NCBI GenBank assembly: GCA_030913385.1
Contig: CP133159.1
Location: 3,246,584 to 3,310,583, forward strand
Direction of reading: 5' to 3'
Origin: Cytophagaceae bacterium ABcell3
Lineage (GTDB): Bacteria > Bacteroidota > Bacteroidia > Cytophagales > Cytophagaceae
Length of the DNA stretch: 64,000 nt
In this document: piece after piece, positions 1 to 64,000 of the stretch
Layout: each line of letters opens with the position of its first letter
Numbering within the stretch: position 1 is the stretch's first letter
Notes under the pieces: generated by a model
What the model was told of the DNA's origin: nothing
The model's input: the letters and a program-made list of their open reading frames with translations, nothing else
Databases searched by the model: none
Program-made: the position numbers and the translations under genes

Positions 1-2
1 TG

Positions 3-200
3 CTATGGAGTCCCACGAGCACTCAAAAAGAAGTAAAAGGTTATAACTTTGAAATTCCAGAAGGTAAGAAACAGTATGAAGTAATGACCTTGATAAACCA
101 GTCCGAGCGAGGGAAAACATTATTAAAATCTGGCACACCTAAACCTACTGCTGTCTTGGATATTAGTGAAAAACCTATTTTTATCCGGGTGTTTGAATAG
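3..200 (+). CDS. C-terminal end of a probable secreted glycoside hydrolase (5' end outside window)
   Basis: An open frame runs in from the window edge and stops at a TAG ending at 200, giving 65 residues. The tail reads VLDISEKPIFIRVFE. A short strand of the type 'v-l-d-v-s-e-k-P-v-f-i' is common at the C-terminus of several glycoside hydrolase families, where it closes a beta-sandwich. That is the only hint of function, so the family is a guess. It is on the same strand as the two outer-membrane genes that follow, after a 72-base gap. Confidence 0.4.
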   Translation, partial: LWSPTSTQKEVKGYNFEIPEGKKQYEVMTLINQSERGKTLLKSGTPKPTAVLDISEKPIFIRVFE

Positions 201-272
201 GAAACTCAAACATTCATCTTGTTTTATTGCGACATTAACCAACATTTTACTTAATTTGCAAAAAACAGTTCA

Positions 273-812
273 ATGAGAGTAATATTCTTTTCTTTTTTGA
301 TTTTCCTAAGCTCATCCGTTTTATGTAACGCTCAAACAGAGAAAGGCTCTTACATGGTAGGGGGGCATGGCTATGCTAGCTTTACTAATGGTTTTAGTAT
401 GTTAATTTCTCCTAATATAGGTTATTTTCTTGCTGATGGCTTTGTCCTTGGAGCGGGGCCTAGTTTAACCGTTGGCTCTTTCACTGGGCATAAAAGTTAC
501 TCAGGAGGGTTGAACTTGTTTTCTCGATACTATATTGGCCTAACACAATCTTTGCAAATGTTTGGGCAAGTTCACGGAACTCTCAGGTATACCCACCAGA
601 GAGTTGACATGAGGTATTTTTTTGATGAAGACCACATAAGCATCTCCAATTCATTTAGAGGAAAATTTGGCGGGGGTTTGGGATTAGCATATTTTTTCAC
701 AGAACAGGTGAGCTTAGAAGCCCTATTTAGGTATGACAGAATCAATGACCGAAGCAGGAAGAATTTTTTCACTCTTGACCTTGGATTTCAAATTTATTTC
801 CCTCGAAAATAG
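273..812 (+). CDS. outer membrane beta-barrel protein (porin-like, first of a tandem pair)
   Basis: This 179-residue protein begins with a signal peptide (MRVIFFSFLIFLSSSVLCNAQ, cleavage after NAQ). The rest alternates short amphipathic strands with glycine/aromatic turns (IGYFLADGFVLGAGP, LNLFSRYYIG, GGGLGLAYFFTEQVSLEALFRYD) and ends in an aromatic-containing strand, FQIYFPRK. This is the pattern of small Bacteroidota OmpA/OprF-like eight-strand barrels (outer membrane beta-barrel domain, PF13568 type). Such proteins sit in the outer membrane with mostly unknown roles. It is followed after 13 bases by a paralogue of the same length, so the two probably form one transcript. Function beyond barrel formation cannot be read from the sequence. 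Confidence 0.8.
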   Translation: MRVIFFSFLIFLSSSVLCNAQTEKGSYMVGGHGYASFTNGFSMLISPNIGYFLADGFVLGAGPSLTVGSFTGHKSYSGGLNLFSRYYIGLTQSLQMFGQVHGTLRYTHQRVDMRYFFDEDHISISNSFRGKFGGGLGLAYFFTEQVSLEALFRYDRINDRSRKNFFTLDLGFQIYFPRK

Positions 813-825
813 TAAAAACAATTCA

Positions 826-1365
826 ATGAGAACCAAACTCATAACTTTAATACTTTTTTTAAGCGCAACCATATTGTGTAATGCCCAAACAAAGAAAGGG
901 TCTTATATGGTCGGAGGCTATGGCAATGCAGATTTTACCACTTCTTATGCCTTTAAAACAGTTATTTCACCGAACATAGGTTACTTTCTTGCAGATGGAT
1001 TTGCCCTTGGAGGAGGCCCTATTTTAGGACTTCAATCAGGTACATATAATAGCTACATTGGAGGTCTCAACTTGTTCTCCCGATACTATATTGGCCTAAG
1101 CCCATCAGTACAATTATTTGGACAAGTTCAAGGAAACTTTATTTACACTCATCATAAAACACGCAGGAAGTATCCTATTAGTGAAGATATATTACCAACT
1201 AATTCATTTGTAGGAACTTTTGGAGGAGGTTTAGGTGTAGCATACTTTATTACAGAACAGGTGAGTTTAGAAGCCCTGTTTAGATATGACAGAAACAATA
1301 ACCGAAAAAGTAAGAATATTTTCACTCTTGACTTTGGCTTCCAAATCTATTTTCCTCGCCAATAA
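826..1365 (+). CDS. outer membrane beta-barrel protein (second of a tandem pair)
   Basis: This 179-residue paralogue of the preceding gene has the same length, the same signal-peptide type (MRTKLITLILFLSATILCNAQ) and conserved blocks such as KGSYMVGG.G, IGYFLADGFALGGGP, LNLFSRYYIGL and VSLEALFRYDR. The frame is open further upstream to 733, but ATG 826 is chosen because it gives the signal peptide and because the bases before it (AAAAACAATTCA) match those before the first copy. The duplication therefore included the ribosome-binding region. Its 3' end lies four bases from the end of the convergent histidine kinase gene, leaving no room for a terminator. Confidence 0.8.
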   Translation: MRTKLITLILFLSATILCNAQTKKGSYMVGGYGNADFTTSYAFKTVISPNIGYFLADGFALGGGPILGLQSGTYNSYIGGLNLFSRYYIGLSPSVQLFGQVQGNFIYTHHKTRRKYPISEDILPTNSFVGTFGGGLGVAYFITEQVSLEALFRYDRNNNRKSKNIFTLDFGFQIYFPRQ

Positions 1366-1368
1366 TCG

Positions 1369-2736
1369 CTAAAGGGGCAGCGTAGTACCTACTTCCGTTC
1401 CGCGGTTAACAGCCGAGGTAAGTGTGACACTTCCTCGGTGCAAACTAACAATCTTTTGTGTAAGAGCTAGTCCTATACCATTTCCTTTTCCAAGACTTTG
1501 GTTTTTACCTCTGTAAAAGGGTTCAAAGACTTTACTTTGCTCTTCTTTAGGAATTCCAGGGCCATTATCTTTAAAGTAAACCATAATGGCTTTTTTACCG
1601 GCACGGATAGAAACCTTGCAATGATTGTCCGGTGCATACTTGCAGGCATTTTCCATAAGGTTAAGAAAGGCTACTTTTAGCAGGTATTCATTTCCCAAAA
1701 TAGAAAACTCAACATCTTGATCTGACTCTTCAATTTCAAAATTTATATCTGCCGAATAAGCACTATCGGCTTTCATCAATTCTTTTCGGGCATCAAGTAG
1801 CACCTCGTCCACTCTTGTTGGGCGGAATTTAACAGCAGACTTGTCATAATCAGCTTTGGCAAGGTCAAGCAGGCCTGTGATTAACCGGGAAATTTTTACG
1901 GCATCATTCTTTACGAGAGATATCGTTTTTTCATACTCCTCAGCACTTCTTGGTTTTGAAAGGGCCAAGTCCAACTCTGCTATAATAGTAGATAATGGAG
2001 TCCTTACCTCATGAGAAATATTAGAAACAAAGTGTTTTTGTGATTCAAAAGAGTTTTCAAGCCTGTCCAACATATTATTAAAAGTAATGGCAAGTTCCGC
2101 AATTTCATCTTTGCCATTACCTTCGTTTACCCTTAAGTCTAAATTTGTAGCTGTAATGTCTTCAACTTTGTCTACCATTTCAGACACAGGTTCCAAGGAC
2201 TTCCGACTGTAGATCCTTCCTAGGAAAAAACAAACCACTATAGCAATAAGTAAACCTATAAACATAGAATACCTAAGGTGTTCAGCCTTGGTAAAACCAT
2301 AATGGTCATAAGCGGCGGCTGTTATCAGGTAAACATTATTTTCATACTCAAAACGAAACCCAAGAACCTGCCAATTCTCCTGCCAAAAGCGTAATTCCCC
2401 CGCATCCCTAATTTCATCTAACATTTCGGGTGTTTCTTTTACAAAATCTATTTCAACAGCATCATGATAAAGCAAATTATAGGAAGTATCATAAATAGCC
2501 ACTTCTTCCTGAAAGGTAGCCGTACGAGACTGCTGATAAATCAGTTGAAGAACTTCTGGTTCTACCTGAGCATCTAGAAGCAAGTTGGCTTTTATAGTAG
2601 CCTGCAAGCGAAGTAATCTAAAAAACTCCTCCTCGCGGTTTTCTGTATAAGTCCAATAAATAGCCACGGAAAAGGCAGTCAATAGAACTGCCGTGATAGC
2701 AGTGTAAAGTAGCGTAAGTTTGGTGTGTATAGGCAA
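1369..2736 (-). CDS. sensor histidine kinase with HAMP domain (orphan in this window)
   Basis: A 455-residue membrane kinase. A first transmembrane helix lies at about 8-27, followed by an extracytoplasmic sensor segment to about 157 and a second helix at about 158-176. HAMP is at about 178-230, HisKA has the phospho-acceptor His near 243 (SNISHEVRTPLST), and the HATPase domain shows an N box (NLMENACKYAP), DNGPGIP and GNGIGLAL. The start is TTG: an in-frame stop lies just upstream and there is no ATG for about 100 codons, while the predicted N-terminus (PIHTKLTLLYTAI) looks complete. No response regulator is adjacent; the only OmpR-type regulator here is at 49457-50143. The signal sensed is unknown. 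Confidence 0.9.
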   Translation of the reverse strand: MPIHTKLTLLYTAITAVLLTAFSVAIYWTYTENREEEFFRLLRLQATIKANLLLDAQVEPEVLQLIYQQSRTATFQEEVAIYDTSYNLLYHDAVEIDFVKETPEMLDEIRDAGELRFWQENWQVLGFRFEYENNVYLITAAAYDHYGFTKAEHLRYSMFIGLLIAIVVCFFLGRIYSRKSLEPVSEMVDKVEDITATNLDLRVNEGNGKDEIAELAITFNNMLDRLENSFESQKHFVSNISHEVRTPLSTIIAELDLALSKPRSAEEYEKTISLVKNDAVKISRLITGLLDLAKADYDKSAVKFRPTRVDEVLLDARKELMKADSAYSADINFEIEESDQDVEFSILGNEYLLKVAFLNLMENACKYAPDNHCKVSIRAGKKAIMVYFKDNGPGIPKEEQSKVFEPFYRGKNQSLGKGNGIGLALTQKIVSLHRGSVTLTSAVNRGTEVGTTLPL

Positions 2737-2820
2737 ATTTTAAAGACTTAAATTAGCTGACTAAAATATCAACTTCAACAATAATATCCTAAGAACGAAG
2801 AAAGCAATTTGCCCATAAGA

Positions 2821-2843
2821 AAAAAGCCTAGAAAAGCTAGGTA
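2821..2843 (-). terminator. short intrinsic terminator after the serine hydrolase
   Basis: On the minus strand, CCTAG-CTTTT-CTAGG is followed by C and a run of six T. It lies 20-40 bases past the stop codon of the minus-strand serine hydrolase. The stem is only five base pairs, so it is a modest candidate. Confidence 0.45.
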
Positions 2844-2862
2844 ATTGTTATGGTGCAAGCGA

Positions 2863-4011
2863 TCAAAACATTTTTGCAACCTCATCTAGGATCACATATA
2901 AGTCCTCGGGGTGATTGTTCACCTGATCAGAGTTTTGGTTTCCAATATTTACCAGAATCATTTTTTGCGAAGGTACAACTATAATCTTTTGTCCTAGAAA
3001 ACCGCTTGCATAAAAAAGGTTGCCCAGACTTTCGTGCGTAAATGGTCGCCAAACATACCCAAAAAAATCAACGCGCGTGTCAGGGTCTTCTCTTTTCTTC
3101 AAATTACTTGGAGCAGTTGCCGCTTCTATAAATGCTGAGTCTAATACATGACTTCCCTTAACTATTCCTTGGTGTAAATATAAGTTGCCAAGGTACGCAA
3201 AACCTCTGGTAGTCATGTTAAGACAGCAAAAAGCCTTTTCCATGCCACCCGCTTTTTCCAAACTCCACGAAGCACTGTCGGCTATTAGCTGTGGATGCCA
3301 AAAATATGATTCCATCAACTTACTAAGCTTTTTACCTGTAGCTTCACAAACAACAAGACCCAGCGCCAGTGCATCTCCATCGCTGTAACGGTAATATTGT
3401 CCCGGCTCATACGCTGGTTCCATATCATCTACCATCTTTCTTAAGTCATTCACATAGTAAGCCTCTACTGTGTGAGAAAAAGGATCAACAGGGGAGGCTT
3501 CCCATTTAAGACCTGAGCTCATTTGTAGCAAATGCTTAATGGTTATATTCTTTTTGCCTTCATCTTTAAATGATGGTAAATAGTTGGCGACCGGTTCTTC
3601 CACACTTTCTATATACCCTTCTGTTATGGCTATTCCTACCAAAGTAGAAACATAGGCTTTGGCGACAGAAGCTGAACTAAAGAGGCTGCTTGTCCCATAG
3701 CCATCAAAATACTCCTCATGCAGAATTGAGTCATTTTTTATGACCAAAAAAGAAACAGATTTATTTTCCTTAAGAGTTTTCCGCAATTTATTTGACAATG
3801 TTTGCTCGTTATAATGCAAGGACAATGGCCATTCCTGCGCATTAGGGCTAGCAGCTATCGCCCTTTGGTAAAAAAGCTTATAATCGTCCAGCTCCGGTCC
3901 AGGACTTACAATGGCATGATAAATATATGATTGGCCAGAAAGTAAAATATATAGGTTCAGTACGATAAAACCTCCGAGCAGTGCCAACAACACCTTCTTT
4001 AAAATACTCAT
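2863..4011 (-). CDS. serine hydrolase of the beta-lactamase/class C (PBP-like) family
   Basis: This 382-residue protein has an N-terminal signal-anchor (residues about 5-25) and a class C beta-lactamase-like fold. The SxxK motif is at 115-118 (SVAK) and the second catalytic tyrosine motif is at 209-211 (YSD in place of the usual YSN/YAN). HLLQMSSGLKW is the typical strand after the active-site helix, and the third motif region is near FYASGFLGQKI. Family members include esterases, D-aminopeptidases and carboxypeptidase-like enzymes, and the substrate cannot be assigned. It probably acts outside the cytoplasm, tethered to the inner membrane. It stands alone on the minus strand with a weak terminator behind it. 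Confidence 0.85.
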   Translation of the reverse strand: MSILKKVLLALLGGFIVLNLYILLSGQSYIYHAIVSPGPELDDYKLFYQRAIAASPNAQEWPLSLHYNEQTLSNKLRKTLKENKSVSFLVIKNDSILHEEYFDGYGTSSLFSSASVAKAYVSTLVGIAITEGYIESVEEPVANYLPSFKDEGKKNITIKHLLQMSSGLKWEASPVDPFSHTVEAYYVNDLRKMVDDMEPAYEPGQYYRYSDGDALALGLVVCEATGKKLSKLMESYFWHPQLIADSASWSLEKAGGMEKAFCCLNMTTRGFAYLGNLYLHQGIVKGSHVLDSAFIEAATAPSNLKKREDPDTRVDFFGYVWRPFTHESLGNLFYASGFLGQKIIVVPSQKMILVNIGNQNSDQVNNHPEDLYVILDEVAKMF

Positions 4012-4102
4012 AAAAAATACTTGTTCTCCTTAATTAACTTGGAATGAGTATTAGGGTTTTTAATAGAGAGCAGTAGAGTTACATTTAGTCATAGATAGAA
4101 AT

Positions 4103-4146
4103 AAAAAATCCCACCCTCAAAATTTTAAAATTTAGAGAGCGGGAAA
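4103..4146 (-). terminator. possible terminator after the lipoprotein gene
   Basis: On the minus strand an imperfect stem (TTCCCGCTC with GAGGGTGGGA, enclosing an A/T-only self-complementary centre) is followed by a run of six T. It lies about 60-100 bases downstream of the lipoprotein stop. The stem has a bulge, so confidence is limited. Confidence 0.35.
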
Positions 4147-4203
4147 GACAGTAACAGAACAGGTCGCCCCTCACTATAGGATTAAAATCATGTTAGGGCA
4201 AGT

Positions 4204-4947
4204 TTAATAATTTGACAGATCCAAATACCGAAGGGTTTCATTCATTCCGAAAGAACCATAAGTTTGCTCTCTTACCACACCAATTCCCTTAACATAGTAC
4301 CTGGTTTTAAACCTGCTACCTTCATTAGAATGGAAGTAATCAACCACTACAGCATTACTATAACTGCAACTGTCAGTTTGAATATTCGTAATATTCGAAA
4401 CTACCACGGAATCTCCTTCAGTTGAATCCCAAGGTTTTGTCCAGTAAGTCCCTACCGTTGGTTCCGCAGGAAAATATAAGATTTCCCCGGTATGATAACG
4501 TACGTATATATTTCCGTCATCACCAAGCCTTAACTGGTAAGTTCTGGTTGACATACTTTCTGGACGATACAAATAATACAAAGTATCATTAACTGTTTCC
4601 GTACCTTCTATAGTCATATTGTTATAAACAAGGCCGGATGAAAAATTAGATCTTGCACCCAATCTCCACTTAGCATCTTCGGCCAAGGGTAAGTAACTGT
4701 TGCTTGATACCCCTGTGCATATATCTGTTGGAGAACAATCTGAGCAAGAACCTGAAGATCCACTATCACTATCATTGCCATCTCCTTGGTTATCTTCATT
4801 TCCATTATCAGAGTTATTGCCTCCATTATCATCTGTTTCTTCAACATGGTCTGGATTTACAGCTTCTTTTTCTTTTTTATCTTTACACCCAAAAATGGAT
4901 AAAGAGAAAATAAGAAGTACAATTAATTTTAAAGGTAATGTTTTCAT
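4204..4947 (-). CDS. lipoprotein with long acidic low-complexity linker
   Basis: The 247-residue protein has a lipoprotein signal (lipobox SIFGC, Cys about 21). From about 25 to 70 it is almost entirely D, E, N, G and S, a flexible acidic tether with several Cys (CSDCSPTDIC). A folded part of about 175 residues follows, rich in beta-forming and aromatic residues (YNNMTIEGTETVNDTLYYLYR; YYVKGIGVVREQTYG). The 'Y.KGIG.V..' phrase is common in Bacteroidota surface lipoproteins of unknown function. It is probably exposed on the outer membrane, with the linker spacing the domain from the lipid anchor. No enzymatic motif was recognised. Confidence 0.75.
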   Translation of the reverse strand: MKTLPLKLIVLLIFSLSIFGCKDKKEKEAVNPDHVEETDDNGGNNSDNGNEDNQGDGNDSDSGSSGSCSDCSPTDICTGVSSNSYLPLAEDAKWRLGARSNFSSGLVYNNMTIEGTETVNDTLYYLYRPESMSTRTYQLRLGDDGNIYVRYHTGEILYFPAEPTVGTYWTKPWDSTEGDSVVVSNITNIQTDSCSYSNAVVVDYFHSNEGSRFKTRYYVKGIGVVREQTYGSFGMNETLRYLDLSNY

Positions 4948-4984
4948 TCATTAAAAAGTTAGATTAAAATTTTAAAATAAAGAC

Positions 4985-4992
4985 CAAAAATA
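4985..4992 (-). promoter_or_regulatory. candidate Bacteroidota -7 box for the lipoprotein gene
   Basis: The minus strand reads TATTTTTG, a match to the Bacteroidota sigma-A -7 consensus TAnnTTTG, about 38 bases before the ATG. No TTG-type -33 element was seen at the usual spacing, so this is a weak candidate. Confidence 0.3.
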
Positions 4993-5202
4993 AATATTTT
5001 ACATATTAAAACCACATATTTTCAAACAAAAAAACACAAAGCAAGCAAACTTTAAAACAAGCCTACAAACATTACTCAATTTCTTAAATGAAGTGTTGAA
5101 CCTTTAAAGAGGACAAAATAACTCAAATGCATATTATTAGCATAATAGAAAATAGGGTTACCTATTTAAACATCTTATGTTTTATTACCTTAAATAGACT
5201 CG

Positions 5203-5240
5203 TTTAGTTGTTTTTTGCCTCGCCGGCAAATTAAACTAAA
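5203..5240. other. nested inverted repeat in the lipoprotein-purL intergenic region
   Basis: Two nested stems: TTTAGTT (5203-5209) pairs with AACTAAA (5234-5240), and inside it TTTGCC (5214-5219) pairs with GGCAAA (5225-5230) around a five-base loop. A-runs follow on the plus strand. It sits between two divergent genes, so a terminator role is not obvious. The rest of 4948-5362 is AT-rich and holds no gene that I can support. Confidence 0.45.
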
Positions 5241-5357
5241 AAAGCTGCTACTCATCCTTTACCTTACCTTATTTAACATAGATAGCAAAAGCCCAAAAAC
5301 CTACCTGAAATATCCACTTACCGACAACTCAATTTTCAGTTTTTGAAATTTATACCG

Positions 5358-5365
5358 TACCTTTG
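5358..5365 (+). promoter_or_regulatory. candidate -7 box for purL
   Basis: TACCTTTG matches TAnnTTTG and lies 18 bases before the chosen ATG of purL, which would give a very short leader. The nearest upstream TTTTG (5341-5345) is closer than the usual -33 spacing. Confidence 0.3.
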
Positions 5366-5383
5366 GGACTTGAAAAAAATACC

Positions 5384-8300
5384 ATGATCCGTTTCTTTTT
5401 TAGTCAATCAAATAAAGTTTTTGCGGTACAAATCCAGCAAGAACTGAACCCTACAGATATTTCAAAGTTAGAATGGCTTTTCGGTGAGGCCAAGTTAAAG
5501 CAAGAAAGCTCCTTGAGTGGATTTTTTGTAGGCCCTCGTGCTTCCATGGTTACCCCCTGGAGTACCAATGCCGTTGAGATAACCCAAAACATGGCTATTG
5601 AGGGAATTGCCAGAATCGAAGAATTTAAAATAGTAGAAAAGGGGTACAAAGACTTTGATCCGATGCTTTCTCAAAAGTACAACGGACTTGATCAAAATAT
5701 TTTTACTATTAATATCAAGCCCGAACCTGTTATACCTATAACAGACATTGCGGCTTATAACAAACAAGAAGGCTTATCGCTTAGCGAAGAGGAAGTAGCG
5801 TACCTTGACAAACTTTCCGAAAGACTGGGCAGGCCTTTGACAGACTCAGAAGTATTTGGTTTTTCACAGGTAAACTCGGAGCACTGCCGGCATAAGATCT
5901 TCAATGGAAAGTTCATTATTGATGGCGAAGAAAAACAAAGTTCTTTGTTCAAGCTTATCCGGAAAACATCAGAAACCAACCCTAACGATATTGTTTCTGC
6001 TTATAAAGACAATGTAGCATTTATTAAAGGCCCTACCGTTCAACAGTTTGCCCCCAAACGTGCCGACGAGCCGGATTTTTATCAGGTAAGCGACTTTGAA
6101 TCTGTTATTTCCATAAAAGCTGAAACCCATAACTTCCCTACAACCGTCGAGCCCTTTAATGGTGCGGCCACAGGTTCAGGAGGGGAGATCAGAGACAGAC
6201 TAGCAGGCGGTCAAGGTGCACTTCCTTTAGCTGGAACAGCTGTTTACATGACCGCTTTATCTCGTTTGGAAAAAGACCGTCCTTGGGAGAAAGCCACACA
6301 GGAAAGAAAGTGGCTTTATCAAACCCCTATGGACATCCTTATCAAGGCTTCCAATGGTGCTACAGATTTCGGAAATAAATTTGGACAGCCGTTGATTACA
6401 GGTTCGGTCCTCACTTTTGAGCACGACGAAAAAGCTGATTCACTTCCATCTCCAAGAAAGCTGGGATATGACAAAGTGATCATGCTTGCCGGGGGCGTAG
6501 GATATGGAAAAGCCAGTCAGGCGCAGAAAAAGAAACCCAAAACCGGAGATAAAATCGTCATTCTTGGCGGTGACAACTATAGAATCGGAATGGGTGGCGC
6601 AGCCGTTTCTTCGGCAGATACCGGTGAGCATGGAACCGGTATTGAGTTAAATGCCATCCAGCGTTCGAATCCAGAGATGCAGAAACGTGCCGCCAATGCC
6701 ATTAGAGGAATGGTGGAGCATGAAAATAATACCATTGTGTCTATTCATGACCATGGTGCCGGCGGACACCTTAACTGTCTTTCTGAATTGGTAGAAGAAA
6801 CCGGAGGCAAAATAGATCTTGACAAACTGCCAGTAGGCGACCCGACACTTTCTGCCAAAGAAATTATCGGCAACGAATCGCAAGAACGTATGGGTTTGGT
6901 GATAGGAGAGAAGGACATTGAGACCTTGAAGAAAATCGCCGAACGTGAACGCTCGCCTATGTATACGGTAGGAGATGTGACCGGCGACCACCGCTTTACC
7001 TTTGAGTCTTCTACAAGTGGAGAGAAGCCAATGGATTTGGAGCTGGGCGATATGTTCGGCAGCTCCCCTAAAATGGTCATGACCGATAAGTCTGTAGAAA
7101 GGACTTACCAAGCGGTAACTTATGATAAAAACCAACTTCAGTCTTACTTGGAACAGGTGCTGCAATTAGAAGCAGTGGCCTGTAAAGACTGGCTTACCAA
7201 TAAAGTAGACCGTTGCGTGGGCGGACGCGTGGCTAAACAACAATGTGCAGGACCGCTTCAATTGCCTTTAAACAATTGTGGTGTAATGGCCATTGATTTT
7301 CAAGGCAAAGAAGGTATTGCCACCTCGGTAGGACATGCCCCAATTTCGGCCCTTATAGACCCGGCAGCCGGTAGTCGCAATGCCATTGGCGAATCACTGT
7401 CAAATATTGTTTGGGCGCCTTTGAAAGATGGCCTAAAAAGCGTTTCCCTTTCGGCCAACTGGATGTGGGCCTGCAAAAACGAAGGTGAAGACGCTCGATT
7501 ATATAAAGCCGTAGAAGCTTGCTCTGACTTTGCCATTGCCTTGGGTATCAATATCCCAACCGGCAAAGACTCGCTATCTATGAAGCAAAAATATAAAGAA
7601 GAGGATGTAATAGCGCCGGGAACGGTTATCATTTCCGCAGGTGCCAATTGCAGTGATGTTCGTAAAGTGGTGGAGCCTGTATTGCAGAAAGATGGGGGTA
7701 ATATTTACTATATCAACCTGTCAAACGATGCTTATAAACTTGGCGGGTCTTCTTTTGCGCAGGTGGTCAACAAAATCGGAAATGAAACACCTGACATTAC
7801 CAATGCCGACCAATTTAAAAACGCTTTTAATACACTTCAACAGTTAATTAAGGAAGGTAAGATAGAGGCAGGACATGATATCGGCAGCGGTGGCTTGATT
7901 ACTACTTTATTGGAAATGTGCTTTGCCGACAACAACTTGGGGGCAAAACTAGACTTAACATCACTTGGTGAGCCGGATACTGTAAAGGTACTTTTTGCTG
8001 AAAATATTGGCGTGGTATTCCAGGCTCCAGCAGAGGTAGAAGCTACATTGAAAGCCAATGGGGTTATTTTCCATAAAATAGGAGCTAGCACTTCTAAAGC
8101 CACTTTGGAATTGAAAAACGGCTCGGATGCCTACAATTTTGACATACCTCAATTAAGAGACACTTGGTATAAGACATCGTACCTTTTAGATATCAAGCAA
8201 AGCGGGGCTGTAAGTGCCAAGGAGCGTTTTGACAACTATAAAAAGCACGACCTTATCTACAAATTCCCGGAAGGTTTTGATGGTAAAAAGCCTGTTATAG

Positions 8301-9061
8301 ATCCTGCCAAACCAAGGATCAAAGCTGCCATCATCCGTGAAAAGGGAAGCAATTCCGAACGGGAAATGGCCAATGCCATGTATATGGCCGGGTTTGATGT
8401 AAAGGACGTGCACATGACAGACCTGATTTCCGGCAGGGAGACTTTAGAGGATATTCAGTTTATTGGCGCAGTAGGAGGGTTTTCTAACTCCGACGTGTTA
8501 GGATCGGCCAAAGGTTGGGCGGGCGCATTTATGTACAATGACAAAGCCAAAACAGCCTTGGAAAACTTCTTCGAACGCGACGATACATTGTCGGTCGGTA
8601 TCTGTAACGGTTGTCAACTATTCATAGAGTTGGGTCTCATCAACATGGATCATGACAAGAAGCCTAAAATGCTTCACAACGTGAGTCAAAAACACGAAAG
8701 TATTTTCACCTCCCTAACCATCAGTGAAAACAAATCAGTGATGCTTTCCAACCTTGCCGGGTGTACCTTGGGCGTTTGGGTGTCGCACGGAGAAGGCCGT
8801 TTTAGCATGCCACAAACAGAAGACAAATATCAGATCGTAGCCAAATATGCCTACGAAACCTATCCGCATTGCCCTAACGGTTCAGACTATAATACCGCTA
8901 TGTTGTGCGACGACACAGGCCGCCACCTGGTCATGATGCCACACATTGAACGTTCACTGTTACAATGGCAATGGGCACATTATCCAAAAGGCCGCCAAGA
9001 CGAAGTGTCGCCATGGATGGAGGCATTTGTCAATGCAAGGAAATGGTTGGAGAAGATATAA
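5384..9061 (+). CDS. purL: phosphoribosylformylglycinamidine synthase (FGAM synthetase), large single-chain type
   Basis: This 1225-residue enzyme of de novo purine synthesis converts FGAR, ATP and glutamine to FGAM in the cytoplasm. It has a PurS-like N-terminal region and two AIRS-type ATP-binding halves (FSQVNSEHCRHKIF; AETHNFPTTVEPFNGAATG; DHGAGGHLNCLSELVEE; HDIGSGGLITTLLEM). From about residue 979 there is a class I glutamine amidotransferase domain, with the nucleophile Cys in GICNGCQLF near 1073 and a later SHGEGRF / PHIERSL region. The frame is open from a TTG at 5363, but ATG 5384 (MIRFFFSQ) matches the family N-terminus and is preferred. It is a housekeeping gene at the left edge of the accessory region. 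Confidence 0.97.
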   Translation: MIRFFFSQSNKVFAVQIQQELNPTDISKLEWLFGEAKLKQESSLSGFFVGPRASMVTPWSTNAVEITQNMAIEGIARIEEFKIVEKGYKDFDPMLSQKYNGLDQNIFTINIKPEPVIPITDIAAYNKQEGLSLSEEEVAYLDKLSERLGRPLTDSEVFGFSQVNSEHCRHKIFNGKFIIDGEEKQSSLFKLIRKTSETNPNDIVSAYKDNVAFIKGPTVQQFAPKRADEPDFYQVSDFESVISIKAETHNFPTTVEPFNGAATGSGGEIRDRLAGGQGALPLAGTAVYMTALSRLEKDRPWEKATQERKWLYQTPMDILIKASNGATDFGNKFGQPLITGSVLTFEHDEKADSLPSPRKLGYDKVIMLAGGVGYGKASQAQKKKPKTGDKIVILGGDNYRIGMGGAAVSSADTGEHGTGIELNAIQRSNPEMQKRAANAIRGMVEHENNTIVSIHDHGAGGHLNCLSELVEETGGKIDLDKLPVGDPTLSAKEIIGNESQERMGLVIGEKDIETLKKIAERERSPMYTVGDVTGDHRFTFESSTSGEKPMDLELGDMFGSSPKMVMTDKSVERTYQAVTYDKNQLQSYLEQVLQLEAVACKDWLTNKVDRCVGGRVAKQQCAGPLQLPLNNCGVMAIDFQGKEGIATSVGHAPISALIDPAAGSRNAIGESLSNIVWAPLKDGLKSVSLSANWMWACKNEGEDARLYKAVEACSDFAIALGINIPTGKDSLSMKQKYKEEDVIAPGTVIISAGANCSDVRKVVEPVLQKDGGNIYYINLSNDAYKLGGSSFAQVVNKIGNETPDITNADQFKNAFNTLQQLIKEGKIEAGHDIGSGGLITTLLEMCFADNNLGAKLDLTSLGEPDTVKVLFAENIGVVFQAPAEVEATLKANGVIFHKIGASTSKATLELKNGSDAYNFDIPQLRDTWYKTSYLLDIKQSGAVSAKERFDNYKKHDLIYKFPEGFDGKKPVIDPAKPRIKAAIIREKGSNSEREMANAMYMAGFDVKDVHMTDLISGRETLEDIQFIGAVGGFSNSDVLGSAKGWAGAFMYNDKAKTALENFFERDDTLSVGICNGCQLFIELGLINMDHDKKPKMLHNVSQKHESIFTSLTISENKSVMLSNLAGCTLGVWVSHGEGRFSMPQTEDKYQIVAKYAYETYPHCPNGSDYNTAMLCDDTGRHLVMMPHIERSLLQWQWAHYPKGRQDEVSPWMEAFVNARKWLEKI

Positions 9062-9125
9062 ATGAACATTAGCCACGTTTGATGATCCAATGATTCAATT
9101 AATGATATACCTTATGCAGAATTAA

Positions 9126-9452
9126 TTGGGTGACTATACCTGAAAAATAAAATGACAGCCCGTGCCGGACCCGTTCCGGCATCTGTCAAAAGTTGGCAGA
9201 AAAGTGGTTTTTCAAAAGACGTTTTCCACAAATACTGCTATTCACCAACAGACCCCGCAACAGGTGCGGGGAGAGAGCAAAAGGTTTATTTTTTCTGCGA
9301 TATTTTACCGTAAGTAAAACTATTTTGGTGACTCTCCCTGATAAACAAAAATAACAGCCCGTGCCGGACCCATTCCGGCATCTGTTAGACACTGGCAGAA
9401 AAGTGGTTTTCTAAAAGATGTATTCTATGGATACTGCTACCTTCCACCAGAC
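9126..9452 (+). repeat. two-hairpin 199-bp tandem repeat, array A
   Basis: hp1 copies lie at 9164-9180 and 9363-9379 (period 199) and hp2 is at 9253-9271. hp1 is GCCGGA-5 nt-TCCGGC; hp2 is CCCCGC-7 nt-GCGGGG. The array starts just upstream of an hp1 and breaks off after CTGCTAC, where the next hp2 should begin (about 9453). Orientation is the same as at the other loci. It forms the left edge of the first defence block. Confidence 0.85.
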
Positions 9453-9455
9453 AGC

Positions 9456-9656
9456 ATTCTGCCCATTCTCCAATCCCGAGAGTTCTGATTCTGACATTGC
9501 CTTCTGTCTGAATCAGGATTTTCAGAACTTCTTAATTTTCAGGATGAAAAAGGAGTAGCCTTTTAAGAACTGCTGGATTGAACAAGAACCAGTCTGGTTG
9601 CCCCAACATCCAAAATTCTGTTCATTCTATCATCCTGAGAATTCTGATTCTGACAT
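9456..9656. repeat. two direct copies of a 42-bp interspersed motif
   Basis: The segments 9456-9497 and 9615-9656 are near-identical. Each begins ATTCTG and ends with TTCTGATTCTGACAT. Between them are inverted fragments of the same words (GAATCAGGATTTTCAGAA). This resembles intergenic repeat debris seen in many Bacteroidota genomes. The rest of 9657-9820 shows no gene. Confidence 0.5.
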
Positions 9657-9820
9657 AGGCGGGGTGCTGAACTGCTGTACATGGAATGTGAGGAGGTGAG
9701 GGGAGTTTATCTTCCGGAAGTGCTTTATTATTGCAATAAATGCCGGTTTGGTGTAGATTTAAAAGTTGCCTGTTTAAACATGCTTTTTGATTTTTCTTTC
9801 AACTAATTATTTAAAACATT

Positions 9821-12394
9821 ATGAAAAAAGTCCTTTTTTGTCGCGTTGGATGGTGTAAATATTATGACGATATAAAAGATAAAGGAAAAAGGCCCATAGG
9901 TGGAGGAAGTTATAATAAAGATGAGGTAGGTCATGAGGTTTATAGTTTTAAACCTGAGAAGGGTATCTTATTCGGTTATGTACAACCTTCAATGCAATCA
10001 TTTTCCAGACGTGAACTAAATCTTGAAAGAATATCTGTAAACTTAAATGATAAAAACCTAATAGAAGATGTACTTGTAATATTCTTTGCTACTTCAATAA
10101 GGCAAGGTGCACAGGTAGTTGTTGGTTGGTATAAAGACGCTAGTGTTTACAGAAAATACCAAAAACCCAAAAATCAAAACAACAGAAATGGTTTTACATA
10201 TAATTTAGTTACTTCTGAAGAAAATGGGGTTTTACTGAACGGTTATGACAGAAAATGGAAGATATCTGATCCACAAAGTAAACAAGGAAGACCCGGTACA
10301 AGCAATGTCTTTTATGTCCTGAATGAAAAAGGAGAACCAAGAAAGGGAGCCTGGATTAATGAAATTCTTGAAAAAATAGAAAACTTCTCCGGCGACAATC
10401 TTTTGCATGGAGGAGAATATTCTGAAGAAAAATATGACGAACCTGCCAAAACCAACCTTAAAGATACGTATAGGTTTGAAGGAGAATTTTCAGAAAAAGA
10501 TGCCCATAACATTGCCGGCAAAAACGAGTCTACGGTTTTATCAAAAAATCGCTCTTTGCTTTATGCCGTTGGTGATGACGCCAGAAAACTTACAAATTCA
10601 GATCTTTTTCCTGAGGCTGTTTCCTGTCTCTTGAAAAATCCTAAATTGAAGGAGGTTCACCTTCTTTCTTTTGTTACCAATAAAACGTTTTTTGAGCAAG
10701 CAGGACTTACTTCATTTATAAAATCAAATCCTGGAAAACTTAAAGTGCTTCTGGCTCCTCCTGCCGGAACGGACCATCTTTTTGCTGTGGAACTGTATAA
10801 ATTTATGGCTGAAGGATTACTTCAGCTTAAACAAGTAGGCAAGGTTGAATATAGTTGTGGTCTTATGCATAATAAGCTATACAACTTTGTGCTTGCTGAT
10901 GAAAACTACCTCACAATAACCGGCTCCGCCAATGCCACAGGTGCAGGCATAAACCGGAACATGGAATATTCCGTTGCTTTTACAGGAATTATGGATTCCG
11001 AAAAGCTTGCACCGGTCAACTATTTCAATGATTTGTGGGAAAAAAGCGAAGAATTTAATCCTTTAGATTTTTGTGCTATTCCTGAAGGATTTGTTACTCC
11101 GCAGACTACCTCTAAAACGCTTTTTAAATATCAGAAAGCGGTTCATAAGAATTTGAATGAAACTTTTCTTCCTGTTTTGCAGGGATATTCTTATCCCAAA
11201 ACCGGTGCTTTTCTGGTGATGCCCACAGGTTCTGGTAAGACATTTACTATGGTAAAATGGCTTTTTGACCAATTTCTAAAGGAAAAGCATACTACTGCGA
11301 GGGTGCTCTGGCTTTCTCACCGTACGGAACTGCTTGAACAGGCAACTCGTGAAATTGAATCCGTAAAATGGAATTCTGAAATAAAAGTAGAGGTGAATCC
11401 TGTTTTCCATAACCATTATTTTGGTGAGGAATATTTTAACAAAGGATTTATTATATGCTCTTGTCATAAAGCCTCCGGGAAATATTTTGATATTCTGAAG
11501 GCATTAAAGTTTGACCTGATCATTGTAGATGAAAGTCATCGCGCATCTGGTGAAACCGAAATGTACGGAACCATCCTCAGGAAGCTTGAATACAAAGCGC
11601 TTATTGGTCTTTCCGCCACGCCTTACAGAGGGGGAGGTGTGGAACAGGAAACGCTGGCAACCCACTTCCATTTAGATAAAAGCCAAAAGAATATACAGCC
11701 TTCTGTGGTTGCTTCTGTTACGCTTGAAGATGTTAAAAAAGAAAACCCAAAGATTTTCTCTGAACCGGAGTTTGTTTATGTAGATACCCAAGCCGAAACC
11801 ATTCTGGGTGAAGATTTTTCAGATTACCTGGATAAGCTAAAGAGCCGTCAGGAAAGAAACAGCTTTATTCTTGAATCTTACATAAACCTAAAAAAGGAAA
11901 AGAACTTCCGCTCAGCCTTATTTTTCTGTATTGATTGTGAACATGCCAATCAAATTGCAGAAATGCTCAACGAATGCGGACAAAAGGCTCAGGTTTTTCA
12001 CATGGGCAAAATCACCAGGGAGGGCTGCCAGCCGGACGTTACCGGAGATTCAATCTCTGATTTCGACCGTTTCCGCATCATTCAGGACTTCCGAACCGGA
12101 AAGATTGAGTGCCTGGTTACTGTAGGCCTCTTAACAGAAGGTTTTGACGTGCCTAACATAGATGCCATTTTCCTTACCCGACCAACTTTCAGTACTGTTC
12201 TCATGACCCAGATGATAGGCCGCGGTCTTCGTGGACCTGCCGTAGGCGGTTCTGAAAAGTGCCTCATTGTAGACTTTCACGACAAGGTAAAATACCACCA
12301 GATAAACCATGAGCTGCAAATTAAGAGGGCAACGAGGGAACTGGTTTTTGAGGAAGTGCAGGAAGAGGATGTCGTGGATGTGTATGGGGATTAA
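9821..12394 (+). CDS. PLD-type nuclease fused to SF2 (DEAD/DEAH, ResIII-like) helicase
   Basis: 857 residues with three parts. Residues 1-210 form an unrecognised domain with GGGSYN...GHEVYSF...GYV. Residues about 240-420 form a phospholipase D-like nuclease domain (HNK near 347, then GSANATG). From about 440 there is an SF2 helicase: Walker A MPTGSGKT near 467, DESH box near 570, SATPYRGG, then TEGFDVPNIDAIF and QMIGRGLRGP (motifs V/VI). The architecture suggests a DNA-translocating, DNA-cutting defence enzyme, perhaps of the type III or IV restriction style, with the N-terminal domain possibly recognising a DNA feature; that part is inference. It stands alone, 200 bases before ietA and on the same strand. 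Confidence 0.8.
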   Translation: MKKVLFCRVGWCKYYDDIKDKGKRPIGGGSYNKDEVGHEVYSFKPEKGILFGYVQPSMQSFSRRELNLERISVNLNDKNLIEDVLVIFFATSIRQGAQVVVGWYKDASVYRKYQKPKNQNNRNGFTYNLVTSEENGVLLNGYDRKWKISDPQSKQGRPGTSNVFYVLNEKGEPRKGAWINEILEKIENFSGDNLLHGGEYSEEKYDEPAKTNLKDTYRFEGEFSEKDAHNIAGKNESTVLSKNRSLLYAVGDDARKLTNSDLFPEAVSCLLKNPKLKEVHLLSFVTNKTFFEQAGLTSFIKSNPGKLKVLLAPPAGTDHLFAVELYKFMAEGLLQLKQVGKVEYSCGLMHNKLYNFVLADENYLTITGSANATGAGINRNMEYSVAFTGIMDSEKLAPVNYFNDLWEKSEEFNPLDFCAIPEGFVTPQTTSKTLFKYQKAVHKNLNETFLPVLQGYSYPKTGAFLVMPTGSGKTFTMVKWLFDQFLKEKHTTARVLWLSHRTELLEQATREIESVKWNSEIKVEVNPVFHNHYFGEEYFNKGFIICSCHKASGKYFDILKALKFDLIIVDESHRASGETEMYGTILRKLEYKALIGLSATPYRGGGVEQETLATHFHLDKSQKNIQPSVVASVTLEDVKKENPKIFSEPEFVYVDTQAETILGEDFSDYLDKLKSRQERNSFILESYINLKKEKNFRSALFFCIDCEHANQIAEMLNECGQKAQVFHMGKITREGCQPDVTGDSISDFDRFRIIQDFRTGKIECLVTVGLLTEGFDVPNIDAIFLTRPTFSTVLMTQMIGRGLRGPAVGGSEKCLIVDFHDKVKYHQINHELQIKRATRELVFEEVQEEDVVDVYGD

Positions 12395-12411
12395 CCAAAC
12401 TTTGGTTTATA

Positions 12412-12514
12412 GGGTGGGTAGAAAAAAAATTTGTAAAGCTATATCATTGCTTTGCAGATCAGTGAATTGTAATTTTTTTTTACTCCAAAGGTTGGTAGAA
12501 GGGTGGGTAGAAAA
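12412..12514 (+). repeat. two direct copies of a G-rich 14-mer upstream of ietA
   Basis: GGGTGGGTAGAAAA occurs at 12412-12425 and 12501-12514, each preceded by a TTGGT-containing word. The copies lie 80-185 bases before the ietA start and could be a regulator site or a simple duplication. Confidence 0.35.
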
Positions 12515-12595
12515 GTCTTTATTTTTGTTAATGTTTAACGTATCTTTACCCAAAGAAACTTTGCAGTTTCATTAAAAGTTATAAAGTAAAAGTTA

Positions 12596-13576
12596 ATGGC
12601 AGCCGCAGATCAGATAAAAAGCCTTATTAAATCCTTTGGAGAAGGGGATGAATCAAGATTTTTTGCTACTGCAATGCAAATCGCGGCCTCCGAAGCAAGA
12701 CAAGGGCATACTACCTTTGCTCAGGAACTAAAAAACCTTATTGAAAAAGCTAAAAAGGAACGTTCCTTATCTTTCCTTGACAACGGAAAGACCATTCCTA
12801 TTTCCAGGCCTAAACGGGAACTCAATGAGCTAATTGAAATTTTTAATCCCAAAATCAGGCTTGCTGATATGGTATTGGATAAGCAGGTGAGGGATTCATT
12901 AAACAGGGTTGTTGTAGAATACCGGAAAACAGACCTGCTTAGACAACATAACCTAAGTCCCAGACGGAAACTTTTACTGACAGGCCTGCCGGGCTGTGGA
13001 AAGACGATGACGGCTCAGGCTTTGGCCGGTGAACTTGGTCTTCCGGTTTTTATTATCAGGTTGGATGGCTTAATCTCCAAATTTATGGGAGAGTCCATTG
13101 CAAAGCTTAGAATGATTTTTGAAGCAATGGAAGAACACCGGGGTGTTTACTTGTTTGATGAATTTGATTCTATTGGTTCACACAGGGATCAGGGACAGGA
13201 TGTTGGTGAAATCAAAAGAGTACTCAATAGTTTTCTGATAAATATTGAGAAAGACCAAAGCAACAGTATTGTTATTGCTGCTACTAATTTACCCGACTCT
13301 CTGGATAAGGCACTCTTCAGGAGGTTTGATGATATTATTTCTTATCCTTTACCTAACAAGGACGATATCAAAGCTCTGTTGAAAAAACATCTTTCGGGCT
13401 TTACCTTATCAGAAAAAAGTGCGCTTGATAAGGTGAGTAAAGAAGCTCAGGGGTTAAGTTATTCAGATATTGTAAGGGCTTGCGAAGAGGCTATCAAGGA
13501 GATGATAATTTTAGATGAAGACAGTATTTCAGTCGAGTCCTTGCTGACTTTGTTGAAGAAGCGTAAAAGTTTTTAG
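12596..13576 (+). CDS. ietA: AAA+ ATPase, IetA-like subunit of an IetAS defence pair
   Basis: A 326-residue AAA+ protein. The N-terminal about 100 residues are helical. Walker A is GLPGCGKT near 131, Walker B is YLFDEFDSI near 187, sensor 1 is IAATNLPD, and the arginine finger is in LFRRFDD. The C-terminal lid ends in KKRKSF. The stop is three bases before the start of a subtilase gene. An AAA+ ATPase directly followed by an S8 peptidase is the arrangement of IetAS, first described as a plasmid stability/incompatibility pair in Agrobacterium and later shown to give phage resistance. The ATPase is thought to control or deliver substrates to the protease. The pairing is clear; the IetA name rests on architecture and size. 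Confidence 0.75.
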   Translation: MAAADQIKSLIKSFGEGDESRFFATAMQIAASEARQGHTTFAQELKNLIEKAKKERSLSFLDNGKTIPISRPKRELNELIEIFNPKIRLADMVLDKQVRDSLNRVVVEYRKTDLLRQHNLSPRRKLLLTGLPGCGKTMTAQALAGELGLPVFIIRLDGLISKFMGESIAKLRMIFEAMEEHRGVYLFDEFDSIGSHRDQGQDVGEIKRVLNSFLINIEKDQSNSIVIAATNLPDSLDKALFRRFDDIISYPLPNKDDIKALLKKHLSGFTLSEKSALDKVSKEAQGLSYSDIVRACEEAIKEMIILDEDSISVESLLTLLKKRKSF

Positions 13577-13579
13577 TAA

Positions 13580-16081
13580 ATGCCCCCTAAACCTACCTTC
13601 CGGCATATAAAAATAGATGGCTATTATCAGGTAGATGATTATAAAAGCCCTAAAATGGGCAATTCGCCTCCGGTTAAAGTTCATACCAACAGACGGTCGC
13701 ATGGAAATAAGTTGCTTCGGCATCTGAATATAATACAGCAACAATTTGAAGCACTAAAAGGTGGTCCGCTCGCTGAAGGTATAGTTCAGGATGATGCTAT
13801 TTATGTTGAATTTGTTTCTGAGCTTAACTTTGAACCAGCTTTTAATAGTTTTGAAAGCAATGCTGCTCAACCTAAATACCGGCTACTCTCGATTAAAAAG
13901 GAAAAACATGGCGAAGACATAAGGTATCGTACCAATGTGATGCTTACAGAAGGTGGTATTAGTCATTTTTATAAAAAAATTAATGAATATATCTCTGAAA
14001 ATGTTGAGCGCAACGGGGAGCAAACAGAAACGCCGAAGAACAACAAACTGGTAAGTAATATTGAAGCCATTAAGCTCGCTACTTTAGAGGCTTTTTGGAT
14101 GGAACCAGACAAAGTTCCTTTTCCGGAGAAAGATGAAATTGTCTGGTGGGAAGTATGGTTTCGGAAAAAAGCAGGAGACACGGCTCAGGAAGCTGACAAA
14201 GAAAAGATTACCCGTCAGCTTAGGTCAATCGGGGCAGAGGTGGCAAGTCATGAAATCAACTTTCCGGAGCACTTTGTGAAACTTGTAAAAGCCACCGCTC
14301 AACAATTATACAATTCTGTTTACTTGTTAGACAATCTTGCGGAACTAAGAAAGCCAAAGGAAACGGCTGACTTTTTTCAAAACCTAAATTATTCTGAACG
14401 GGAAAGTGCTGTTCAGGAGCTGTTAAGTCGGGTAAGAAGTCATGTAAATGAAGAAAGTGTTGCCGTTTGTATTTTGGATACCGGCATTCAGAGACTGCAT
14501 CCTTTATTGAAAGATTTTCTTAGCGAAGATGCTTTATACAGCTACAACTATGATTGGGGTATCCATGATAGTATAGGCCATGGGACTGGTATGGCCGGTC
14601 TTGTTCTTTACGGGGATCTGACCGAAGCTCTGGCTGCTAATAACAGCATCGATATTTATCATTGTATAGAATCTTATAAGCTTATCAATCACCAGATTCC
14701 GCATAAGCCTGAATTATATGGTGCCGTTACAATTGAAGCCGTAAATACTCCTGTTATCAATGCTCCGGAACGACCACGTATTTTCTGCATGGCTGTTACT
14801 GATAAAGATGAAGCCTTATATGGTCGGCCATCTTCCTGGTCTGCCGCTTTAGATAGTATTGTCTTTGGAAATGAGGGCTCAGACCAACAGTTGTTTTTTG
14901 TTTCTGCCGGGAATGTTCATATACAAAAGGCTGAGGATTATACTGATAAAAATGTTTATGAATCTGTTCATGATCCGGCTCAGGCTTTCAATGCAATTAC
15001 AGTCGGCGCCTATACAGAAATGGACTGCTTTGACTCTGAAGAATTTCCGGGAACCCAACTTTTAGCCCCTAAAGGAGGAATGGGAGCATCAAACTCTTCT
15101 TCTATAATCTGGGAAAATGACTGGCCCATTAAACCTGAAGTGGTTATGGAAGGAGGTAATTTACTTAAGCAGGATGATGACATTATAACTGCGCATTCAC
15201 TTCGTTTGCTCACCACTAATAATAACTCCTTAAATACGCCTTTTCAAACTTTCGGTGACACCAGTGGTGCTACGGCGCTGGCATCAAACTTTGCAGCTTT
15301 ATTAAAAAATCAATATCCTGATCTTTGGCCTGAAACAATAAGGGGTTTAATGGTTCATTCAGCTGACTGGACGCCACAGATGCTTCAGGGAAGAACGCTC
15401 AAAGAATTTTCTACGCTTCCGGTTATTGAAAAACGTAACCTGCTGAGATCATTTGGCTATGGAGTTCCTGATTTAGACAAAGCTTTATACAGCGCTGGTA
15501 GTTCCCTTACTTTAATTGCTGAGCGTACTTTAAAACCTTTTAGAAAACAAGGTTCTGACATCAAATACGATGAAGTTCACTTTTTTGAGTTTCCCTGGCC
15601 GGTGGATGTGCTTCAGGATTATCTGACTGACGCAGATGTTAAACTCAATGTTACCTTATCATATTATATTGAGCCAAATCCTGGAAGCCGAACCTACAGT
15701 AATAATTTTAGTTACAGATCACATGGTTTACGGTTTAATGTTATTAAACCAGGAGAAGATAAAGATACATTCCTAAAAAGAATCAATAAGAATGCACGGG
15801 AGGAAGGGGAAAAGGGATTTACATCGGAAGACTGGATTATAAAGGAACAAAGCAGGAATAGTGGTTCTATCCACCGTGATTTCTGGATTGGCTCTGGTGC
15901 TGATTTATCAACCAGAAACTGTATAGCTGTTTATCCTGTCTCAGGTTGGTACAAAACACGCAAAAAACTTCAGAAATACGATACTGCTGTAAGATATAGT
16001 CTGATTGTAACCATAGAGGCTCCTGAAGTTGATGTTGATATTTATACTCCTGTGGCTAATACAGTTGCTATTACCACATAA
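13580..16081 (+). CDS. ietS: S8 subtilisin-like serine peptidase, IetS-like subunit
   Basis: An 833-residue protein without a signal peptide, so cytoplasmic. The first 290 residues are an N-terminal domain unlike a standard subtilisin propeptide. The catalytic triad is visible: Asp in CILDTGIQ (about 300), His in GHGTGMAGLV (about 334) and Ser in GDTSGATALASNFAALL (about 563). The oxyanion Asn is in FVSAGN. The C-terminal 200 residues form a beta-rich accessory domain. It is translationally coupled to the AAA+ gene. In known IetAS pairs both genes are needed for defence, presumably with the protease acting on host or phage proteins when triggered; that last step is inference. Confidence 0.75.
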   Translation: MPPKPTFRHIKIDGYYQVDDYKSPKMGNSPPVKVHTNRRSHGNKLLRHLNIIQQQFEALKGGPLAEGIVQDDAIYVEFVSELNFEPAFNSFESNAAQPKYRLLSIKKEKHGEDIRYRTNVMLTEGGISHFYKKINEYISENVERNGEQTETPKNNKLVSNIEAIKLATLEAFWMEPDKVPFPEKDEIVWWEVWFRKKAGDTAQEADKEKITRQLRSIGAEVASHEINFPEHFVKLVKATAQQLYNSVYLLDNLAELRKPKETADFFQNLNYSERESAVQELLSRVRSHVNEESVAVCILDTGIQRLHPLLKDFLSEDALYSYNYDWGIHDSIGHGTGMAGLVLYGDLTEALAANNSIDIYHCIESYKLINHQIPHKPELYGAVTIEAVNTPVINAPERPRIFCMAVTDKDEALYGRPSSWSAALDSIVFGNEGSDQQLFFVSAGNVHIQKAEDYTDKNVYESVHDPAQAFNAITVGAYTEMDCFDSEEFPGTQLLAPKGGMGASNSSSIIWENDWPIKPEVVMEGGNLLKQDDDIITAHSLRLLTTNNNSLNTPFQTFGDTSGATALASNFAALLKNQYPDLWPETIRGLMVHSADWTPQMLQGRTLKEFSTLPVIEKRNLLRSFGYGVPDLDKALYSAGSSLTLIAERTLKPFRKQGSDIKYDEVHFFEFPWPVDVLQDYLTDADVKLNVTLSYYIEPNPGSRTYSNNFSYRSHGLRFNVIKPGEDKDTFLKRINKNAREEGEKGFTSEDWIIKEQSRNSGSIHRDFWIGSGADLSTRNCIAVYPVSGWYKTRKKLQKYDTAVRYSLIVTIEAPEVDVDIYTPVANTVAITT

Positions 16082-16097
16082 AAGGAACTGTCTTTAT

Positions 16098-16424
16098 TTA
16101 ATCCATCTCCTCCATACAAATCTTAATCACATAATCCAAAAGATCTGCAACACCTTCTTGCTCTAATCTTTCATCTACAGATTCAAGGATACCTTTTAGA
16201 TCCTCTTTAGTAGAAGACTCAGCTTTACTTATCAGTTCTGAAAGAATCAATTTTATAGCATTAATTCCTTCAGTTGTTGGTTCGGGAACCATATTCTCAC
16301 CGTAAAAATCTGAATATGCAATACGACCGGCACCACCATACTTAACACAATCAAAAGCAAAACAGGAAAGTCCTTCGTATCTTAAAGCATAATTTGGATC
16401 ATCATAAAATTGTATATATGCCAT
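16098..16424 (-). CDS. small acidic protein of unknown function
   Basis: 108 residues, convergent with ietS (16 bases between stops). The N-terminal third has aromatic strands (AYIQFYDDPNYALRYEGLS) and cysteines, including CFAFDC. The C-terminal half is a highly acidic helical region ending in ICMEEMD. No family was recognised. The size, acidity and position beside a protease-based defence pair would fit a small inhibitor or accessory protein, but nothing in the sequence proves that. It lies on the same strand as the reverse transcriptase and downstream of it. Confidence 0.55.
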   Translation of the reverse strand: MAYIQFYDDPNYALRYEGLSCFAFDCVKYGGAGRIAYSDFYGENMVPEPTTEGINAIKLILSELISKAESSTKEDLKGILESVDERLEQEGVADLLDYVIKICMEEMD

Positions 16425-16459
16425 ATTTAAATATAATAGAAAAATAGTATTACTACCTT

Positions 16460-16615
16460 TTAGTATTCAGTTTTATTGATTAGCTCTTTCAATTTCTGCC
16501 AGCTTCCAATAGTAAAAGCATCAAACTCCGCTTTACTTAATACGGTACAGGAAGCTAAAAAGGAGTGTAGGGTATAGTTTCTATAAATGCTTTTTAGCTT
16601 ATAAGCTTTTTGGAT
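16460..16615 (-). other. in-frame open continuation beyond the reverse transcriptase stop
   Basis: Reading past the TAA of the RT gene in the same frame gives 51 further codons without a stop, including FLASCTVLSKAEFDAF and WQKLKELINKTEY. It may be a lost C-terminal extension, a separate short frame, or chance in AT-rich DNA. Confidence 0.2.
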
Positions 16616-18154
16616 TTAAAGAGAAGCATTTATCAAACCATGAAATACCTTCCAGTGCCTTCTGATTTGAGATTTTATTTTGTTATCAGGTATATTATTA
16701 GCCGCTTTAATGGCATATCTTAAGTAATTCCCCCAGTCGTCTTTTTTGGTTTTCTGCCATTTATTTGTTGTGCCTGGAACCCTTTTGTAAATTTTCCTTC
16801 TTTTTGCTCCTAAGAAAGTAAATCTCTTGTATAGCCTTGATTTAAAAAGTTCTCCATTTGTGGAGTTGTTAATTCTACTTGAATAATACTTCCCTCTTCT
16901 TACGCTCCTTTTCATCTTCCGGTAAAAGCTTGCCAGGCTGGCTGACTTTAAATATGTGTAATGCCCGTCAAAGGAAAAACCTAAATAGTCAAACATGGTG
17001 TTTGTGAGAAGTTTTTTAGTACAGGCGTTTTTTTCATAACACATATACCTGCCGCCCTTCTTTATGAAATGAAAAATTTGTGTTTTATTACAGTTTACTT
17101 CTAATTCAACCTCTTTTATTAGCTTCTCTACAAAAGAAATAATTTGCTGCTCATAGGCAGGTTCGCAAACAACTACAATATCATCTGAATATCTTCTATA
17201 TAATCCTCCAATACCTGAAATGAAATCAGAAACTGCTTTGTCAAACTCATAAAGGTAGATGTTAGCAAGAACAGCACTAATAGGAGAGCCCTGCGGAATG
17301 CCTTTTTTCCTAAGCACTTTGTTCCCATTTTCATCTGTTATATACCTATCCTTTTTATCCTTTTCATATTTATTGCTTTTGATATAGTTTTTCTCTCTAA
17401 GAATATCTATTTCTTTGGATTGGCAAAAAGCAACAGCCTTATTCTCTTTAAGGTATTTACGCTTGTTGACTTTTTTTCTCTTTATGTTATTGGCAGCGTC
17501 CTTTACTATAATGCTCGACTTGAATTCATTAAATATTTCTCTTTCATATACATATGAAAATTTAGTGATGTTGCGGAAAACGTTGTAATGATCACAAGGT
17601 AAGTCGGTGCCGGATTTAATAACCTCTCTCCAGGCTACCTTCAATTTTTTGTGGCTCAGATTGTCAAAAAAGCTACAAATGTCAAAGGCAATGGCAATAA
17701 GCTCTTGCTTGCCACTATTCTTTATATACTGGAATACTTCACTTGCAAAATCAATATTGCACTTATTCCCAGCCTTTAGATTATCAGGGTCTTTAGGGAT
17801 TTTTCTGTAAGCTGTTACGCATTCTTTAATTCCTGCATCGCTCAGATAGCTCTCATAACTTTCCTGAATTAAGGAGGAATAGTATCCGTATATACAAGCA
17901 TCAATGTGGTTGGCGTAATATATTGGACGGGTTTTATCTCCGGAAACTCTAAGCTCTGAACGGGAGCCATCCTGAAATTTTTCTTTTCGGAACTTTCTAA
18001 CCGTTATGGGATTAAAAATGAAAGGAGAGAAGCTATGTTGGGAAACTCTTTTTTTATCCTTCACAAGTTTTTCTACCCACGGCCTGTCTGCATGGGTGAG
18101 GGGCTCACCAATATGCGGATAGCCTTTTATTTTAAACCAGTCTTTTTTAATCAT
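16616..18154 (-). CDS. defence-associated reverse transcriptase, resembles DRT2 (UG2)
   Basis: A 512-residue RT. The catalytic YSDD lies near 320 (YRRYSDDIVVVC), preceded by GIPQGSPISAVLANIYLYEFD (about 285-305) and AIAFDICSFFDNLSH with the first catalytic Asp. The N-terminal phrases (KGYPHIGEPL; VSQHSFSPFI; KTRPIYYANHIDACIYGYY; CNIDFASEVFQYI) match my memory of the DRT2 family rather than retrons or group II intron proteins. There is no maturase or HNH extension. In DRT2 the RT copies an upstream non-coding RNA into concatemeric cDNA that encodes a repetitive toxic protein during phage infection. The RNA should therefore lie just above 18154. The subtype call should be confirmed by HMM. Confidence 0.75.
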   Translation of the reverse strand: MIKKDWFKIKGYPHIGEPLTHADRPWVEKLVKDKKRVSQHSFSPFIFNPITVRKFRKEKFQDGSRSELRVSGDKTRPIYYANHIDACIYGYYSSLIQESYESYLSDAGIKECVTAYRKIPKDPDNLKAGNKCNIDFASEVFQYIKNSGKQELIAIAFDICSFFDNLSHKKLKVAWREVIKSGTDLPCDHYNVFRNITKFSYVYEREIFNEFKSSIIVKDAANNIKRKKVNKRKYLKENKAVAFCQSKEIDILREKNYIKSNKYEKDKKDRYITDENGNKVLRKKGIPQGSPISAVLANIYLYEFDKAVSDFISGIGGLYRRYSDDIVVVCEPAYEQQIISFVEKLIKEVELEVNCNKTQIFHFIKKGGRYMCYEKNACTKKLLTNTMFDYLGFSFDGHYTYLKSASLASFYRKMKRSVRRGKYYSSRINNSTNGELFKSRLYKRFTFLGAKRRKIYKRVPGTTNKWQKTKKDDWGNYLRYAIKAANNIPDNKIKSQIRRHWKVFHGLINASL

Positions 18155-18472
18155 AATAAAAAAGTGAGAAAAGTAGCTGTCGGAGCAACCTTGACCGGCA
18201 CATGCTAAACCAATAAGCTAAAGCTTATCGCCCCTCTTTGTGGAAATATTCTTCATAACTTTAAACATAATAATAAACTTTATCATGAAAGCAATCAGAA
18301 CCAGAACATTCACTATTAGATATATATTACTAACAGCAATTCAACAGGCATTCTCTCTTTATCTGGGAGAAACTTGTTTTCTTGAAATGTCCAACCTTAT
18401 CAACGTATGTCTTGATAAGCAACTCAGAAAAAAACGTAACCAATCGGTATTACAACTACCTTCTCACATAGC
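18155..18472 (-). ncRNA. candidate template RNA of the DRT2-like reverse transcriptase
   Basis: About 480 bases separate the RT start from the divergent hsdM start, far more than two promoters need. On the RT strand this region has strong stems: CTTATCAA (18396-18403) with TTGATAAG (18412-18419), and ATAAGCT (18213-18219) with AGCTTAT (18222-18228). A 117-base stretch (18449 down to 18333) has no stop in one minus-strand frame, roughly the 40-codon size I recall for the DRT2 repeat-encoded protein. Exact ends cannot be set from sequence. This is a positional inference from the RT type. Confidence 0.3.
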
Positions 18473-18605
18473 TTAAAATTAGACATTAAATTGTCTTTTA
18501 CCAATGTTAGTTCATTATTATTTACTTATAATTTATTGTTAGAAAGCACATTGTAACAATTGTTACCTTTCCCTTCCATTTCCGTCTCTTAATGTCTAAT
18601 TTTAA
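18473..18605. repeat. 133-bp element bounded by perfect 17-bp inverted repeats
   Basis: TTAAAATTAGACATTAA at 18473-18489 is the exact reverse complement of 18589-18605. The 99 bases between are AT-rich and contain the palindrome at 18553-18566. It sits 30 bases before the hsdM start. It could be a miniature inverted-repeat element, an operator pair or a long hairpin. No clear target duplication flanks it. Confidence 0.55.
18553..18566. promoter_or_regulatory. 14-bp perfect palindrome, possible operator of the hsd operon
   Basis: GTAACAATTGTTAC is fully self-complementary and lies 70 bases before the hsdM ATG, a plausible place for a dimeric repressor. No regulator gene for it was identified. 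Confidence 0.3.
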
Positions 18606-18635
18606 AATCCTTTAGAATTAAGAATTTTTCCCTAT

Positions 18636-21038
18636 ATGACCCAAAAAGTTACCCTTTCCAGACTTGAAAATTTACTTAAAGATGCCTGTGACATCCTGCG
18701 GGGAAATATGGATGCCTCTGAATTTAAGGAGCATATATTTGGTATGCTGTTCCTGAAAAGGCTCAGCGACAAGTTTGATGAAGACCGTGCAAGGCTGAAG
18801 GAGGAATATACCCAAAAAGGACTTTCTGAGGATTTGATTGCCCGGCAGCTGGAAAATCCGGCCAAATATGACTTCTATGTTCCGGAGCGGGCACGGTGGG
18901 CAAATATCCGCCACCTGAAAAAAGATGTGGGCTCGGCCCTCAACAAGGCACTCACCGAACTGGAGGAGGCCAATACCAGCACCTTACAGGATGTGCTTAA
19001 AAGCATTAACTATAACAAAAAGGTAGGACAAAAGGCCATCAGTGATGAAAAACTGGTGGAGTTTATCCAGCACTTTGAATTGATTCCCCTGCGCAACGAG
19101 GATTTTGAGTTTCCTGACCTCATGGGGGCTGCTTACGAATACCTTATCAAGTACTTTGCCGACAGTGCGGGCAAAAAAGGCGGGGAGTTCTATACACCTA
19201 CCGAGGTGGTAAACCTGCTTACGACGCTGATTGAGCCACAGGAGGGCATGAGCATCTATGACCCTACCGTTGGTTCCGGAGGTATGCTTATACAGTCATG
19301 GGATTATGTGGCGCGGACGGGTGGCAACATCCGCGACCTGTCGCTGTACGGACAGGAAAGCAACGGTACCACCTGGTCTCTGTGCCGTATGAACATGCTC
19401 CTGCATGGCATTTACTCTGCCGACATCCGGCATGAGGATACGCTGAAGGAACCGCAGCACCTGGAGGCAAATGGCGAACTGAAGCGTTTTGACAGGGTGA
19501 TTGCCAATCCGCCCTTTTCGCAGAACTACAGCCTCAAAGAGCTGAAGTTCAAAGACCGTTTCCGGGTATTTATGCCCGACAATGGTAAAAAGGCCGATTT
19601 TATGTTTGTGCAGCACATGGTTTCCGTGCTGAAGGCCAATGGCCGGATGGCGGTGATTATGCCGCACGGGGTGCTGTTCCGTGGCGGACAGGAAAAAGAG
19701 GCGCGGCAGTACCTGCTACAGGAGGGTTTGCTGGAAGCGGTAATAGGCCTGCCACCGGGACTGTTTTACGGTACGGGCATTCCGGCTTCTGTGCTGTTGA
19801 TAAACAAGGAAGGTGCCGCACAGCGGAAAGAGGTGCTGTTTGTCAATGCCGACCGGGAGTACAAAGAAGGCAAAAACCAGAACAAGCTGCGGCCGGAGGA
19901 CATTGCCAAAATCAGCTATGTGTACCGCCATAAACTACCGGTGGAAAAATACGCGCGGCTGGTAAGTCTGGAGGAAATAGAGAAGGAGGAGTACAACCTG
20001 AACATACGCCGCTATGTGGACAATGCCCCAGAACCGGAGCCGCACGACGTGACGGCACATCTCTATGGTGGCATTCCGGAGGCGGAAGTGGAGGCGCTGG
20101 ACTTTTATTTCAGGAATTTTGACGGCGTGAGGGCGCTCCTGTTCCGGCCATATAAAAAGGATTACCTGCAATTTACCGGAGCCGTAACAGGCAAAGAGAA
20201 TATCAGGGAACTGCTGGAAAACAGCGGGGAGATAAACAAAAAGCTGCAGGACTACCGCGACATCATTGCCGCCTGGTGGGAGAAAAACCTGCCGGAGCTC
20301 AGGGGCATGGACAGCAAGAAGAAGGTTTATGAACTCTACAACCGCTTTACCGACGACATTACCAAGGCCCTTTTGCCGCTCAGTCTGCTTGACCAGTTCA
20401 GGCTGCGGGGTGCTTTTGCTTCTTTCTGGAACCACGACATTATCCTCAGTGACCTGAAATCTGTGGCTGCCAGCGGATGGGGTGCTGCCCTGATTCCTGA
20501 GGAGGAAATCCTGCAGTCTCAGTTTCCCGAACTGCTGGAAAAACATGAAACCAACATGAACCGCATTGCCGAACTGGAAGCTTTGTTTGCCGAGGCAGAA
20601 GGGGAAGATTATGACTATGAGGAAAGCGAGAGCGGCGTGCTTTCTAAGAAAGATTTGAAAAACCTGAAGGACAAACTGAAAAAAGACAAGAACAACAAAA
20701 AACTACAGGAACAGATAGAAAAGCACGAAGCCCTTGCAAAAGAGCTGAAACATCTGAAAACAGAGGTAAAAGCCCTTGACAAACGCAAAGCCGAACTGGT
20801 GGAAGTGGCAAGGCAGAAAATCTCTAAAGAGGAGGCCGAGGAACTGATACTTGCCCGCTGGAAAAACACCTTGCTGGATACCTTTGACGGATATCTGAAA
20901 CAACACGTGCAGGCCTTTGTAGCGGCGGTGGAAAACCTGTACGGCAAGTACAGCATTACCCTGAAGCAGCTGGAAACAGAACGGGATGAGGAAAAAGCAA
21001 TGTTGGACAAGTTTTTAATGGAGTTGGGGTATGAGTAG
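18636..21038 (+). CDS. hsdM: type I restriction-modification DNA methyltransferase subunit HsdM
   Basis: An 800-residue N6-adenine methyltransferase. HsdM N-terminal helices (1-130, [21 protein letters not shown]) are followed by the catalytic domain with the AdoMet motif [10 protein letters not shown] near 208 and the catalytic NPPF near 290. From about 440 there is a long extension, partly coiled coil and very charged ([16 protein letters not shown] region). It is longer than the roughly 500 residues of classic HsdM, as is seen in some Bacteroidota versions. It pairs with HsdS to methylate the recognition site and with HsdR to cut. The stop overlaps the hsdS start by eight bases. The coding sequence is distinctly GC-richer than the flanking RT and HEPN genes. 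Confidence 0.95.
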
Positions 21039-22335
21039 AAAAGTTAAATTATTTGAAGTAGCAGATATTTTCCCAAGCAATGTTGATAAGGTAATACATA
21101 AAGAGGAATTACCTGTGAAGCTTTGTAATTACATGGATGTATACAACAATAGATATATTCATTCCAGAATAATTTTCTCTGATGGCTCTGTTAATGCATC
21201 TGAACTTGTAAAATTTCAACTCATCAAGAATGACGTTTTAATAACAAAAGATTCTGAAACTCCTGATGACATTGCGGTACCTTCAGTAATAACTGAGGAT
21301 ATTGATAATTTAGTTTGTGGTTATCATTTAGCTTTAATAAGGCCATTTAATTGTCATGGGGAGTTCTTAATGCACTACCTGCTGCTTGATGATATAAAAA
21401 AGCAATTCAGCAATAAAGCAAACGGAAGTACCCGCTATGGTTTAACTTTAGATTCAATAAGAAATATTTCTTTAAATCTTCCCCCTCTCCCCATACAGCG
21501 GAAGATAGCGCAGATACTGAGTACGGTTGACGGGCAGATAGAGAAAACAGAAGCGATAATAGAGAAATATAAAGCCATAAAACAAGGCCTTTTGCAGGAC
21601 TTGTTTACCCGTGGCATAGATGTCAACACCGGCAAACTCCGCCCCGCCTACAAAGACGCCCCGCATTTGTATAAGGATTCTCCCCTGGGCATGGTGCCGA
21701 AGGAGTGGGAGGTGGTGAGGTTGGAGAAGGTTTTAGAAAAAGTTGGTAGTGGTAAAACTCCTTTAGGAGGAAGTGAAGTTTACCAAGAAAGTGGTGTTTT
21801 GTTTATTAGGAGTCAGAATGTTCTTGTCAATGAGTTATCATTAGAAGATGTAGCATTTATTTCTGAAGCAATAGACACTAATATGGCAAGTACAAGAGTA
21901 AAACCATATGATGTTTTGCTTAATATTACCGGTGCATCAATAGGTAGAGCAACATATTTTCCATTAGATTTAAAAGTGGCAAATGTAAATCAGCATGTTT
22001 GTATACTAAGGCCATTTTATCCATCCTTTGAATTGGCTTTATTTTTAAGTGAATACTTAAATGATTATCAAGGTCAGTCACAAATTTTCAAACTAATTGC
22101 AGGAGGAAACCGGGAAGGGTTGAATTTTCAACAAATTAAGGCGATGCATTTCATTGTTCCCAAACACGAAGAAATGATATTAATTATTAATAGAATGACT
22201 GCTCTGAACAAGCTGCTAAAATCTGAACTTTCAACTTTGACGAAACTTTTGCATGTGAAACAAGGCCTCATGTCCGATTTATTAAGCGGTAGGAAAGAGG
22301 TAAAAGTGGAAGGAAAATTAGAAGTGAAAATATAG
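21031..22335 (+). CDS. hsdS: type I restriction-modification specificity subunit HsdS
   Basis: 434 residues with the two-target-recognition-domain layout. TRD1 covers about 1-150. A central conserved helical repeat follows ([18 protein letters not shown], then [20 protein letters not shown], about 150-205). TRD2 starts after a short [12 protein letters not shown] link, from about 228 ([22 protein letters not shown]), and the second conserved helix region ends in [15 protein letters not shown]. The TRDs read the two halves of the split DNA target. The conserved centre is GC-rich while both TRDs are AT-rich, a visible mosaic that points to TRD exchange. It starts inside the hsdM end. Confidence 0.93.
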
Positions 22336-22340
22336 TTCAT

Positions 22341-23018
22341 ATGGCCAAAACCATAAAAGTTTTTTGGAATGAGAACCTTGAAGGGTACATTCGGGCGGAA
22401 GAAATAAAAGGACAATACTGTAAAGTTTACCCATTATTAAGTCCTATTGCAAAAAGTTATTCAGGATACAGGTTAATTCTAAAAGATTTAGAGGTTGTTA
22501 AAAAGGTTCTAGCTGAGTTGAGAGGTTTAAAAATGGTTGAGACATCATCAATTGTTAAACAAAGCTTATCTTTTTACGCTGTTATAACTTATGGAAAATG
22601 TTTCTCGGAAGCAAAAGGAAGAGGTTGTCAATTAAATAAAAAAGATGCGTTAAAGTATTGTTCTTTAGAAATTAAAGAAGAACATGATTTAATAATTGAC
22701 CAAAGAAATAAATATGTAGCTCATGGAGAATTAAAAGGTTATGAACAAAATCCAGTTGTTGCATATTTAAGTCCTGATTTAAATAATAAAAAAATTATTA
22801 AAATCCAAGATAATCTAATGAGTTTAGTTGATATTGAATCTCAATTATCAAACTTTGATATACTAATAGAGTGTGTTATTCAATATGTAAAAGAAAAATG
22901 TGATAAAGTAGGCAATAAGTTAAGAGAAGAACTTTTAAAAGAAAGTTTAGAAGTAATTTATAATAACTCAATAACTGTTTCTTCAGATGACCTTATAGAA
23001 GTTAAGGTATCTCAATAA
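22341..23018 (+). CDS. HEPN-like protein inserted in the type I R-M operon
   Basis: 225 residues, five bases after hsdS. Mostly helical, with the motif RNKYVAH (about 122-128) inside DQRNKYVAHGE. This is an R-x5-H signature of the kind found in HEPN domains, many of which are RNases used in abortive infection or toxin-antitoxin pairs. AbiU2-like HEPN proteins carry the same RN-x-x-x-AH phrase. Whether it is an active RNase cannot be told. It is strongly AT-rich compared with hsdM and hsdR and is followed by a 110-base gap before the next gene. Placement suggests a back-up effector that fires if R-M fails; that is inference. Confidence 0.55.
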   Translation: MAKTIKVFWNENLEGYIRAEEIKGQYCKVYPLLSPIAKSYSGYRLILKDLEVVKKVLAELRGLKMVETSSIVKQSLSFYAVITYGKCFSEAKGRGCQLNKKDALKYCSLEIKEEHDLIIDQRNKYVAHGELKGYEQNPVVAYLSPDLNNKKIIKIQDNLMSLVDIESQLSNFDILIECVIQYVKEKCDKVGNKLREELLKESLEVIYNNSITVSSDDLIEVKVSQ

Positions 23019-23128
23019 AGCATTTGTTTATATTGCACGCTTATATTTAGAACTGTTTTAACTGTTTATTCTTAAGTTGAAACCAATTTATTTTATTAAT
23101 TTATAATTCCCAATCTCTGATTAATATT

Positions 23129-24892
23129 ATGGCACAAACAATTGAAAGCGATAAACTTTTTGTAAAAGACGTTTTTAACAGATGGTATAGAATTCCTGAA
23201 TATCAAAGGCCTTATGTATGGGGCGCTGACCAAGTAAGTGAGTTACTTGAAGACATAAGTCAAGCGTGTAGCACTAACCCTGAATCTCAATATTTTTTAG
23301 GCTCAATGGTTCTTAAACGGTCTAATATTACCGAAGGAAATACAAGGTATGAAGAATATGACCTGCTTGATGGACAACAAAGATTAACAACATTATTCTT
23401 ATTAACAGCGGTAATAAGGGATTTAACAAATAATACTGGGAGAATTAAAACTTGTGGAGAAACAATTTTCCAGAGGGCTAATCCTGATGACAATGTTCCG
23501 GAAAGAATTAGAATTGTTTTTGATATTAGAAATAAAGTAAAAGAATTTGTTGATGATTTTATTAAAACCGATGGAGGTACAGCAAAAGTGCAAGAACTTG
23601 CATTATTAGCTAATAAAAAAGATGAAGATATTTCCATTAGGAATATGGCAAAGGCTATTTTGAAAATCAGGGAATATTTTTCTTCACAACATCTAATAGA
23701 TGATTTTTTTCCATACCTACGAAGTAACGTACTAATGATATACGTTGCTGCAGAGGAGCTGGAAGATGCATTTCGGTTATTTACGGTAATGAATAACAGA
23801 GGAATAAAGTTACGTAATAGTGATATTCTTAAGGCAGAAAATTTATCACAAGTGAGTGATAAAAGCAAAAGAAGGAATGCAGCCATACAATGGGAGTGTA
23901 TAGAAGAATATTTCGGGGAAGATTTTGATAATTTTTTATCTCACCTTCGTACTATGTTGGTAAAGCAAAAGGCTGCGTATAGCTTATTAAAAGAATTTGA
24001 AGATAATATTTATTTCCCAAGGGAGTATGACCGAATTACAAAAACTTACCATCCCAAGGCACCTTTATTGACCAAAGGGGAAAATACGTTTAAGTTTATC
24101 AACACGCACTTCAAGAACTATCAGGAAATATTTGACAAAGATAATTATGAACTAACCAACAGTTTTGAATTTTACAATCATATTCAATTGATGAGAAAAG
24201 GGTTTGAAGCTGATTTTTGGATTGCTCCATTATTAAGATATTTTGAAAAATTCAGGAATACAGGGCTTGTTGAGTTTACAAAAGCTTTAGAGATAAAGTT
24301 TGCGGCTGATTGGTTAACAGGTCTTACGCCAACCCACAGGATAGAAAATATAAATAGTATTATCCAGAAGATTGATGTTTGTAAAGAATATCAGGAAGTC
24401 TTAGGCTCTTCTGAGATGTCATTTAGTACACAAAACTTTATTAAAGAAATTGCACATGATATATATGGCAGAAGAGCTGCTAGATATATTCTTCTTAAAA
24501 TTGATTTATTATTCCATGGCCATACCACAAAGTTTGACCCACCAGGAACAACAAGTGTTGAGCATATTTTACCTCAAAATCCAACGGACGGGTCGGAATG
24601 GAAAAGTTTATATTCAGAAAGTGAGCATCAGTATTGGAAAGATAAAGCGGGCAATTTAATATTAATATCAAGAAGGAAAAATGCTGCGCAAAGCAATAAA
24701 GATTTCAATGACAAAAAAGAAAGGTATTTCAAGAGTAATATAGAGCTTTTTAGTAATTCAATTAGAGTTATGAATGATTTTCATACTTGGAGATTGGTTG
24801 ATTTAAAACATAATCATATGATTGTTGTGAGAAAACTGGCTCAAGGATTTAATATTACTATTTCAGAGGATGAACTATTAGAATTAACCTAA
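23129..24892 (+). CDS. DUF262/DUF1524 (GmrSD-like) nuclease protein inside the R-M operon
   Basis: 587 residues. N-terminal DUF262 (ParB/sulfiredoxin-like NTP-hydrolysing domain) has IPEYQRPYVWG (about 18-28) and LLDGQQRLTTLF (about 75-88). C-terminal DUF1524, an HNH-type nuclease, has SVEHILPQNP near 477 and the downstream Asn/Asp-rich element GNLILISRRKNAAQSN. This single-chain layout matches type IV GmrSD-like enzymes that cut modified phage DNA. It ends exactly one base before the hsdR ATG, so the two are coupled. It is AT-rich like the HEPN gene, suggesting both entered the hsd operon together. The modified-DNA preference is family knowledge, not visible here. Confidence 0.85.
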   Translation: MAQTIESDKLFVKDVFNRWYRIPEYQRPYVWGADQVSELLEDISQACSTNPESQYFLGSMVLKRSNITEGNTRYEEYDLLDGQQRLTTLFLLTAVIRDLTNNTGRIKTCGETIFQRANPDDNVPERIRIVFDIRNKVKEFVDDFIKTDGGTAKVQELALLANKKDEDISIRNMAKAILKIREYFSSQHLIDDFFPYLRSNVLMIYVAAEELEDAFRLFTVMNNRGIKLRNSDILKAENLSQVSDKSKRRNAAIQWECIEEYFGEDFDNFLSHLRTMLVKQKAAYSLLKEFEDNIYFPREYDRITKTYHPKAPLLTKGENTFKFINTHFKNYQEIFDKDNYELTNSFEFYNHIQLMRKGFEADFWIAPLLRYFEKFRNTGLVEFTKALEIKFAADWLTGLTPTHRIENINSIIQKIDVCKEYQEVLGSSEMSFSTQNFIKEIAHDIYGRRAARYILLKIDLLFHGHTTKFDPPGTTSVEHILPQNPTDGSEWKSLYSESEHQYWKDKAGNLILISRRKNAAQSNKDFNDKKERYFKSNIELFSNSIRVMNDFHTWRLVDLKHNHMIVVRKLAQGFNITISEDELLELT

Positions 24893-27800
24893 ATGTCCGA
24901 ATACCTCCACATAGAACAACCCTTCCTTCAGCAGCTCAAAAACCTGGGCTGGCATACCATAGACCAGGGCAAAGGCATTCCCTGCGACCCGGGTAAAAGC
25001 TGCAGGTATTCTTTCAGGGAGGTGCTTCTTAAAGACATTTTTACGCAGGCTGTCCGGAAAATCAACCAAACCGAATCGGGTGCGGAATGGCTTACGGACA
25101 AACAACTGGAGGATATCCATGACGAGCTGATGGGGCATAAGCTAAAAAGCCTGCTGGAAGCCAACAAGGAGGTATTTGAGCTTATTACCAAAAACACCCG
25201 TACAGATAAAAATGAACTGACGGGAGAGGAGTACCCGGTTGTAAAAATTATAGATTTTGACAATCCCTCAACAAACCATTTTCTGGCCATCAACCAGTTC
25301 CGCATAGACACACCCGGTACGGGCAAAGGCTTCATTATTCTGGACATTGTACTGTTTGTGAACGGCCTGCCGCTTGTGGTGGTGGAATGTAAAGAGCAGA
25401 ATGCTTTTACCAGCAATCCGCTGCATGAGGCCATAGAGCAGATACTGCGCTATAGTAATCAGCGGGAGGGCACACATGCCGATGGCCTGAAAGAAGGGGA
25501 TGAGCGCTTGTTCTGGTTTAACCAGTTTTCCGTGGCTACCCACGGGGAGGTGGCACAGTACGGCACCATTACTTCCAGTGAAAACTATTATTTTGAATGG
25601 AAAGACATTTATCCTGAAACATACAAAGCATACCTGCCGCCTTTGGGAAAAGCCCGTTCGCAGGAGGTGCTGGTTCAGGGTATGCTGCCGCCGGAAACGC
25701 TTCTGGACATTGTCCGGCATTTTACCCTCTACATGCGCACCAACGACCGGGAGATTAAAATCATTTCCAGATATCAGCAGTACAGGGCTGTTGGTAAAAT
25801 TGTGGAAAGGCTGCTGACAGGCAAAACACCTTTGGAGCGCTCAGGCGTTGTCTGGCATACACAGGGCTCCGGCAAGAGCCTTACCATGGTGATGCTGGTC
25901 AGGAAACTCCGCACTACAGAAGCGCTGAAGGATTATAAAATCCTTATGGTAAACGACCGCACCGACCTGGAGGGACAGCTTGGTGCAACCGCAGAACTTA
26001 CCGAAGAGAAAGTGGACTATGTACATTCTACCACAGAACTGAAACATAAACTGGCCACCCCGTCCTCCAATCTGGTCATGGTGATGATACATAAGTTTCA
26101 GGAAAAAGTACAGACCGACGATACCGAAGTCGGGCAGGCGCTGGCACAGGCCGCAGAGCCGCTGGTAACCTACAACAGGTTTGGCAAGGTCAATCCTTCT
26201 GAAAAGATACTCATACTGATAGATGAGGCCCACCGCACACAAAGCAGCGACCTGGGCGACAACCTCTTTGAGGCCTTTCCGAACTCCACGAAAATCGCCT
26301 TTACCGGTACGCCGCTGATTACCGACAGGCATAAGAAAAAGACTCATGACCGCTTTGGCACTTATATAGACAAATACAAACTCAAAGACGCCGTAGATGA
26401 CGGAGCCACCCTGCAGATTCTCTATGAAGGCAAAACCTCGGATGATGCCGTAAGGGACAAACACGAAATGGAGGTAAAGTTTGAGGATTTGGTAAAAGAC
26501 CATACCAAAGAAGAGCGGGAAGCAATCACCAAACGGTACGGAACTTATGGCGATGTACTGGAAGCAGAGGAAAGAATAGCCGCCATAGCCAGAGATTTGG
26601 TAAACCATTACATAGACAACATCCTCTTAGACGGTTTTAAAGCTCAGGTAGTAGCCAGTTCGGTGCTTGCTGCCGTACGCTACAAAAAAGCCATAGAAAA
26701 GGCCCTTGCAGAGCGGATAGAAACAGAACGGAAACGCAAAAATCCGGATGAGGAGCTGATAAGGAAAATAGAATTCCTGAAGGTTGAGGTGGTCGTTTCC
26801 TCACAGGGAACCAACGAAGCGGCCATTATTACAGAAGCACGGAAGTCCGCCCAGAGAAATAATGCTGTAGATAATTTCAAAGACAAATTTGACTATGAGA
26901 AACCGCTTACCGGCATAGCTTTTCTGGTGGTTTGCGATATGCTGCTCACAGGATTTGACGCGCCCATTGAGCAAATCATGTACCTGGATAAGAAAATGAA
27001 GGAGCACAACCTGCTGCAGGCCATTGCACGGGTAAACAGAACCGCCTCCGGCAAGTCAAGGGGCTTTGTGGTGGACTATATTGGCAATACCAACAACCTC
27101 AAAGAAGCTCTTTCCATTTACAGTTCAGACGACCTTGAGGATATTCTGGATTCCTTTAAACGTACAGATACGGAAATTCCCATTCTGGAGCAAAGGTTTA
27201 ACCGCCTCATACAGCTCTTTAAGGAAAAAGGCGTGAAGCGCATAAAAGACTATGTGGAGCAGGCAACAGAAGACACAGCCGAACGGCAGGATATCCTGGA
27301 AGCGTGCATAGAACTAGCCGCAGATGTGAAATTCCGTGCCGATTTTGATGTTTTTTTCAAGAGCTTTATGGAAAGCATGAACATCGTGCTGCCCAATGCC
27401 GCAGCCAATCCCTTTAAAATTCCGGCCAAGCAGTTTGGATATATACTTTTAAAAATCAGAAACCGCTACAAGGACAATTCCATTTCCATAGAAGGGGCAG
27501 GGGAGAAAATAAAGCGGCTTATCAACGAGCATGTGGTGAACCTCGGCATCAATCCGAAAATTCCGCCGGTAGAGCTTTTCTCAGAAAGTTTTGAGGAAGA
27601 AGTTTCCAAAAACATTTCCCCCAAAGCCATTGCCTCCGAAATGGAGCATGCCATCCGTAAGCACATCAAAGTGAACTTTGAAGAAGACCCGGCGCTGTTT
27701 ACCAAACTGCACGAAAAACTTGAAGCCATCATACAGCAGTACAAAGACGACTGGGAGCGACTGGTAAAAGAATTCAAGGGCCTGACCAGCGAAGCCCTTG

Positions 27801-28138
27801 CCGGCAGACAGCAGACAGAAGAAGGAGTAACGGCAACAGAAGCACCCTTCTACGACCTGATGATTCAGATAGCCTGGGGTAAAGAGGGCACACCTTCAGC
27901 AGAAGAAAAAGAAAAATGTAAGGAAGCCATCAGTCAGATAATAGAAGAGCTGGCAGGCACCATCGGCATCATAGACTTCTGGAACAAAGGCAAGGAAATA
28001 GAACGTACCTCCGGTGAAATTGAGGACATACTGATATTCAGCGGCATCGGAAGGCTTGCTGAAAAGGACAAGGAAATCACCACAGAGATAATGGCTCTGG
28101 CGAAGAAAAGGCACCAGGAAATTGTGAAAGGAGCATAA
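24893..28138 (+). CDS. hsdR: type I restriction enzyme motor/nuclease subunit HsdR
   Basis: 1081 residues. The N-terminal PD-(D/E)xK nuclease has DIVLFVNGLPLVVVECK near 150-166. The SF2 translocase core has HTQGSGKSLTMV near 324 (motif I), LIDEAHRTQ near 443 (motif II), AFTGTPL (motif III), then VVCDMLLTGFDAP and AIARVNRT (motifs V/VI). The C-terminal about 300 residues are helical and bind the methylase complex. It translocates DNA and cuts at a distance from unmethylated sites. The ATG follows the previous stop with no gap. It is GC-richer than the two genes before it and similar to hsdM, showing that hsdM and hsdR share an origin and the middle genes do not. Confidence 0.95.
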   Translation: MSEYLHIEQPFLQQLKNLGWHTIDQGKGIPCDPGKSCRYSFREVLLKDIFTQAVRKINQTESGAEWLTDKQLEDIHDELMGHKLKSLLEANKEVFELITKNTRTDKNELTGEEYPVVKIIDFDNPSTNHFLAINQFRIDTPGTGKGFIILDIVLFVNGLPLVVVECKEQNAFTSNPLHEAIEQILRYSNQREGTHADGLKEGDERLFWFNQFSVATHGEVAQYGTITSSENYYFEWKDIYPETYKAYLPPLGKARSQEVLVQGMLPPETLLDIVRHFTLYMRTNDREIKIISRYQQYRAVGKIVERLLTGKTPLERSGVVWHTQGSGKSLTMVMLVRKLRTTEALKDYKILMVNDRTDLEGQLGATAELTEEKVDYVHSTTELKHKLATPSSNLVMVMIHKFQEKVQTDDTEVGQALAQAAEPLVTYNRFGKVNPSEKILILIDEAHRTQSSDLGDNLFEAFPNSTKIAFTGTPLITDRHKKKTHDRFGTYIDKYKLKDAVDDGATLQILYEGKTSDDAVRDKHEMEVKFEDLVKDHTKEEREAITKRYGTYGDVLEAEERIAAIARDLVNHYIDNILLDGFKAQVVASSVLAAVRYKKAIEKALAERIETERKRKNPDEELIRKIEFLKVEVVVSSQGTNEAAIITEARKSAQRNNAVDNFKDKFDYEKPLTGIAFLVVCDMLLTGFDAPIEQIMYLDKKMKEHNLLQAIARVNRTASGKSRGFVVDYIGNTNNLKEALSIYSSDDLEDILDSFKRTDTEIPILEQRFNRLIQLFKEKGVKRIKDYVEQATEDTAERQDILEACIELAADVKFRADFDVFFKSFMESMNIVLPNAAANPFKIPAKQFGYILLKIRNRYKDNSISIEGAGEKIKRLINEHVVNLGINPKIPPVELFSESFEEEVSKNISPKAIASEMEHAIRKHIKVNFEEDPALFTKLHEKLEAIIQQYKDDWERLVKEFKGLTSEALAGRQQTEEGVTATEAPFYDLMIQIAWGKEGTPSAEEKEKCKEAISQIIEELAGTIGIIDFWNKGKEIERTSGEIEDILIFSGIGRLAEKDKEITTEIMALAKKRHQEIVKGA

Positions 28139-28141
28139 TCC

Positions 28142-28819
28142 ATGTCAGAACTACCGGAATATACCATAAAAAAAAGCAAGCGTAAAACCCTCAGCATATA
28201 CATAGAGCGGGACGGCAGCATTTCTGTGCTTGCCCCCGAAAATAAATCGGATACGGAAATTGAGGAAGTGGTAAAGAAGAAAAGCTTTCAGATATTCCGT
28301 TTTCTGGCCGAGAAAGAAGAACTCAACGCCTCCAGAAGCACCCGTGAACCCGTCAGCGGTGAAACCTATACCTACCTGGGCAGAAACTATCAGTTACAGC
28401 TGGTGGAAGGGCAGGATGTGCCGCTTATGCTGAAAGAAGGACATTTCCTGTTAAGCAAAAAACACCGTAACGACATACAGGAGGTTTTTAAAGACTTTTA
28501 CCGGAAAAAAGGCCTTCTGAAAATCAAAAAACGGGTGGATTTTTACAAAGAAAAGATGGGTGTAAGTCCTGCCGAAATCCGGGTAATGGAACTGAAAAAC
28601 CGCTGGGCCTCCTGCAACAAAAAAGGCGACCTGAACTTTCACTGGAAATGCATGATGGCGCCCCTGTCCATCATAGACTACATCATCGTCCACGAACTCG
28701 CCCACCTGCGGCACGACAACCACTCCGAAGCTTTCTGGAACGAAGTGGACAAGGTTATGCCCGACTACCGGGAAAGGAAAAACTGGCTGAAGTTTAAAGG
28801 GGCGGGGATGGATTTGTAA
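28142..28819 (+). CDS. YgjP/SprT-like zinc metallopeptidase (DUF45, M48-like)
   Basis: 225 residues with the metal-binding HELAHLRHDNHSEAFW (about 184-199): HExxH plus a downstream His and Glu. Upstream is the family phrase RWASCNKKGDLNFHW. It is three bases after hsdR, so part of the same operon. DUF45 proteins are frequent companions of type I R-M genes; their substrate is unknown, but proteolysis of R-M subunits (as ClpXP does in E. coli to relieve restriction) is an attractive idea. That idea is inference. Confidence 0.88.
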   Translation: MSELPEYTIKKSKRKTLSIYIERDGSISVLAPENKSDTEIEEVVKKKSFQIFRFLAEKEELNASRSTREPVSGETYTYLGRNYQLQLVEGQDVPLMLKEGHFLLSKKHRNDIQEVFKDFYRKKGLLKIKKRVDFYKEKMGVSPAEIRVMELKNRWASCNKKGDLNFHWKCMMAPLSIIDYIIVHELAHLRHDNHSEAFWNEVDKVMPDYRERKNWLKFKGAGMDL

Positions 28820-28894
28820 TTAACAAATTATACATATGGGAAAACTTCTTGTATTTTGTACTTAGTTATTCTTTCAAAAATCAATTAAATAAAA

Positions 28895-29659
28895 ATGTCG
28901 TCAAAAAATTCAGAATCAAATTCTTTGATCACCATTTTGGGGCTTATTTCTATTATCATTAGCCTTCATTATTTCTTTTCATACCTGTGGTTAACTGGAT
29001 TCCTTGAAATGAATAACATTGATCCGTATGGAATAATAAGCTTTGAGGATATCTCTTTACCATTTGGGAAATTGAATATTCTATTATTCACCCTGTCAAG
29101 CTCTGGTTTTTTGCTTATTTTCGCTAATCAATTAGTTGAATCCTTCTTTGGATCAGCAGATAGAGAATCAGGACTTAATAATCTAATCAATTTATACCAG
29201 AAAATAGTACAAAAAATTAGTTCAAGTGGATGGTATATATTGTTGTTAATAATTGTTATCATTTTATTTTTAATTTTCCAGTACTGTACTTTCCAATATA
29301 TATCAAATCAGGCTTCCTTACTACTTACTTTCAGTTTTATTATTCTCCTGACAATTGCTCCAATTATTTACATTATGTTTGTAAAGCAGCGTAAATTAAT
29401 TTTGACGTTCTTACTCGTGTTTAATTTTTTGTGGGCTTATTTTTTTGTTGGTTATATTTTGGAAGAAAGTGCCTCTAAACCTCAGAGTAGCTTTGTCAAT
29501 GTTAAGTTTGACTATGATAACTCAGTTGTCCAAACTTCAGACAGTCTTTTTTTTATTTATCATGGATACAAATACCTGATACTAAAAAGCAGCAAGGGAG
29601 AAAGTATCTTATATCCAGCAGACAAGATTGGGTCTGTTACGTTTTTAAAACCTCAATAA
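28895..29659 (+). CDS. integral membrane protein of unknown function
   Basis: 254 residues with about five hydrophobic segments: around 13-35, 58-78, 108-128, 136-156 and 168-188. A C-terminal soluble stretch of about 65 residues follows (VNVKFDYDNSVVQTSDSLFFIYHGYKYLILKSSKG region). It lies 75 bases behind the metallopeptidase and just before the repeat array. No family was recognised. Membrane proteins in defence islands are often abortive-infection effectors, but the sequence has no diagnostic motif. It is AT-rich, unlike the hsdR/peptidase pair. Confidence 0.6.
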   Translation: MSSKNSESNSLITILGLISIIISLHYFFSYLWLTGFLEMNNIDPYGIISFEDISLPFGKLNILLFTLSSSGFLLIFANQLVESFFGSADRESGLNNLINLYQKIVQKISSSGWYILLLIIVIILFLIFQYCTFQYISNQASLLLTFSFIILLTIAPIIYIMFVKQRKLILTFLLVFNFLWAYFFVGYILEESASKPQSSFVNVKFDYDNSVVQTSDSLFFIYHGYKYLILKSSKGESILYPADKIGSVTFLKPQ

Positions 29660-29678
29660 AACATTAGTTAGTGAATTT

Positions 29679-31575
29679 TTACGGGTACTGTTACTTGCTA
29701 ACAGACCCCGCAACAGGTGCGGGGAGAGAGCTCTAGTTTTTGTTTCGCTTTATTTTCCTCATGCCAAATTACTATTGGGGACTTTCCCTAAAAAACAAAA
29801 ATAACCGCCATTGCCGGATCTGTTCCGGCATCTGTGGAGCATTGGCAGAAAAGAGGTTTTTATTAAATGACGTATTTTACGGACACTGCTACCTACCAAC
29901 AGACCCCGCAACAGGTGTGGGGAGAGTGCAAAAGGTTTATTTTTTCTGCGATATTTTACCGTAAGTAAAACTATTTTGGTGACTCTCCCTGATAAACAAA
30001 AATAACAGCCCGTGCCGGACCCATTCCGGCATCTGTTAGACACTGGCAGAAAAGTGGTTTCCTAAATGACGTTTTCTACGGATACTGCTACTTACAAACA
30101 GCCCCCGCAACAGGTGTGGGGAGAGTGCAAAAGGTTTATTTTTTCTGCGATATTTTACCGTAAGTAAAACTGTTTTGGTGACTCTCCCTGAAAAACAATA
30201 ATAACAGCCCGTGCCGGACCCGTTCCGGCATCTGTCAGACACTGGCAGAAAAGAGGTTTCCTAAATGACGTTTTCTACGGATACTGCTATTTACCAACAG
30301 ACCCCGAAACGGGTGCGGGGAGAATGCTTTAGGGTTTATTTTTCTGCGTTATTTTCCGCATGCAAAACTATTTTGGTGACTCTCCCTAAAAAACAATAAT
30401 AACAGCCCGTGCCGGACCCGTTCCGGCATCTATCAAGAATTCGCAGATAAGTGGGTTTTTAAATAGACCTACTTTTCAGACACTGCTACTTACAAACAGA
30501 CCCCGCAACAGGTGCGGGGAGAGAACTAAATGGTTAATTTTTAGGCATCATTTCACCGCATGCAAAACTATTTTGGTGACTTTCCCTGATAAACAAAAAT
30601 AACAGCCCGTGCCAAACCCGTTCCGGCATCTGTTAGACACTGGCAGAAAAATGGTTTTTCAAAAGACGTTTTCCACAAATACTGCTACCTACTAACAGAC
30701 CCCGCAACAGGTGCGGGGAGAGTGCAAAAGGTTTTATTTTATCTGCTCTATATCAATAGACGTAAAATTATCATAAAGATCAATCCATTGAGGGTTGGTG
30801 GAATGTATTAAATGTTCTTTCCACTTCCTTTTGTATTTTTTTATCTGTTTCTCTCTAGCTAAAGCATCTTTACCATCATTAAATTCTTCAAAATACACCA
30901 GCTTGAAAAGATTATACTTACTAGTAAAACCTTTAATTAGCTTATTCTTGTGCTCATAGACCCTTCTTTCTAAATCATCAGTAAACCCAGTATATAGAAC
31001 TGTATGATTTTTATTAGTAAGAATATAAACATAAAAATTAGCCATATAAAAAAATGATTTCTAACTTTTAACATTAATTAAAATTTGAAAAGTTCAAAGT
31101 CTTTTGTGCCTTAACCATCACCTGAAAACTAACATCCTGTCAACCCTCCCTGATAAACAAAAATAACAGCCCGTGCCGGACCCGTTCCGGCATCTGTTAG
31201 ACACTGGCAGAAAAGTGGTTTTTCAAATGACGTATTTTACGGATACTGCTACCTACCAACAGGCCCCGCAACAGGTGCGGGGAGAGTGCATAAGGGTTGA
31301 TTTTAATGCGTTATTTTACCATACGCAAAACTATTTGGGGGGACTTCCCCTGTAAATCAAAATTAACCACTCTTGCCGGACCCGTTCCGGCATCTGTTTA
31401 GAGCTAGCAGATAAGTGGTTTTTCAAAAGACGTATTCTACGGATACTGCTACCTACCAACAGAACCCGCAACAGGTGCGGGGAGAGAGCTTTAGGATTTA
31501 TTTTTCTGCGTTATTTTACCCCATGCAAAACTATTTTGGTGACTTTTCCTGTAAATCAAAAATAACAGCCCGTGC
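29679..31575 (+). repeat. two-hairpin 199-bp tandem repeat, array B left part
   Basis: hp2 copies at 29706, 29904, 30103, 30302, 30501, 30700, 31264 and 31464; hp1 copies at 29813, 30014, 30213, 30411, 30611 (diverged), 31175 and 31375. The step is 198-200 bp, except 564 bp where the GIY-YIG gene sits. A third dyad links hp2 to the next hp1: GGGAGAGT (29920-29927) with ACTCTCCC (29982-29989). Homology begins in the middle of a unit, before the first hp2, and ends in an hp1 split by the IS3 element. Confidence 0.9.
30734..31045 (-). CDS. single-domain GIY-YIG nuclease, copy 1, inside the repeat array
   Basis: A 103-residue protein with YVYILTNKNHTVLYTGFTDD (the GIY-YIG strands as YVYI and YTG), the conserved Arg (LERRVYEHKN) and the catalytic Glu region (ALAREKQIKKYKR). 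Such minimal GIY-YIG (UvrC N-terminal-type) proteins are common and often multi-copy in Bacteroidota; their role is unknown. The stop lies 16 bases after hp2 (30700-30718), and upstream of the start the repeat resumes at CCCTGATAAAC before hp1 (31175). The gene therefore replaces the hp2-hp1 spacer of one unit. It is on the opposite strand to the direction in which I read the repeat. Confidence 0.88.
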   Translation of the reverse strand: MANFYVYILTNKNHTVLYTGFTDDLERRVYEHKNKLIKGFTSKYNLFKLVYFEEFNDGKDALAREKQIKKYKRKWKEHLIHSTNPQWIDLYDNFTSIDIEQIK

Positions 31576-31629
31576 TGATTAAGCCCCTTAAAAGATCGGA
31601 CACAATTATAGTTTAAAATTAGTAATTTT

Positions 31630-31947
31630 ATGTCCGTGAAAAAGAGAACATTTACCAAAGAAGAAAAAGTCAAGATCCTCAAAGAAGCTGAAAGCAATGG
31701 CGTTCAGGTGACCCTTGACAAGTATGGAGTATATCCTGCCACATATTACAACTGGAAGAAAAAATTTGAAAGCATGGGCGATGCAGGTTTCCGGCACGGC
31801 ATGACCCCGGAACATCTGAAGGAAATCAGAAGACTTGAAAAAGAGAATGACTATCTGAAGAAAATAATAGCTGAAAAGGAGCTGGAAGCCCGTTTAAAAG
31901 ATGATCTGCTAAAAAAGAAGTATCCCTGTCCGAAAAAAAAGAATTAG
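31630..31947 (+). CDS. IS3-family transposase OrfA
   Basis: 105 residues. A helix-turn-helix (TKEEKVKILKEAESNGVQV, VYPATYYNWKKKF) is followed by a leucine-zipper-like coiled coil (EIRRLEKENDYLKKIIAEK). It binds the IS ends. The 3' end contains AAAAAAAAG (31933-31941), a classic A-AAA-AAG site for programmed -1 frameshifting that fuses it to OrfB. The start is the ATG 54 bases inside the left end. Confidence 0.9.
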   Translation: MSVKKRTFTKEEKVKILKEAESNGVQVTLDKYGVYPATYYNWKKKFESMGDAGFRHGMTPEHLKEIRRLEKENDYLKKIIAEKELEARLKDDLLKKKYPCPKKKN

Positions 31948-33044
31948 CTGTAAAGTACATCGGCCAGGGATTAACAAGGGATAGAGTTCTTGAGATTCTA
32001 CAACTTACAAGGCACCAGTTTTACTATATACCTAAGGCAGGACGCAGAGGCCGTAAGAAAAGCTCTGTGGTCTTCAGGCGTGTTGATGATGAACACACCG
32101 AGTGTACAAATGAGGATGTGGTGGCAGAAATTTCCAGAATACAATTAGATCCGGACACAGATTATGGCTATCGGAAAATGACAATACAGCTGATGCTGCT
32201 TGGCTTCGTGATCAACCATAAGAAGGTGTACAGGTTGATGAAAAAAGCTTTATTGCTTAAAGCCAGACAGAAAGCAACTGGAAAAACATATATCAAATAT
32301 CGTATTGTTACACCCGAAGGCCCTCTGGAGGTTCTTGAAATGGATATTAAACAAGTCTGGATCACCAGAGAGCGGCGGTATGCCTACATTCTTACAATTA
32401 TCGACACTTTTACCCGTGCGGTTCTGCACTGGTCTGTCGGGTTCAGTATGCGAAAAAGTCAGATAAAACAGGCTTGGGAAGCAGTGATAACCGAGCATTT
32501 ACAAGCTGCTGACCAGCTATCAAAAGGTGTTCATGTGGAGTTAAGGAATGACAATGGACCTCAGTTCAGTGCTGCTGAAATAAGAGGTTTTTTTAAGGAG
32601 AATCATATAAATCAGGTGTTTACACATCCATATACACCTCAGGAAAACGGTCATGTGGAAAGCTTTCATAGCATATTGAAGCACGCGTTAGAAGGGCATA
32701 CGTTCTGGTCCCTTGATGAATTAGAAGAACGCCTGAATGTGTTCTACTACAAGTACAACAACGTAAGGCTGCATTCTTCTATAGCATACCTCTGGCCAAT
32801 GAAGTTCTGGGAGTTATGGAATGAAGGAAAAGTTATTCGTATTGAAAAAGCTAAAAAAAGAGTTAAATTTAAGCTATCAATACCATATCAGGAGATATCG
32901 GGTAATGGGAGCCGGAGGGAAGTTTCCTGCTCAAATACGAGCCCTCTCAATGAGGGCGAGAATTTGCAAAAAGAAGTGAATGGGCCCAACACTCCAAGTT
33001 ACACGACATCGGTTCAAAGGTCACCGTCAGTCGTTTCCTGCTGA
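31941..33044 (+). CDS. IS3-family transposase OrfB (rve/DDE catalytic part, expressed by -1 frameshift)
   Basis: After slippage on A-AAA-AAG the -1 frame continues ELAVKYIGQGLTRD without a stop to 33044. DDE residues: Asp in LEMDIKQVW, Asp in RNDNGPQFS, Glu in NGHVESFHSI; the HTH_21 and rve domains are in the usual order. The first ATG in this frame is only at 32067, so a separate start would lose the N-terminal part. The last about 45 residues (GSRREVSCSNTSPLNEG onward) are not conserved-looking and may be read-through toward the IS end. It appears intact. Confidence 0.88.
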   Translation, partial: ELAVKYIGQGLTRDRVLEILQLTRHQFYYIPKAGRRGRKKSSVVFRRVDDEHTECTNEDVVAEISRIQLDPDTDYGYRKMTIQLMLLGFVINHKKVYRLMKKALLLKARQKATGKTYIKYRIVTPEGPLEVLEMDIKQVWITRERRYAYILTIIDTFTRAVLHWSVGFSMRKSQIKQAWEAVITEHLQAADQLSKGVHVELRNDNGPQFSAAEIRGFFKENHINQVFTHPYTPQENGHVESFHSILKHALEGHTFWSLDELEERLNVFYYKYNNVRLHSSIAYLWPMKFWELWNEGKVIRIEKAKKRVKFKLSIPYQEISGNGSRREVSCSNTSPLNEGENLQKEVNGPNTPSYTTSVQRSPSVVSC

Positions 33045-33120
33045 TACAAAGATATGGTGGGTGGTAAGAGTAATACAAATTCAAAAATAAAATAGTCCGA
33101 TTAATAGGGGGCTAAACCAC

Positions 33121-34400
33121 TGCCGGACCCGTTCCGGCATCTGTTAGACACTGGCAGAAATGTGGTTTTTCAAATGACGTATTTTACGGACACTGCTACC
33201 TACCAACAGACCCCGCAACAGGTGTGGGGAGAGTGCAAAAGGTTTTATTTTATCTGCTCTATATCAATAGACGTAAAATTATCATAAAGATCAATCCATT
33301 GAGGGTTGGTGGAATATATTAAATGTTCTTTCCACTTCCTTTTGTATTTTTTTATCTGTTTCTCTCTAGCTAAAGCATCTTTACCATCATTAAATTCTTC
33401 AAAATACACCAGCTTGAAAAGATTATACTTACTAGTAAAACCTTTAATTAGCTTATTCTTGTGCTCATAGACCCTTCTTTCTAAATCATCAGTAAACCCA
33501 GTATATAGAACTGTATGATTTTTATTAGTAAGAATATAAACATAAAAATTAGCCATATAAAAAAAATGATTTCTAACTTTTAAAATTAAGTTCAAAGTCT
33601 TTTGTGCCTTAACCATCACCTGAAAACTAACATCCTGTCAACCCTCCCTGATAAACAAAATTAACAGCCCGTGCCGGACCCGTTCCGGCATCTGTTAGAC
33701 ACTGGCAGAAAAGTGGTTTTTCAAAAGACGTTTTCCACAAATACTGCTACCTACCAACAGACCCCGCAACAGGTGCGGGGAGAGTGCAAAAAGGTTAATT
33801 TTTTCTGCGTAATTTTACCGTAAGTTAAAACTATTTTGGTGACTCTCCCTGTAAAAACAAAATTAACCGCTCTTGCCGGACCCATTCCGGCATCTGTCAA
33901 GAATTCGCAGATAAGTGGGTTTTTAAATAGACATATTTTTCGGACACTGCTACCTACCAACAGACCCCGCAACAGGTGCGGGGAGAGAGCTTTAGGATTT
34001 ATTTTTCTGCGTTATTTTACCCCATGCAAAACTATTTTGGTGACTTTTCCTGTAAATCAAAAATAACAGCCCGTGCCGGCCCCGTTCCGGCATCTGTTAG
34101 ACACTGGCAGAAAAATGGTTTTTCAAAAGACGTTTTCCACAAATACTGCTACCTACTAACAGACCCCGCAACAGGTGCGGGGAGAGTGCAAAAGGTTGAT
34201 TTTTCTGCGTTATTTTACCGTAAGTAAAACTATTTTGGTGACTCTCCCTGATAAACAAAAATAACAGACCCGTGCCGGCATCTTGTCAAACGCTAGCAGA
34301 AAAGTGGTTTTTCAAAAGACGTATTCTACGGATACTGCTACTTACCGAAAGCCCCCGCAACAAGTGCGGGGGGAGAGCTAAAAAGTTTTATTCTTTCTGC
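33121..34400 (+). repeat. two-hairpin 199-bp tandem repeat, array B right part
   Basis: hp1 at 33122, 33673, 33875, 34075 and a reduced one near 34274; hp2 at 33211, 33762, 33965, 34164 and 34352. The last hp2 has an extended stem CCCCCGC with GCGGGGG. The 551-bp step from 33211 to 33762 holds the second GIY-YIG gene. The array ends in the spacer after hp2, where the T9SS protein gene begins (its stop is at 34412). Confidence 0.9.
33245..33556 (-). CDS. single-domain GIY-YIG nuclease, copy 2
   Basis: 103 residues, identical to copy 1 except for His to Tyr in EHLIYSTN. The frame is open upstream to 33619, but ATG 33556 (MANFYVYIL) gives the same protein as copy 1. Position within the repeat unit is also the same: stop 16 bases after hp2 (33211-33229), with the unit resuming before hp1 at 33673. 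Upstream, copy 1 has a short segment around 31080 that is missing here. Near-identity implies recent duplication or gene conversion. Confidence 0.88.
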   Translation of the reverse strand: MANFYVYILTNKNHTVLYTGFTDDLERRVYEHKNKLIKGFTSKYNLFKLVYFEEFNDGKDALAREKQIKKYKRKWKEHLIYSTNPQWIDLYDNFTSIDIEQIK

Positions 34401-34411
34401 TTTAGTTTACC

Positions 34412-35890
34412 TTAATGTGAAGATTTTAATATTTTCGTATAATATGTTTGTTCCCCGGATATTAAATTTAAAATATAACTACCTTGATGAAGATTTTGTA
34501 GATTTAAAATTTCATTGCTTCTAATGTTATTTTTAGAAAATACAACCCTTCCTGTCATATCATATATTTCAACATTAAAAGATTGGTTTTCCGATACTCC
34601 TTTAAAATTAATAGTGTTGTTAAATGGATTTGGAAATACGCTCAAAGGACTTTCAGATAAAGATTTCGTCCTAGAAACCACATTAACTACAAAATCTTGG
34701 TTTACTAAATCCGAGCCACATTCATTATCAACAATTAACCGCACAGAATAAACAGAATCTTTCGTGTAATAATGAACCACATCTTGACCGGAACCTGTTG
34801 ACCCATCACCAAATATCCATGTGTATGAAGATGCATCCTCTGAAGCACTGGCGTCAAAAAAAGCTTGGGCCCCGTTATCGTTCACTTCTAGAAGAAAACT
34901 ATTGAAGGCGGCTTCAGGTCTGGGCAAAGTGCTTGCTAAGAGGCTGGTTGAAGGTAAACTAGTTTCCAAGTTACAGCTATCGACTACATAAAACTCATAT
35001 TCTGTACCTGCATTTAAACCGCTAACCTCAAACGGGTTTGAAGTGGTTTCCACTCTAGTTCCTTGTCCTAAAGTAAAACCCGGGGGGCCATATTCTAAAT
35101 AAGACCTTAGGGAGTTGCTCCCAGAGTCCCAGGAAACAATTATTTCATCGCAATTTTCTTCAACTATTTCTACATTTGATGGCCCTTCACAACTTACAAG
35201 TGTAGTATTATAGGTCTCAAGTATTTCTTCATCAGACAATGCTCTGTCATATAGTCTAAATTCATCTAACATACCATCAATTGAGGAATTAGCATCATAT
35301 CCTCCAACTTTAAAATTATCGCCATTAATTGAAATTGCTGATGTAACATCCGAGGAGTCAACTTTAACTCCATCAAAATAAGCCCTCATTTTACTGGCGC
35401 TTTCATCATAAACAAAGTGAACATAACTTGCTTCTGTAGTTGCACCATTGTAAGCAGTGACGTCAGGCATACCACAATCTGTGCATCTAAGCAGCCAATT
35501 TCCAGAACCGGCAACCCCATTGGTAAAACACCTGAAACCAGAGGCTGTATTATCGCCAAATGCATATATCATATCTGTAGTATTAATGCCAGATGTCCAA
35601 AAGCCAATTGTGAATGAACTGTTTAAAGAGGTTTCCCAGCCTGTGTCAACATAATCAGTTGAACTAAGTGAACCTGTTCCATTCAAAGCAGTGCCAAACA
35701 TGCCATTCCCTTCAACAGTAAGTCCATTTAATATAGCTGGATTTGAACCCACAGGAGCGCTTGCATAGTTTGTTATTGTATTTTCGGAATCAAATTTATA
35801 GTAAATTAATTCCGGAAAGGGTTGGGCATAGGAAAGTTTACTGAATAAAACGAAAAGAAGGATACTTTTAAGAAATATATATTTCAGCAT
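34412..35890 (-). CDS. T9SS-secreted protein with LamG-like, FN3 and PKD domains
   Basis: 492 residues: signal peptide (about 1-22, ending SYAQ) and a concanavalin/LamG-like domain (about 25-230, FTIGFWTSG, YDANSSIDGMLDEFRLYDRALS). A fibronectin III-like domain follows at about 235-318. The PKD domain is at about 325-402 (YTWIFGDGSTGSGQDVVHYY), and the type A T9SS sorting domain is at the C-terminus (LSVFPNPFNNTINF, IYDMTGRVVFSK, GSYILNL). It should be exported and anchored or released by the type IX machinery; LamG and PKD modules usually bind sugars or proteins. No catalytic domain is present. The start codon lies inside a perfect inverted repeat (35881-35917). The 3' end abuts the repeat array. 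Confidence 0.9.
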   Translation of the reverse strand: MLKYIFLKSILLFVLFSKLSYAQPFPELIYYKFDSENTITNYASAPVGSNPAILNGLTVEGNGMFGTALNGTGSLSSTDYVDTGWETSLNSSFTIGFWTSGINTTDMIYAFGDNTASGFRCFTNGVAGSGNWLLRCTDCGMPDVTAYNGATTEASYVHFVYDESASKMRAYFDGVKVDSSDVTSAISINGDNFKVGGYDANSSIDGMLDEFRLYDRALSDEEILETYNTTLVSCEGPSNVEIVEENCDEIIVSWDSGSNSLRSYLEYGPPGFTLGQGTRVETTSNPFEVSGLNAGTEYEFYVVDSCNLETSLPSTSLLASTLPRPEAAFNSFLLEVNDNGAQAFFDASASEDASSYTWIFGDGSTGSGQDVVHYYTKDSVYSVRLIVDNECGSDLVNQDFVVNVVSRTKSLSESPLSVFPNPFNNTINFKGVSENQSFNVEIYDMTGRVVFSKNNIRSNEILNLQNLHQGSYILNLISGEQTYYTKILKSSH

Positions 35891-35917
35891 AATAAAATGA
35901 TTTTATTATGCTGAAAT
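35881..35917. promoter_or_regulatory. perfect 18-bp inverted repeat covering a start codon
   Basis: Arms 35881-35898 and 35900-35917 are exact complements with one base between. The ATG of the T9SS protein (35890-35888, minus) is within one arm, so its mRNA leader could fold over the start. On the plus strand the stem is followed four bases later by eight T, so it also looks like a terminator for plus-strand transcription. Confidence 0.6.
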
Positions 35918-36123
35918 TAAGTTTTTTTTAAAAAAAATCAAAGTAAAATAAGGAGGCTGATTTTTTGGTAAATTGAACATGGTATAGCTGGCTGGAAATT
36001 GCCTATGTTTTGCGGTATAAAATATTGAAACTGTGTAAAAACAGTGGATATAAGGTTTAATGTGGGGTAAACCACGCGTCGTGCCACATGCTCTATGTGT
36101 TCGGGTGAGATAAGTTTTTGTTT

Positions 36124-36175
36124 TTATAACCAGCCTATATGGGCTTTTAAAAAAGCCCATATAGGCTGGTTATAA
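36124..36175. repeat. perfect 25-bp inverted repeat with 2-base loop
   Basis: TTATAACCAGCCTATATGGG and the following CTTTT (36124-36148) are exactly complementary to 36151-36175. The coding remnant of the C10 protease stops inside its right arm. The stem is unusually long and perfect; it may be a terminator or mark a rearrangement joint. Nothing else supportable lies in 35918-36123. Confidence 0.7.
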
Positions 36176-36790
36176 GAATAGTGGGAATGAAGTGTGATTT
36201 GTCATATCATTATATGGCACCCCCTGTCCCCATAAAGTTGTCATAAAAGGGCCATACTGCTCTATAATAGTGGTAGATGATTTCGTGTCAAAATCAGAGG
36301 TCTTAATACTTTAGCCCATTCAGCATTTACTTCTTCTGGAATTTCATACTCCTCATTATTCCTTACCGACTGTATCTTGTACATCCTTTCAAAGAACCAA
36401 TCTGCCATGCCTGAAGGAACCGTTTCAGCATCAAAAACCTCCTCGTCCGAAAAACCAATTACCGGCGACTCTTTAGTTGTTGCAGATATGACCGCATATC
36501 CTGCTCCTTGAAAACGTACAACATACAAGGCAGGCTCATTCTCCAAATCTGGGACAATGACTACATTATCGATTGTTTTACTTCCCTTTTTTAATGAAGA
36601 GGGTTTCTCAATCAAGTCATTTTGATTCACAAAGTTTACAGCTACTTCTTTGGCCTGCTCTACCGAAACATTATGTGCATCATCCGACAAAAAACGATAA
36701 GAACCGGAATACCCACTTGAAGACGGCTCTAAACCTGCTTTTCTTTGGCAACTAAAAGCTAAAAGAATTTAAAAAAAAATATTAAAGTTT
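36170..36790 (-). pseudogene. C10 (streptopain/SpeB-like) cysteine protease gene, broken
   Basis: The readable part is a lipoprotein signal end (ILLAFSC), the Spi-type inhibitory prodomain (YVVRFQGAGYAVISATTKES, VIGFSDEEVFDAE, WFFERMYKIQS) and, after a +1 frameshift near 36280, the start of the catalytic domain (IIEQYGPFMTTLWGQGVPYND). WGQG-PYN is diagnostic of family C10. It then stops at 36170 in the inverted repeat, before the catalytic Cys. An extra A just before the signal hydrophobic core (near 36773) breaks the frame there too. The first codons (ATG at 37809-37807) lie beyond an IS1595-family insertion. It was once a secreted protease; now it is dead. Confidence 0.85.
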
Positions 36791-37787
36791 TAGGATTACC
36801 CATTTAAGTATCTAAACGCAGATAAGATGCGTAGCGGCAAGCTATCTTTATATGAAAATATCAATAAATATGAAGATATTCAAAGATTTAAGTCGAGAGA
36901 GGTTTAAGGAAAGGTTTCCAGACAGGGATTCTTGTTTACAATACTTAGCAGAATTGAAATGGGCTGGAAATGGATATAAATGCAAGAAGTGCCAAAGTAC
37001 TAGCTATTCCAAAGGCAAACAGCCTTATAGTAGAAGGTGCACCAAATGCCAATATGATGAATCAGCTACTTCGGGAACGCTTTTTCACAAGATAAAATTT
37101 TCAATCGCAGTGGCATTTGAGATTTTATATGAGATAGCTACGAGCAAAAAAGGGGCTAACAGCATTTGGTTGGCAGAGCGGTTCGGTTTACAGCAGAAAA
37201 CCACATGGTTTTTTCGTCAAAAGGTACAGCAAGCTATGAAAAGCAGCTTAGAGTACCCTCTTACAGATGAGGTACATGTAGATGAATTTGAAATAGGCAC
37301 TCCTCAAAAGGGGCAACAGGGAAGAAGTGCCAGTGAGGAGAAAGTAAGAGTGGTAATAGCTATAGAACATAGAAACGGAAAGCCAGGAAGAGGTTATGCC
37401 CAAGTAATTAAGAATTACTCATGCGAATCTTTGACATCTATATTCGAACAGCATATTTCACAAGATGCAAAAGTAGAAACCGATGGCTGGAGCGCGTATA
37501 AGCCTCTCAAAAAGGATTACCCTAACTTGAAATAAAAGCTATCAAATAAGGGTAAAAATTTCAAAATGCTTCACCTTCAGATAAGAAATGTTAAAAACTG
37601 GCTTCGGGGAGTTCATGCTTATTGCAACAAAGAGCGTGTGAACAAATATTTACAGGAATACTTCTATAGATTTAACAGAAGAGGTTTCCGCAAATGCAGT
37701 TTTGACAACATTTTAGAAAGGATGGTGTCGGCGGTCCCTATTACGCATTTTCAAATTAAAATGAAGCGACCTAAATGGGTAATCCTA
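36791..37787 (+). mobile_element. IS1595-family insertion sequence
   Basis: 997 bp. Inverted ends TAGGATTACCCATTTA-A-GT and TAGGATTACCCATTTA-G-GT. An exact 8-bp target duplication TAAAGTTT flanks it at 36783-36790 and 37788-37795, which is the length expected for IS1595. It inserted at the 5' end of the C10 protease gene. The transposase has an in-frame stop, so it is probably no longer autonomous. Confidence 0.92.
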
Positions 37788-37790
37788 TAA
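36852..37790 (+). pseudogene. IS1595-family transposase interrupted by one in-frame stop
   Basis: Zinc-ribbon N-terminus (CKKCQSTSYSKGKQPYSRRC, CTKC) followed by an ISXO2-like DDE domain (DEVHVDEFEIG, KVETDGWSAY). A TAA at 37533-37535 ends the first part after DYPNLK. The same frame continues KLSNKGKNF...LQIRNVKNWLRGVH...FYRFNRRGFRKCSF, which is the conserved C-terminus. One base change (CAA or GAA to TAA) explains it. The final stop codon uses the first bases of the target duplication, outside the IS end. Region 37796-38109 after the element holds no gene that I can support. Confidence 0.88.
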
Positions 37791-38109
37791 AGTTTTTTAA
37801 TAGTTTCATGTTAAAAAATTGTTTTATGAATGCCCTACTTTTTTTTATGGTGTGTTCAGGTCCCGTTTTCACCTTTTTGGGAATTATTCATGAAAAGAAA
37901 TATGCAGTTTTTGGAAAGAAACCTGTTTGTGGGATTTTCATTAATACAAATACTTGAGGGTTTCCCATAGTGTGCAAACCAGCTTTTCTTAAATAATCCG
38001 AAACCAATATTATTAAATAATAATCTGAAAATGAGCAGAAAATGTAGGTATGAGGGTATTGGCTTTACGTAAAGCTTGTTTGGGTTTATTATCGTCAAAA
38101 AAGATTTCC

Positions 38110-38402
38110 CATAGCAAAAAATAACAGCCCGTGCCGGTATCTGTTAAAAATTCGCAGAAAAGTGGTTTTTCAAAAGACTTTTTAAACGGATACTGCTACT
38201 CACCAACAGACCCCGCAACAGGTGCGGGGAGAGAGCAAAAGGTTTATTTTTTCTGCCTTATTTTACCGCATGCAAAACTATTTTGTCAACTTTCCCTGAC
38301 AAATAAAAATAACCGCCCTTGCCGGCCCCGTTCCGGCATCTGTTGAGAGTTGGCAGAAAAGTGGTTTTTAGAATAACGCACTTCACAAAACTGCTACTTC
38401 CC
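38110..38402 (+). repeat. two-hairpin repeat, array C
   Basis: A reduced hp1 (near 38133), hp2 at 38211-38229 and hp1 at 38321-38337. Like array A, it breaks off after CTGCTACTT, where hp2 is due; the jetD stop codon lies six bases further. It is the left edge of the Wadjet block. Confidence 0.85.
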
Positions 38403-38405
38403 AAT

Positions 38406-39602
38406 TTACTTCTCAAAAAGCTTCAATATCATCTCCGCCACATACCCATGAGGTATTTTTTCCTGTTCCAGGCGTAAATTATCCTGTTTCAACAAATGAT
38501 ACACTTCCTGTTCCTCCGAGGTAAGGTGAAGCGGTGTGTCCTGAGTGGTTTCTGTTCCGGCCAAGGCTTCATGCCTGAATTTTTCCAGTGTTGCCTTGTC
38601 CATCAGAAAGCTCCGGGTGTGGGGAAAGTACCCTCTTATTTGTGAAAGTATCTGAAAACCCTGTACATCCAGGTCGCCCCAGTACAGGAGTTCGCGGCTG
38701 TGCAGCCAGTGTGCATTTTTCAGTAAACCGACTTTAAAACCGCTCCCGAAGATGCCTGCCGAATCTTTCAGCATGGGCAGGGTCAGGAAGTTCATGAGGT
38801 TGCTGTAGTTGGTTTTATTTTCAAATACAAAAGCTCTTTTACAGGGCAGGTTCAGGCTGTTAAATGCGCTTTCCGTCACGGAAATATCCATAATGCCGGA
38901 AAAACATTGCTCAGCAAGCGCTTCATCCAATATTCGCACCCGGACAAGACTTTCGCTGTACCTAAGGCCGAAGCGTTTTTCAAAATCTTTTACTGCTGTA
39001 TACTCCTGCTGAATTTTGTCTTCCGGCAGAATGACTGAAAGCAGCTCTGAAAGCAGGGCCTTGTTTTCTTCTATAAATTTGGTGTGTACATTAACCGGCA
39101 ATTCGCGGATGTAAAATTTTCCGGGAATGTGTTGGTGTTTAAAATAATAGCAAACCTTGAGCAGGGCGTCCCACTGTTTGGCATTGGTGCAGACCTTTAA
39201 CGGGTTTGATTTCATCCAGTCTTCGAGTTCAGGGAAGCTATTCCTGATTTTTTGTACGGATTCTGCAAATGCTTTAAAATCCTGTACGCTGCCGGTAAAG
39301 CGCAGATAGTCTTCAGCAGTCTCAAAAAAGATACGGCTGATAAAGCGGTTCCTTCCGGTACTGCGGAAGTTCTTTTCCGACCATTCAAGCGAATAGCCAT
39401 AACCTTTATGATCCTTAGAGGATTCCTGTAGTTTGCGGAACTGTTCTGAAACAGAAAGGAAGTTGTTGATCAGCTCATTCTGGCTGACGAGACCAATCTG
39501 TGGCACATCCTTAGGAAAATAAGGTGTGCCACAAAGCTCGTGCTGCAGAAAATCTTTCCACCACCGGTCTGCCTTCTGTTTTATTTCCTTCGGCGAAATC
39601 AT
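38406..39602 (-). CDS. jetD: Wadjet nuclease subunit JetD
   Basis: 398 residues: an N-terminal DUF3322-type region and a C-terminal DUF2220 Toprim-like nuclease with YWGDLDVQGFQILSQIR near 310 (metal-binding Asp residues). In Wadjet the JetABC SMC-like complex extrudes and recognises small circular DNA, and JetD cuts it, blocking plasmid transformation. It is last in the operon, with its ATG overlapping the jetC stop in TAATG. Its own stop touches the two-hairpin repeat. The protein looks full length. Confidence 0.93.
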   Translation of the reverse strand: MISPKEIKQKADRWWKDFLQHELCGTPYFPKDVPQIGLVSQNELINNFLSVSEQFRKLQESSKDHKGYGYSLEWSEKNFRSTGRNRFISRIFFETAEDYLRFTGSVQDFKAFAESVQKIRNSFPELEDWMKSNPLKVCTNAKQWDALLKVCYYFKHQHIPGKFYIRELPVNVHTKFIEENKALLSELLSVILPEDKIQQEYTAVKDFEKRFGLRYSESLVRVRILDEALAEQCFSGIMDISVTESAFNSLNLPCKRAFVFENKTNYSNLMNFLTLPMLKDSAGIFGSGFKVGLLKNAHWLHSRELLYWGDLDVQGFQILSQIRGYFPHTRSFLMDKATLEKFRHEALAGTETTQDTPLHLTSEEQEVYHLLKQDNLRLEQEKIPHGYVAEMILKLFEK

Positions 39603-42600
39603 TACAGGCTATTCTGCATTGATGTGAAATAGGCTTCTTTTTCTTTCTTCAGTTCCTCTCTGGTGATGTCGCGTACCATAGACTCCTGACCTGTCGGGTT
39701 GGAGACAAAGTGCACGGTATTGATGTACTCCTCAATGATGTTGATTTTCTGCAGTGGCGTAACGATAAGCAGCTGCAGGTTCAGTGTTTCAAAGAGTTTG
39801 AGTCCGTAACGGGTACTGTCGTCGGAGCCACGGCCGAAGGCTTCGTCTATTACTACAAAGCGGAAAGAACGGGAGCCAGGGTCATTGCTGGCCAGTCCGA
39901 ACTGAAAGACAATAGAAGAGGCCAGAATGGTGTAGGCGAGTTTTTCTTTCTGTCCGCCTGATTTTCCAGATGAGTCGCTGTAGAACTCCTTTTCGGTATC
40001 GTCTTCTTTATGTCTTTCACTAGCGCCGAAGGTATACCATTCACGTACATCGGTCACGCGGGCGGTCCAGCGGCGGTCTTCTTCTGTCTCACCTTTAAAA
40101 CGGTCAAGTATTTTCTTTACCTGAAGGAATTTCTCCTCATTGTAGTTGTCTGTTTCACCCACTATATTTTCCAGGCACTTCATCAGGTCAAGGCGGAACT
40201 GCCGGATATCTTCTGACAGCACTTTTTCCTCCACAATGCGGATATAGGAAACTGGTGTATAATCTATGCCTTTCAGGTGCAGGTTTATTTCCCTGATTTT
40301 GTCCCCGATTTCTTTCTCATAAATTTCCAACTGGTTTTTGAAGATGAGAATACCGTTGATGGTACCTTCCTTCAAAAGCTGGCGGAAGCGTGCCTCATGC
40401 CGTGGTATGTCATCGGCCACCAGTTTGTTGTATATGCGTCGGAAGTCTGTCGCTGATTCTATGGAGGCATCCACTTCGGCGGTCTCTGCAGGGTACTCTT
40501 TGCGGAAATCAGACATGACCCTGATAATGTTTTCCTGAAGATTGCCTGATTTCTTAGTTTCTTTCTCTATAAGGCCTCCATTGCCGCTGATGCGTGCCAG
40601 AACCTGCTTTTCCTGTTTCTCGGCATTGCCCAAAGAAAGGTCTTCAGAAAGGAGGGAGGCGACAAATTCAGCGGCTTTCTCCGGAATGTCTGAAGCGGGC
40701 ACAGGTATTTCTGTCCACCGACTGACGCAGGCCGGAAGGTCTTCAAAAATATTTTCCTGCGTATCAAAAGCCTGAGCAAGCAGGGAAGGGGATGCACCGG
40801 ACTTCTCAAGGTTTTCTTTCAGGTTCATCGCTTTGGTGGCAACATCCTGTTCTTTTGCACCGGCCTGTTTCTGTTGCTTATTTTTACGTTCTTCCAGTTT
40901 GCTTATTTCCCTGGTAACTTCCCCGAGCTGCTTTTCAAAAGTTTTTATTTCATAAGAGCTTTCCTGCAGGAGTTTCTTTTCTTCTTCAAGATCCTGAAGC
41001 TGCAGAAAACTTTTCTTCCAATTCAGTGCCGCAAAGTCATCATATTGCAGAAAATCCCGGGCAGCGTCTTTAAGGCGCCCTTTAGCAGTCTCTTCTTTTT
41101 CAAGGTAATAAATCTTATCTCTTAGTGAGTTTATTTCTTTTTCAAGGACATCCAAGTCTTTTTCTAGGGCATATATCTTTTCCTGGTTTGTCCACCCAAG
41201 TACAAAGTTTTTACGGTCGAAGACGCTGCGTCTGTCATCTTTCTCATGTTTTACCTTGCCGGATTTAATCTGCCCTTCACGGGTAATGGCGTAAGGCGCT
41301 CTTCTAAACTCCTCCAGGCTTTCACAGCAGGTGTAATTATGCCGCTCTTCCAGTTCACATTCCAGCCACTCATAAAATTCGGTATCGGCTTTTATTTCAA
41401 CCTTGTTTACAAGAGAGTTATCTGCAATATCCCAGCGTCCTTTAGATTCCCTTTCAAGAACCCTGAAGTAAACCAGCTTACCGCGCAGGTCGTTGCTGTT
41501 CACATATTTACTAAGCTCATTGTAGTGACGCTCAGGAACCATCATGCTAAGTCCCAGATCGTGCAGCCTGCGTTCTATAGCACCTTCCCAGTCTGCTTCT
41601 TTTTCCCGTACCCTAATCAGCTCACCGGCAAAAGGCAGTTCGGTTTCCTCTAGACCAAGCGAATCCAAAATACGCTGCCGCATGGACAGAAACTTTTCCG
41701 GTATAAGGGTTTTCCGGCTTTTCAGCGAGGCAATTTCCGATTTAAGGTCATCGGCATCAGATGTCTTCTGGTGCAGCGAAATATTGAGCTTGTTCAACTC
41801 ATTTCTGATTTCAGAAAGACGGTTGTTAAAACCCTGCAAAAGCCCTGAAACATTTTCACGGTTCTGATGAAAAAGGTTTTCCTCAAGAAGGATATCGAGT
41901 TCCAGCGTTTTACAAAGCTGTTCGTATCGTGCGGCTGTGGCCTTTCGCTGTCTATACTCGCCATCCAGGTGATAGATATCTTTCTCAATGCTTTTCAGCC
42001 GTTGCCCGCTTTCGGAGTTATCAATCAGGTTTTTCAGTTCCCGCTGGCGTTCCCTGCCATTTTCAAGGTCTTTTTCCGTTTCTTTGATGGCAAGCATCAA
42101 GGCATGGTACTTTTCGCCCTGCTGCAAAAGGTCTTTTTTGAGTAAATGAATTTTCTTTTCTGAAAACCATGCCGGCATTATGTGGAGACATTCCTGCAGA
42201 CGGGTGATTTCGGCGGTTATTTTATCAAACTTGCCCAGGTTTTCAATAAGTGGTTTGAGGATCTCCATCTGCTGGCGGGCTTTTTTGACAGAACTGTAGG
42301 CATCTGTCAGCTCCTCATAACGGTTTACCAGTTCGGTTACTTTCTCAGTAATATTGGTCTTGCCCAGCATGTGTTCCCTGACAAACTCGGTAAGGTTACC
42401 CACCGATTTCATGGACACGGTCTGATAAAACAGGTCAAGCGCTTCCGGTTGTTTTATCCCGAAAAACTGTCTGAACTTATTGGAGTAATCCGTAAAGGTG
42501 TCAAAGATTTCCGTAGCCTCTGTTTTGCGAAGCCGCCTTCTAAGGTTATTGATGTCACTGCCAAAGTCTGTAAAATGGTCTTTGATGGTCAGGGATGTCG

Positions 42601-43051
42601 CACTGACCACAAAAAACTTTTCCGGCTTGTTGTTTTTCAGCCAGAATACCTGCGCCAGAGAGATCTGTCGGGCCAAACCTTCGTTGTAAAAAGAGGCAAC
42701 AATTACAGAATATGTATTTTCATCCCTGAGGTAAACATCCTGTGCTTTGGCAGCATGCTCCACTTTTTCATTCTTATAAGCACCGCGTATATAGCTGTAA
42801 ATGGTTCTTTCTTTAGACTCTGCGCCGGCAGCTTTATTAAAGGTAATTTTATGGTGCGGAACCAGTAGGGTAGTGATGGCATCGGCTAGGGTAGACTTGC
42901 CGGAGCCGATATCACCTGTAAGCAGGGAATTGTTGCCAGAAGGACATATCTTCCAGATGTGTTTGGTAAAAGTTCCCCAGTTCAGTACTTCCAATTTGTG
43001 CAACCTGAAGCCTGGACGTCCTGAAAAATTAATCTCCGGATTCATGTTCAT
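39602..43051 (-). CDS. jetC: Wadjet SMC-like ATPase JetC
   Basis: 1149 residues. Walker A TGDIGSGKSTLADAI near 45-60. Long coiled coils lie at about 270-470 and 640-760 with a hinge-like section between (LPFAGELIRVREKEADWEGA). The C-terminal ABC half has FYSDSSGKSGGQKEKLAY (signature region) and Walker B FRFVVIDEAFGRGSDD near 1075. It is a MukB-like motor that extrudes DNA loops. It overlaps the jetB end by 23 bases. A second ATG two codons in is equally possible as start. Confidence 0.94.
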   Translation of the reverse strand: MNMNPEINFSGRPGFRLHKLEVLNWGTFTKHIWKICPSGNNSLLTGDIGSGKSTLADAITTLLVPHHKITFNKAAGAESKERTIYSYIRGAYKNEKVEHAAKAQDVYLRDENTYSVIVASFYNEGLARQISLAQVFWLKNNKPEKFFVVSATSLTIKDHFTDFGSDINNLRRRLRKTEATEIFDTFTDYSNKFRQFFGIKQPEALDLFYQTVSMKSVGNLTEFVREHMLGKTNITEKVTELVNRYEELTDAYSSVKKARQQMEILKPLIENLGKFDKITAEITRLQECLHIMPAWFSEKKIHLLKKDLLQQGEKYHALMLAIKETEKDLENGRERQRELKNLIDNSESGQRLKSIEKDIYHLDGEYRQRKATAARYEQLCKTLELDILLEENLFHQNRENVSGLLQGFNNRLSEIRNELNKLNISLHQKTSDADDLKSEIASLKSRKTLIPEKFLSMRQRILDSLGLEETELPFAGELIRVREKEADWEGAIERRLHDLGLSMMVPERHYNELSKYVNSNDLRGKLVYFRVLERESKGRWDIADNSLVNKVEIKADTEFYEWLECELEERHNYTCCESLEEFRRAPYAITREGQIKSGKVKHEKDDRRSVFDRKNFVLGWTNQEKIYALEKDLDVLEKEINSLRDKIYYLEKEETAKGRLKDAARDFLQYDDFAALNWKKSFLQLQDLEEEKKLLQESSYEIKTFEKQLGEVTREISKLEERKNKQQKQAGAKEQDVATKAMNLKENLEKSGASPSLLAQAFDTQENIFEDLPACVSRWTEIPVPASDIPEKAAEFVASLLSEDLSLGNAEKQEKQVLARISGNGGLIEKETKKSGNLQENIIRVMSDFRKEYPAETAEVDASIESATDFRRIYNKLVADDIPRHEARFRQLLKEGTINGILIFKNQLEIYEKEIGDKIREINLHLKGIDYTPVSYIRIVEEKVLSEDIRQFRLDLMKCLENIVGETDNYNEEKFLQVKKILDRFKGETEEDRRWTARVTDVREWYTFGASERHKEDDTEKEFYSDSSGKSGGQKEKLAYTILASSIVFQFGLASNDPGSRSFRFVVIDEAFGRGSDDSTRYGLKLFETLNLQLLIVTPLQKINIIEEYINTVHFVSNPTGQESMVRDITREELKKEKEAYFTSMQNSL

Positions 43052-43637
43052 CTTCCTCTTTTGATATTTTATGTTTGTACTCCCTCAGCTTTTCCTCAGT
43101 TTCCTTTAGTTTGTCAATGGTAAAAAAAGCATTAAGAATTCGGCTTACTTCATATTTGTCATCCTCATTCTTGAGTTTTCTCAGGAATCCCATCTTAATA
43201 AGCTTGTTGATGTTTTCCCTGATGCGGTCTTCCTGGCGACGCTCATTGCTGGTACCATCGGTATAGAACAGGTTGGTCATATCGGCAATTTGTGCAAAGG
43301 AAAGCACAAGCCTGGAAGCACTTCCTTCCAGGTCGCTTTCCAGCAACCTTTTGCGGAGCAGTACCGCCATGATGGTCAGCTGATAGCTCAGCGGGCGTTT
43401 GTCTACCAGTTTAGGTAACAGAGTTTCCTCTTCCTGCTCATCGATTACCTGCTGCCTGACAAAAGCATAGCCTTCTGCCTCATCCACAAAAAGCTCCAAC
43501 CCCATGACTGCAACATAGTCCCGTATTTCGGAGCGATGTTGCAGGAGCAGTTTCCAGGGAGCTTCCTGGTCGCGGTAAAGTATGCCTTTGAGTAGGTGTA
43601 TAACAGGAATACCTACACTTTTATCGCTGATTTTCAT
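43029..43637 (-). CDS. jetB: Wadjet subunit JetB (DUF4194)
   Basis: 202 residues, winged-helix-rich, the MukE-like kite subunit of the Wadjet complex. Visible features: VIHLLKGILYRDQEAPW at the start, RPLSYQLTIMAVLLRKRLLE in the middle, and INKLIKMGFLRKLKNEDDKYEVSRIL as a winged-helix end, plus an acidic tail (EEDEHESGD). It overlaps jetA by four bases (ATGA) and jetC by 23, so it is tightly coupled. Confidence 0.9.
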   Translation of the reverse strand: MKISDKSVGIPVIHLLKGILYRDQEAPWKLLLQHRSEIRDYVAVMGLELFVDEAEGYAFVRQQVIDEQEEETLLPKLVDKRPLSYQLTIMAVLLRKRLLESDLEGSASRLVLSFAQIADMTNLFYTDGTSNERRQEDRIRENINKLIKMGFLRKLKNEDDKYEVSRILNAFFTIDKLKETEEKLREYKHKISKEEDEHESGD

Positions 43638-45076
43638 TTTAAGAAAATGGTTTTTGGAATTTCAATTTTACTCATGAGGCCGTCCGACTCATAGTATACG
43701 GTCTCCTTGTTGTTGCTGTCGACAATGGCCTTGTTTTGTTTTTCAAGTTGTGTGGCCAAACTAAAGTAGGTTACTATTTCGGTCAGTCCTTTTTCCACCG
43801 GTATCTCCCTAACGATATCTCCCAGTGAAACCTGCTCTTTTTCCCTCAAGAGGAACCTGATTCTTTTTTTGAGTTCTTCCGGGTCGACATACAACTGACT
43901 GAAGAGAACATTAAAGTTTACCTCACCAGCACCTTCTTCCGGCACTTCTGAACTGATCACAGGTACCTGAGGTGGTGTAAAAGGCTTCTTCTCCATAGGA
44001 AGATTTACGCCCGGCTTGTGGTCAATTTCAAGAAAATTCCGTTGAGAAGGAGGATTTAACCGGACTGCCAAGGCTGATTCTTCTATTTTCTGGATAACCT
44101 CAGCTATACGACGGTTTTCTAATACAGATGCAGATTCCAGAAACCGTCTCAACTGTTCTGTAAGCAGGTCGGTGGTTTTATTTACACGGTCGCCCGCATT
44201 CACTAGGCTGACTTTCAGATTCTCAAGATTTTCAAGCTTTACTTCCTTTATCTCCTTTAGTGCTGTAACCGTTGCAATCATCTGGTCCAGTTCTTCCTGT
44301 TTTTCCTGATTCATGAGGAATTCCCAAAAAGCCATAAAGCTTTTTCCCTGGTCGCTGTCCATGATCAGGTCGCGGGCTTTGAAAACATTGTCCAGAAACT
44401 TACCCCTTGCCAATTGTTTTTTGATCTGGTCTTCCCGTGCCTGTGTATTTAGTAACCTAAAGTTTTCCTCAATCTGCCTAAAGTCAGACAAAAGCTTGCT
44501 GGACGTCTCTTCAAGCAAACCTGTACGTTCACGCACAGCAGTACTGTTCATCACACCAATTTCTCCTGACTGCACCCGGGCTATTTCCTCTTCAATTTCT
44601 TTCTTTTGCTTTAAAAGCTCTTCAAGGCGCTTGTCCCTGTCTTCAGAGGTTTTAATGACCAGTTCCTGCAGGAGGTCAAAAATCTGCATAAGGCGGGACT
44701 CGGTACCGACAAATTCAGATTTGTTGAACTCTGTTATCCAGCGCAGGGCATTTTCTGTAGAAGGGGTTAGTTCGAAAGTAGCTTCATCAGCATTTCCATC
44801 GTAAAACTGTCTCAGAAAACCCTCTTTTGTCCACTGCTCAAGGTAATATTTTGGTGCAGAGGTATATTTCTCCTGCTGTTCATTCAGGTTGAAAAGAAAA
44901 TCAGACAGCAAAGGGATAAGCTCGCTGCTGAGCCAAGCAGTTCTGTTCTTTGTTTTAAAAGCAAAAAACAGAAAAGAAATTATTAATGGGGCCGTATCTT
45001 TTTTGAGTAGAGTAACAGCCTTATTGCTTTCCAATAGCCACTTTACATCATCGTGTGCGGCAAAATTTATTTTCAT
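43634..45076 (-). CDS. jetA: Wadjet subunit JetA (DUF3375, MukF/kleisin-like)
   Basis: 480 residues: an N-terminal winged-helix region (LLSDFLFNLNEQQEKY, YLEQWTKEGFLRQFYDG), a long central helical/coiled-coil region (about 130-330), and a C-terminal domain ending in MSKIEIPKTIFLK. It is the kleisin that bridges the JetC heads. It is first of the jetABCD core, 68 bases behind the SWIM gene on the same strand. Confidence 0.9.
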   Translation of the reverse strand: MKINFAAHDDVKWLLESNKAVTLLKKDTAPLIISFLFFAFKTKNRTAWLSSELIPLLSDFLFNLNEQQEKYTSAPKYYLEQWTKEGFLRQFYDGNADEATFELTPSTENALRWITEFNKSEFVGTESRLMQIFDLLQELVIKTSEDRDKRLEELLKQKKEIEEEIARVQSGEIGVMNSTAVRERTGLLEETSSKLLSDFRQIEENFRLLNTQAREDQIKKQLARGKFLDNVFKARDLIMDSDQGKSFMAFWEFLMNQEKQEELDQMIATVTALKEIKEVKLENLENLKVSLVNAGDRVNKTTDLLTEQLRRFLESASVLENRRIAEVIQKIEESALAVRLNPPSQRNFLEIDHKPGVNLPMEKKPFTPPQVPVISSEVPEEGAGEVNFNVLFSQLYVDPEELKKRIRFLLREKEQVSLGDIVREIPVEKGLTEIVTYFSLATQLEKQNKAIVDSNNKETVYYESDGLMSKIEIPKTIFLK

Positions 45077-45144
45077 AAGTGAAATTTACGAAGAAAATAT
45101 TTCCGATGCCTGAAACTACTATTTTATTATCATACCTAAATATT

Positions 45145-46734
45145 TTAAATCACCCTCAGCATTCCCGTCAGCTTTTGCCTCCTTTTATATAAGACACAGA
45201 TTTCTGCAATAATCTCTCTAGCTTTGGGTTCATCAATTTGTATAAGCTGCCTTAAAGCCTCATCAATTTTATAATAGTGATATTCACCCGATGTTTCAAG
45301 GTTTTTGTCAATTATTTCGGTAAATAACTTACCGGCATACTCAGGAAAAAGCTTTTTATGTCTTTTGAAGAACTCAAAAGGCTTGTCATTAAAAACCTTA
45401 CCTCTTTCCTGAAAAGCTATTTCAGCGGCTTCTTTAAAGCGACCATGTCCTTCCAAAAAAAGCACATACTCCATGGAGTTCTTATTCTTCAGAATATTTT
45501 CGAGCGCTGGCAAAGCTTCTGGTTTTATTTCATTAATTGTGTTCAGTATTTCAGCATAGGGGTGATCCTCCAGTGCCTCAGTAGCCAAGGCCATAAATCC
45601 GGGGTGTTCCGGCCCCAGCAGGTTCAGGTAAGCCTTGTAAACATTACCGGAGTAGATACTATTTTGGCTTAGAAGGCATTGGAATACCTGTTCTGCCTTG
45701 TCTGTAAGACCTTTTTCCTGATATAAAGTGGCAAGTCTTAGCCCCTGATCCTTGTCAGTTTCTTCCAGTTTCTCTAGGTACGCTATCTGCTCATCAGAAG
45801 AAAATTTACTGGCACAGGCATTGAAAACCCGGGTGGAAAAGGCAGGGGAGAAGTCGCCGTTATTTAAAAGTATCTTTTTCAGCTCCGGCAGATCTCCCGG
45901 AGTGTTTATCACATCTGAAAGGCGTATGGTAAGATCTACACATAATTCATACAGTAGTTTGTCCAGGTCGGAAAGAAAGCTTATCCTTTCATTTAATGAA
46001 AGTGATTTTGCAAGGTCAACAGTCAGGTCATAAAAATCTTCATTAAAATCGAAATGCTCATCAAGGTAGTGGTCGTAGAGATAACCCTCCGATAAAGCAT
46101 CTCCTATATGATCAACTACCGTAAATATAAAATCTTTAAGCTGTGGAACCAGATGGTGTTCAAGACCTCTCAGTTTTCCAATGTTTTTATCAAATATGTC
46201 TGAGAAATACTCAAGCCCATACTGTTCGGGTTGTTTTGAAACGAGTTCAACAAGCCTTTTCTCAACTTTTTTGAATATTTGTAGTGCTTCCTGCTGGCTA
46301 GTCTGTTTCTTTTGAATATCATCAAAAAATTCCTGCTTTGCATGGCTGAGTATAATTTCTATAAGTTCTTCTTTCTCCAAGTTTTCAAGATAACTTTTGT
46401 AATCCTGTCTTGTCAGTGCGGCTTGACTTACCGGGACTTCCTCGTTGATTGCGTAAAGAACCAGCGCAGCTATATGCTTGCAGTTTCCCGGAGCAAGGCA
46501 ATTACACCTGCCTTGAAAGGAGCCGTCTTCTGCAAACCAGGCAGAAGTATCATATACTGCCCGCCCTAAGACCTTACCGGATAGTACAGAGCCGCTGAAA
46601 ACAGCTTCTTCTACCTGTGCGCCTTCATAGTACGCCCTGCCGTTGTAAAGTGATTTTGACGAAAATATTTCAGCAAGCTGGTCCTGGCCCAAGCTTTTGA
46701 TATTTGACCGTATAGTTGTTTCCTGAAGCTGCAT
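45145..46734 (-). CDS. SWIM zinc-finger protein upstream of the Wadjet operon
   Basis: About 529 residues from ATG 46734 (MQLQETTIRSNIKSLG); the frame is open 14 codons further, but this start gives a typical SWIM-protein N-terminus. SWIM motif CNCLAPGNCKH near 77-87 (CxC-x5-CxH, zinc binding, usually DNA or protein binding). The rest is all-helical with TPR-like pairs (LATLYQEKGLTDKAEQVFQCL; ILNTINEIKPEALPALENIL). It lies 68 bases before jetA on the same strand with no terminator visible, so it is likely cotranscribed. SWIM proteins are frequent in defence islands; a role in Wadjet is not known to me. Confidence 0.8.
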   Translation of the reverse strand: MQLQETTIRSNIKSLGQDQLAEIFSSKSLYNGRAYYEGAQVEEAVFSGSVLSGKVLGRAVYDTSAWFAEDGSFQGRCNCLAPGNCKHIAALVLYAINEEVPVSQAALTRQDYKSYLENLEKEELIEIILSHAKQEFFDDIQKKQTSQQEALQIFKKVEKRLVELVSKQPEQYGLEYFSDIFDKNIGKLRGLEHHLVPQLKDFIFTVVDHIGDALSEGYLYDHYLDEHFDFNEDFYDLTVDLAKSLSLNERISFLSDLDKLLYELCVDLTIRLSDVINTPGDLPELKKILLNNGDFSPAFSTRVFNACASKFSSDEQIAYLEKLEETDKDQGLRLATLYQEKGLTDKAEQVFQCLLSQNSIYSGNVYKAYLNLLGPEHPGFMALATEALEDHPYAEILNTINEIKPEALPALENILKNKNSMEYVLFLEGHGRFKEAAEIAFQERGKVFNDKPFEFFKRHKKLFPEYAGKLFTEIIDKNLETSGEYHYYKIDEALRQLIQIDEPKAREIIAEICVLYKRRQKLTGMLRVI

Positions 46735-46834
46735 GACTAATTTCTTTTTTTGCAAATAAATAGTCCCAGAACGCAATCAATCTGCGTGGAGCCATATTTA
46801 TTACATGAACCCAGTCTTTACTGTCTGAATCGGG

Positions 46835-47035
46835 ATTAACCTGTCACCCTGAGGGACGAAGGGTCTGTCAGACGCTGTACTAAGATGACGTTTTGATGAT
46901 ACCAACTTGCACAGCGTACCGCAAACAGATTGCCTCGACATTCCCTTAACGCACCTAACCCTATAAAACTAAAACATTTGACTCTTACCTCATTGCTACC
47001 TTGCGCCTCGCAATGACGGCTAATATCTGACTTCC
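46835..47035. repeat. interspersed intergenic repeat remnants
   Basis: Words such as CACCCTGAGGGACGAAGGGT and CTCATTGC...GCGCCTCGCAATGACGG, with inverted scraps between, are typical of the dispersed palindromic repeats of Bacteroidota and other genomes. An open frame through it is only a translation of the repeat. No gene was seen in 46735-47088. Confidence 0.5.
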
Positions 47036-47049
47036 AGTATAAAATACCA

Positions 47050-47125
47050 GAAGTTGGCAAAAGTAGTTAGAGGTTTGTACGGGTACTGCTACTTACTAAC
47101 AGACCTCGAAAAAGTGCGAGGAAGG
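47050..47125 (+). repeat. two-hairpin repeat, solo diverged copy D
   Basis: Homology starts after the hp1 position (GTTGGCAAAAGTAGTT, matching GTTGGCAGAAAAGTGGTT elsewhere) and runs through GGTACTGCTACTTACTAACAG into hp2. hp2 here is CCTCG-8 nt-CGAGG (47104-47121): both arms changed and still pair. It marks the right edge of the Wadjet block. Confidence 0.75.
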
Positions 47126-48042
47126 GGGCGTGCTGAATTATTTGAGTTGGAATGTGTGGAGGAGGTGAAGTTTATATGTTTCATCTCATACTGCCAGTCA
47201 CCTAATTGGGTAATAGCCTCCGCTAGATGCTTTCTGTGACACTGACATATATTTGCTTCGAAACAAGTTAATGCAATTCTTTGATATTCTGCAAGTAAAT
47301 TTAAAATTTCCTGTTGCTTGCCAATAGTTTCCTGAAGGTTTGTATTCCTATAGATGGCAAACAATTTGTCATAATCAGCCTGCGTTTTAAGATCCTGCCG
47401 CTTATCTGACTCTATCCCAACTTCAGGAGTGTGCAATACTTTATGCCAACGCCTTCACAAACATTTTTAAGCTGGCTTTGAGTAAAGCCATATTTCATGC
47501 TTTTAGGGTTCCGTCGTACATCAACAAGAAGTTTGATGTCATTTTTAAGAAGCTTGTTAAGATACTCTTCTAGAGAAATCCCCTGATATCCGATGGTGAA
47601 AAGAATGGTTTTGTTGGATTTTGGCTTAATAGACATTACAGGCTGTAATTCCTCTCCTGATAAAATATCATTTACGATGGGCAAACCAAGGATATTTAAG
47701 GTAAGTATGTTTGATTAATTCAGTATTTGTTTTACCCTCATAAAGATGTTTAATAGAAAATAAAATCTTTCTGTCTTTTTCCCTTAGTAGGTTTTTGTAA
47801 ATGGTTTGATCTTTTTTTACCCAAACAATATCATCTTCAAGCACCTGTCCATATTTTTCCAGTGTTTTTAAATCTGCATTGGCCTGAAATGAAAAACAAC
47901 CAAATTTATACGGAACAAAGTGATAAACAGGCTGTTCTTGAAACTTGCAATAAAGTAAAAGTAGTTTCTGCAGCCTGATTTTTTCCAGCTTCCCCCCAAA
48001 AGATTCCAATAAGGCTAATAAAACTTTACGACGATAATACAT
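47089..48042 (-). pseudogene. DUF488-family gene with two frameshifts
   Basis: Three frames join into one protein of about 310 residues. First, a winged-helix-like N-terminal part (MYYRRKVLLALLESFGG, KLLLLYCKF, FVPYKFGCFSFQANADL) to KYPWFAHRK. Then, after a shift near 47675, NDILSGEEL...ILFTIGYQGISLEEYLNKLL. After a second shift near 47440 (one T apparently lost in TATTG), HTPEVGIESDKRQ...RIALTCFEANICQCHRKHLAEAI. DUF488 proteins are found near defence genes, function unknown. The last codons read into repeat copy D. Two sequencing errors so close together are unlikely, so it is called a pseudogene. Confidence 0.75.
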
Positions 48043-48326
48043 AGGACAAAACTACTGGTTTTTCCGGGTATTTAAAACTGTAGAAAATGAAGTATGGTTC
48101 TTCAGAAATTAAAGCACCTTAGTGCATAACCTTAATCCAAACCCCTTTAAAACCGTGCATAAAGCAATGCTTTTACCTTCTAAAGTAATAAAATTTTTTT
48201 TAATAAGCGTATTTTAAAGATTTTCAAAATTTTAAATACAGTAAAACTCTTTTTAGCTGTCAAGAAAGGTTTTTACAGAGTGAAATTATGTATCTTAGTA
48301 CTTGTCTTTAATATTTATAACTTGTC

Positions 48327-49385
48327 ATGTTCGCACAAGCACACTTTCCTTTAGAACCATTACAAGCGGAAGAGCTTGATTCCTACCTCTCGCAAGGCTG
48401 GTTTCGGATGTACCAGTATATTTTCACCTGTACCTACCTGCCTTTAAATGACCAAGTGTATAGGGTACATTGGTTACGGGTGGTATTGGATGAATTTGAA
48501 AATAGTAAAACAAGCAAAAAGCTTTTTAAGCTCAACTCAAAGTTTAGCGTCAGTATCCAGAAAACTACTGTTACACCTGAAAAAGAAGCTTTGTACCATG
48601 CCTATCAAAACGCAATACCTTTTGAAACAGCACCTTCGCTAGACCAGCTTTTATACGACGATTTTGACTTTGACATTTTCGACACCTTAGAGATAACCGT
48701 TTACGATCGCAATAAACTTATTGCTGTTGGATTTTTCGATATGGGCAAAAACAGTGCGGCAGGAATTACCAGTTTTTATGATCCGGCATATAAAAAATAC
48801 AGCTTGGGAAAGTATTTGATTTATCAAAAAATGCTGTACTGCAAAAAGCTACAAACAAAATATTTCTACCTAGGCTATGTGGCACCAGGAGCTAAAGCAT
48901 TTGACTATAAATTAGATATCGCTAAAAATGCTTTAGAGTACTACGATTTATCTACGCAAAAATGGCTTGATATCAAGCTATGGAATCCACAAAAAGGTTC
49001 TATAGAAGAAAACAAACAAAAGCTGCTCAAACTTCAGCAACAGTTGAGTGTACACAATATAGAAAACAGGTTGTTTCACTACGCATATTTTCAAGGCAAT
49101 TTGTTTCCTCAGCTACAAGACCTAGAACTGTTTGACTATCTCATGTTTGTCAATTGCTTTGACTTTTGCGCTGACACGATAAACCCGCTCGTGGTGTATG
49201 ACTTTCGAGACCAGCACTACCATTTGTTAAAATGTTGTAGTATGGGAGAGTCAGAAGAGCCTGAAGTAGATGAAGATGTCTACTCGTTTCGCCTTCTTAA
49301 AACAGAAGAAGTACTTTTCTCAACACCTTGTGAAAAAGAAATGGCCAAAGCACTACAACACATTTCCTTCCGGATTGTCCAATAG
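48327..49385 (+). CDS. ATE-family arginyl/leucyl-tRNA-protein transferase-like protein
   Basis: 352 residues. Diagnostic phrases are GWFRMYQYIFTC near 28-40 and a GNAT-fold core (LIAVGFFDMGKNSAAGITSFYDPAYKKYSLGKYLIY region, about 131-168; FYLGYVAPGAKAFDYK). This is the C-terminal ATE domain that transfers an amino acid from tRNA to protein N-termini for N-degron degradation. Bacteroidota proteins of this type are annotated as arginine-tRNA-protein transferases, though their donor tRNA is not established. The gene stands alone; the 284 bases before it hold no other gene. Confidence 0.85.
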   Translation: MFAQAHFPLEPLQAEELDSYLSQGWFRMYQYIFTCTYLPLNDQVYRVHWLRVVLDEFENSKTSKKLFKLNSKFSVSIQKTTVTPEKEALYHAYQNAIPFETAPSLDQLLYDDFDFDIFDTLEITVYDRNKLIAVGFFDMGKNSAAGITSFYDPAYKKYSLGKYLIYQKMLYCKKLQTKYFYLGYVAPGAKAFDYKLDIAKNALEYYDLSTQKWLDIKLWNPQKGSIEENKQKLLKLQQQLSVHNIENRLFHYAYFQGNLFPQLQDLELFDYLMFVNCFDFCADTINPLVVYDFRDQHYHLLKCCSMGESEEPEVDEDVYSFRLLKTEEVLFSTPCEKEMAKALQHISFRIVQ

Positions 49386-49456
49386 TTTTTTTTGAGATGT
49401 ATATGCAGTTAACAGAGCATACGAAGCAACATGGCTATTAACACCCTTGGCTAATA

Positions 49457-50143
49457 TTACATTTTTAGAATAAACCCCATTCCAGGTTTGGTATGGATCA
49501 GCTTCTGAGAAAAGTTTTTATCAATTTTCTTTCTCAAATAATTGATATACACATCTATAAAGTTAGTCCCAGTATCAAAATGCGTTTCCCATACATTTTC
49601 CGCTATTTCAGGGCGGGTAAGCACTTTATTTGGGTTTTGGAGCATATACTGTAGCAAAGCAAACTCCTTTGGGGTCAGATTAATTTCTTTACCACTTCTT
49701 GACACTAGTTTGGACTCTGTGTCCATCTCCAAATCGCCAAATTTTAATACTTTAGGGGTTTCTGAAACAAACTGTTGGCTTCTTTTCAACAGCTCACGAA
49801 TCCTCACCGAAAGCTCTCTTATGTCAAAAGGTTTTACCAGGTAGTCATTAGCACCTGAGTCAAAACCTTCCACTTTATCGTCTGTGGTACCCAAAGCGGT
49901 AAGCATCAGAATAGGCAAGGACGGGTGTTTTTTCCGGATTTTCTGGCATAAGTCCAAGCCGCTCATGTCAGGAAGCATAACATCAATAATTAATAAATCA
50001 AACGCATCACTGTCAATAAGTTCCCAACCAGACGCAGCATCATGTGCAGAAGAAACAGAATACCCTTCTTCTTCAAGCCCCCGCTTTATTAGTTCAGCTA
50101 TTCTATGGTCGTCTTCTACATTAAGGATTTTCATGGCTTTCAA
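49457..50143 (-). CDS. OmpR-family response regulator (orphan)
   Basis: 228 residues: receiver domain with phospho-acceptor Asp54 (DLLIIDVMLPD), acidic pocket (VEDD), Thr in MLTALG and Lys in YLVKPFD. A winged-helix DNA-binding domain follows (INLTPKEFALLQYMLQNPN, FIDVYINYLRKKIDK, IHTKPGMGFIL). It regulates transcription on phosphorylation. No kinase is adjacent. The HAMP kinase at 1369-2736 and the PAS kinase at 54410 are the only kinases in view. An alternative start (MKIL) lies three codons in. Confidence 0.92.
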   Translation of the reverse strand: MKAMKILNVEDDHRIAELIKRGLEEEGYSVSSAHDAASGWELIDSDAFDLLIIDVMLPDMSGLDLCQKIRKKHPSLPILMLTALGTTDDKVEGFDSGANDYLVKPFDIRELSVRIRELLKRSQQFVSETPKVLKFGDLEMDTESKLVSRSGKEINLTPKEFALLQYMLQNPNKVLTRPEIAENVWETHFDTGTNFIDVYINYLRKKIDKNFSQKLIHTKPGMGFILKM

Positions 50144-50329
50144 ATCTATTGTATGTAAATTTACAAAGAAAAACTAATTTTATGATCCCCTTAAAAGATA
50201 TAGTATCAATCCATGTCCAACAACCTAAAACCTGAAATATGCAATAGAATTTTCTGTTACAAAATTCAGGTTAAATTTTTACTTTATATGTGGTATTTTA
50301 ATAACTTCAACGTGAAAATATAATTTAAA

Positions 50330-53300
50330 ATGATTGAAGACCTTTATGTCATCAGTAGCGCTGTAGAATTAAATACCCCTAAAAAAGTTTTTAAAGAAGG
50401 AAAGGCTTTATTTGATAGCCTACAAAAAGATATAACATCCCAAAAGTCAGAGTACGGTTATCATGTCTATTTGCCAGCAAATAAAAGTGATTTTAACAAA
50501 GTAGAGTTTGAATGTTATAAGCACCATTATAATTGCAACTGCTTAGATTTTTTTAACAAGGATTATTGCAAACATGTGGTTGCTGCAATCTTTTTTATGA
50601 CTAAGTATATAATGCAAAATGAAGATTATTTTGAAGAGGAAGAGGAGTGTGCGGAAGAGGAGGAGGTAGAGGCTTTACTTCCACGGTTAAATGACCGGAT
50701 CAGTTCAGAACCTGCTACCTTAAAAATCCCAAAGAAACTAAAAAACTTTTACTTTCTATATCCACTCGTAAGCCAGCATATATATGGGCTTTCATTAAAG
50801 CATGCTTATGTTGAAAAATCATCTTTAGTATTAGAAATCGGGAGTGATATTTTTTCAAGGATTCAAGAACACAAAGTTAGGCTTTCTGCTGATGCTAAAT
50901 ACCTTAAGATATGCTGTACTTGTGAAGAATCTGTAGAAGGATTCTGTAAACATGAATCGGTGGCCGTAGTTTACCTCATACAAAACTGCCAAGTTGATAT
51001 ATTAAAACAGCTCATTCCGGAAAATTTAAAGAAGCTACAGGATGAAACCCTCAAGAAATTTAACCTAGAGGACAAAGCTGTTGAGGCGGACAATTATGTT
51101 AAGTTGATTTTTGCGGAAAACGAAATAGTTGGGGTAACGCACAAAAAAGCAGAGGGGCTATATCCACTAGATACCTTTGAAGAAGTCTTTAACAGTCAAG
51201 TGAGGGACATATGTACCCCCGAACAAAAACAGCAATTACAATTAGCCCCTTTGATCAACAAAGGAAATCAAGAGCTGCGAGTGATAGGTTATGTATTGAG
51301 CTTAAATCCAATGAGCCAATCCTTTCATTTAAAAATTATTCAAGGAAAACCCAATAAAACTAAAGATAAAATTACCGCTCATGTAAGTGAGCTCAAAAGT
51401 ATTGGCGAATACAGCGGAGAAGTCACTGACGAGCTTAAAGAAATTTTTATTTTAAAAGAGCAGCTAGATTCAATGGGAAATCACGTTCCCGAGCCGGACA
51501 ATCCTGAGTTTGCAGCGCTGTTTGAAAAAACAAAGGAAGTTTTTGAATATTTAAAGCAGCAAGCTTTTGTCTTCTATACCATTGGCAGGTATAATAGTTA
51601 CAAAGAACTCAGAAAATCTGACTTAAACACAGCTCAAATCGTATCACTGGATGCAAGCTTATACTTTGAGCTAAATGAGGAAAGCGAATTTTACAAACTG
51701 GAGGCTTTCTTACAAATAGATAAAGAGACAAAAGTGCCTATCTCTGAGGTAGAAATGAAACACCCATTTATAGGTTGTTTCAAGCCAAATCAGCTTTTAC
51801 AAACACCTACCTTTCAACAAGGTCAGTTTTTCCACCTAGCTGACTTTCAGACATTCCATACCTTAATTTTTTTCAAAAATTACCCGGTACAAAGATGTCA
51901 TAAAAAGGACATTGATAGTTTTTTCGAAAAAATAGTAAATCCTTTACAAAGCAATTACAAAGTGGCAGTAAAAAAAACAAAATCCAAAAAGAAACCTATT
52001 CCACTCACGCCAGACAAAAAAAGGTTATACGTAACAGAGTTTGATAAATTTGTTGTATTTAAGCCAGAGGTTATTTATGAGGAAGGAGATATTGTTGGGT
52101 TATTTGATGCTGGAAGCATATTGAAAAACAATAACGGAAAGTTTACAGAGTATCTCCGTGATGAAGAGTTTGAGAAAGACTATGAAGAACTATTGCGCGG
52201 ACTGCACCCTTCGTTTAAGACAGGTGGCCGACAAGGTTTCTTTTACTTGTCACCAGACGATATGGTCAAAAACTTCTGGTTCTTAAACGCTTTTGAAAAA
52301 CTAAAGAAACAAAAGGTTGAAGTTTGGGGGCTCAATGAACTTAAAAACTTCAAGTATTCAGTACACAGACCACAGGTAAAGGTACATATGTCTAGCCAGA
52401 AAGACTGGTTTGACACTAAAATAGATATTTCTTTTGGCGATACATCCATATCCATAAAAGACCTGAAAAAAGCCATTCAAAATGATGAAAATTATGTCCT
52501 GCTGGGCGATGGCACCTATGGCTTGTTGCCGCAGCAATGGATGGAAAAGTTTAGGCAACTTTTTAGGGCAGGTAAAGAAGATGGCGAAAAGCTGAAGGTT
52601 TCAAAGCTTAACTTTAGCCTGCTGGATCAACTGGCAGACCCACAAATACATAAAAATGTACTTGAAGAGCTAGCCGAGAAGAAAGAGAAGTTACAAGCTT
52701 TTAAAGGGATTGAAAAAGTAAAGGTACCTAAAGAGATCAAAGCAGAACTTCGCAATTATCAGAAAGAAGGACTGAACTGGCTGAACTTCTTGGACGAATT
52801 CCGTTGGGGAGGAATACTGGCCGACGATATGGGTCTTGGGAAAACACTCCAAATTATCACCTTTTTACAACTGCAAAGAAATCAGAAAAAAGGGATTAAT
52901 CTGGTTATAGCACCTACTTCACTACTTTTCAACTGGCAGGATGAACTAAAAAAGTTTGCTCCTGAACTTAAGTTTCTCCTTCATTATGGAAACGACAGAA
53001 AGGCCAGCGCTAAAAGTTTCGGTGACTATGACTTGATCATTACCAGCTACGGAATTGTATGCAATGACCTAGACCAATTTAAAAAAATAAACTTCAACTA
53101 CATTGTGCTAGATGAATCTCAGGCCATTAAAAACATCGTTTCGCTTCGCAATAAAGCAGTTTGCAGTTTGAAGGCAAACAACAGAATTGCCCTCACTGGT
53201 ACGCCTGTAGAAAACAGTGCATTGGAGCTGTATGCTCAAATGAACTTTGTCAATCCAGGTTTTCTGCATACGGCAAAGAACTTCAAAGACAATTATGTAA

Positions 53301-54136
53301 AACCTATTGAAACAAACAACGACCAGAACAGAGCAGATGAATTGAAAAGCAGGATAGCTCCTTTTATCCTTAGAAGAACCAAAAAAGAAGTCCTTACTGA
53401 ACTGCCAGACAAAACAGAGGAAGTTGTATACTGCATGATGCCTGAAGAGCAACGAAAAGTGTATGATGCTTTCAGAAACAAGTACAGAAATAAGTTGTTG
53501 GGTATTATTGAAGAAGAAGGGGTGAACAAAAACATGATTCAAGTACTTGAGGGACTTACTAAGCTGCGCCAGATATGCGATTCCCCCCAATTGCTAGAAA
53601 AGGAAAATTTAGAGACCTCTGCTTCTATAAAAATAGCAGAGCTTAAAAGGCATATTGCGGAAAAAACCGGCGACCACAAGATTCTAATATTTTCCCAGTT
53701 CGTAAAAATGCTTAAGCTCATTGAAAAAGAACTGGAGGAAATGGATGTCGATTTTGAATACCTTGACGGTAAGACACCGCAAACACAAAGGGCAGAAAAA
53801 GTGAGAAGGTTTCAAAACAATAAGTCATGCCGTGTGTTTTTGATAAGTCTTAAAGCGGGTGGGGTAGGCCTAAATTTGACAGAAGCTGACTATGTTTATA
53901 TTGTGGATCCTTGGTGGAACCCTGCTGTAGAAAATCAAGCCATAGACAGGTGCTACCGTATGGGACAGAAAAAGAACGTTACTGCTCTAAGAATGATTTG
54001 CAAAGATACGGTAGAAGAAAAAATCTTTGAATTACAACTACAGAAAAAGACTCTTTCAGACAACCTTCTGGACTCTAGCAGTGATGGAATTTCCAGAAAC
54101 CTTACTAAAGAAGATATTGAAAAGTTATTTTCATAG
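50330..54136 (+). CDS. SWIM zinc-finger SNF2-family helicase
   Basis: 1268 residues. Two SWIM-like zinc motifs at the N-terminus (CNCLDFFNKDYCKH near 66-79; CTCEESVEGFCKH near 190-203) and an acidic stretch (DYFEEEEECAEEEEVE). A large middle region follows, then the SNF2 motor: DDMGLGKTLQ near 832, DESQAIKN near 926, LTGTPVENS, and the C-terminal helicase half with SLKAGGVGLNLTEADYVY, DPWWNPA and DRCYRMGQ. Bacterial SWIM-SNF2 proteins act on DNA or RNA polymerase complexes (RapA-like) or in defence; the role here is open. Monocistronic. Confidence 0.9.
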   Translation: MIEDLYVISSAVELNTPKKVFKEGKALFDSLQKDITSQKSEYGYHVYLPANKSDFNKVEFECYKHHYNCNCLDFFNKDYCKHVVAAIFFMTKYIMQNEDYFEEEEECAEEEEVEALLPRLNDRISSEPATLKIPKKLKNFYFLYPLVSQHIYGLSLKHAYVEKSSLVLEIGSDIFSRIQEHKVRLSADAKYLKICCTCEESVEGFCKHESVAVVYLIQNCQVDILKQLIPENLKKLQDETLKKFNLEDKAVEADNYVKLIFAENEIVGVTHKKAEGLYPLDTFEEVFNSQVRDICTPEQKQQLQLAPLINKGNQELRVIGYVLSLNPMSQSFHLKIIQGKPNKTKDKITAHVSELKSIGEYSGEVTDELKEIFILKEQLDSMGNHVPEPDNPEFAALFEKTKEVFEYLKQQAFVFYTIGRYNSYKELRKSDLNTAQIVSLDASLYFELNEESEFYKLEAFLQIDKETKVPISEVEMKHPFIGCFKPNQLLQTPTFQQGQFFHLADFQTFHTLIFFKNYPVQRCHKKDIDSFFEKIVNPLQSNYKVAVKKTKSKKKPIPLTPDKKRLYVTEFDKFVVFKPEVIYEEGDIVGLFDAGSILKNNNGKFTEYLRDEEFEKDYEELLRGLHPSFKTGGRQGFFYLSPDDMVKNFWFLNAFEKLKKQKVEVWGLNELKNFKYSVHRPQVKVHMSSQKDWFDTKIDISFGDTSISIKDLKKAIQNDENYVLLGDGTYGLLPQQWMEKFRQLFRAGKEDGEKLKVSKLNFSLLDQLADPQIHKNVLEELAEKKEKLQAFKGIEKVKVPKEIKAELRNYQKEGLNWLNFLDEFRWGGILADDMGLGKTLQIITFLQLQRNQKKGINLVIAPTSLLFNWQDELKKFAPELKFLLHYGNDRKASAKSFGDYDLIITSYGIVCNDLDQFKKINFNYIVLDESQAIKNIVSLRNKAVCSLKANNRIALTGTPVENSALELYAQMNFVNPGFLHTAKNFKDNYVKPIETNNDQNRADELKSRIAPFILRRTKKEVLTELPDKTEEVVYCMMPEEQRKVYDAFRNKYRNKLLGIIEEEGVNKNMIQVLEGLTKLRQICDSPQLLEKENLETSASIKIAELKRHIAEKTGDHKILIFSQFVKMLKLIEKELEEMDVDFEYLDGKTPQTQRAEKVRRFQNNKSCRVFLISLKAGGVGLNLTEADYVYIVDPWWNPAVENQAIDRCYRMGQKKNVTALRMICKDTVEEKIFELQLQKKTLSDNLLDSSSDGISRNLTKEDIEKLFS

Positions 54137-54409
54137 ATAAAATGATGTATCTTTGATAACATGGCTACAGCACTTCTCTTAGTTTTTGCTAATGGAATTT
54201 AGCTGTTTAGCATATTGTTTTTAAATAGACCGGCAAAAGCGCAGCGATTGTAGTATAGCAATTCATAAAGAACCACTGTGAGTTCCAGTATAGTATTCTG
54301 GATAGGCGGTTAACATAAGCAGCAAAATAATGGCATAGCAGCTTTGTAAGCCCCAATGCAGTTGTGAGTTGTTATTGGATACTTCGTGTAATATTAATTG
54401 ATATAGCAT

Positions 54410-57400
54410 ATGAGCAGGGCCATAAACTCTGAATATAATAAAACTAAAAAACCTTTTGTTGGTGGAGGAGAAATGGGTGAGTTAATGTGCTCATACGACT
54501 GGGACAGAAGCAAACTGGGTCCGGTTTATACATGGCCCCAAAGCCTTATTTCGGCAACAAACATTATTATACAGTCTCCTGCGCCTTTAGTTATTCTTTG
54601 GGGCAACGAAGGAATAACCTTATACAATGATGGATATATCAATTTTGCAGGGGGGAGGCATCCCAAGTTATTAGGTGAAAAATGTGAGGAAATATGGCCT
54701 GAAGCAGCCAATTTTATCAGAAACGTCATTGACACTTGTCTAACCGGTGAATCATTAAGGTACGAAAGGATTCCTTATGAAGTGTACCGCAACAAAACGC
54801 CAGAAAATATATGGATGGACTTAGATTGCAGCCCAATAATGGATGACAATGGAGCGCCTGCTGGTGTTTTGATCGTAAACCATGAAGTGACCCATCTTGT
54901 AAAAGCTGAAGAAGAAAAGAAACTTACCGAAGAACAGCTCGAAATAGCAATGAATGCAGCTGGCACGGTTGGCACTTGGAGTTGGGATATTAAATCTGAA
55001 ACTTTTTATGCCGATAAGCGGTTTGCCTCTCTTATTGGCCTCAGCCCTAAAAAAGCTTTTGTTGGGATACCAATTACAGAAGCTTGGAACACAATACACC
55101 CCCTCGATATAGACAGAGTAGGAAAGTCTATAGCAAAGGCTATTTCAATGAGAAAAAAGTTTTCAGAGGAGTACAGGCTACAGCAAAATGATGGGAAGGT
55201 ACGGTGGGTTATGGAGCGAGGAAAATGTTTCTATGACTCAGAAGGAAACCCCGAAACTTTTTCCGGTGTCACTGTCGATATTACAGAACGGAAACTTGCA
55301 GAACAAGCATTGTTAGCCAGTGAACAAAAACTCCGTAGAATTTCCGATTCTAACCTTTTGGGCATTTACCATTGGAATGTTAAAGGAGAAGTCTTTGAAG
55401 CAAATGATGCATTTCTTGATATAGTCAGGTATAGTCATAATGACTTAAAACACGGAAAGATTAACTGGAGAAATTTTATTGCTGAAAAGTACCTAAACAA
55501 AGTTGACAACACAATCCAGGAGCTAAAAAACACGGGTGTTTTAAATACTTCAAGTTGGGAGTTTGTTCGAAAGGATGGAAGTAAGGCAGATGTCTTATTA
55601 GGAGGAGCCTTTTATGAAGATTCATCAGAGCAAGGAATTGCATGGGTATTAGATATTTCAGAACGCAAAAAAACTGAAATTGCACTTAAAAAAAGTGAAA
55701 ATCAATATAGGGCCATTGCTGAATCTATGCCACAGATCGTATGGACCACCAAACCTGATGGTTACCATGACTACTATAACAAGCGTTGGTACGATTTTGT
55801 AGGAAAACCTTTTGAAGAAACTTCCGGGGACCAATGGAATGAGCAATTTCATCCAGATGACCAAGAAAGGGCATGGAGAAAATGGCAACACTCACTTAAA
55901 ACCGGAGAACCCTATGAGATAGAATACCGCTTAAGGGCAAAAGATGGGAAATATAGGTGGTTTCTAGGACAAGCATTGCCATTTAGAGATGAACATACAG
56001 GGAAAATTATCCGCTGGTTTGGCACCTGCACAGATATCCATGACCATAAATTGTCAAAAGAAGCGTTGGCCCAAAGTGAAGAGCAGTTCAGCAGTATTTT
56101 TAACCAAAGTTTTGTAGGTATTGCCCAGACTGATTTAGAAGGGAATTTCGTTTTAGTAAACGACCGATATAGCGAGATAACAGGTTATCCCAAAGAAGTG
56201 CTTTACCAAGAAAGCATAAAGAGTATTACTAACCCTGACGATCTGGAGCATAATCTTGCCTTGTTAAAAAACATGAAGGAAAAAGGTACTCCTTTTAAAG
56301 TTGAAAAACGGTATATCCGCCCTGATGGATCCTTGGTATGGGTACAGGTAAATGTTTCCACAGTTAAAGACCCTGATGGAAAGATCATAGCTGTTGTAGT
56401 TGTATGTCAAGACATTACCGAACATAAACAAGCAGAAGAAGCCCTTCGCGAGAGTGAAGAACGGTTCCGGACCTTGGCAGACCAGTCACCTATGATTGTT
56501 TACCTGGTAGAACCTGACGAAATTGCTACCATGAGTTACTTTAATAAAGCGTGGCTTGATTATACCGGCCAAACCTTTAAACAAGCCATTGGTCATGCAT
56601 GGAGTAATATTGTCCACCCCGATGACCTACAGTTTATATATAAAGAATATTCTACAGCATTTCAGGAGAAAAGGTCTTACCAACTGCCTGAAGTAAGGCT
56701 AAAAAGGTATGACGGAACCTATCGATGGCACCATTTTAAAGGAAACCCAAGATACCTTCCCAATGGGAAGTTTATGGGGTATATCGGTGTCGGGATAGAT
56801 ATTCACGAACAGAAAATTGCCTCTGAGCAATTAAAGACTAGTAATGCCGAACTGTCACGAATAAACAATGACCTTGATAGTTTTATTTACACCGCTTCGC
56901 ACGATCTTAAAGCTCCTATCAGCAATATTGAAGGACTCATTCAAGCTCTTAGTGCCACTTTGTCTGAACAAAAACTTATTGATGACGAATTGGATGCCTT
57001 CATACAAATGATCAACCAGTCTGTAGAAAGGTTTAAGAGTACCATTAAGGATTTGGCAGAAGTAGCCAAAGTTCAGTCCAATACTTTAGAAGACAATGAG
57101 TCCGAAATTTTACTAGAGGGTTTACTAAAAGAGGTTAAAGAAAACATTCAATCTGACATTAATAGTTCAGGAGCCCAGTTAATCCAAGATTTTTCAGGAG
57201 CGCCTGTTATTGCGTTTTCTAGAAAAAACTTAAGAAGCATTATGTATAACCTGGTATCTAATGCCATAAAATATCGGTCTCCTGACCGGCAGGTACAGGT
57301 AAAAATAACTTCTAAAAAAATTGACAATCAACACACTCAGTTAATTGTAGAAGACAATGGCCTGGGGATCAAAGAAAAAAACAAGGAAAAGATATTTTCT

Positions 57401-57550
57401 ATGTTCCGCAGGTTCCACCAACATGTAGAAGGTACCGGCATCGGTTTAGCTATTGTAAAAAAAATAGTTGACAACAATGGAGGTAGCATTGACATAGAGA
57501 GCGAAGAAGGAAAAGGGACTACATTTAAAGTTTTGCTAAAAACAAGCTAA
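54410..57550 (+). CDS. multi-PAS hybrid-free sensor histidine kinase
   Basis: 1046 residues without transmembrane segments, so a soluble sensor. The N-terminus has a GELMCSYDWDRSKLGPVYTWP region and a PAS domain, followed by about five PAS/PAC repeats (EQLEIAMNAAG; EQKLRRISDSN; ENQYRAIAESMPQIVWT; EEQFSSIFNQSFVGIAQTD; EERFRTLADQSPMIVYLV). HisKA has His near 829 (TASHDLKAPISNIEG), and HATPase has NLVSNAIKYRS, DNGLGI and GTGIGLAIVKK. No receiver domain. The many PAS repeats suggest small-ligand, redox or light sensing. It stands alone. Confidence 0.9.
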   Translation: MSRAINSEYNKTKKPFVGGGEMGELMCSYDWDRSKLGPVYTWPQSLISATNIIIQSPAPLVILWGNEGITLYNDGYINFAGGRHPKLLGEKCEEIWPEAANFIRNVIDTCLTGESLRYERIPYEVYRNKTPENIWMDLDCSPIMDDNGAPAGVLIVNHEVTHLVKAEEEKKLTEEQLEIAMNAAGTVGTWSWDIKSETFYADKRFASLIGLSPKKAFVGIPITEAWNTIHPLDIDRVGKSIAKAISMRKKFSEEYRLQQNDGKVRWVMERGKCFYDSEGNPETFSGVTVDITERKLAEQALLASEQKLRRISDSNLLGIYHWNVKGEVFEANDAFLDIVRYSHNDLKHGKINWRNFIAEKYLNKVDNTIQELKNTGVLNTSSWEFVRKDGSKADVLLGGAFYEDSSEQGIAWVLDISERKKTEIALKKSENQYRAIAESMPQIVWTTKPDGYHDYYNKRWYDFVGKPFEETSGDQWNEQFHPDDQERAWRKWQHSLKTGEPYEIEYRLRAKDGKYRWFLGQALPFRDEHTGKIIRWFGTCTDIHDHKLSKEALAQSEEQFSSIFNQSFVGIAQTDLEGNFVLVNDRYSEITGYPKEVLYQESIKSITNPDDLEHNLALLKNMKEKGTPFKVEKRYIRPDGSLVWVQVNVSTVKDPDGKIIAVVVVCQDITEHKQAEEALRESEERFRTLADQSPMIVYLVEPDEIATMSYFNKAWLDYTGQTFKQAIGHAWSNIVHPDDLQFIYKEYSTAFQEKRSYQLPEVRLKRYDGTYRWHHFKGNPRYLPNGKFMGYIGVGIDIHEQKIASEQLKTSNAELSRINNDLDSFIYTASHDLKAPISNIEGLIQALSATLSEQKLIDDELDAFIQMINQSVERFKSTIKDLAEVAKVQSNTLEDNESEILLEGLLKEVKENIQSDINSSGAQLIQDFSGAPVIAFSRKNLRSIMYNLVSNAIKYRSPDRQVQVKITSKKIDNQHTQLIVEDNGLGIKEKNKEKIFSMFRRFHQHVEGTGIGLAIVKKIVDNNGGSIDIESEEGKGTTFKVLLKTS

Positions 57551-57718
57551 ATTCTCCCTCAGCATTAGTAGGGTGTAGTGATAAATTTGATCCAATAGTT
57601 TATTTTGGAATAGCCATAAATGCATATTCCAATTTAGGCTTACATTTGATTCTTCCAATACACCTTCATGTATTACCATATGTAGCCATAAAGTGGGTCA
57701 CCGTATTTTTCTGGGGAT

Positions 57719-58639
57719 TTAAGCAAAAAGCTTAGAGAGCCTGAACAAGAAAAACCTGGTATCTACAACGCCTCTTAAGTTTGCCCTGAAGAGCTTTATT
57801 TTTGAATTAAAAGATTCCGCATTTGCATTGGTAGATCTATTGTCAAAGAAGTTTAGAATATTGCTCATATGGTTGCTTACTGTATTTGCTACCGTTAAAA
57901 ATTCTTTAATTTCCATCTCATGAGTTTTATTGATCCATTCATTAAACTTTTTTTCAGCGGAAATTTTTGTGTTGCTTTCATATATTAGCCTAAACTCAAG
58001 AACATGGTCATAAGCTTTTTTGAGGTCTGGATAATTTTCAAAAGCTATGTTGGCTCTCTGCTCTTGGCTTTGAGTCCAATCAGCTTTCTTTTTGGCAAAG
58101 ACATACCTGCAGCGGGCCAAAAGTTGCTTTGGGGTGTCCCCATTGGGCAATAAGGGTGCTTTATACCTAACGCCATTCTTTTTGGCAGCTTCGATAGCCT
58201 TGTTTTCCATATCCAGTTCAACCCATCTTTGATTGACCCTTATATGTTGTAGAGCCTCCAGGGCCAGCCTTACTACATGAAAGCGGTCTGTAACCAAATT
58301 TGCCATGGGGAAACATGTTCTTGCGGATGACTCCATGTTTTTTGCCATGTCAAGGGTTACTTCCTTTACTTTATTCCTTTGTTCCAGAGGGATTTTCTCC
58401 AGAACTTGTATGATATTTGCCGACAATGTGCCTTTTACAGAAGCTACCAAAGAGCCTCTTTTGCCTCTCCCGTTTTTATTGGTAATAAAAGTGTACAACT
58501 CTCCTTTTGACAGTGCAACTTCGTCTATACTGAGATGCTCTCCGATATTGTCCGGAAAGACCAAATAGTCTTCTGCATGCTCTTTTTGTTCCCACTGCTT
58601 AAACCCACTGCTTTTCTTCTTATAGTGCCTCCTCAACAA
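57719..58639 (-). CDS. ISAon1-type transposase, catalytic part
   Basis: 306 residues as bounded by a TTG at 58639. The frame is in fact open upstream to about 58710, overlapping the N-terminal gene in the +1 frame. ISL3 DDE domain: LSIDEVALSKGELYTF (first Asp), VTLDMAKNMESS (second Asp), STNANAESFNSKIK (Glu), with the helical insertion between. Expression may need its own start or a +1 shift near the TTTTTTAAAAGG run at the end of the upstream gene. Confidence 0.88.
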   Translation of the reverse strand: MLRRHYKKKSSGFKQWEQKEHAEDYLVFPDNIGEHLSIDEVALSKGELYTFITNKNGRGKRGSLVASVKGTLSANIIQVLEKIPLEQRNKVKEVTLDMAKNMESSARTCFPMANLVTDRFHVVRLALEALQHIRVNQRWVELDMENKAIEAAKKNGVRYKAPLLPNGDTPKQLLARCRYVFAKKKADWTQSQEQRANIAFENYPDLKKAYDHVLEFRLIYESNTKISAEKKFNEWINKTHEMEIKEFLTVANTVSNHMSNILNFFDNRSTNANAESFNSKIKLFRANLRGVVDTRFFLFRLSKLFA

Positions 58640-58670
58640 ATCCCCTTTGACCTCATAATAGCTGCCAATG

Positions 58671-59057
58671 TTACCAATGGTATCTTCGCGGGTCTCGACC
58701 TGTACCTTTTAAAAAATCTGAAAGCTCTTGAGTGATTTTAGAGCCTTCAGCTACAAATGAATAGTCATTGTAAACTATTTTGTTCTTGCATGTTTTATGC
58801 CTCCACCTTCGTCGCTTAAATTCAAGATAAACGGCTTTTCCCCTTATAGGGAAATCTTGCACAATTTTAGGTTCATAAAAACCTTTAGACTCGTACTCTT
58901 CAGGATTATGTTTTCCTAATAGCCGGTTCTGCTCAATGAGGTTGATTTTATAAAAGGATCTTTTGCTGTTCAGGTCACATAGCTCTATTACAGCTTCTAT
59001 TTCAAAAAAATCTAGTATGCCTTCCGGCAAAAAAGGGGCAATAATATTTTCTTTCAT
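58671..59057 (-). CDS. ISAon1-type transposase N-terminal region protein
   Basis: 128 residues. Opening MKENIIAPFLPEGILDFF is typical of the separate N-terminal protein of ISAon1 elements. It includes a basic zinc-ribbon-like stretch (YLEFKRRRWRHKTCKNK) likely to bind the IS ends. It ends at DPRRYHW, where the second frame takes over. Confidence 0.85.
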   Translation of the reverse strand: MKENIIAPFLPEGILDFFEIEAVIELCDLNSKRSFYKINLIEQNRLLGKHNPEEYESKGFYEPKIVQDFPIRGKAVYLEFKRRRWRHKTCKNKIVYNDYSFVAEGSKITQELSDFLKGTGRDPRRYHW

Positions 59058-59184
59058 CTTGCCTTAAAATTAACAAATCAAACCAAAACTCCCCAACTTT
59101 TACGTGTGAGCCCATAAAGTTCCTTGTGGCTACGCACAATTATTACTTTTGCAGCAGATCCAAAGTAGGTTATTTTTAGTTCTT

Positions 59185-59218
59185 TTGTTTCTTAAACGCT
59201 ATAAGTTTTATATATTTG
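59185..59218 (+). promoter_or_regulatory. Bacteroidota-type promoter of the DUF6268-like gene
   Basis: TATATTTG at 59211-59218 fits the -7 consensus TAnnTTTG, and TTG at 59185-59187 lies 23 bases upstream as a -33 element, the long end of the normal spacing. The ATG follows 24 bases after the -7 box. Confidence 0.5.
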
Positions 59219-59242
59219 AAGGTTGACTCCTTTAAATAAATC

Positions 59243-60346
59243 ATGAAACTAAACGTATTCTTACTTCTTTCTTTTTTAACTGTCTCTTTTCAGCTACAAG
59301 CTCAAGACGAACCTTGGGAGGACGATGATGATGAAGACTACAGCATTTATGAAGATTTTGGAGTAGAAGAAGGGAGGGAAACCAGGCGTTTTGCCCATCC
59401 CAAAATTTTTGGTTTAGCACCAGCCAAACTGGTTTCTGTTGGGTATGATGTAATGGGAAGCAATACCCTTAACAGTGACTCTCTATACCCTTACCCAGGA
59501 GAGTCAACAAGAATAAGGGCGGCCCACGGTCTTCGGTTGTTTGCCAATATTCCGGTTATTTCACACAACAGGCTCCTTGTAAATGTAGGAGGTAGTTATA
59601 TCCGAACAAATTATGTTATGGAGAATGACATAAACCATCCATTCCCTAACCTTTTGCAAGAAAAAGGACTTACAAGTATGGGGCTAAACACCACCATATT
59701 CAAGCCGGTATCTGAGAAAAACTTTGTAATGGGTTTTGTAGCAGGAGATTTAAACGGAGACTATACCTTAACAAACCCTCAGCACCCTAGACACACAAGG
59801 TTAACATGGGTGGCCATGTATGGTAGGAGAGTACACGACCGCCTTCAATATGCTTTTGGTGCTACCCAATCATACCGGGCAGGTGAGGTCAATTATTTCC
59901 CTGTCATCATGTATAACTACACAAGTGCTGACAGAAAGTGGGGAATAGAGGCTCTATTGCCGGCAAGGGCACACTTCAGACGCACATTTAACACCAGAAA
60001 TATCCTTATGCTAGGTTTTGAACTTGAAGGACAAAGTTACAGACTTAACGACAGGGATAACTTATTTCCAAGGGTAGGGGAAACACATGCCGCTCATATG
60101 GCGCACTATGATCCAAACAACCTAGAATTAAGAAGATCTGAAATCCGTGTGAGGGCCATCTACGAAAGAGGGTTAACCGATTTCATTTGGATTTCAGGCC
60201 AATTTGGATATGTCATTAACTACAACTATAATGTAGATAGTGGTGACTTCTTTAGGGGGTTTTTCGGAAACCAACCATATGTGATGCAGAACCGTTTAAG
60301 CAACCCTCTGTACTTTAACATCAGCTTAAACTTGGTAAGCCCATAA
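59243..60346 (+). CDS. outer membrane beta-barrel protein, DUF6268-like
   Basis: 367 residues. Signal peptide (MKLNVFLLLSFLTVSFQLQAQ) and then a very acidic stretch (DEPWEDDDDEDYSIYEDFG). About a dozen amphipathic strands of a barrel follow (RLFANIPVISHNRLLVNVGG; FVMGFVAGDLNGDYTL; YAFGATQSYRAG; IWISGQFGYVINYNYN). It ends PLYFNISLNLVSP. This matches Bacteroidota outer-membrane proteins grouped as DUF6268; function unknown. It has its own promoter and a strong shared terminator behind it. Confidence 0.82.
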   Translation: MKLNVFLLLSFLTVSFQLQAQDEPWEDDDDEDYSIYEDFGVEEGRETRRFAHPKIFGLAPAKLVSVGYDVMGSNTLNSDSLYPYPGESTRIRAAHGLRLFANIPVISHNRLLVNVGGSYIRTNYVMENDINHPFPNLLQEKGLTSMGLNTTIFKPVSEKNFVMGFVAGDLNGDYTLTNPQHPRHTRLTWVAMYGRRVHDRLQYAFGATQSYRAGEVNYFPVIMYNYTSADRKWGIEALLPARAHFRRTFNTRNILMLGFELEGQSYRLNDRDNLFPRVGETHAAHMAHYDPNNLELRRSEIRVRAIYERGLTDFIWISGQFGYVINYNYNVDSGDFFRGFFGNQPYVMQNRLSNPLYFNISLNLVSP

Positions 60347-60484
60347 GTAATTGTCTGAATCGGGATGCATGGGGTTTCAGGAATTTCTGGATTAGGGTAT
60401 GAATGAGCCCCTAAAAGAAGTGCTTGAATACTTGCCTTAAGCTGGCTTAAATTAAATATAGTTTCCAAAACCCATTAACCTGAC

Positions 60485-60526
60485 AAAAAAAGGATCGTAA
60501 AGCTTTTGCCTTACGATCCTTTTTTT
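60485..60526. terminator. bidirectional intrinsic terminator
   Basis: AAGGATCGTAA and TTACGATCCTT form an 11-bp perfect stem around a 10-base loop, with A-run before and T-run after, so it works in both directions. It lies between the convergent DUF6268-like and DUF2147 genes. Confidence 0.92.
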
Positions 60527-60551
60527 ATGTTGCAGAACATAAACCTTTCTA

Positions 60552-61031
60552 CTATTTCTTTTTTTGCAACCTGGTCCATGTATCTGTACGGCCAATAGCA
60601 GAAACACCGATGTACCCACGAACTTCTAAGGTATTATCGTCTTTCATTTTAATGGTACAGCTGTAAGTACTGCCGTTTTCTGGATCGTAGATGGTACCAT
60701 TATCCCAAGTCTTTTTTCCTTTATACTCAAAATCCTTAAGAATCCTATATCCTAGTAATGGAGTGCTTCTCATGGACTCATCGGGATTGTTAACATCTGT
60801 TTTAGCTTCACCTTTTTCATTTTTTGGCTCTAGTAGCCATACTATTTTACCGTAATACTTGTCTCCAATTTTGGAAACCTTCACTTTGGCACGTCCATTT
60901 CCAGGCTCCCATACGCCTACAAGAGCATCTCCCTCATCATCTGACTGCGCAGACGGTGCAAAAGAAGACAAAGTAAAGCTAAGCATTAAGCTTAGTACAA
61001 TTAGAGGTATCGTTCTCAACGTATTTTTCAT
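60552..61031 (-). CDS. DUF2147 family secreted protein
   Basis: 159 residues. Signal peptide (about 1-28, SFTLSSFAPSAQS). The DUF2147 core is VGVWEPGNGRAKVKVSKIG, YYGKIVWL, LGYRILKDFEY, WDNGTIYDPENGSTYSC, and LEVRGYIG...RTDTWTR. This beta-barrel-like lipocalin-style fold is exported; the role is unknown, though it has been proposed to relate to envelope or lipid handling. It is 23 bases downstream of the lipoprotein gene and probably in the same transcript. Confidence 0.9.
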   Translation of the reverse strand: MKNTLRTIPLIVLSLMLSFTLSSFAPSAQSDDEGDALVGVWEPGNGRAKVKVSKIGDKYYGKIVWLLEPKNEKGEAKTDVNNPDESMRSTPLLGYRILKDFEYKGKKTWDNGTIYDPENGSTYSCTIKMKDDNTLEVRGYIGVSAIGRTDTWTRLQKKK

Positions 61032-61054
61032 TGTTTTTTATAGTTAGATAATAT

Positions 61055-61576
61055 TTATTTGCTTACTTCCAAAAGGAATACCAAGTCAGCTTTTAATTCA
61101 AAATCATCTTCATAATCTTCGTTAATATTGGCATCAATGACAAGAAAAACCTTATCCGCTGATTTGAACTTTGCCAATTCAGCTTTTTCTGATACACCAG
61201 GTGTTAACGATGCAGACGAAGCTGGAACAGGAGACTGAACAGCTACCGAGGTAAGAGAAGAGCCGCCGCCAACCATTTGAACCACTATACTTTCAAAAAG
61301 GTCAAACGTCTCTTCATTGTTTGTCCTCAAGGTAACTTCTTTTACTCTAATGTTCTTAATATTATCACGAGAGACGCCAGCGCTTTCTAGAACCTCTTCC
61401 GGGGAAAATACTATTTCAGCTTGTGACTCATTAGACCCCGGAAACATAGGCCCTTCTAAAACCAGGCTTATGTCAGAAAGATGATATTCTAATGTTTGCT
61501 TTTCTCCTGACCCGCAAGAAAAAAGTGCCAAAACAATAAATCCAAGCAAACACTTGGCTAAAACCTTATTTGTCAT
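61055..61576 (-). CDS. lipoprotein of unknown function
   Basis: 173 residues with a clear lipobox (LALFSCGSG, Cys about 21). The mature part is beta-rich and acidic, with a Ser/Val/Pro-rich middle (SSLTSVAVQSPVPASSAS). Predicted cell-envelope location. No family was recognised. It precedes the DUF2147 gene by 23 bases. Confidence 0.75.
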   Translation of the reverse strand: MTNKVLAKCLLGFIVLALFSCGSGEKQTLEYHLSDISLVLEGPMFPGSNESQAEIVFSPEEVLESAGVSRDNIKNIRVKEVTLRTNNEETFDLFESIVVQMVGGGSSLTSVAVQSPVPASSASLTPGVSEKAELAKFKSADKVFLVIDANINEDYEDDFELKADLVFLLEVSK

Positions 61577-61944
61577 AATTATAAATAATAAATTAAAGCT
61601 AAAAGTAATAGGAAAATATCAGATGTTCAAGTTTATATATTACGATTACATCAGATAATTGTTGTTTAAGAATGAAAGGTAATCTTGATATAGGTGCAAA
61701 AGTCAAAAAATCACCTATATTTATAGCATCGGATAAGTGCAGGGAAACTTACGAAGTGTGGATTTCGTAAAACCTCTAGGGCTGTAATATTTTTAACCTT
61801 CACCCATAAAGTATAAGAAGGAGCTATGGCATTGGGTTAAAGTCATAGCAGTAACCAAAGACGATGGAGGAGGATAGTGGCTGATACTAGGTTATTTTTA
61901 CGCTTATTTCCTTTAGATTATTTTGGATTTAAATCGCTAGGCCT
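61577..61944. other. intergenic region without recognised genes
   Basis: 368 bases between divergent genes. AT-rich, with short stop-broken frames only. No strong hairpin and no clean TAnnTTTG promoter was seen; TTATTTTGG near 61920 is one base off. Confidence 0.5.
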
Positions 61945-62487
61945 ATGAAATGCATTTCAATTATTTTGGTGTTGGCATCTGTATCTGTAGGTTTCTGCCA
62001 AGAAAGCTTTTTACGTGCTGTTCGCAATGGTGAACTGGCAGAAATAAAAAAACATATCCAAGACAACAACCAATTAGTTCATATCAGGGACTATAATGGA
62101 TATTCCCCCTTAGTACTTGCTGTTATAAACGGCCAGGTTGAAGTGGCAAAACTTTTGTTATCGCAGGATGTAGACTTGAATACCCAAGACTATTATGGCA
62201 ATACAGCCTTAATGGAAGCATGTTATCGGGGAAATGCTGCAATGACTTCATTTCTGCTTCAAAATGGCGCAGACATCAATATCCGAAACAATAATGGGGC
62301 TACGGCTTTAATTTATGCCTCTACCTTCAACCATTGGGAAGTTGTGGCTTTACTAATGAATCATCAAGCAGATACCTCTCTGGTAGACACAAGGGGAAAT
62401 ACCGCCCTAGACCATGCCCTTATGCAGCAAAACCAAGAGGCTGTAGCTATTTTAACAAGCTTTTCCGAGGAATATATTCTCAGATAG
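61945..62487 (+). CDS. exported ankyrin-repeat protein
   Basis: 180 residues with a signal peptide (about 1-18, SVGFCQ) and four ankyrin repeats: NGYSPLVLAVINGQVEVAKL; YGNTALMEACYRGNAAMTSF; NGATALIYASTFNHWEVVAL; RGNTALDHALMQQNQEAVAI. Ankyrin repeats bind proteins; the periplasmic or secreted location suggests an inhibitor or chaperone-like role that cannot be specified. It stands alone. Confidence 0.9.
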   Translation: MKCISIILVLASVSVGFCQESFLRAVRNGELAEIKKHIQDNNQLVHIRDYNGYSPLVLAVINGQVEVAKLLLSQDVDLNTQDYYGNTALMEACYRGNAAMTSFLLQNGADINIRNNNGATALIYASTFNHWEVVALLMNHQADTSLVDTRGNTALDHALMQQNQEAVAILTSFSEEYILR

Positions 62488-62675
62488 CCATTACTTACTA
62501 ACTTGATAAACACAGTCTTATCCTCGTCTGTAGGAAAAGAAGAAATACTGGTTCGCATAGAAATAGCTGCACTGAAAAAAACATTGCAAGTTAGGGTACC
62601 TTATGTAATGTAAGGCTATAATTGCAATGACCGCCAAAGCAAATACTTTTTTAATGTCGCACATAAACGTTAAAT

Positions 62676-63107
62676 ATGGAAGAGTTTTTCAAAAACTTAT
62701 TGGAGTATAATAGCCGTTGTAACCAAGCCCTAGCGCAAAAGCTACAAAAAGCACCACCTTCTAAAAAGGCACTTCAGCTATATTGTCATATTATAAATTC
62801 ACATGAGATATGGAATTGCAGAATAAGGGGAGAGCAGATTGTTACCAGAGATTGGGACATACGAAAAAATGAAAACTTGTGTTTGATAGACTCAGTCAAT
62901 TTGCAATATTCCTTAAAAGTAGTTCTTGAACATGACCTATCATCGACTATCTGGTACTCTTCTATTAAAGGAGAAAAGTATGCAAGGTCTATTAAAGAAA
63001 TCTTATTCCATATCATAAACCACTCCACATATCATAGGGCGCAAATAGCCACAGACTTCAGACAGAACAATAAAGAGCCGGTAATGACCGACTTTATTAT
63101 ACATTAA
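62676..63107 (+). CDS. DinB/YfiT-like four-helix protein
   Basis: 143 residues. Four-helix bundle with the metal-site histidines in CHIINSHEIWNCRIRG (helix 2) and LFHIINHSTYHRAQI (helix 3), the H-x3-H pattern of DinB-family proteins. The family includes thiol-dependent metal enzymes (bacillithiol, mycothiol) and many proteins of unknown role. Substrate unknown. Confidence 0.85.
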   Translation: MEEFFKNLLEYNSRCNQALAQKLQKAPPSKKALQLYCHIINSHEIWNCRIRGEQIVTRDWDIRKNENLCLIDSVNLQYSLKVVLEHDLSSTIWYSSIKGEKYARSIKEILFHIINHSTYHRAQIATDFRQNNKEPVMTDFIIH

Positions 63108-63426
63108 CCCTTGTCCTGTCCGAAACCTGCACAACAACTCCACATTTCACTCACTGTTTCCCCTTTTCAGGAGGTGAGCTTTTCTCCTTTTCACCTTTAC
63201 TATTATCAGTTCCACTTTGATAAATGCGTTGATTGTTTTCAGAATTCGGCTTTTCCTGAGGGTACAGCCTTTGCGGTGGAACAGGTGTATATATATTCTT
63301 CTCTGGTTTCATAAGCAATGGTTTCTATATCTAGGAAACCCTTGTACCTGCTGAATGTTTTAGCTCCAATTTTTTAATACCTTATGAAATTATAAATCAA
63401 AACTTTACTTAATACGTTATTCCGTA
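63108..63426. other. intergenic region without recognised genes
   Basis: 319 bases between the convergent DinB and aconitase genes. A 67-codon frame runs through it on the plus strand but has no recognisable content or coding pattern. No strong terminator stem was found. Confidence 0.45.
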
Positions 63427-64000
63427 TTAACCACCATCTAAAGACCCAGTTCCAGCCAGTTCAGGAACACTTCCGTTTATCCTAAAGTAATTGATGACAC
63501 CACCCTTCATTAAAACCTTTACCTGCCTCTCGCTTAGCGAGTGGGTCAGCTCGTACCTTTTGTTCTTAGATCTATTAATAGCAACATGAGGTTTTCCTTC
63601 CCTAAAATTCTCATGAATATTTTCAAGGAGAATCATGTCACCTAAAGTAATGTCATCATAATCATCCTTATTGGAAAATTCAAAAGGAATTATGCCAAAA
63701 TTTACCAAGTTTTGCCATCCAAGCCGAGCATAACTTTTAGCAATGACCGCTACTTGCCCCAAATATCTTGGAGCTATGGCCGCATGCTCCCGGCTTGAAC
63801 CTTGAGCATAGTTTTCGCCTGCCACTACTATATGACCGCCATAATCGTCTTTGGCACGCAAAGCCCTTTGAGAAAAATTGTCATCTATTATGGCATAAGC
63901 CCACTCACTAATGGCCGGTATATTGCTACGTAATGAAAGTACTTTAACACCTGCTTTCATAATTTCATCTGTAGAAATATTATCTTCCATTTTTAAGGCA
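63427..64000 (-). CDS. aconitate hydratase, C-terminal part (5' end outside window)
   Basis: The frame continues past the apparent ATG (63990) to the window edge (…ALK-MEDN), so this is the last about 190 residues. It is the swivel domain: KMEDNISTDEIMKAGVKVL, RSNIPAISEWAYA, HIVVAGENYAQGSSREHAA (active-site Ser-Arg), PRYLGQVAVIAKSYARLGWQNLVNFGIIPF. The enzyme interconverts citrate and isocitrate in the TCA cycle using a 4Fe-4S cluster held by the missing part. It looks like the mitochondrial-type aconitase of Bacteroidota. Confidence 0.93.
   Translation of the reverse strand, partial: ALKMEDNISTDEIMKAGVKVLSLRSNIPAISEWAYAIIDDNFSQRALRAKDDYGGHIVVAGENYAQGSSREHAAIAPRYLGQVAVIAKSYARLGWQNLVNFGIIPFEFSNKDDYDDITLGDMILLENIHENFREGKPHVAINRSKNKRYELTHSLSERQVKVLMKGGVINYFRINGSVPELAGTGSLDGG

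What the first reader, a model, noticed from the sequence alone, without database searches (positions are those of the whole stretch)
18155..18635. Candidate DRT2-type template RNA upstream of the reverse transcriptase
The RT resembles DRT2, whose activity depends on a structured RNA encoded just upstream that is copied in a rolling manner. The 480-base gap here has strong stems on the RT strand and a 117-base stop-free stretch (18449 to 18333). If correct, this would be a Bacteroidota version with a new repeat-encoded protein.
Basis: partly seen in the sequence, partly recalled or inferred. Interest (0 to 1): 0.55.

Follow-up and report, generated by a model that had tools for sequence, protein, structure and literature searches.

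The report
DRT2 template RNA hiding repeat gene
The gap beside this bacterial antiviral reverse transcriptase very likely encodes a structured RNA that is copied into tandem DNA repeats, and the joints between repeats would create both a promoter of the kind this bacterial phylum uses and an endless protein frame that the genome does not carry in readable order.

Summary
The gap holds a DRT2-type template RNA. The RT (16616-18154, -) matches DRT2 far better than other RT groups, and two RNA helices covary across 27 loci. The predicted template is 18248-18388 (141 nt), read on +. Joining its ends at a 5-nt microhomology rebuilds TTG-N20-TAACTTTA, a Bacteroidota-type promoter, then ATG 18285 and a stop-free 47-aa repeat. 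A frame-blind rule on 29 loci found such a joint in 23; in 20 the length is 3n and the frame endless (shuffles: 3 open of 1740; random real windows: 36 of 9052). Spacing 20 is the clear peak of 8-30. Against: three joints are not 3n and six loci have none; no codon-position bias; no experiment. It works like Klebsiella DRT2/Neo with different jump sites and promoter grammar: a new variant of a known kind, in a family where Neo annotation of divergent clades was reported as difficult (PMC11100668).

The parts
16616..18154 (-). DRT2-type reverse transcriptase, 512 aa, with YSDD catalytic motif
   Evidence: PADLOC Drt2 1.4e-133; NCBIfam Drt2 361 bits, cut-off 390; Klebsiella DRT2 in the PDB, 9c0i, 9.1e-52
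18164..18469 (-). predicted ncRNA, about 306 nt; ends inferred from the promoter box and the terminal helix, not measured
   Evidence: motifs shared with relatives, covarying helices, left-out model hit
18474..18505 (-). predicted promoter of the ncRNA, ATTG-N20-TAATTTTA
   Evidence: by the same search L055 also has N20, L045 N17 and L015 N22, the other 23 of 27 loci have none
18453..18467 (-). H1, 5' strand of the terminal helix (partner 18164-18179)
   Evidence: own-partner energy -22.9 against -14.3 with other loci's partners; own better than the mean of the others in 27 of 27
18164..18179 (-). H1, 3' strand
18434..18447 (-). H2, 5' strand (N6-N-TACGT; partner 18193-18203)
   Evidence: own -10.8 against -4.9, 27 of 27; eight positions with three or four Watson-Crick pair types
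18193..18203 (-). H2, 3' strand (ATGTG-N6)
18396..18420 (-). H3, hairpin of the 5' handle just before the template
   Evidence: predicted fold of the window and of relatives
18230..18234 (-). H4, 5' strand GGGGC (partner 18182-18186), crossing H2: candidate pseudoknot
   Evidence: pairing score own 4.69 against 4.05 cross, own at or above the row mean in 26 of 27; strands picked by pattern, weaker evidence
18182..18186 (-). H4, 3' strand GCTCC
18211..18229 (-). H5, scaffold hairpin
   Evidence: predicted fold
18248..18388 (+). predicted template = neo repeat unit in neo sense, 141 nt (47 codons); the exact joint is ambiguous within the 5-nt microhomology
18384..18388 (+). microhomology GAAAT, copy inside the template
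18243..18247 (+). microhomology GAAAT, copy outside the template
18374..18376 (+). -33-like TTG; lies 20 nt before the -7 box only after the repeat joint forms
18256..18263 (+). -7-like TAACTTTA (consensus TAnnTTTG)
18285..18287 (+). predicted neo start codon, 21 nt after the -7 box, A at -3, the only in-frame ATG of the repeat

Best explanation
18155-18505 encodes the promoter and the ncRNA of a divergent Bacteroidota DRT2 system. The RT binds the pseudoknotted RNA and copies its 141-nt template. At the template's 5' end the nascent cDNA jumps back through a 5-nt microhomology (GAAAT), giving head-to-tail cDNA. Once double-stranded, each joint rebuilds a Bacteroidota primary-sigma promoter (TTG-N20-TAACTTTA). 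Its transcript, antisense to the ncRNA, starts translation at ATG 18285 and meets no stop: a repetitive, hydrophobic Neo-like protein (47 aa per repeat) that would arrest the infected cell. Shown here by computation: RT family, RNA covariation, joint promoter, 3n length and endless frame across relatives. Inferred from Klebsiella DRT2: RNA binding, jumping, second strand, phage trigger, growth arrest.
For: RT: PADLOC Drt2 1.4e-133, next group RT_UG17 8e-23; Klebsiella DRT2 structures. RNA: H1 and H2 covary in 27 loci; a model without the window finds it. Joint: of 29 loci, 23 have TTG-N20-TAnnTTT[GA] across a joint with at least 3 nt of microhomology, and the longest-microhomology joint is 3n and endless in 20; shuffles 130 joints, 3 open, of 1740; random real windows 861 joints, 36 open, of 9052, and the ncRNA strand of the same 29 regions 1 joint, 0 open. 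Motifs and spacing were noted before L060-L086 were fetched; of the 15 later loci in the set, 12 have a joint and 10 are open. N20 is the peak of spacings 8-30. A at -3 of the ATG in 17 of 23. Hydrophobicity above shuffle in 23 of 23. The same logic with sigma-70 motifs recovers an open 111-nt unit in Photobacterium DRT2.
Against: L017, L061 and L067 have a joint that is not 3n; L015, L016, L049, L077, L079 and L086 have none by the strict rule. With hand-picked microhomologies 23 of 27 pass; L016, L017, L061 (148 nt) and L067 (139 nt) fail. No codon-position bias, pN/pS 0.84 over 13 non-independent pairs. Reverse-strand frames are often hydrophobic too. L018's best joint by the rule (141) differs from the hand-picked one (153), both open. 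Minimum microhomology, length limits, tie-break and the 290-bit cut were set, after upstream sequences and one search had been seen. The Psychrobacter control was not recovered. No bulk enrichment of TTG-N20-TAnnTTTG. The -33 box is reported as hardly evident in Flavobacterium johnsoniae (PMC6847099). A terminator-like site lies on the neo strand inside the repeat. No experiment.
Confidence: 0.8

Rival explanations
1. DRT2-type ncRNA and tandem cDNA, but no protein: the cDNA itself is the effector and the open frame is incidental.
For: No amino-acid-level selection seen; four relatives have non-3n units; the related DRT9 makes non-coding poly-dA (PMC12483538, passages).
Against: 3n and endless in 20 of 23 joints with 13 distinct lengths, 10 of them multiples of three; controls far lower; start codon and A at -3.
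Confidence: 0.11
2. The jump uses ACA trinucleotides as in Klebsiella (18388-18390 and 18239-18241 on the minus strand), with a 149-nt unit.
For: Both ACA copies are present and the joint would also put TTG 20 nt from TAACTTTA.
Against: 149 is not a multiple of three and the frame closes; ACA was not needed at the joints of the relatives.
Confidence: 0.04
3. One reading: a repeat protein coded on the RT strand, 18449-18333.
For: The 117-nt stretch is stop-free.
Against: 1347 of 2000 shuffles reach it; wrong strand relative to Klebsiella DRT2; the rule on the ncRNA strand finds 1 joint and 0 open in 29 regions.
Confidence: 0.02
4. No template RNA: an ordinary divergent promoter region with a chance antisense small ORF on the + strand.
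For: A linear + strand ORF exists, 18240-18476, and its open stretch alone is only marginal (76 of 2000 shuffles).
Against: A linear gene needs no 3n distance between a split -33 and -7; RT-strand helices covary in 27 loci.
Confidence: 0.03

Closest known systems
Klebsiella pneumoniae DRT2 / Neo (PMC12039810: main text, legends and bioinformatics section read; PMC11100668: part 1 of the results, the homolog section, part 1 of the legends, passages)
   Same: Single RT with an upstream ncRNA on the same strand; template inside the RNA; joint rebuilds a promoter; unit length 3n; endless hydrophobic frame antisense to the ncRNA; pseudoknot (a candidate one here).
   Different: Joint promoter is Bacteroidota-type with N20, not TTGACA-N17-TATAAT; microhomology GAAAT (ATTC or GGTAT types in relatives) instead of ACA; 141-nt unit against 120; RNA ends pair in a long terminal helix (not compared in detail with the Klebsiella structure); RT about 90 residues longer than the 425-aa Klebsiella RT.
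Proteobacterial DRT2 in named records (Photobacterium L088, Psychrobacter L089)
   Same: RTs annotated drt2; Photobacterium has an open 111-nt unit with a sigma-70 joint promoter.
   Different: Different branch of the RT tree; no hit of the scaffold model.
DRT9 (PMC12483538, passages)
   Same: RT with upstream ncRNA that templates repetitive DNA; a U7 run occurs in the window's 5' handle.
   Different: Drt9 profile 1.7e-13 against Drt2 1.4e-133; in the relatives listed the run is mostly three or four U.

Membership tests
DRT2 (UG2) RT | RT best matched by Drt2 profiles | tested here: met
   PADLOC Drt2 1.4e-133 and 1.8e-95, next RT_UG17 8e-23
DRT2 (UG2) RT | NCBIfam Drt2 equivalog cut-off | tested here: not met
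   361.1 bits against 390; so not filed inside NCBI's equivalog, only as a divergent DRT2-type RT
DRT2 (UG2) RT | catalytic YxDD and homology along the RT to Klebsiella DRT2 | tested here: met
   YSDD; two aligned stretches, residues 5-207 and 282-452, to 9c0i
DRT2 system | structured ncRNA directly upstream on the RT strand | tested here: met
   expression not tested
DRT2 system | pseudoknotted ncRNA | tested here: inconclusive
   H4 crosses H2; weak covariation test
DRT2 system | template of length 3n, stop-free across the joint, antisense to the ncRNA | tested here: met
   141 nt, 0 stops in four repeats; 20 of 23 joints in the clade
DRT2 system | promoter rebuilt across the joint | tested here: met
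   TTG-N20-TAACTTTA; activity not tested
Klebsiella-type DRT2 subgroup | ACA-1/ACA-2 flanking an in-frame template | tested here: not met
   ACA pair gives 149 nt, frame closes
Klebsiella-type DRT2 subgroup | sigma-70 -35/-10 rebuilt with 17-nt spacing | tested here: not met
   the TTG-N20-TAACTTTA joint has neither a TTGACA nor a TATAAT box; one weak sigma-70-like site, 9 of 12, lies outside the template
DRT2 system | phage-triggered tandem cDNA, Neo protein, growth arrest | not testable with these tools
   needs experiments
DRT9 | UG28-type RT and conserved U-rich template | tested here: not met
   Drt9 1.7e-13 against Drt2 1.4e-133; U7 run of the window not kept in the relatives listed

The most novel reading that the evidence does not exclude
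A whole Bacteroidota clade of DRT2 makes Neo by its own grammar: lineage-specific jump microhomologies (GAAAT, ATTC, GGTAT types) whose product rebuilds the phylum's unusual sigma promoter at exactly 20 nt. The cDNA-born gene is thus tuned to the host's RNA polymerase, which would explain why a pipeline built around the Klebsiella jump found Neo hard to annotate in divergent DRT2 and predicts a transcriptional barrier to transfer between phyla.
Probability: 0.75. Interest if true: 0.7.

Novelty: new variant of a known kind. Interest (0 to 1): 0.62.

Why it matters
[quoted passage not shown] Here one divergent clade gets an explicit, testable answer: the scheme looks conserved, but the jump sites and the promoter are rewritten for the host. 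The papers listed by four searches of the held open-access library include none whose title or abstract start describes a Bacteroidota Neo, and the preprint's text has no word beginning with Bacteroid; subscription journals were not covered. The joint sequence, the 141-nt period and the promoter order can each be tested directly.

Tried and rejected
Rfam at gathering threshold: no match in the window. RT-strand coding stretch: chance-level. ACA joint: frame closes. The consensus fold of a MAFFT alignment of 26 scaffolds had no pair, so model R1 is sequence-only; covariation was measured by own-versus-other duplex energies instead. R1 found nothing up to E 0.1 in 48 other loci, two of which (L049, L079) lie inside the clade. 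Codon-position selection: not found. Bulk enrichment of TTG-N20-TAnnTTTG in 388 kb of mostly coding sequence: not found. AlphaFold model of the RT: poor, pLDDT 50, so no fold search was made. One Neo unit (49 residues of the window): a single helix, best model pLDDT 86.6, the other four 64-74, single sequence, weak evidence. The rule on the 49 lower-scoring loci: 8 joints, 2 open, L022 and L087. Search of viral contigs: no relative. The 108-aa ORF 16098-16424: no plasmid match and no match in the other loci held.

Rows dropped before counts: L001 (the window itself), L002-L008 (other RTs of this genome) and L041, L042, L044, L054 (second fragments of loci already held) were left out of all sets. 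Of the remaining 78 loci, the window included, 29 with at least 290 bits form the main set and 49 the rest, L087 among them. The hand-curated 27 leave out L049 and L079, where I could not place the motifs.

Full report
What is there. The RT ORF 16616-18154 (-) starts 481 nt from the divergent hsdM gene at 18636 (+). It is DRT2-type: PADLOC Drt2 at 1.4e-133 against 8e-23 for the next group, and Klebsiella DRT2 (9c0i, 9.1e-52) leads the PDB matches. It misses the NCBIfam Drt2 cut-off (361 against 390 bits). None of the other 18 genomes of the window's own family that were searched has a match at E <= 1e-30.

The RNA. The 400 nt before 13 RTs (the window's and 12 relatives') share motifs on the RT strand, such as TACGTTT in the 5' handle and GCATGTA in the scaffold. 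Two helices covary. H1 joins the two ends of the RNA; H2 (N6-TACGT with ATGTA-N6) joins the 5' handle to the scaffold. In 27 of 27 loci the own partner pairs better than the mean of the other loci's partners, and its median rank is 0, for both helices. Eight stacked positions of H2 show three or four Watson-Crick pair types. A third helix, H4, crosses H2 and would make a pseudoknot; its support is weaker. A sequence-only model built from 26 relatives without the window finds 18253-18158 (-) at E 6e-6, its only hit up to E = 10 in 64 kb; it finds nothing up to E 0.1 in 48 other loci, of which L049 and L079 lie inside the clade.

The coding prediction. In Klebsiella DRT2 the neo frame is antisense to the ncRNA and a sigma-70 promoter is assembled across the repeat joint (PMC12039810, main text). 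Bacteroidota use another promoter, TTTG/TAnnTTTG at -33/-7 (passages of PMC7366714 and PMC6847099). On the + strand the window has TTG at 18374-18376 and TAACTTTA at 18256-18263, out of order; joining the template ends at the repeated GAAAT puts them 20 nt apart. The unit is 141 nt. ATG 18285, 21 nt after the -7 box, opens a frame without stop through four repeats. The repeat read from that ATG is MKAIRTRTFTIRYILLTAIQQAFSLYLGETCFLEIFFITLNIIINFI.

Test across relatives. The motifs and the 20-nt spacing were read from 14 loci and noted before more loci were fetched. The remaining settings (at least 3 nt of microhomology, 90-200 nt, longest microhomology wins, ATG within 50 nt, RT at least 290 bits) were set, after upstream sequences and the hand-curated one search had been seen. 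On 29 loci, choosing the joint without regard to frame, 23 had one and 20 of these were 3n and endless; the three others are L017 (148), L061 (196) and L067 (140). The 23 joints have 13 distinct lengths, 10 of them multiples of three. Dinucleotide shuffles gave 130 joints in 1740, 45 of them 3n and 3 open. Random windows of the same loci gave 861 joints in 9052, 312 of them 3n and 36 open; the ncRNA strand of the same 29 regions gave 1 joint and 0 open. Over spacings 8-30, 20 stands out (23 joints, 20 open); the next are 8 (12 open) and 14 (10 open). A at -3 of the ATG, reported as favourable in Flavobacterium (PMC6847099), occurs in 17 of 23 against 34% A overall. The same logic with sigma-70 motifs recovers an open 111-nt unit in Photobacterium DRT2 but not in the Psychrobacter one.

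What speaks against it. L015, L016, L049, L077, L079 and L086 have no joint by the strict rule. With hand-picked microhomologies L015, L077 and L086 pass, and L016, L017, L061 and L067 fail, 23 of 27. L016, L017 and L061 are one tight cluster. For three of the four failures a shift of one base opens the frame, for L061 it does not; a different or non-templated joint is conjecture. L067 and L077 have TATATTGY where the -7 box would lie, like the variant box TAnnTTGY described in Flavobacterium psychrophilum (PMC9723704, passage). Codon positions change equally often (126, 127, 130) and pN/pS is 0.84 over 13 non-independent pairs, one of them with unequal start offsets. So what is kept is the open frame, the 3n length and hydrophobicity (23 of 23 above shuffle, though reverse-strand frames are often hydrophobic too), not particular residues. 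The Klebsiella paper likewise ascribes most conserved Neo residues to nucleotide-level elements and notes a hydrophobic bias. A terminator-like site lies on the neo strand inside the repeat.

Place in the family. In a FastTree tree of 79 RTs the 20 loci that pass lie in one clade with the window (support 0.991), which also holds L015, L016, L017, L049, L061, L067, L077 and L079; L086 (Persicobacter) is just outside and the proteobacterial DRT2s L088 and L089 lie elsewhere. Of the 49 lower-scoring loci 8 have a joint and 2 are open, yet in 35 of 49 the longest open stretch is on the neo strand, so Neo with other promoter arrangements may exist there; this was not pursued.

Verdict. The best reading is a Bacteroidota DRT2 whose cDNA repeats create a host-type promoter and an endless frame: a new variant of a known kind with a sharp experimental test.

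Noticed in passing
18473-18489 and 18589-18605: Perfect 17-nt inverted repeat TTAATGTCTAATTTTAA, 99 nt apart. One arm carries the -7-like box of the ncRNA promoter, the other lies mirrored before hsdM; these are the only two exact copies in the genome. Possibly a shared regulatory site of two divergent defence units.
   Followed up: partly
9821-28138: The DRT2 locus sits in a defence island: PLD/helicase protein, IetA/IetS-like pair (12596-16081), type I restriction genes hsdM, and by position hsdS- and hsdR-like ORFs, and a GmrSD-type gene inside the type I operon.
   Followed up: no
upstream regions of 49 lower-scoring DRT2-like loci: In 35 of 49 the longest open stretch lies on the neo strand although the N20 promoter rule mostly fails; several share another scaffold motif like GTGACTCAAGAATTTGGGTAC. 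Neo with other promoter arrangements may await there.
   Followed up: no
L087 (Marivirga plasmid p1): An ncRNA whose joint is 3n and open lies before an RT that matches over only 24% of the query: an apparently orphaned template RNA, very like that of L062.
   Followed up: no
18351-18371 (+): Terminator-like stem-loop on the neo strand inside the repeat (1 found, 0.2 expected); if active it would limit neo read-through.
   Followed up: no
L018 1492-4450: An IetA-like ORF lies beside the DRT2 of L018, and hsdM-like ORFs lie beside the DRT2s of L009, L086 and L088: the same kinds of neighbour as in the window.
   Followed up: no
genome G000 outside the window (L002-L008 among them): Nine further RT matches in the same genome, some with identical scores; not classified here.
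   Followed up: no
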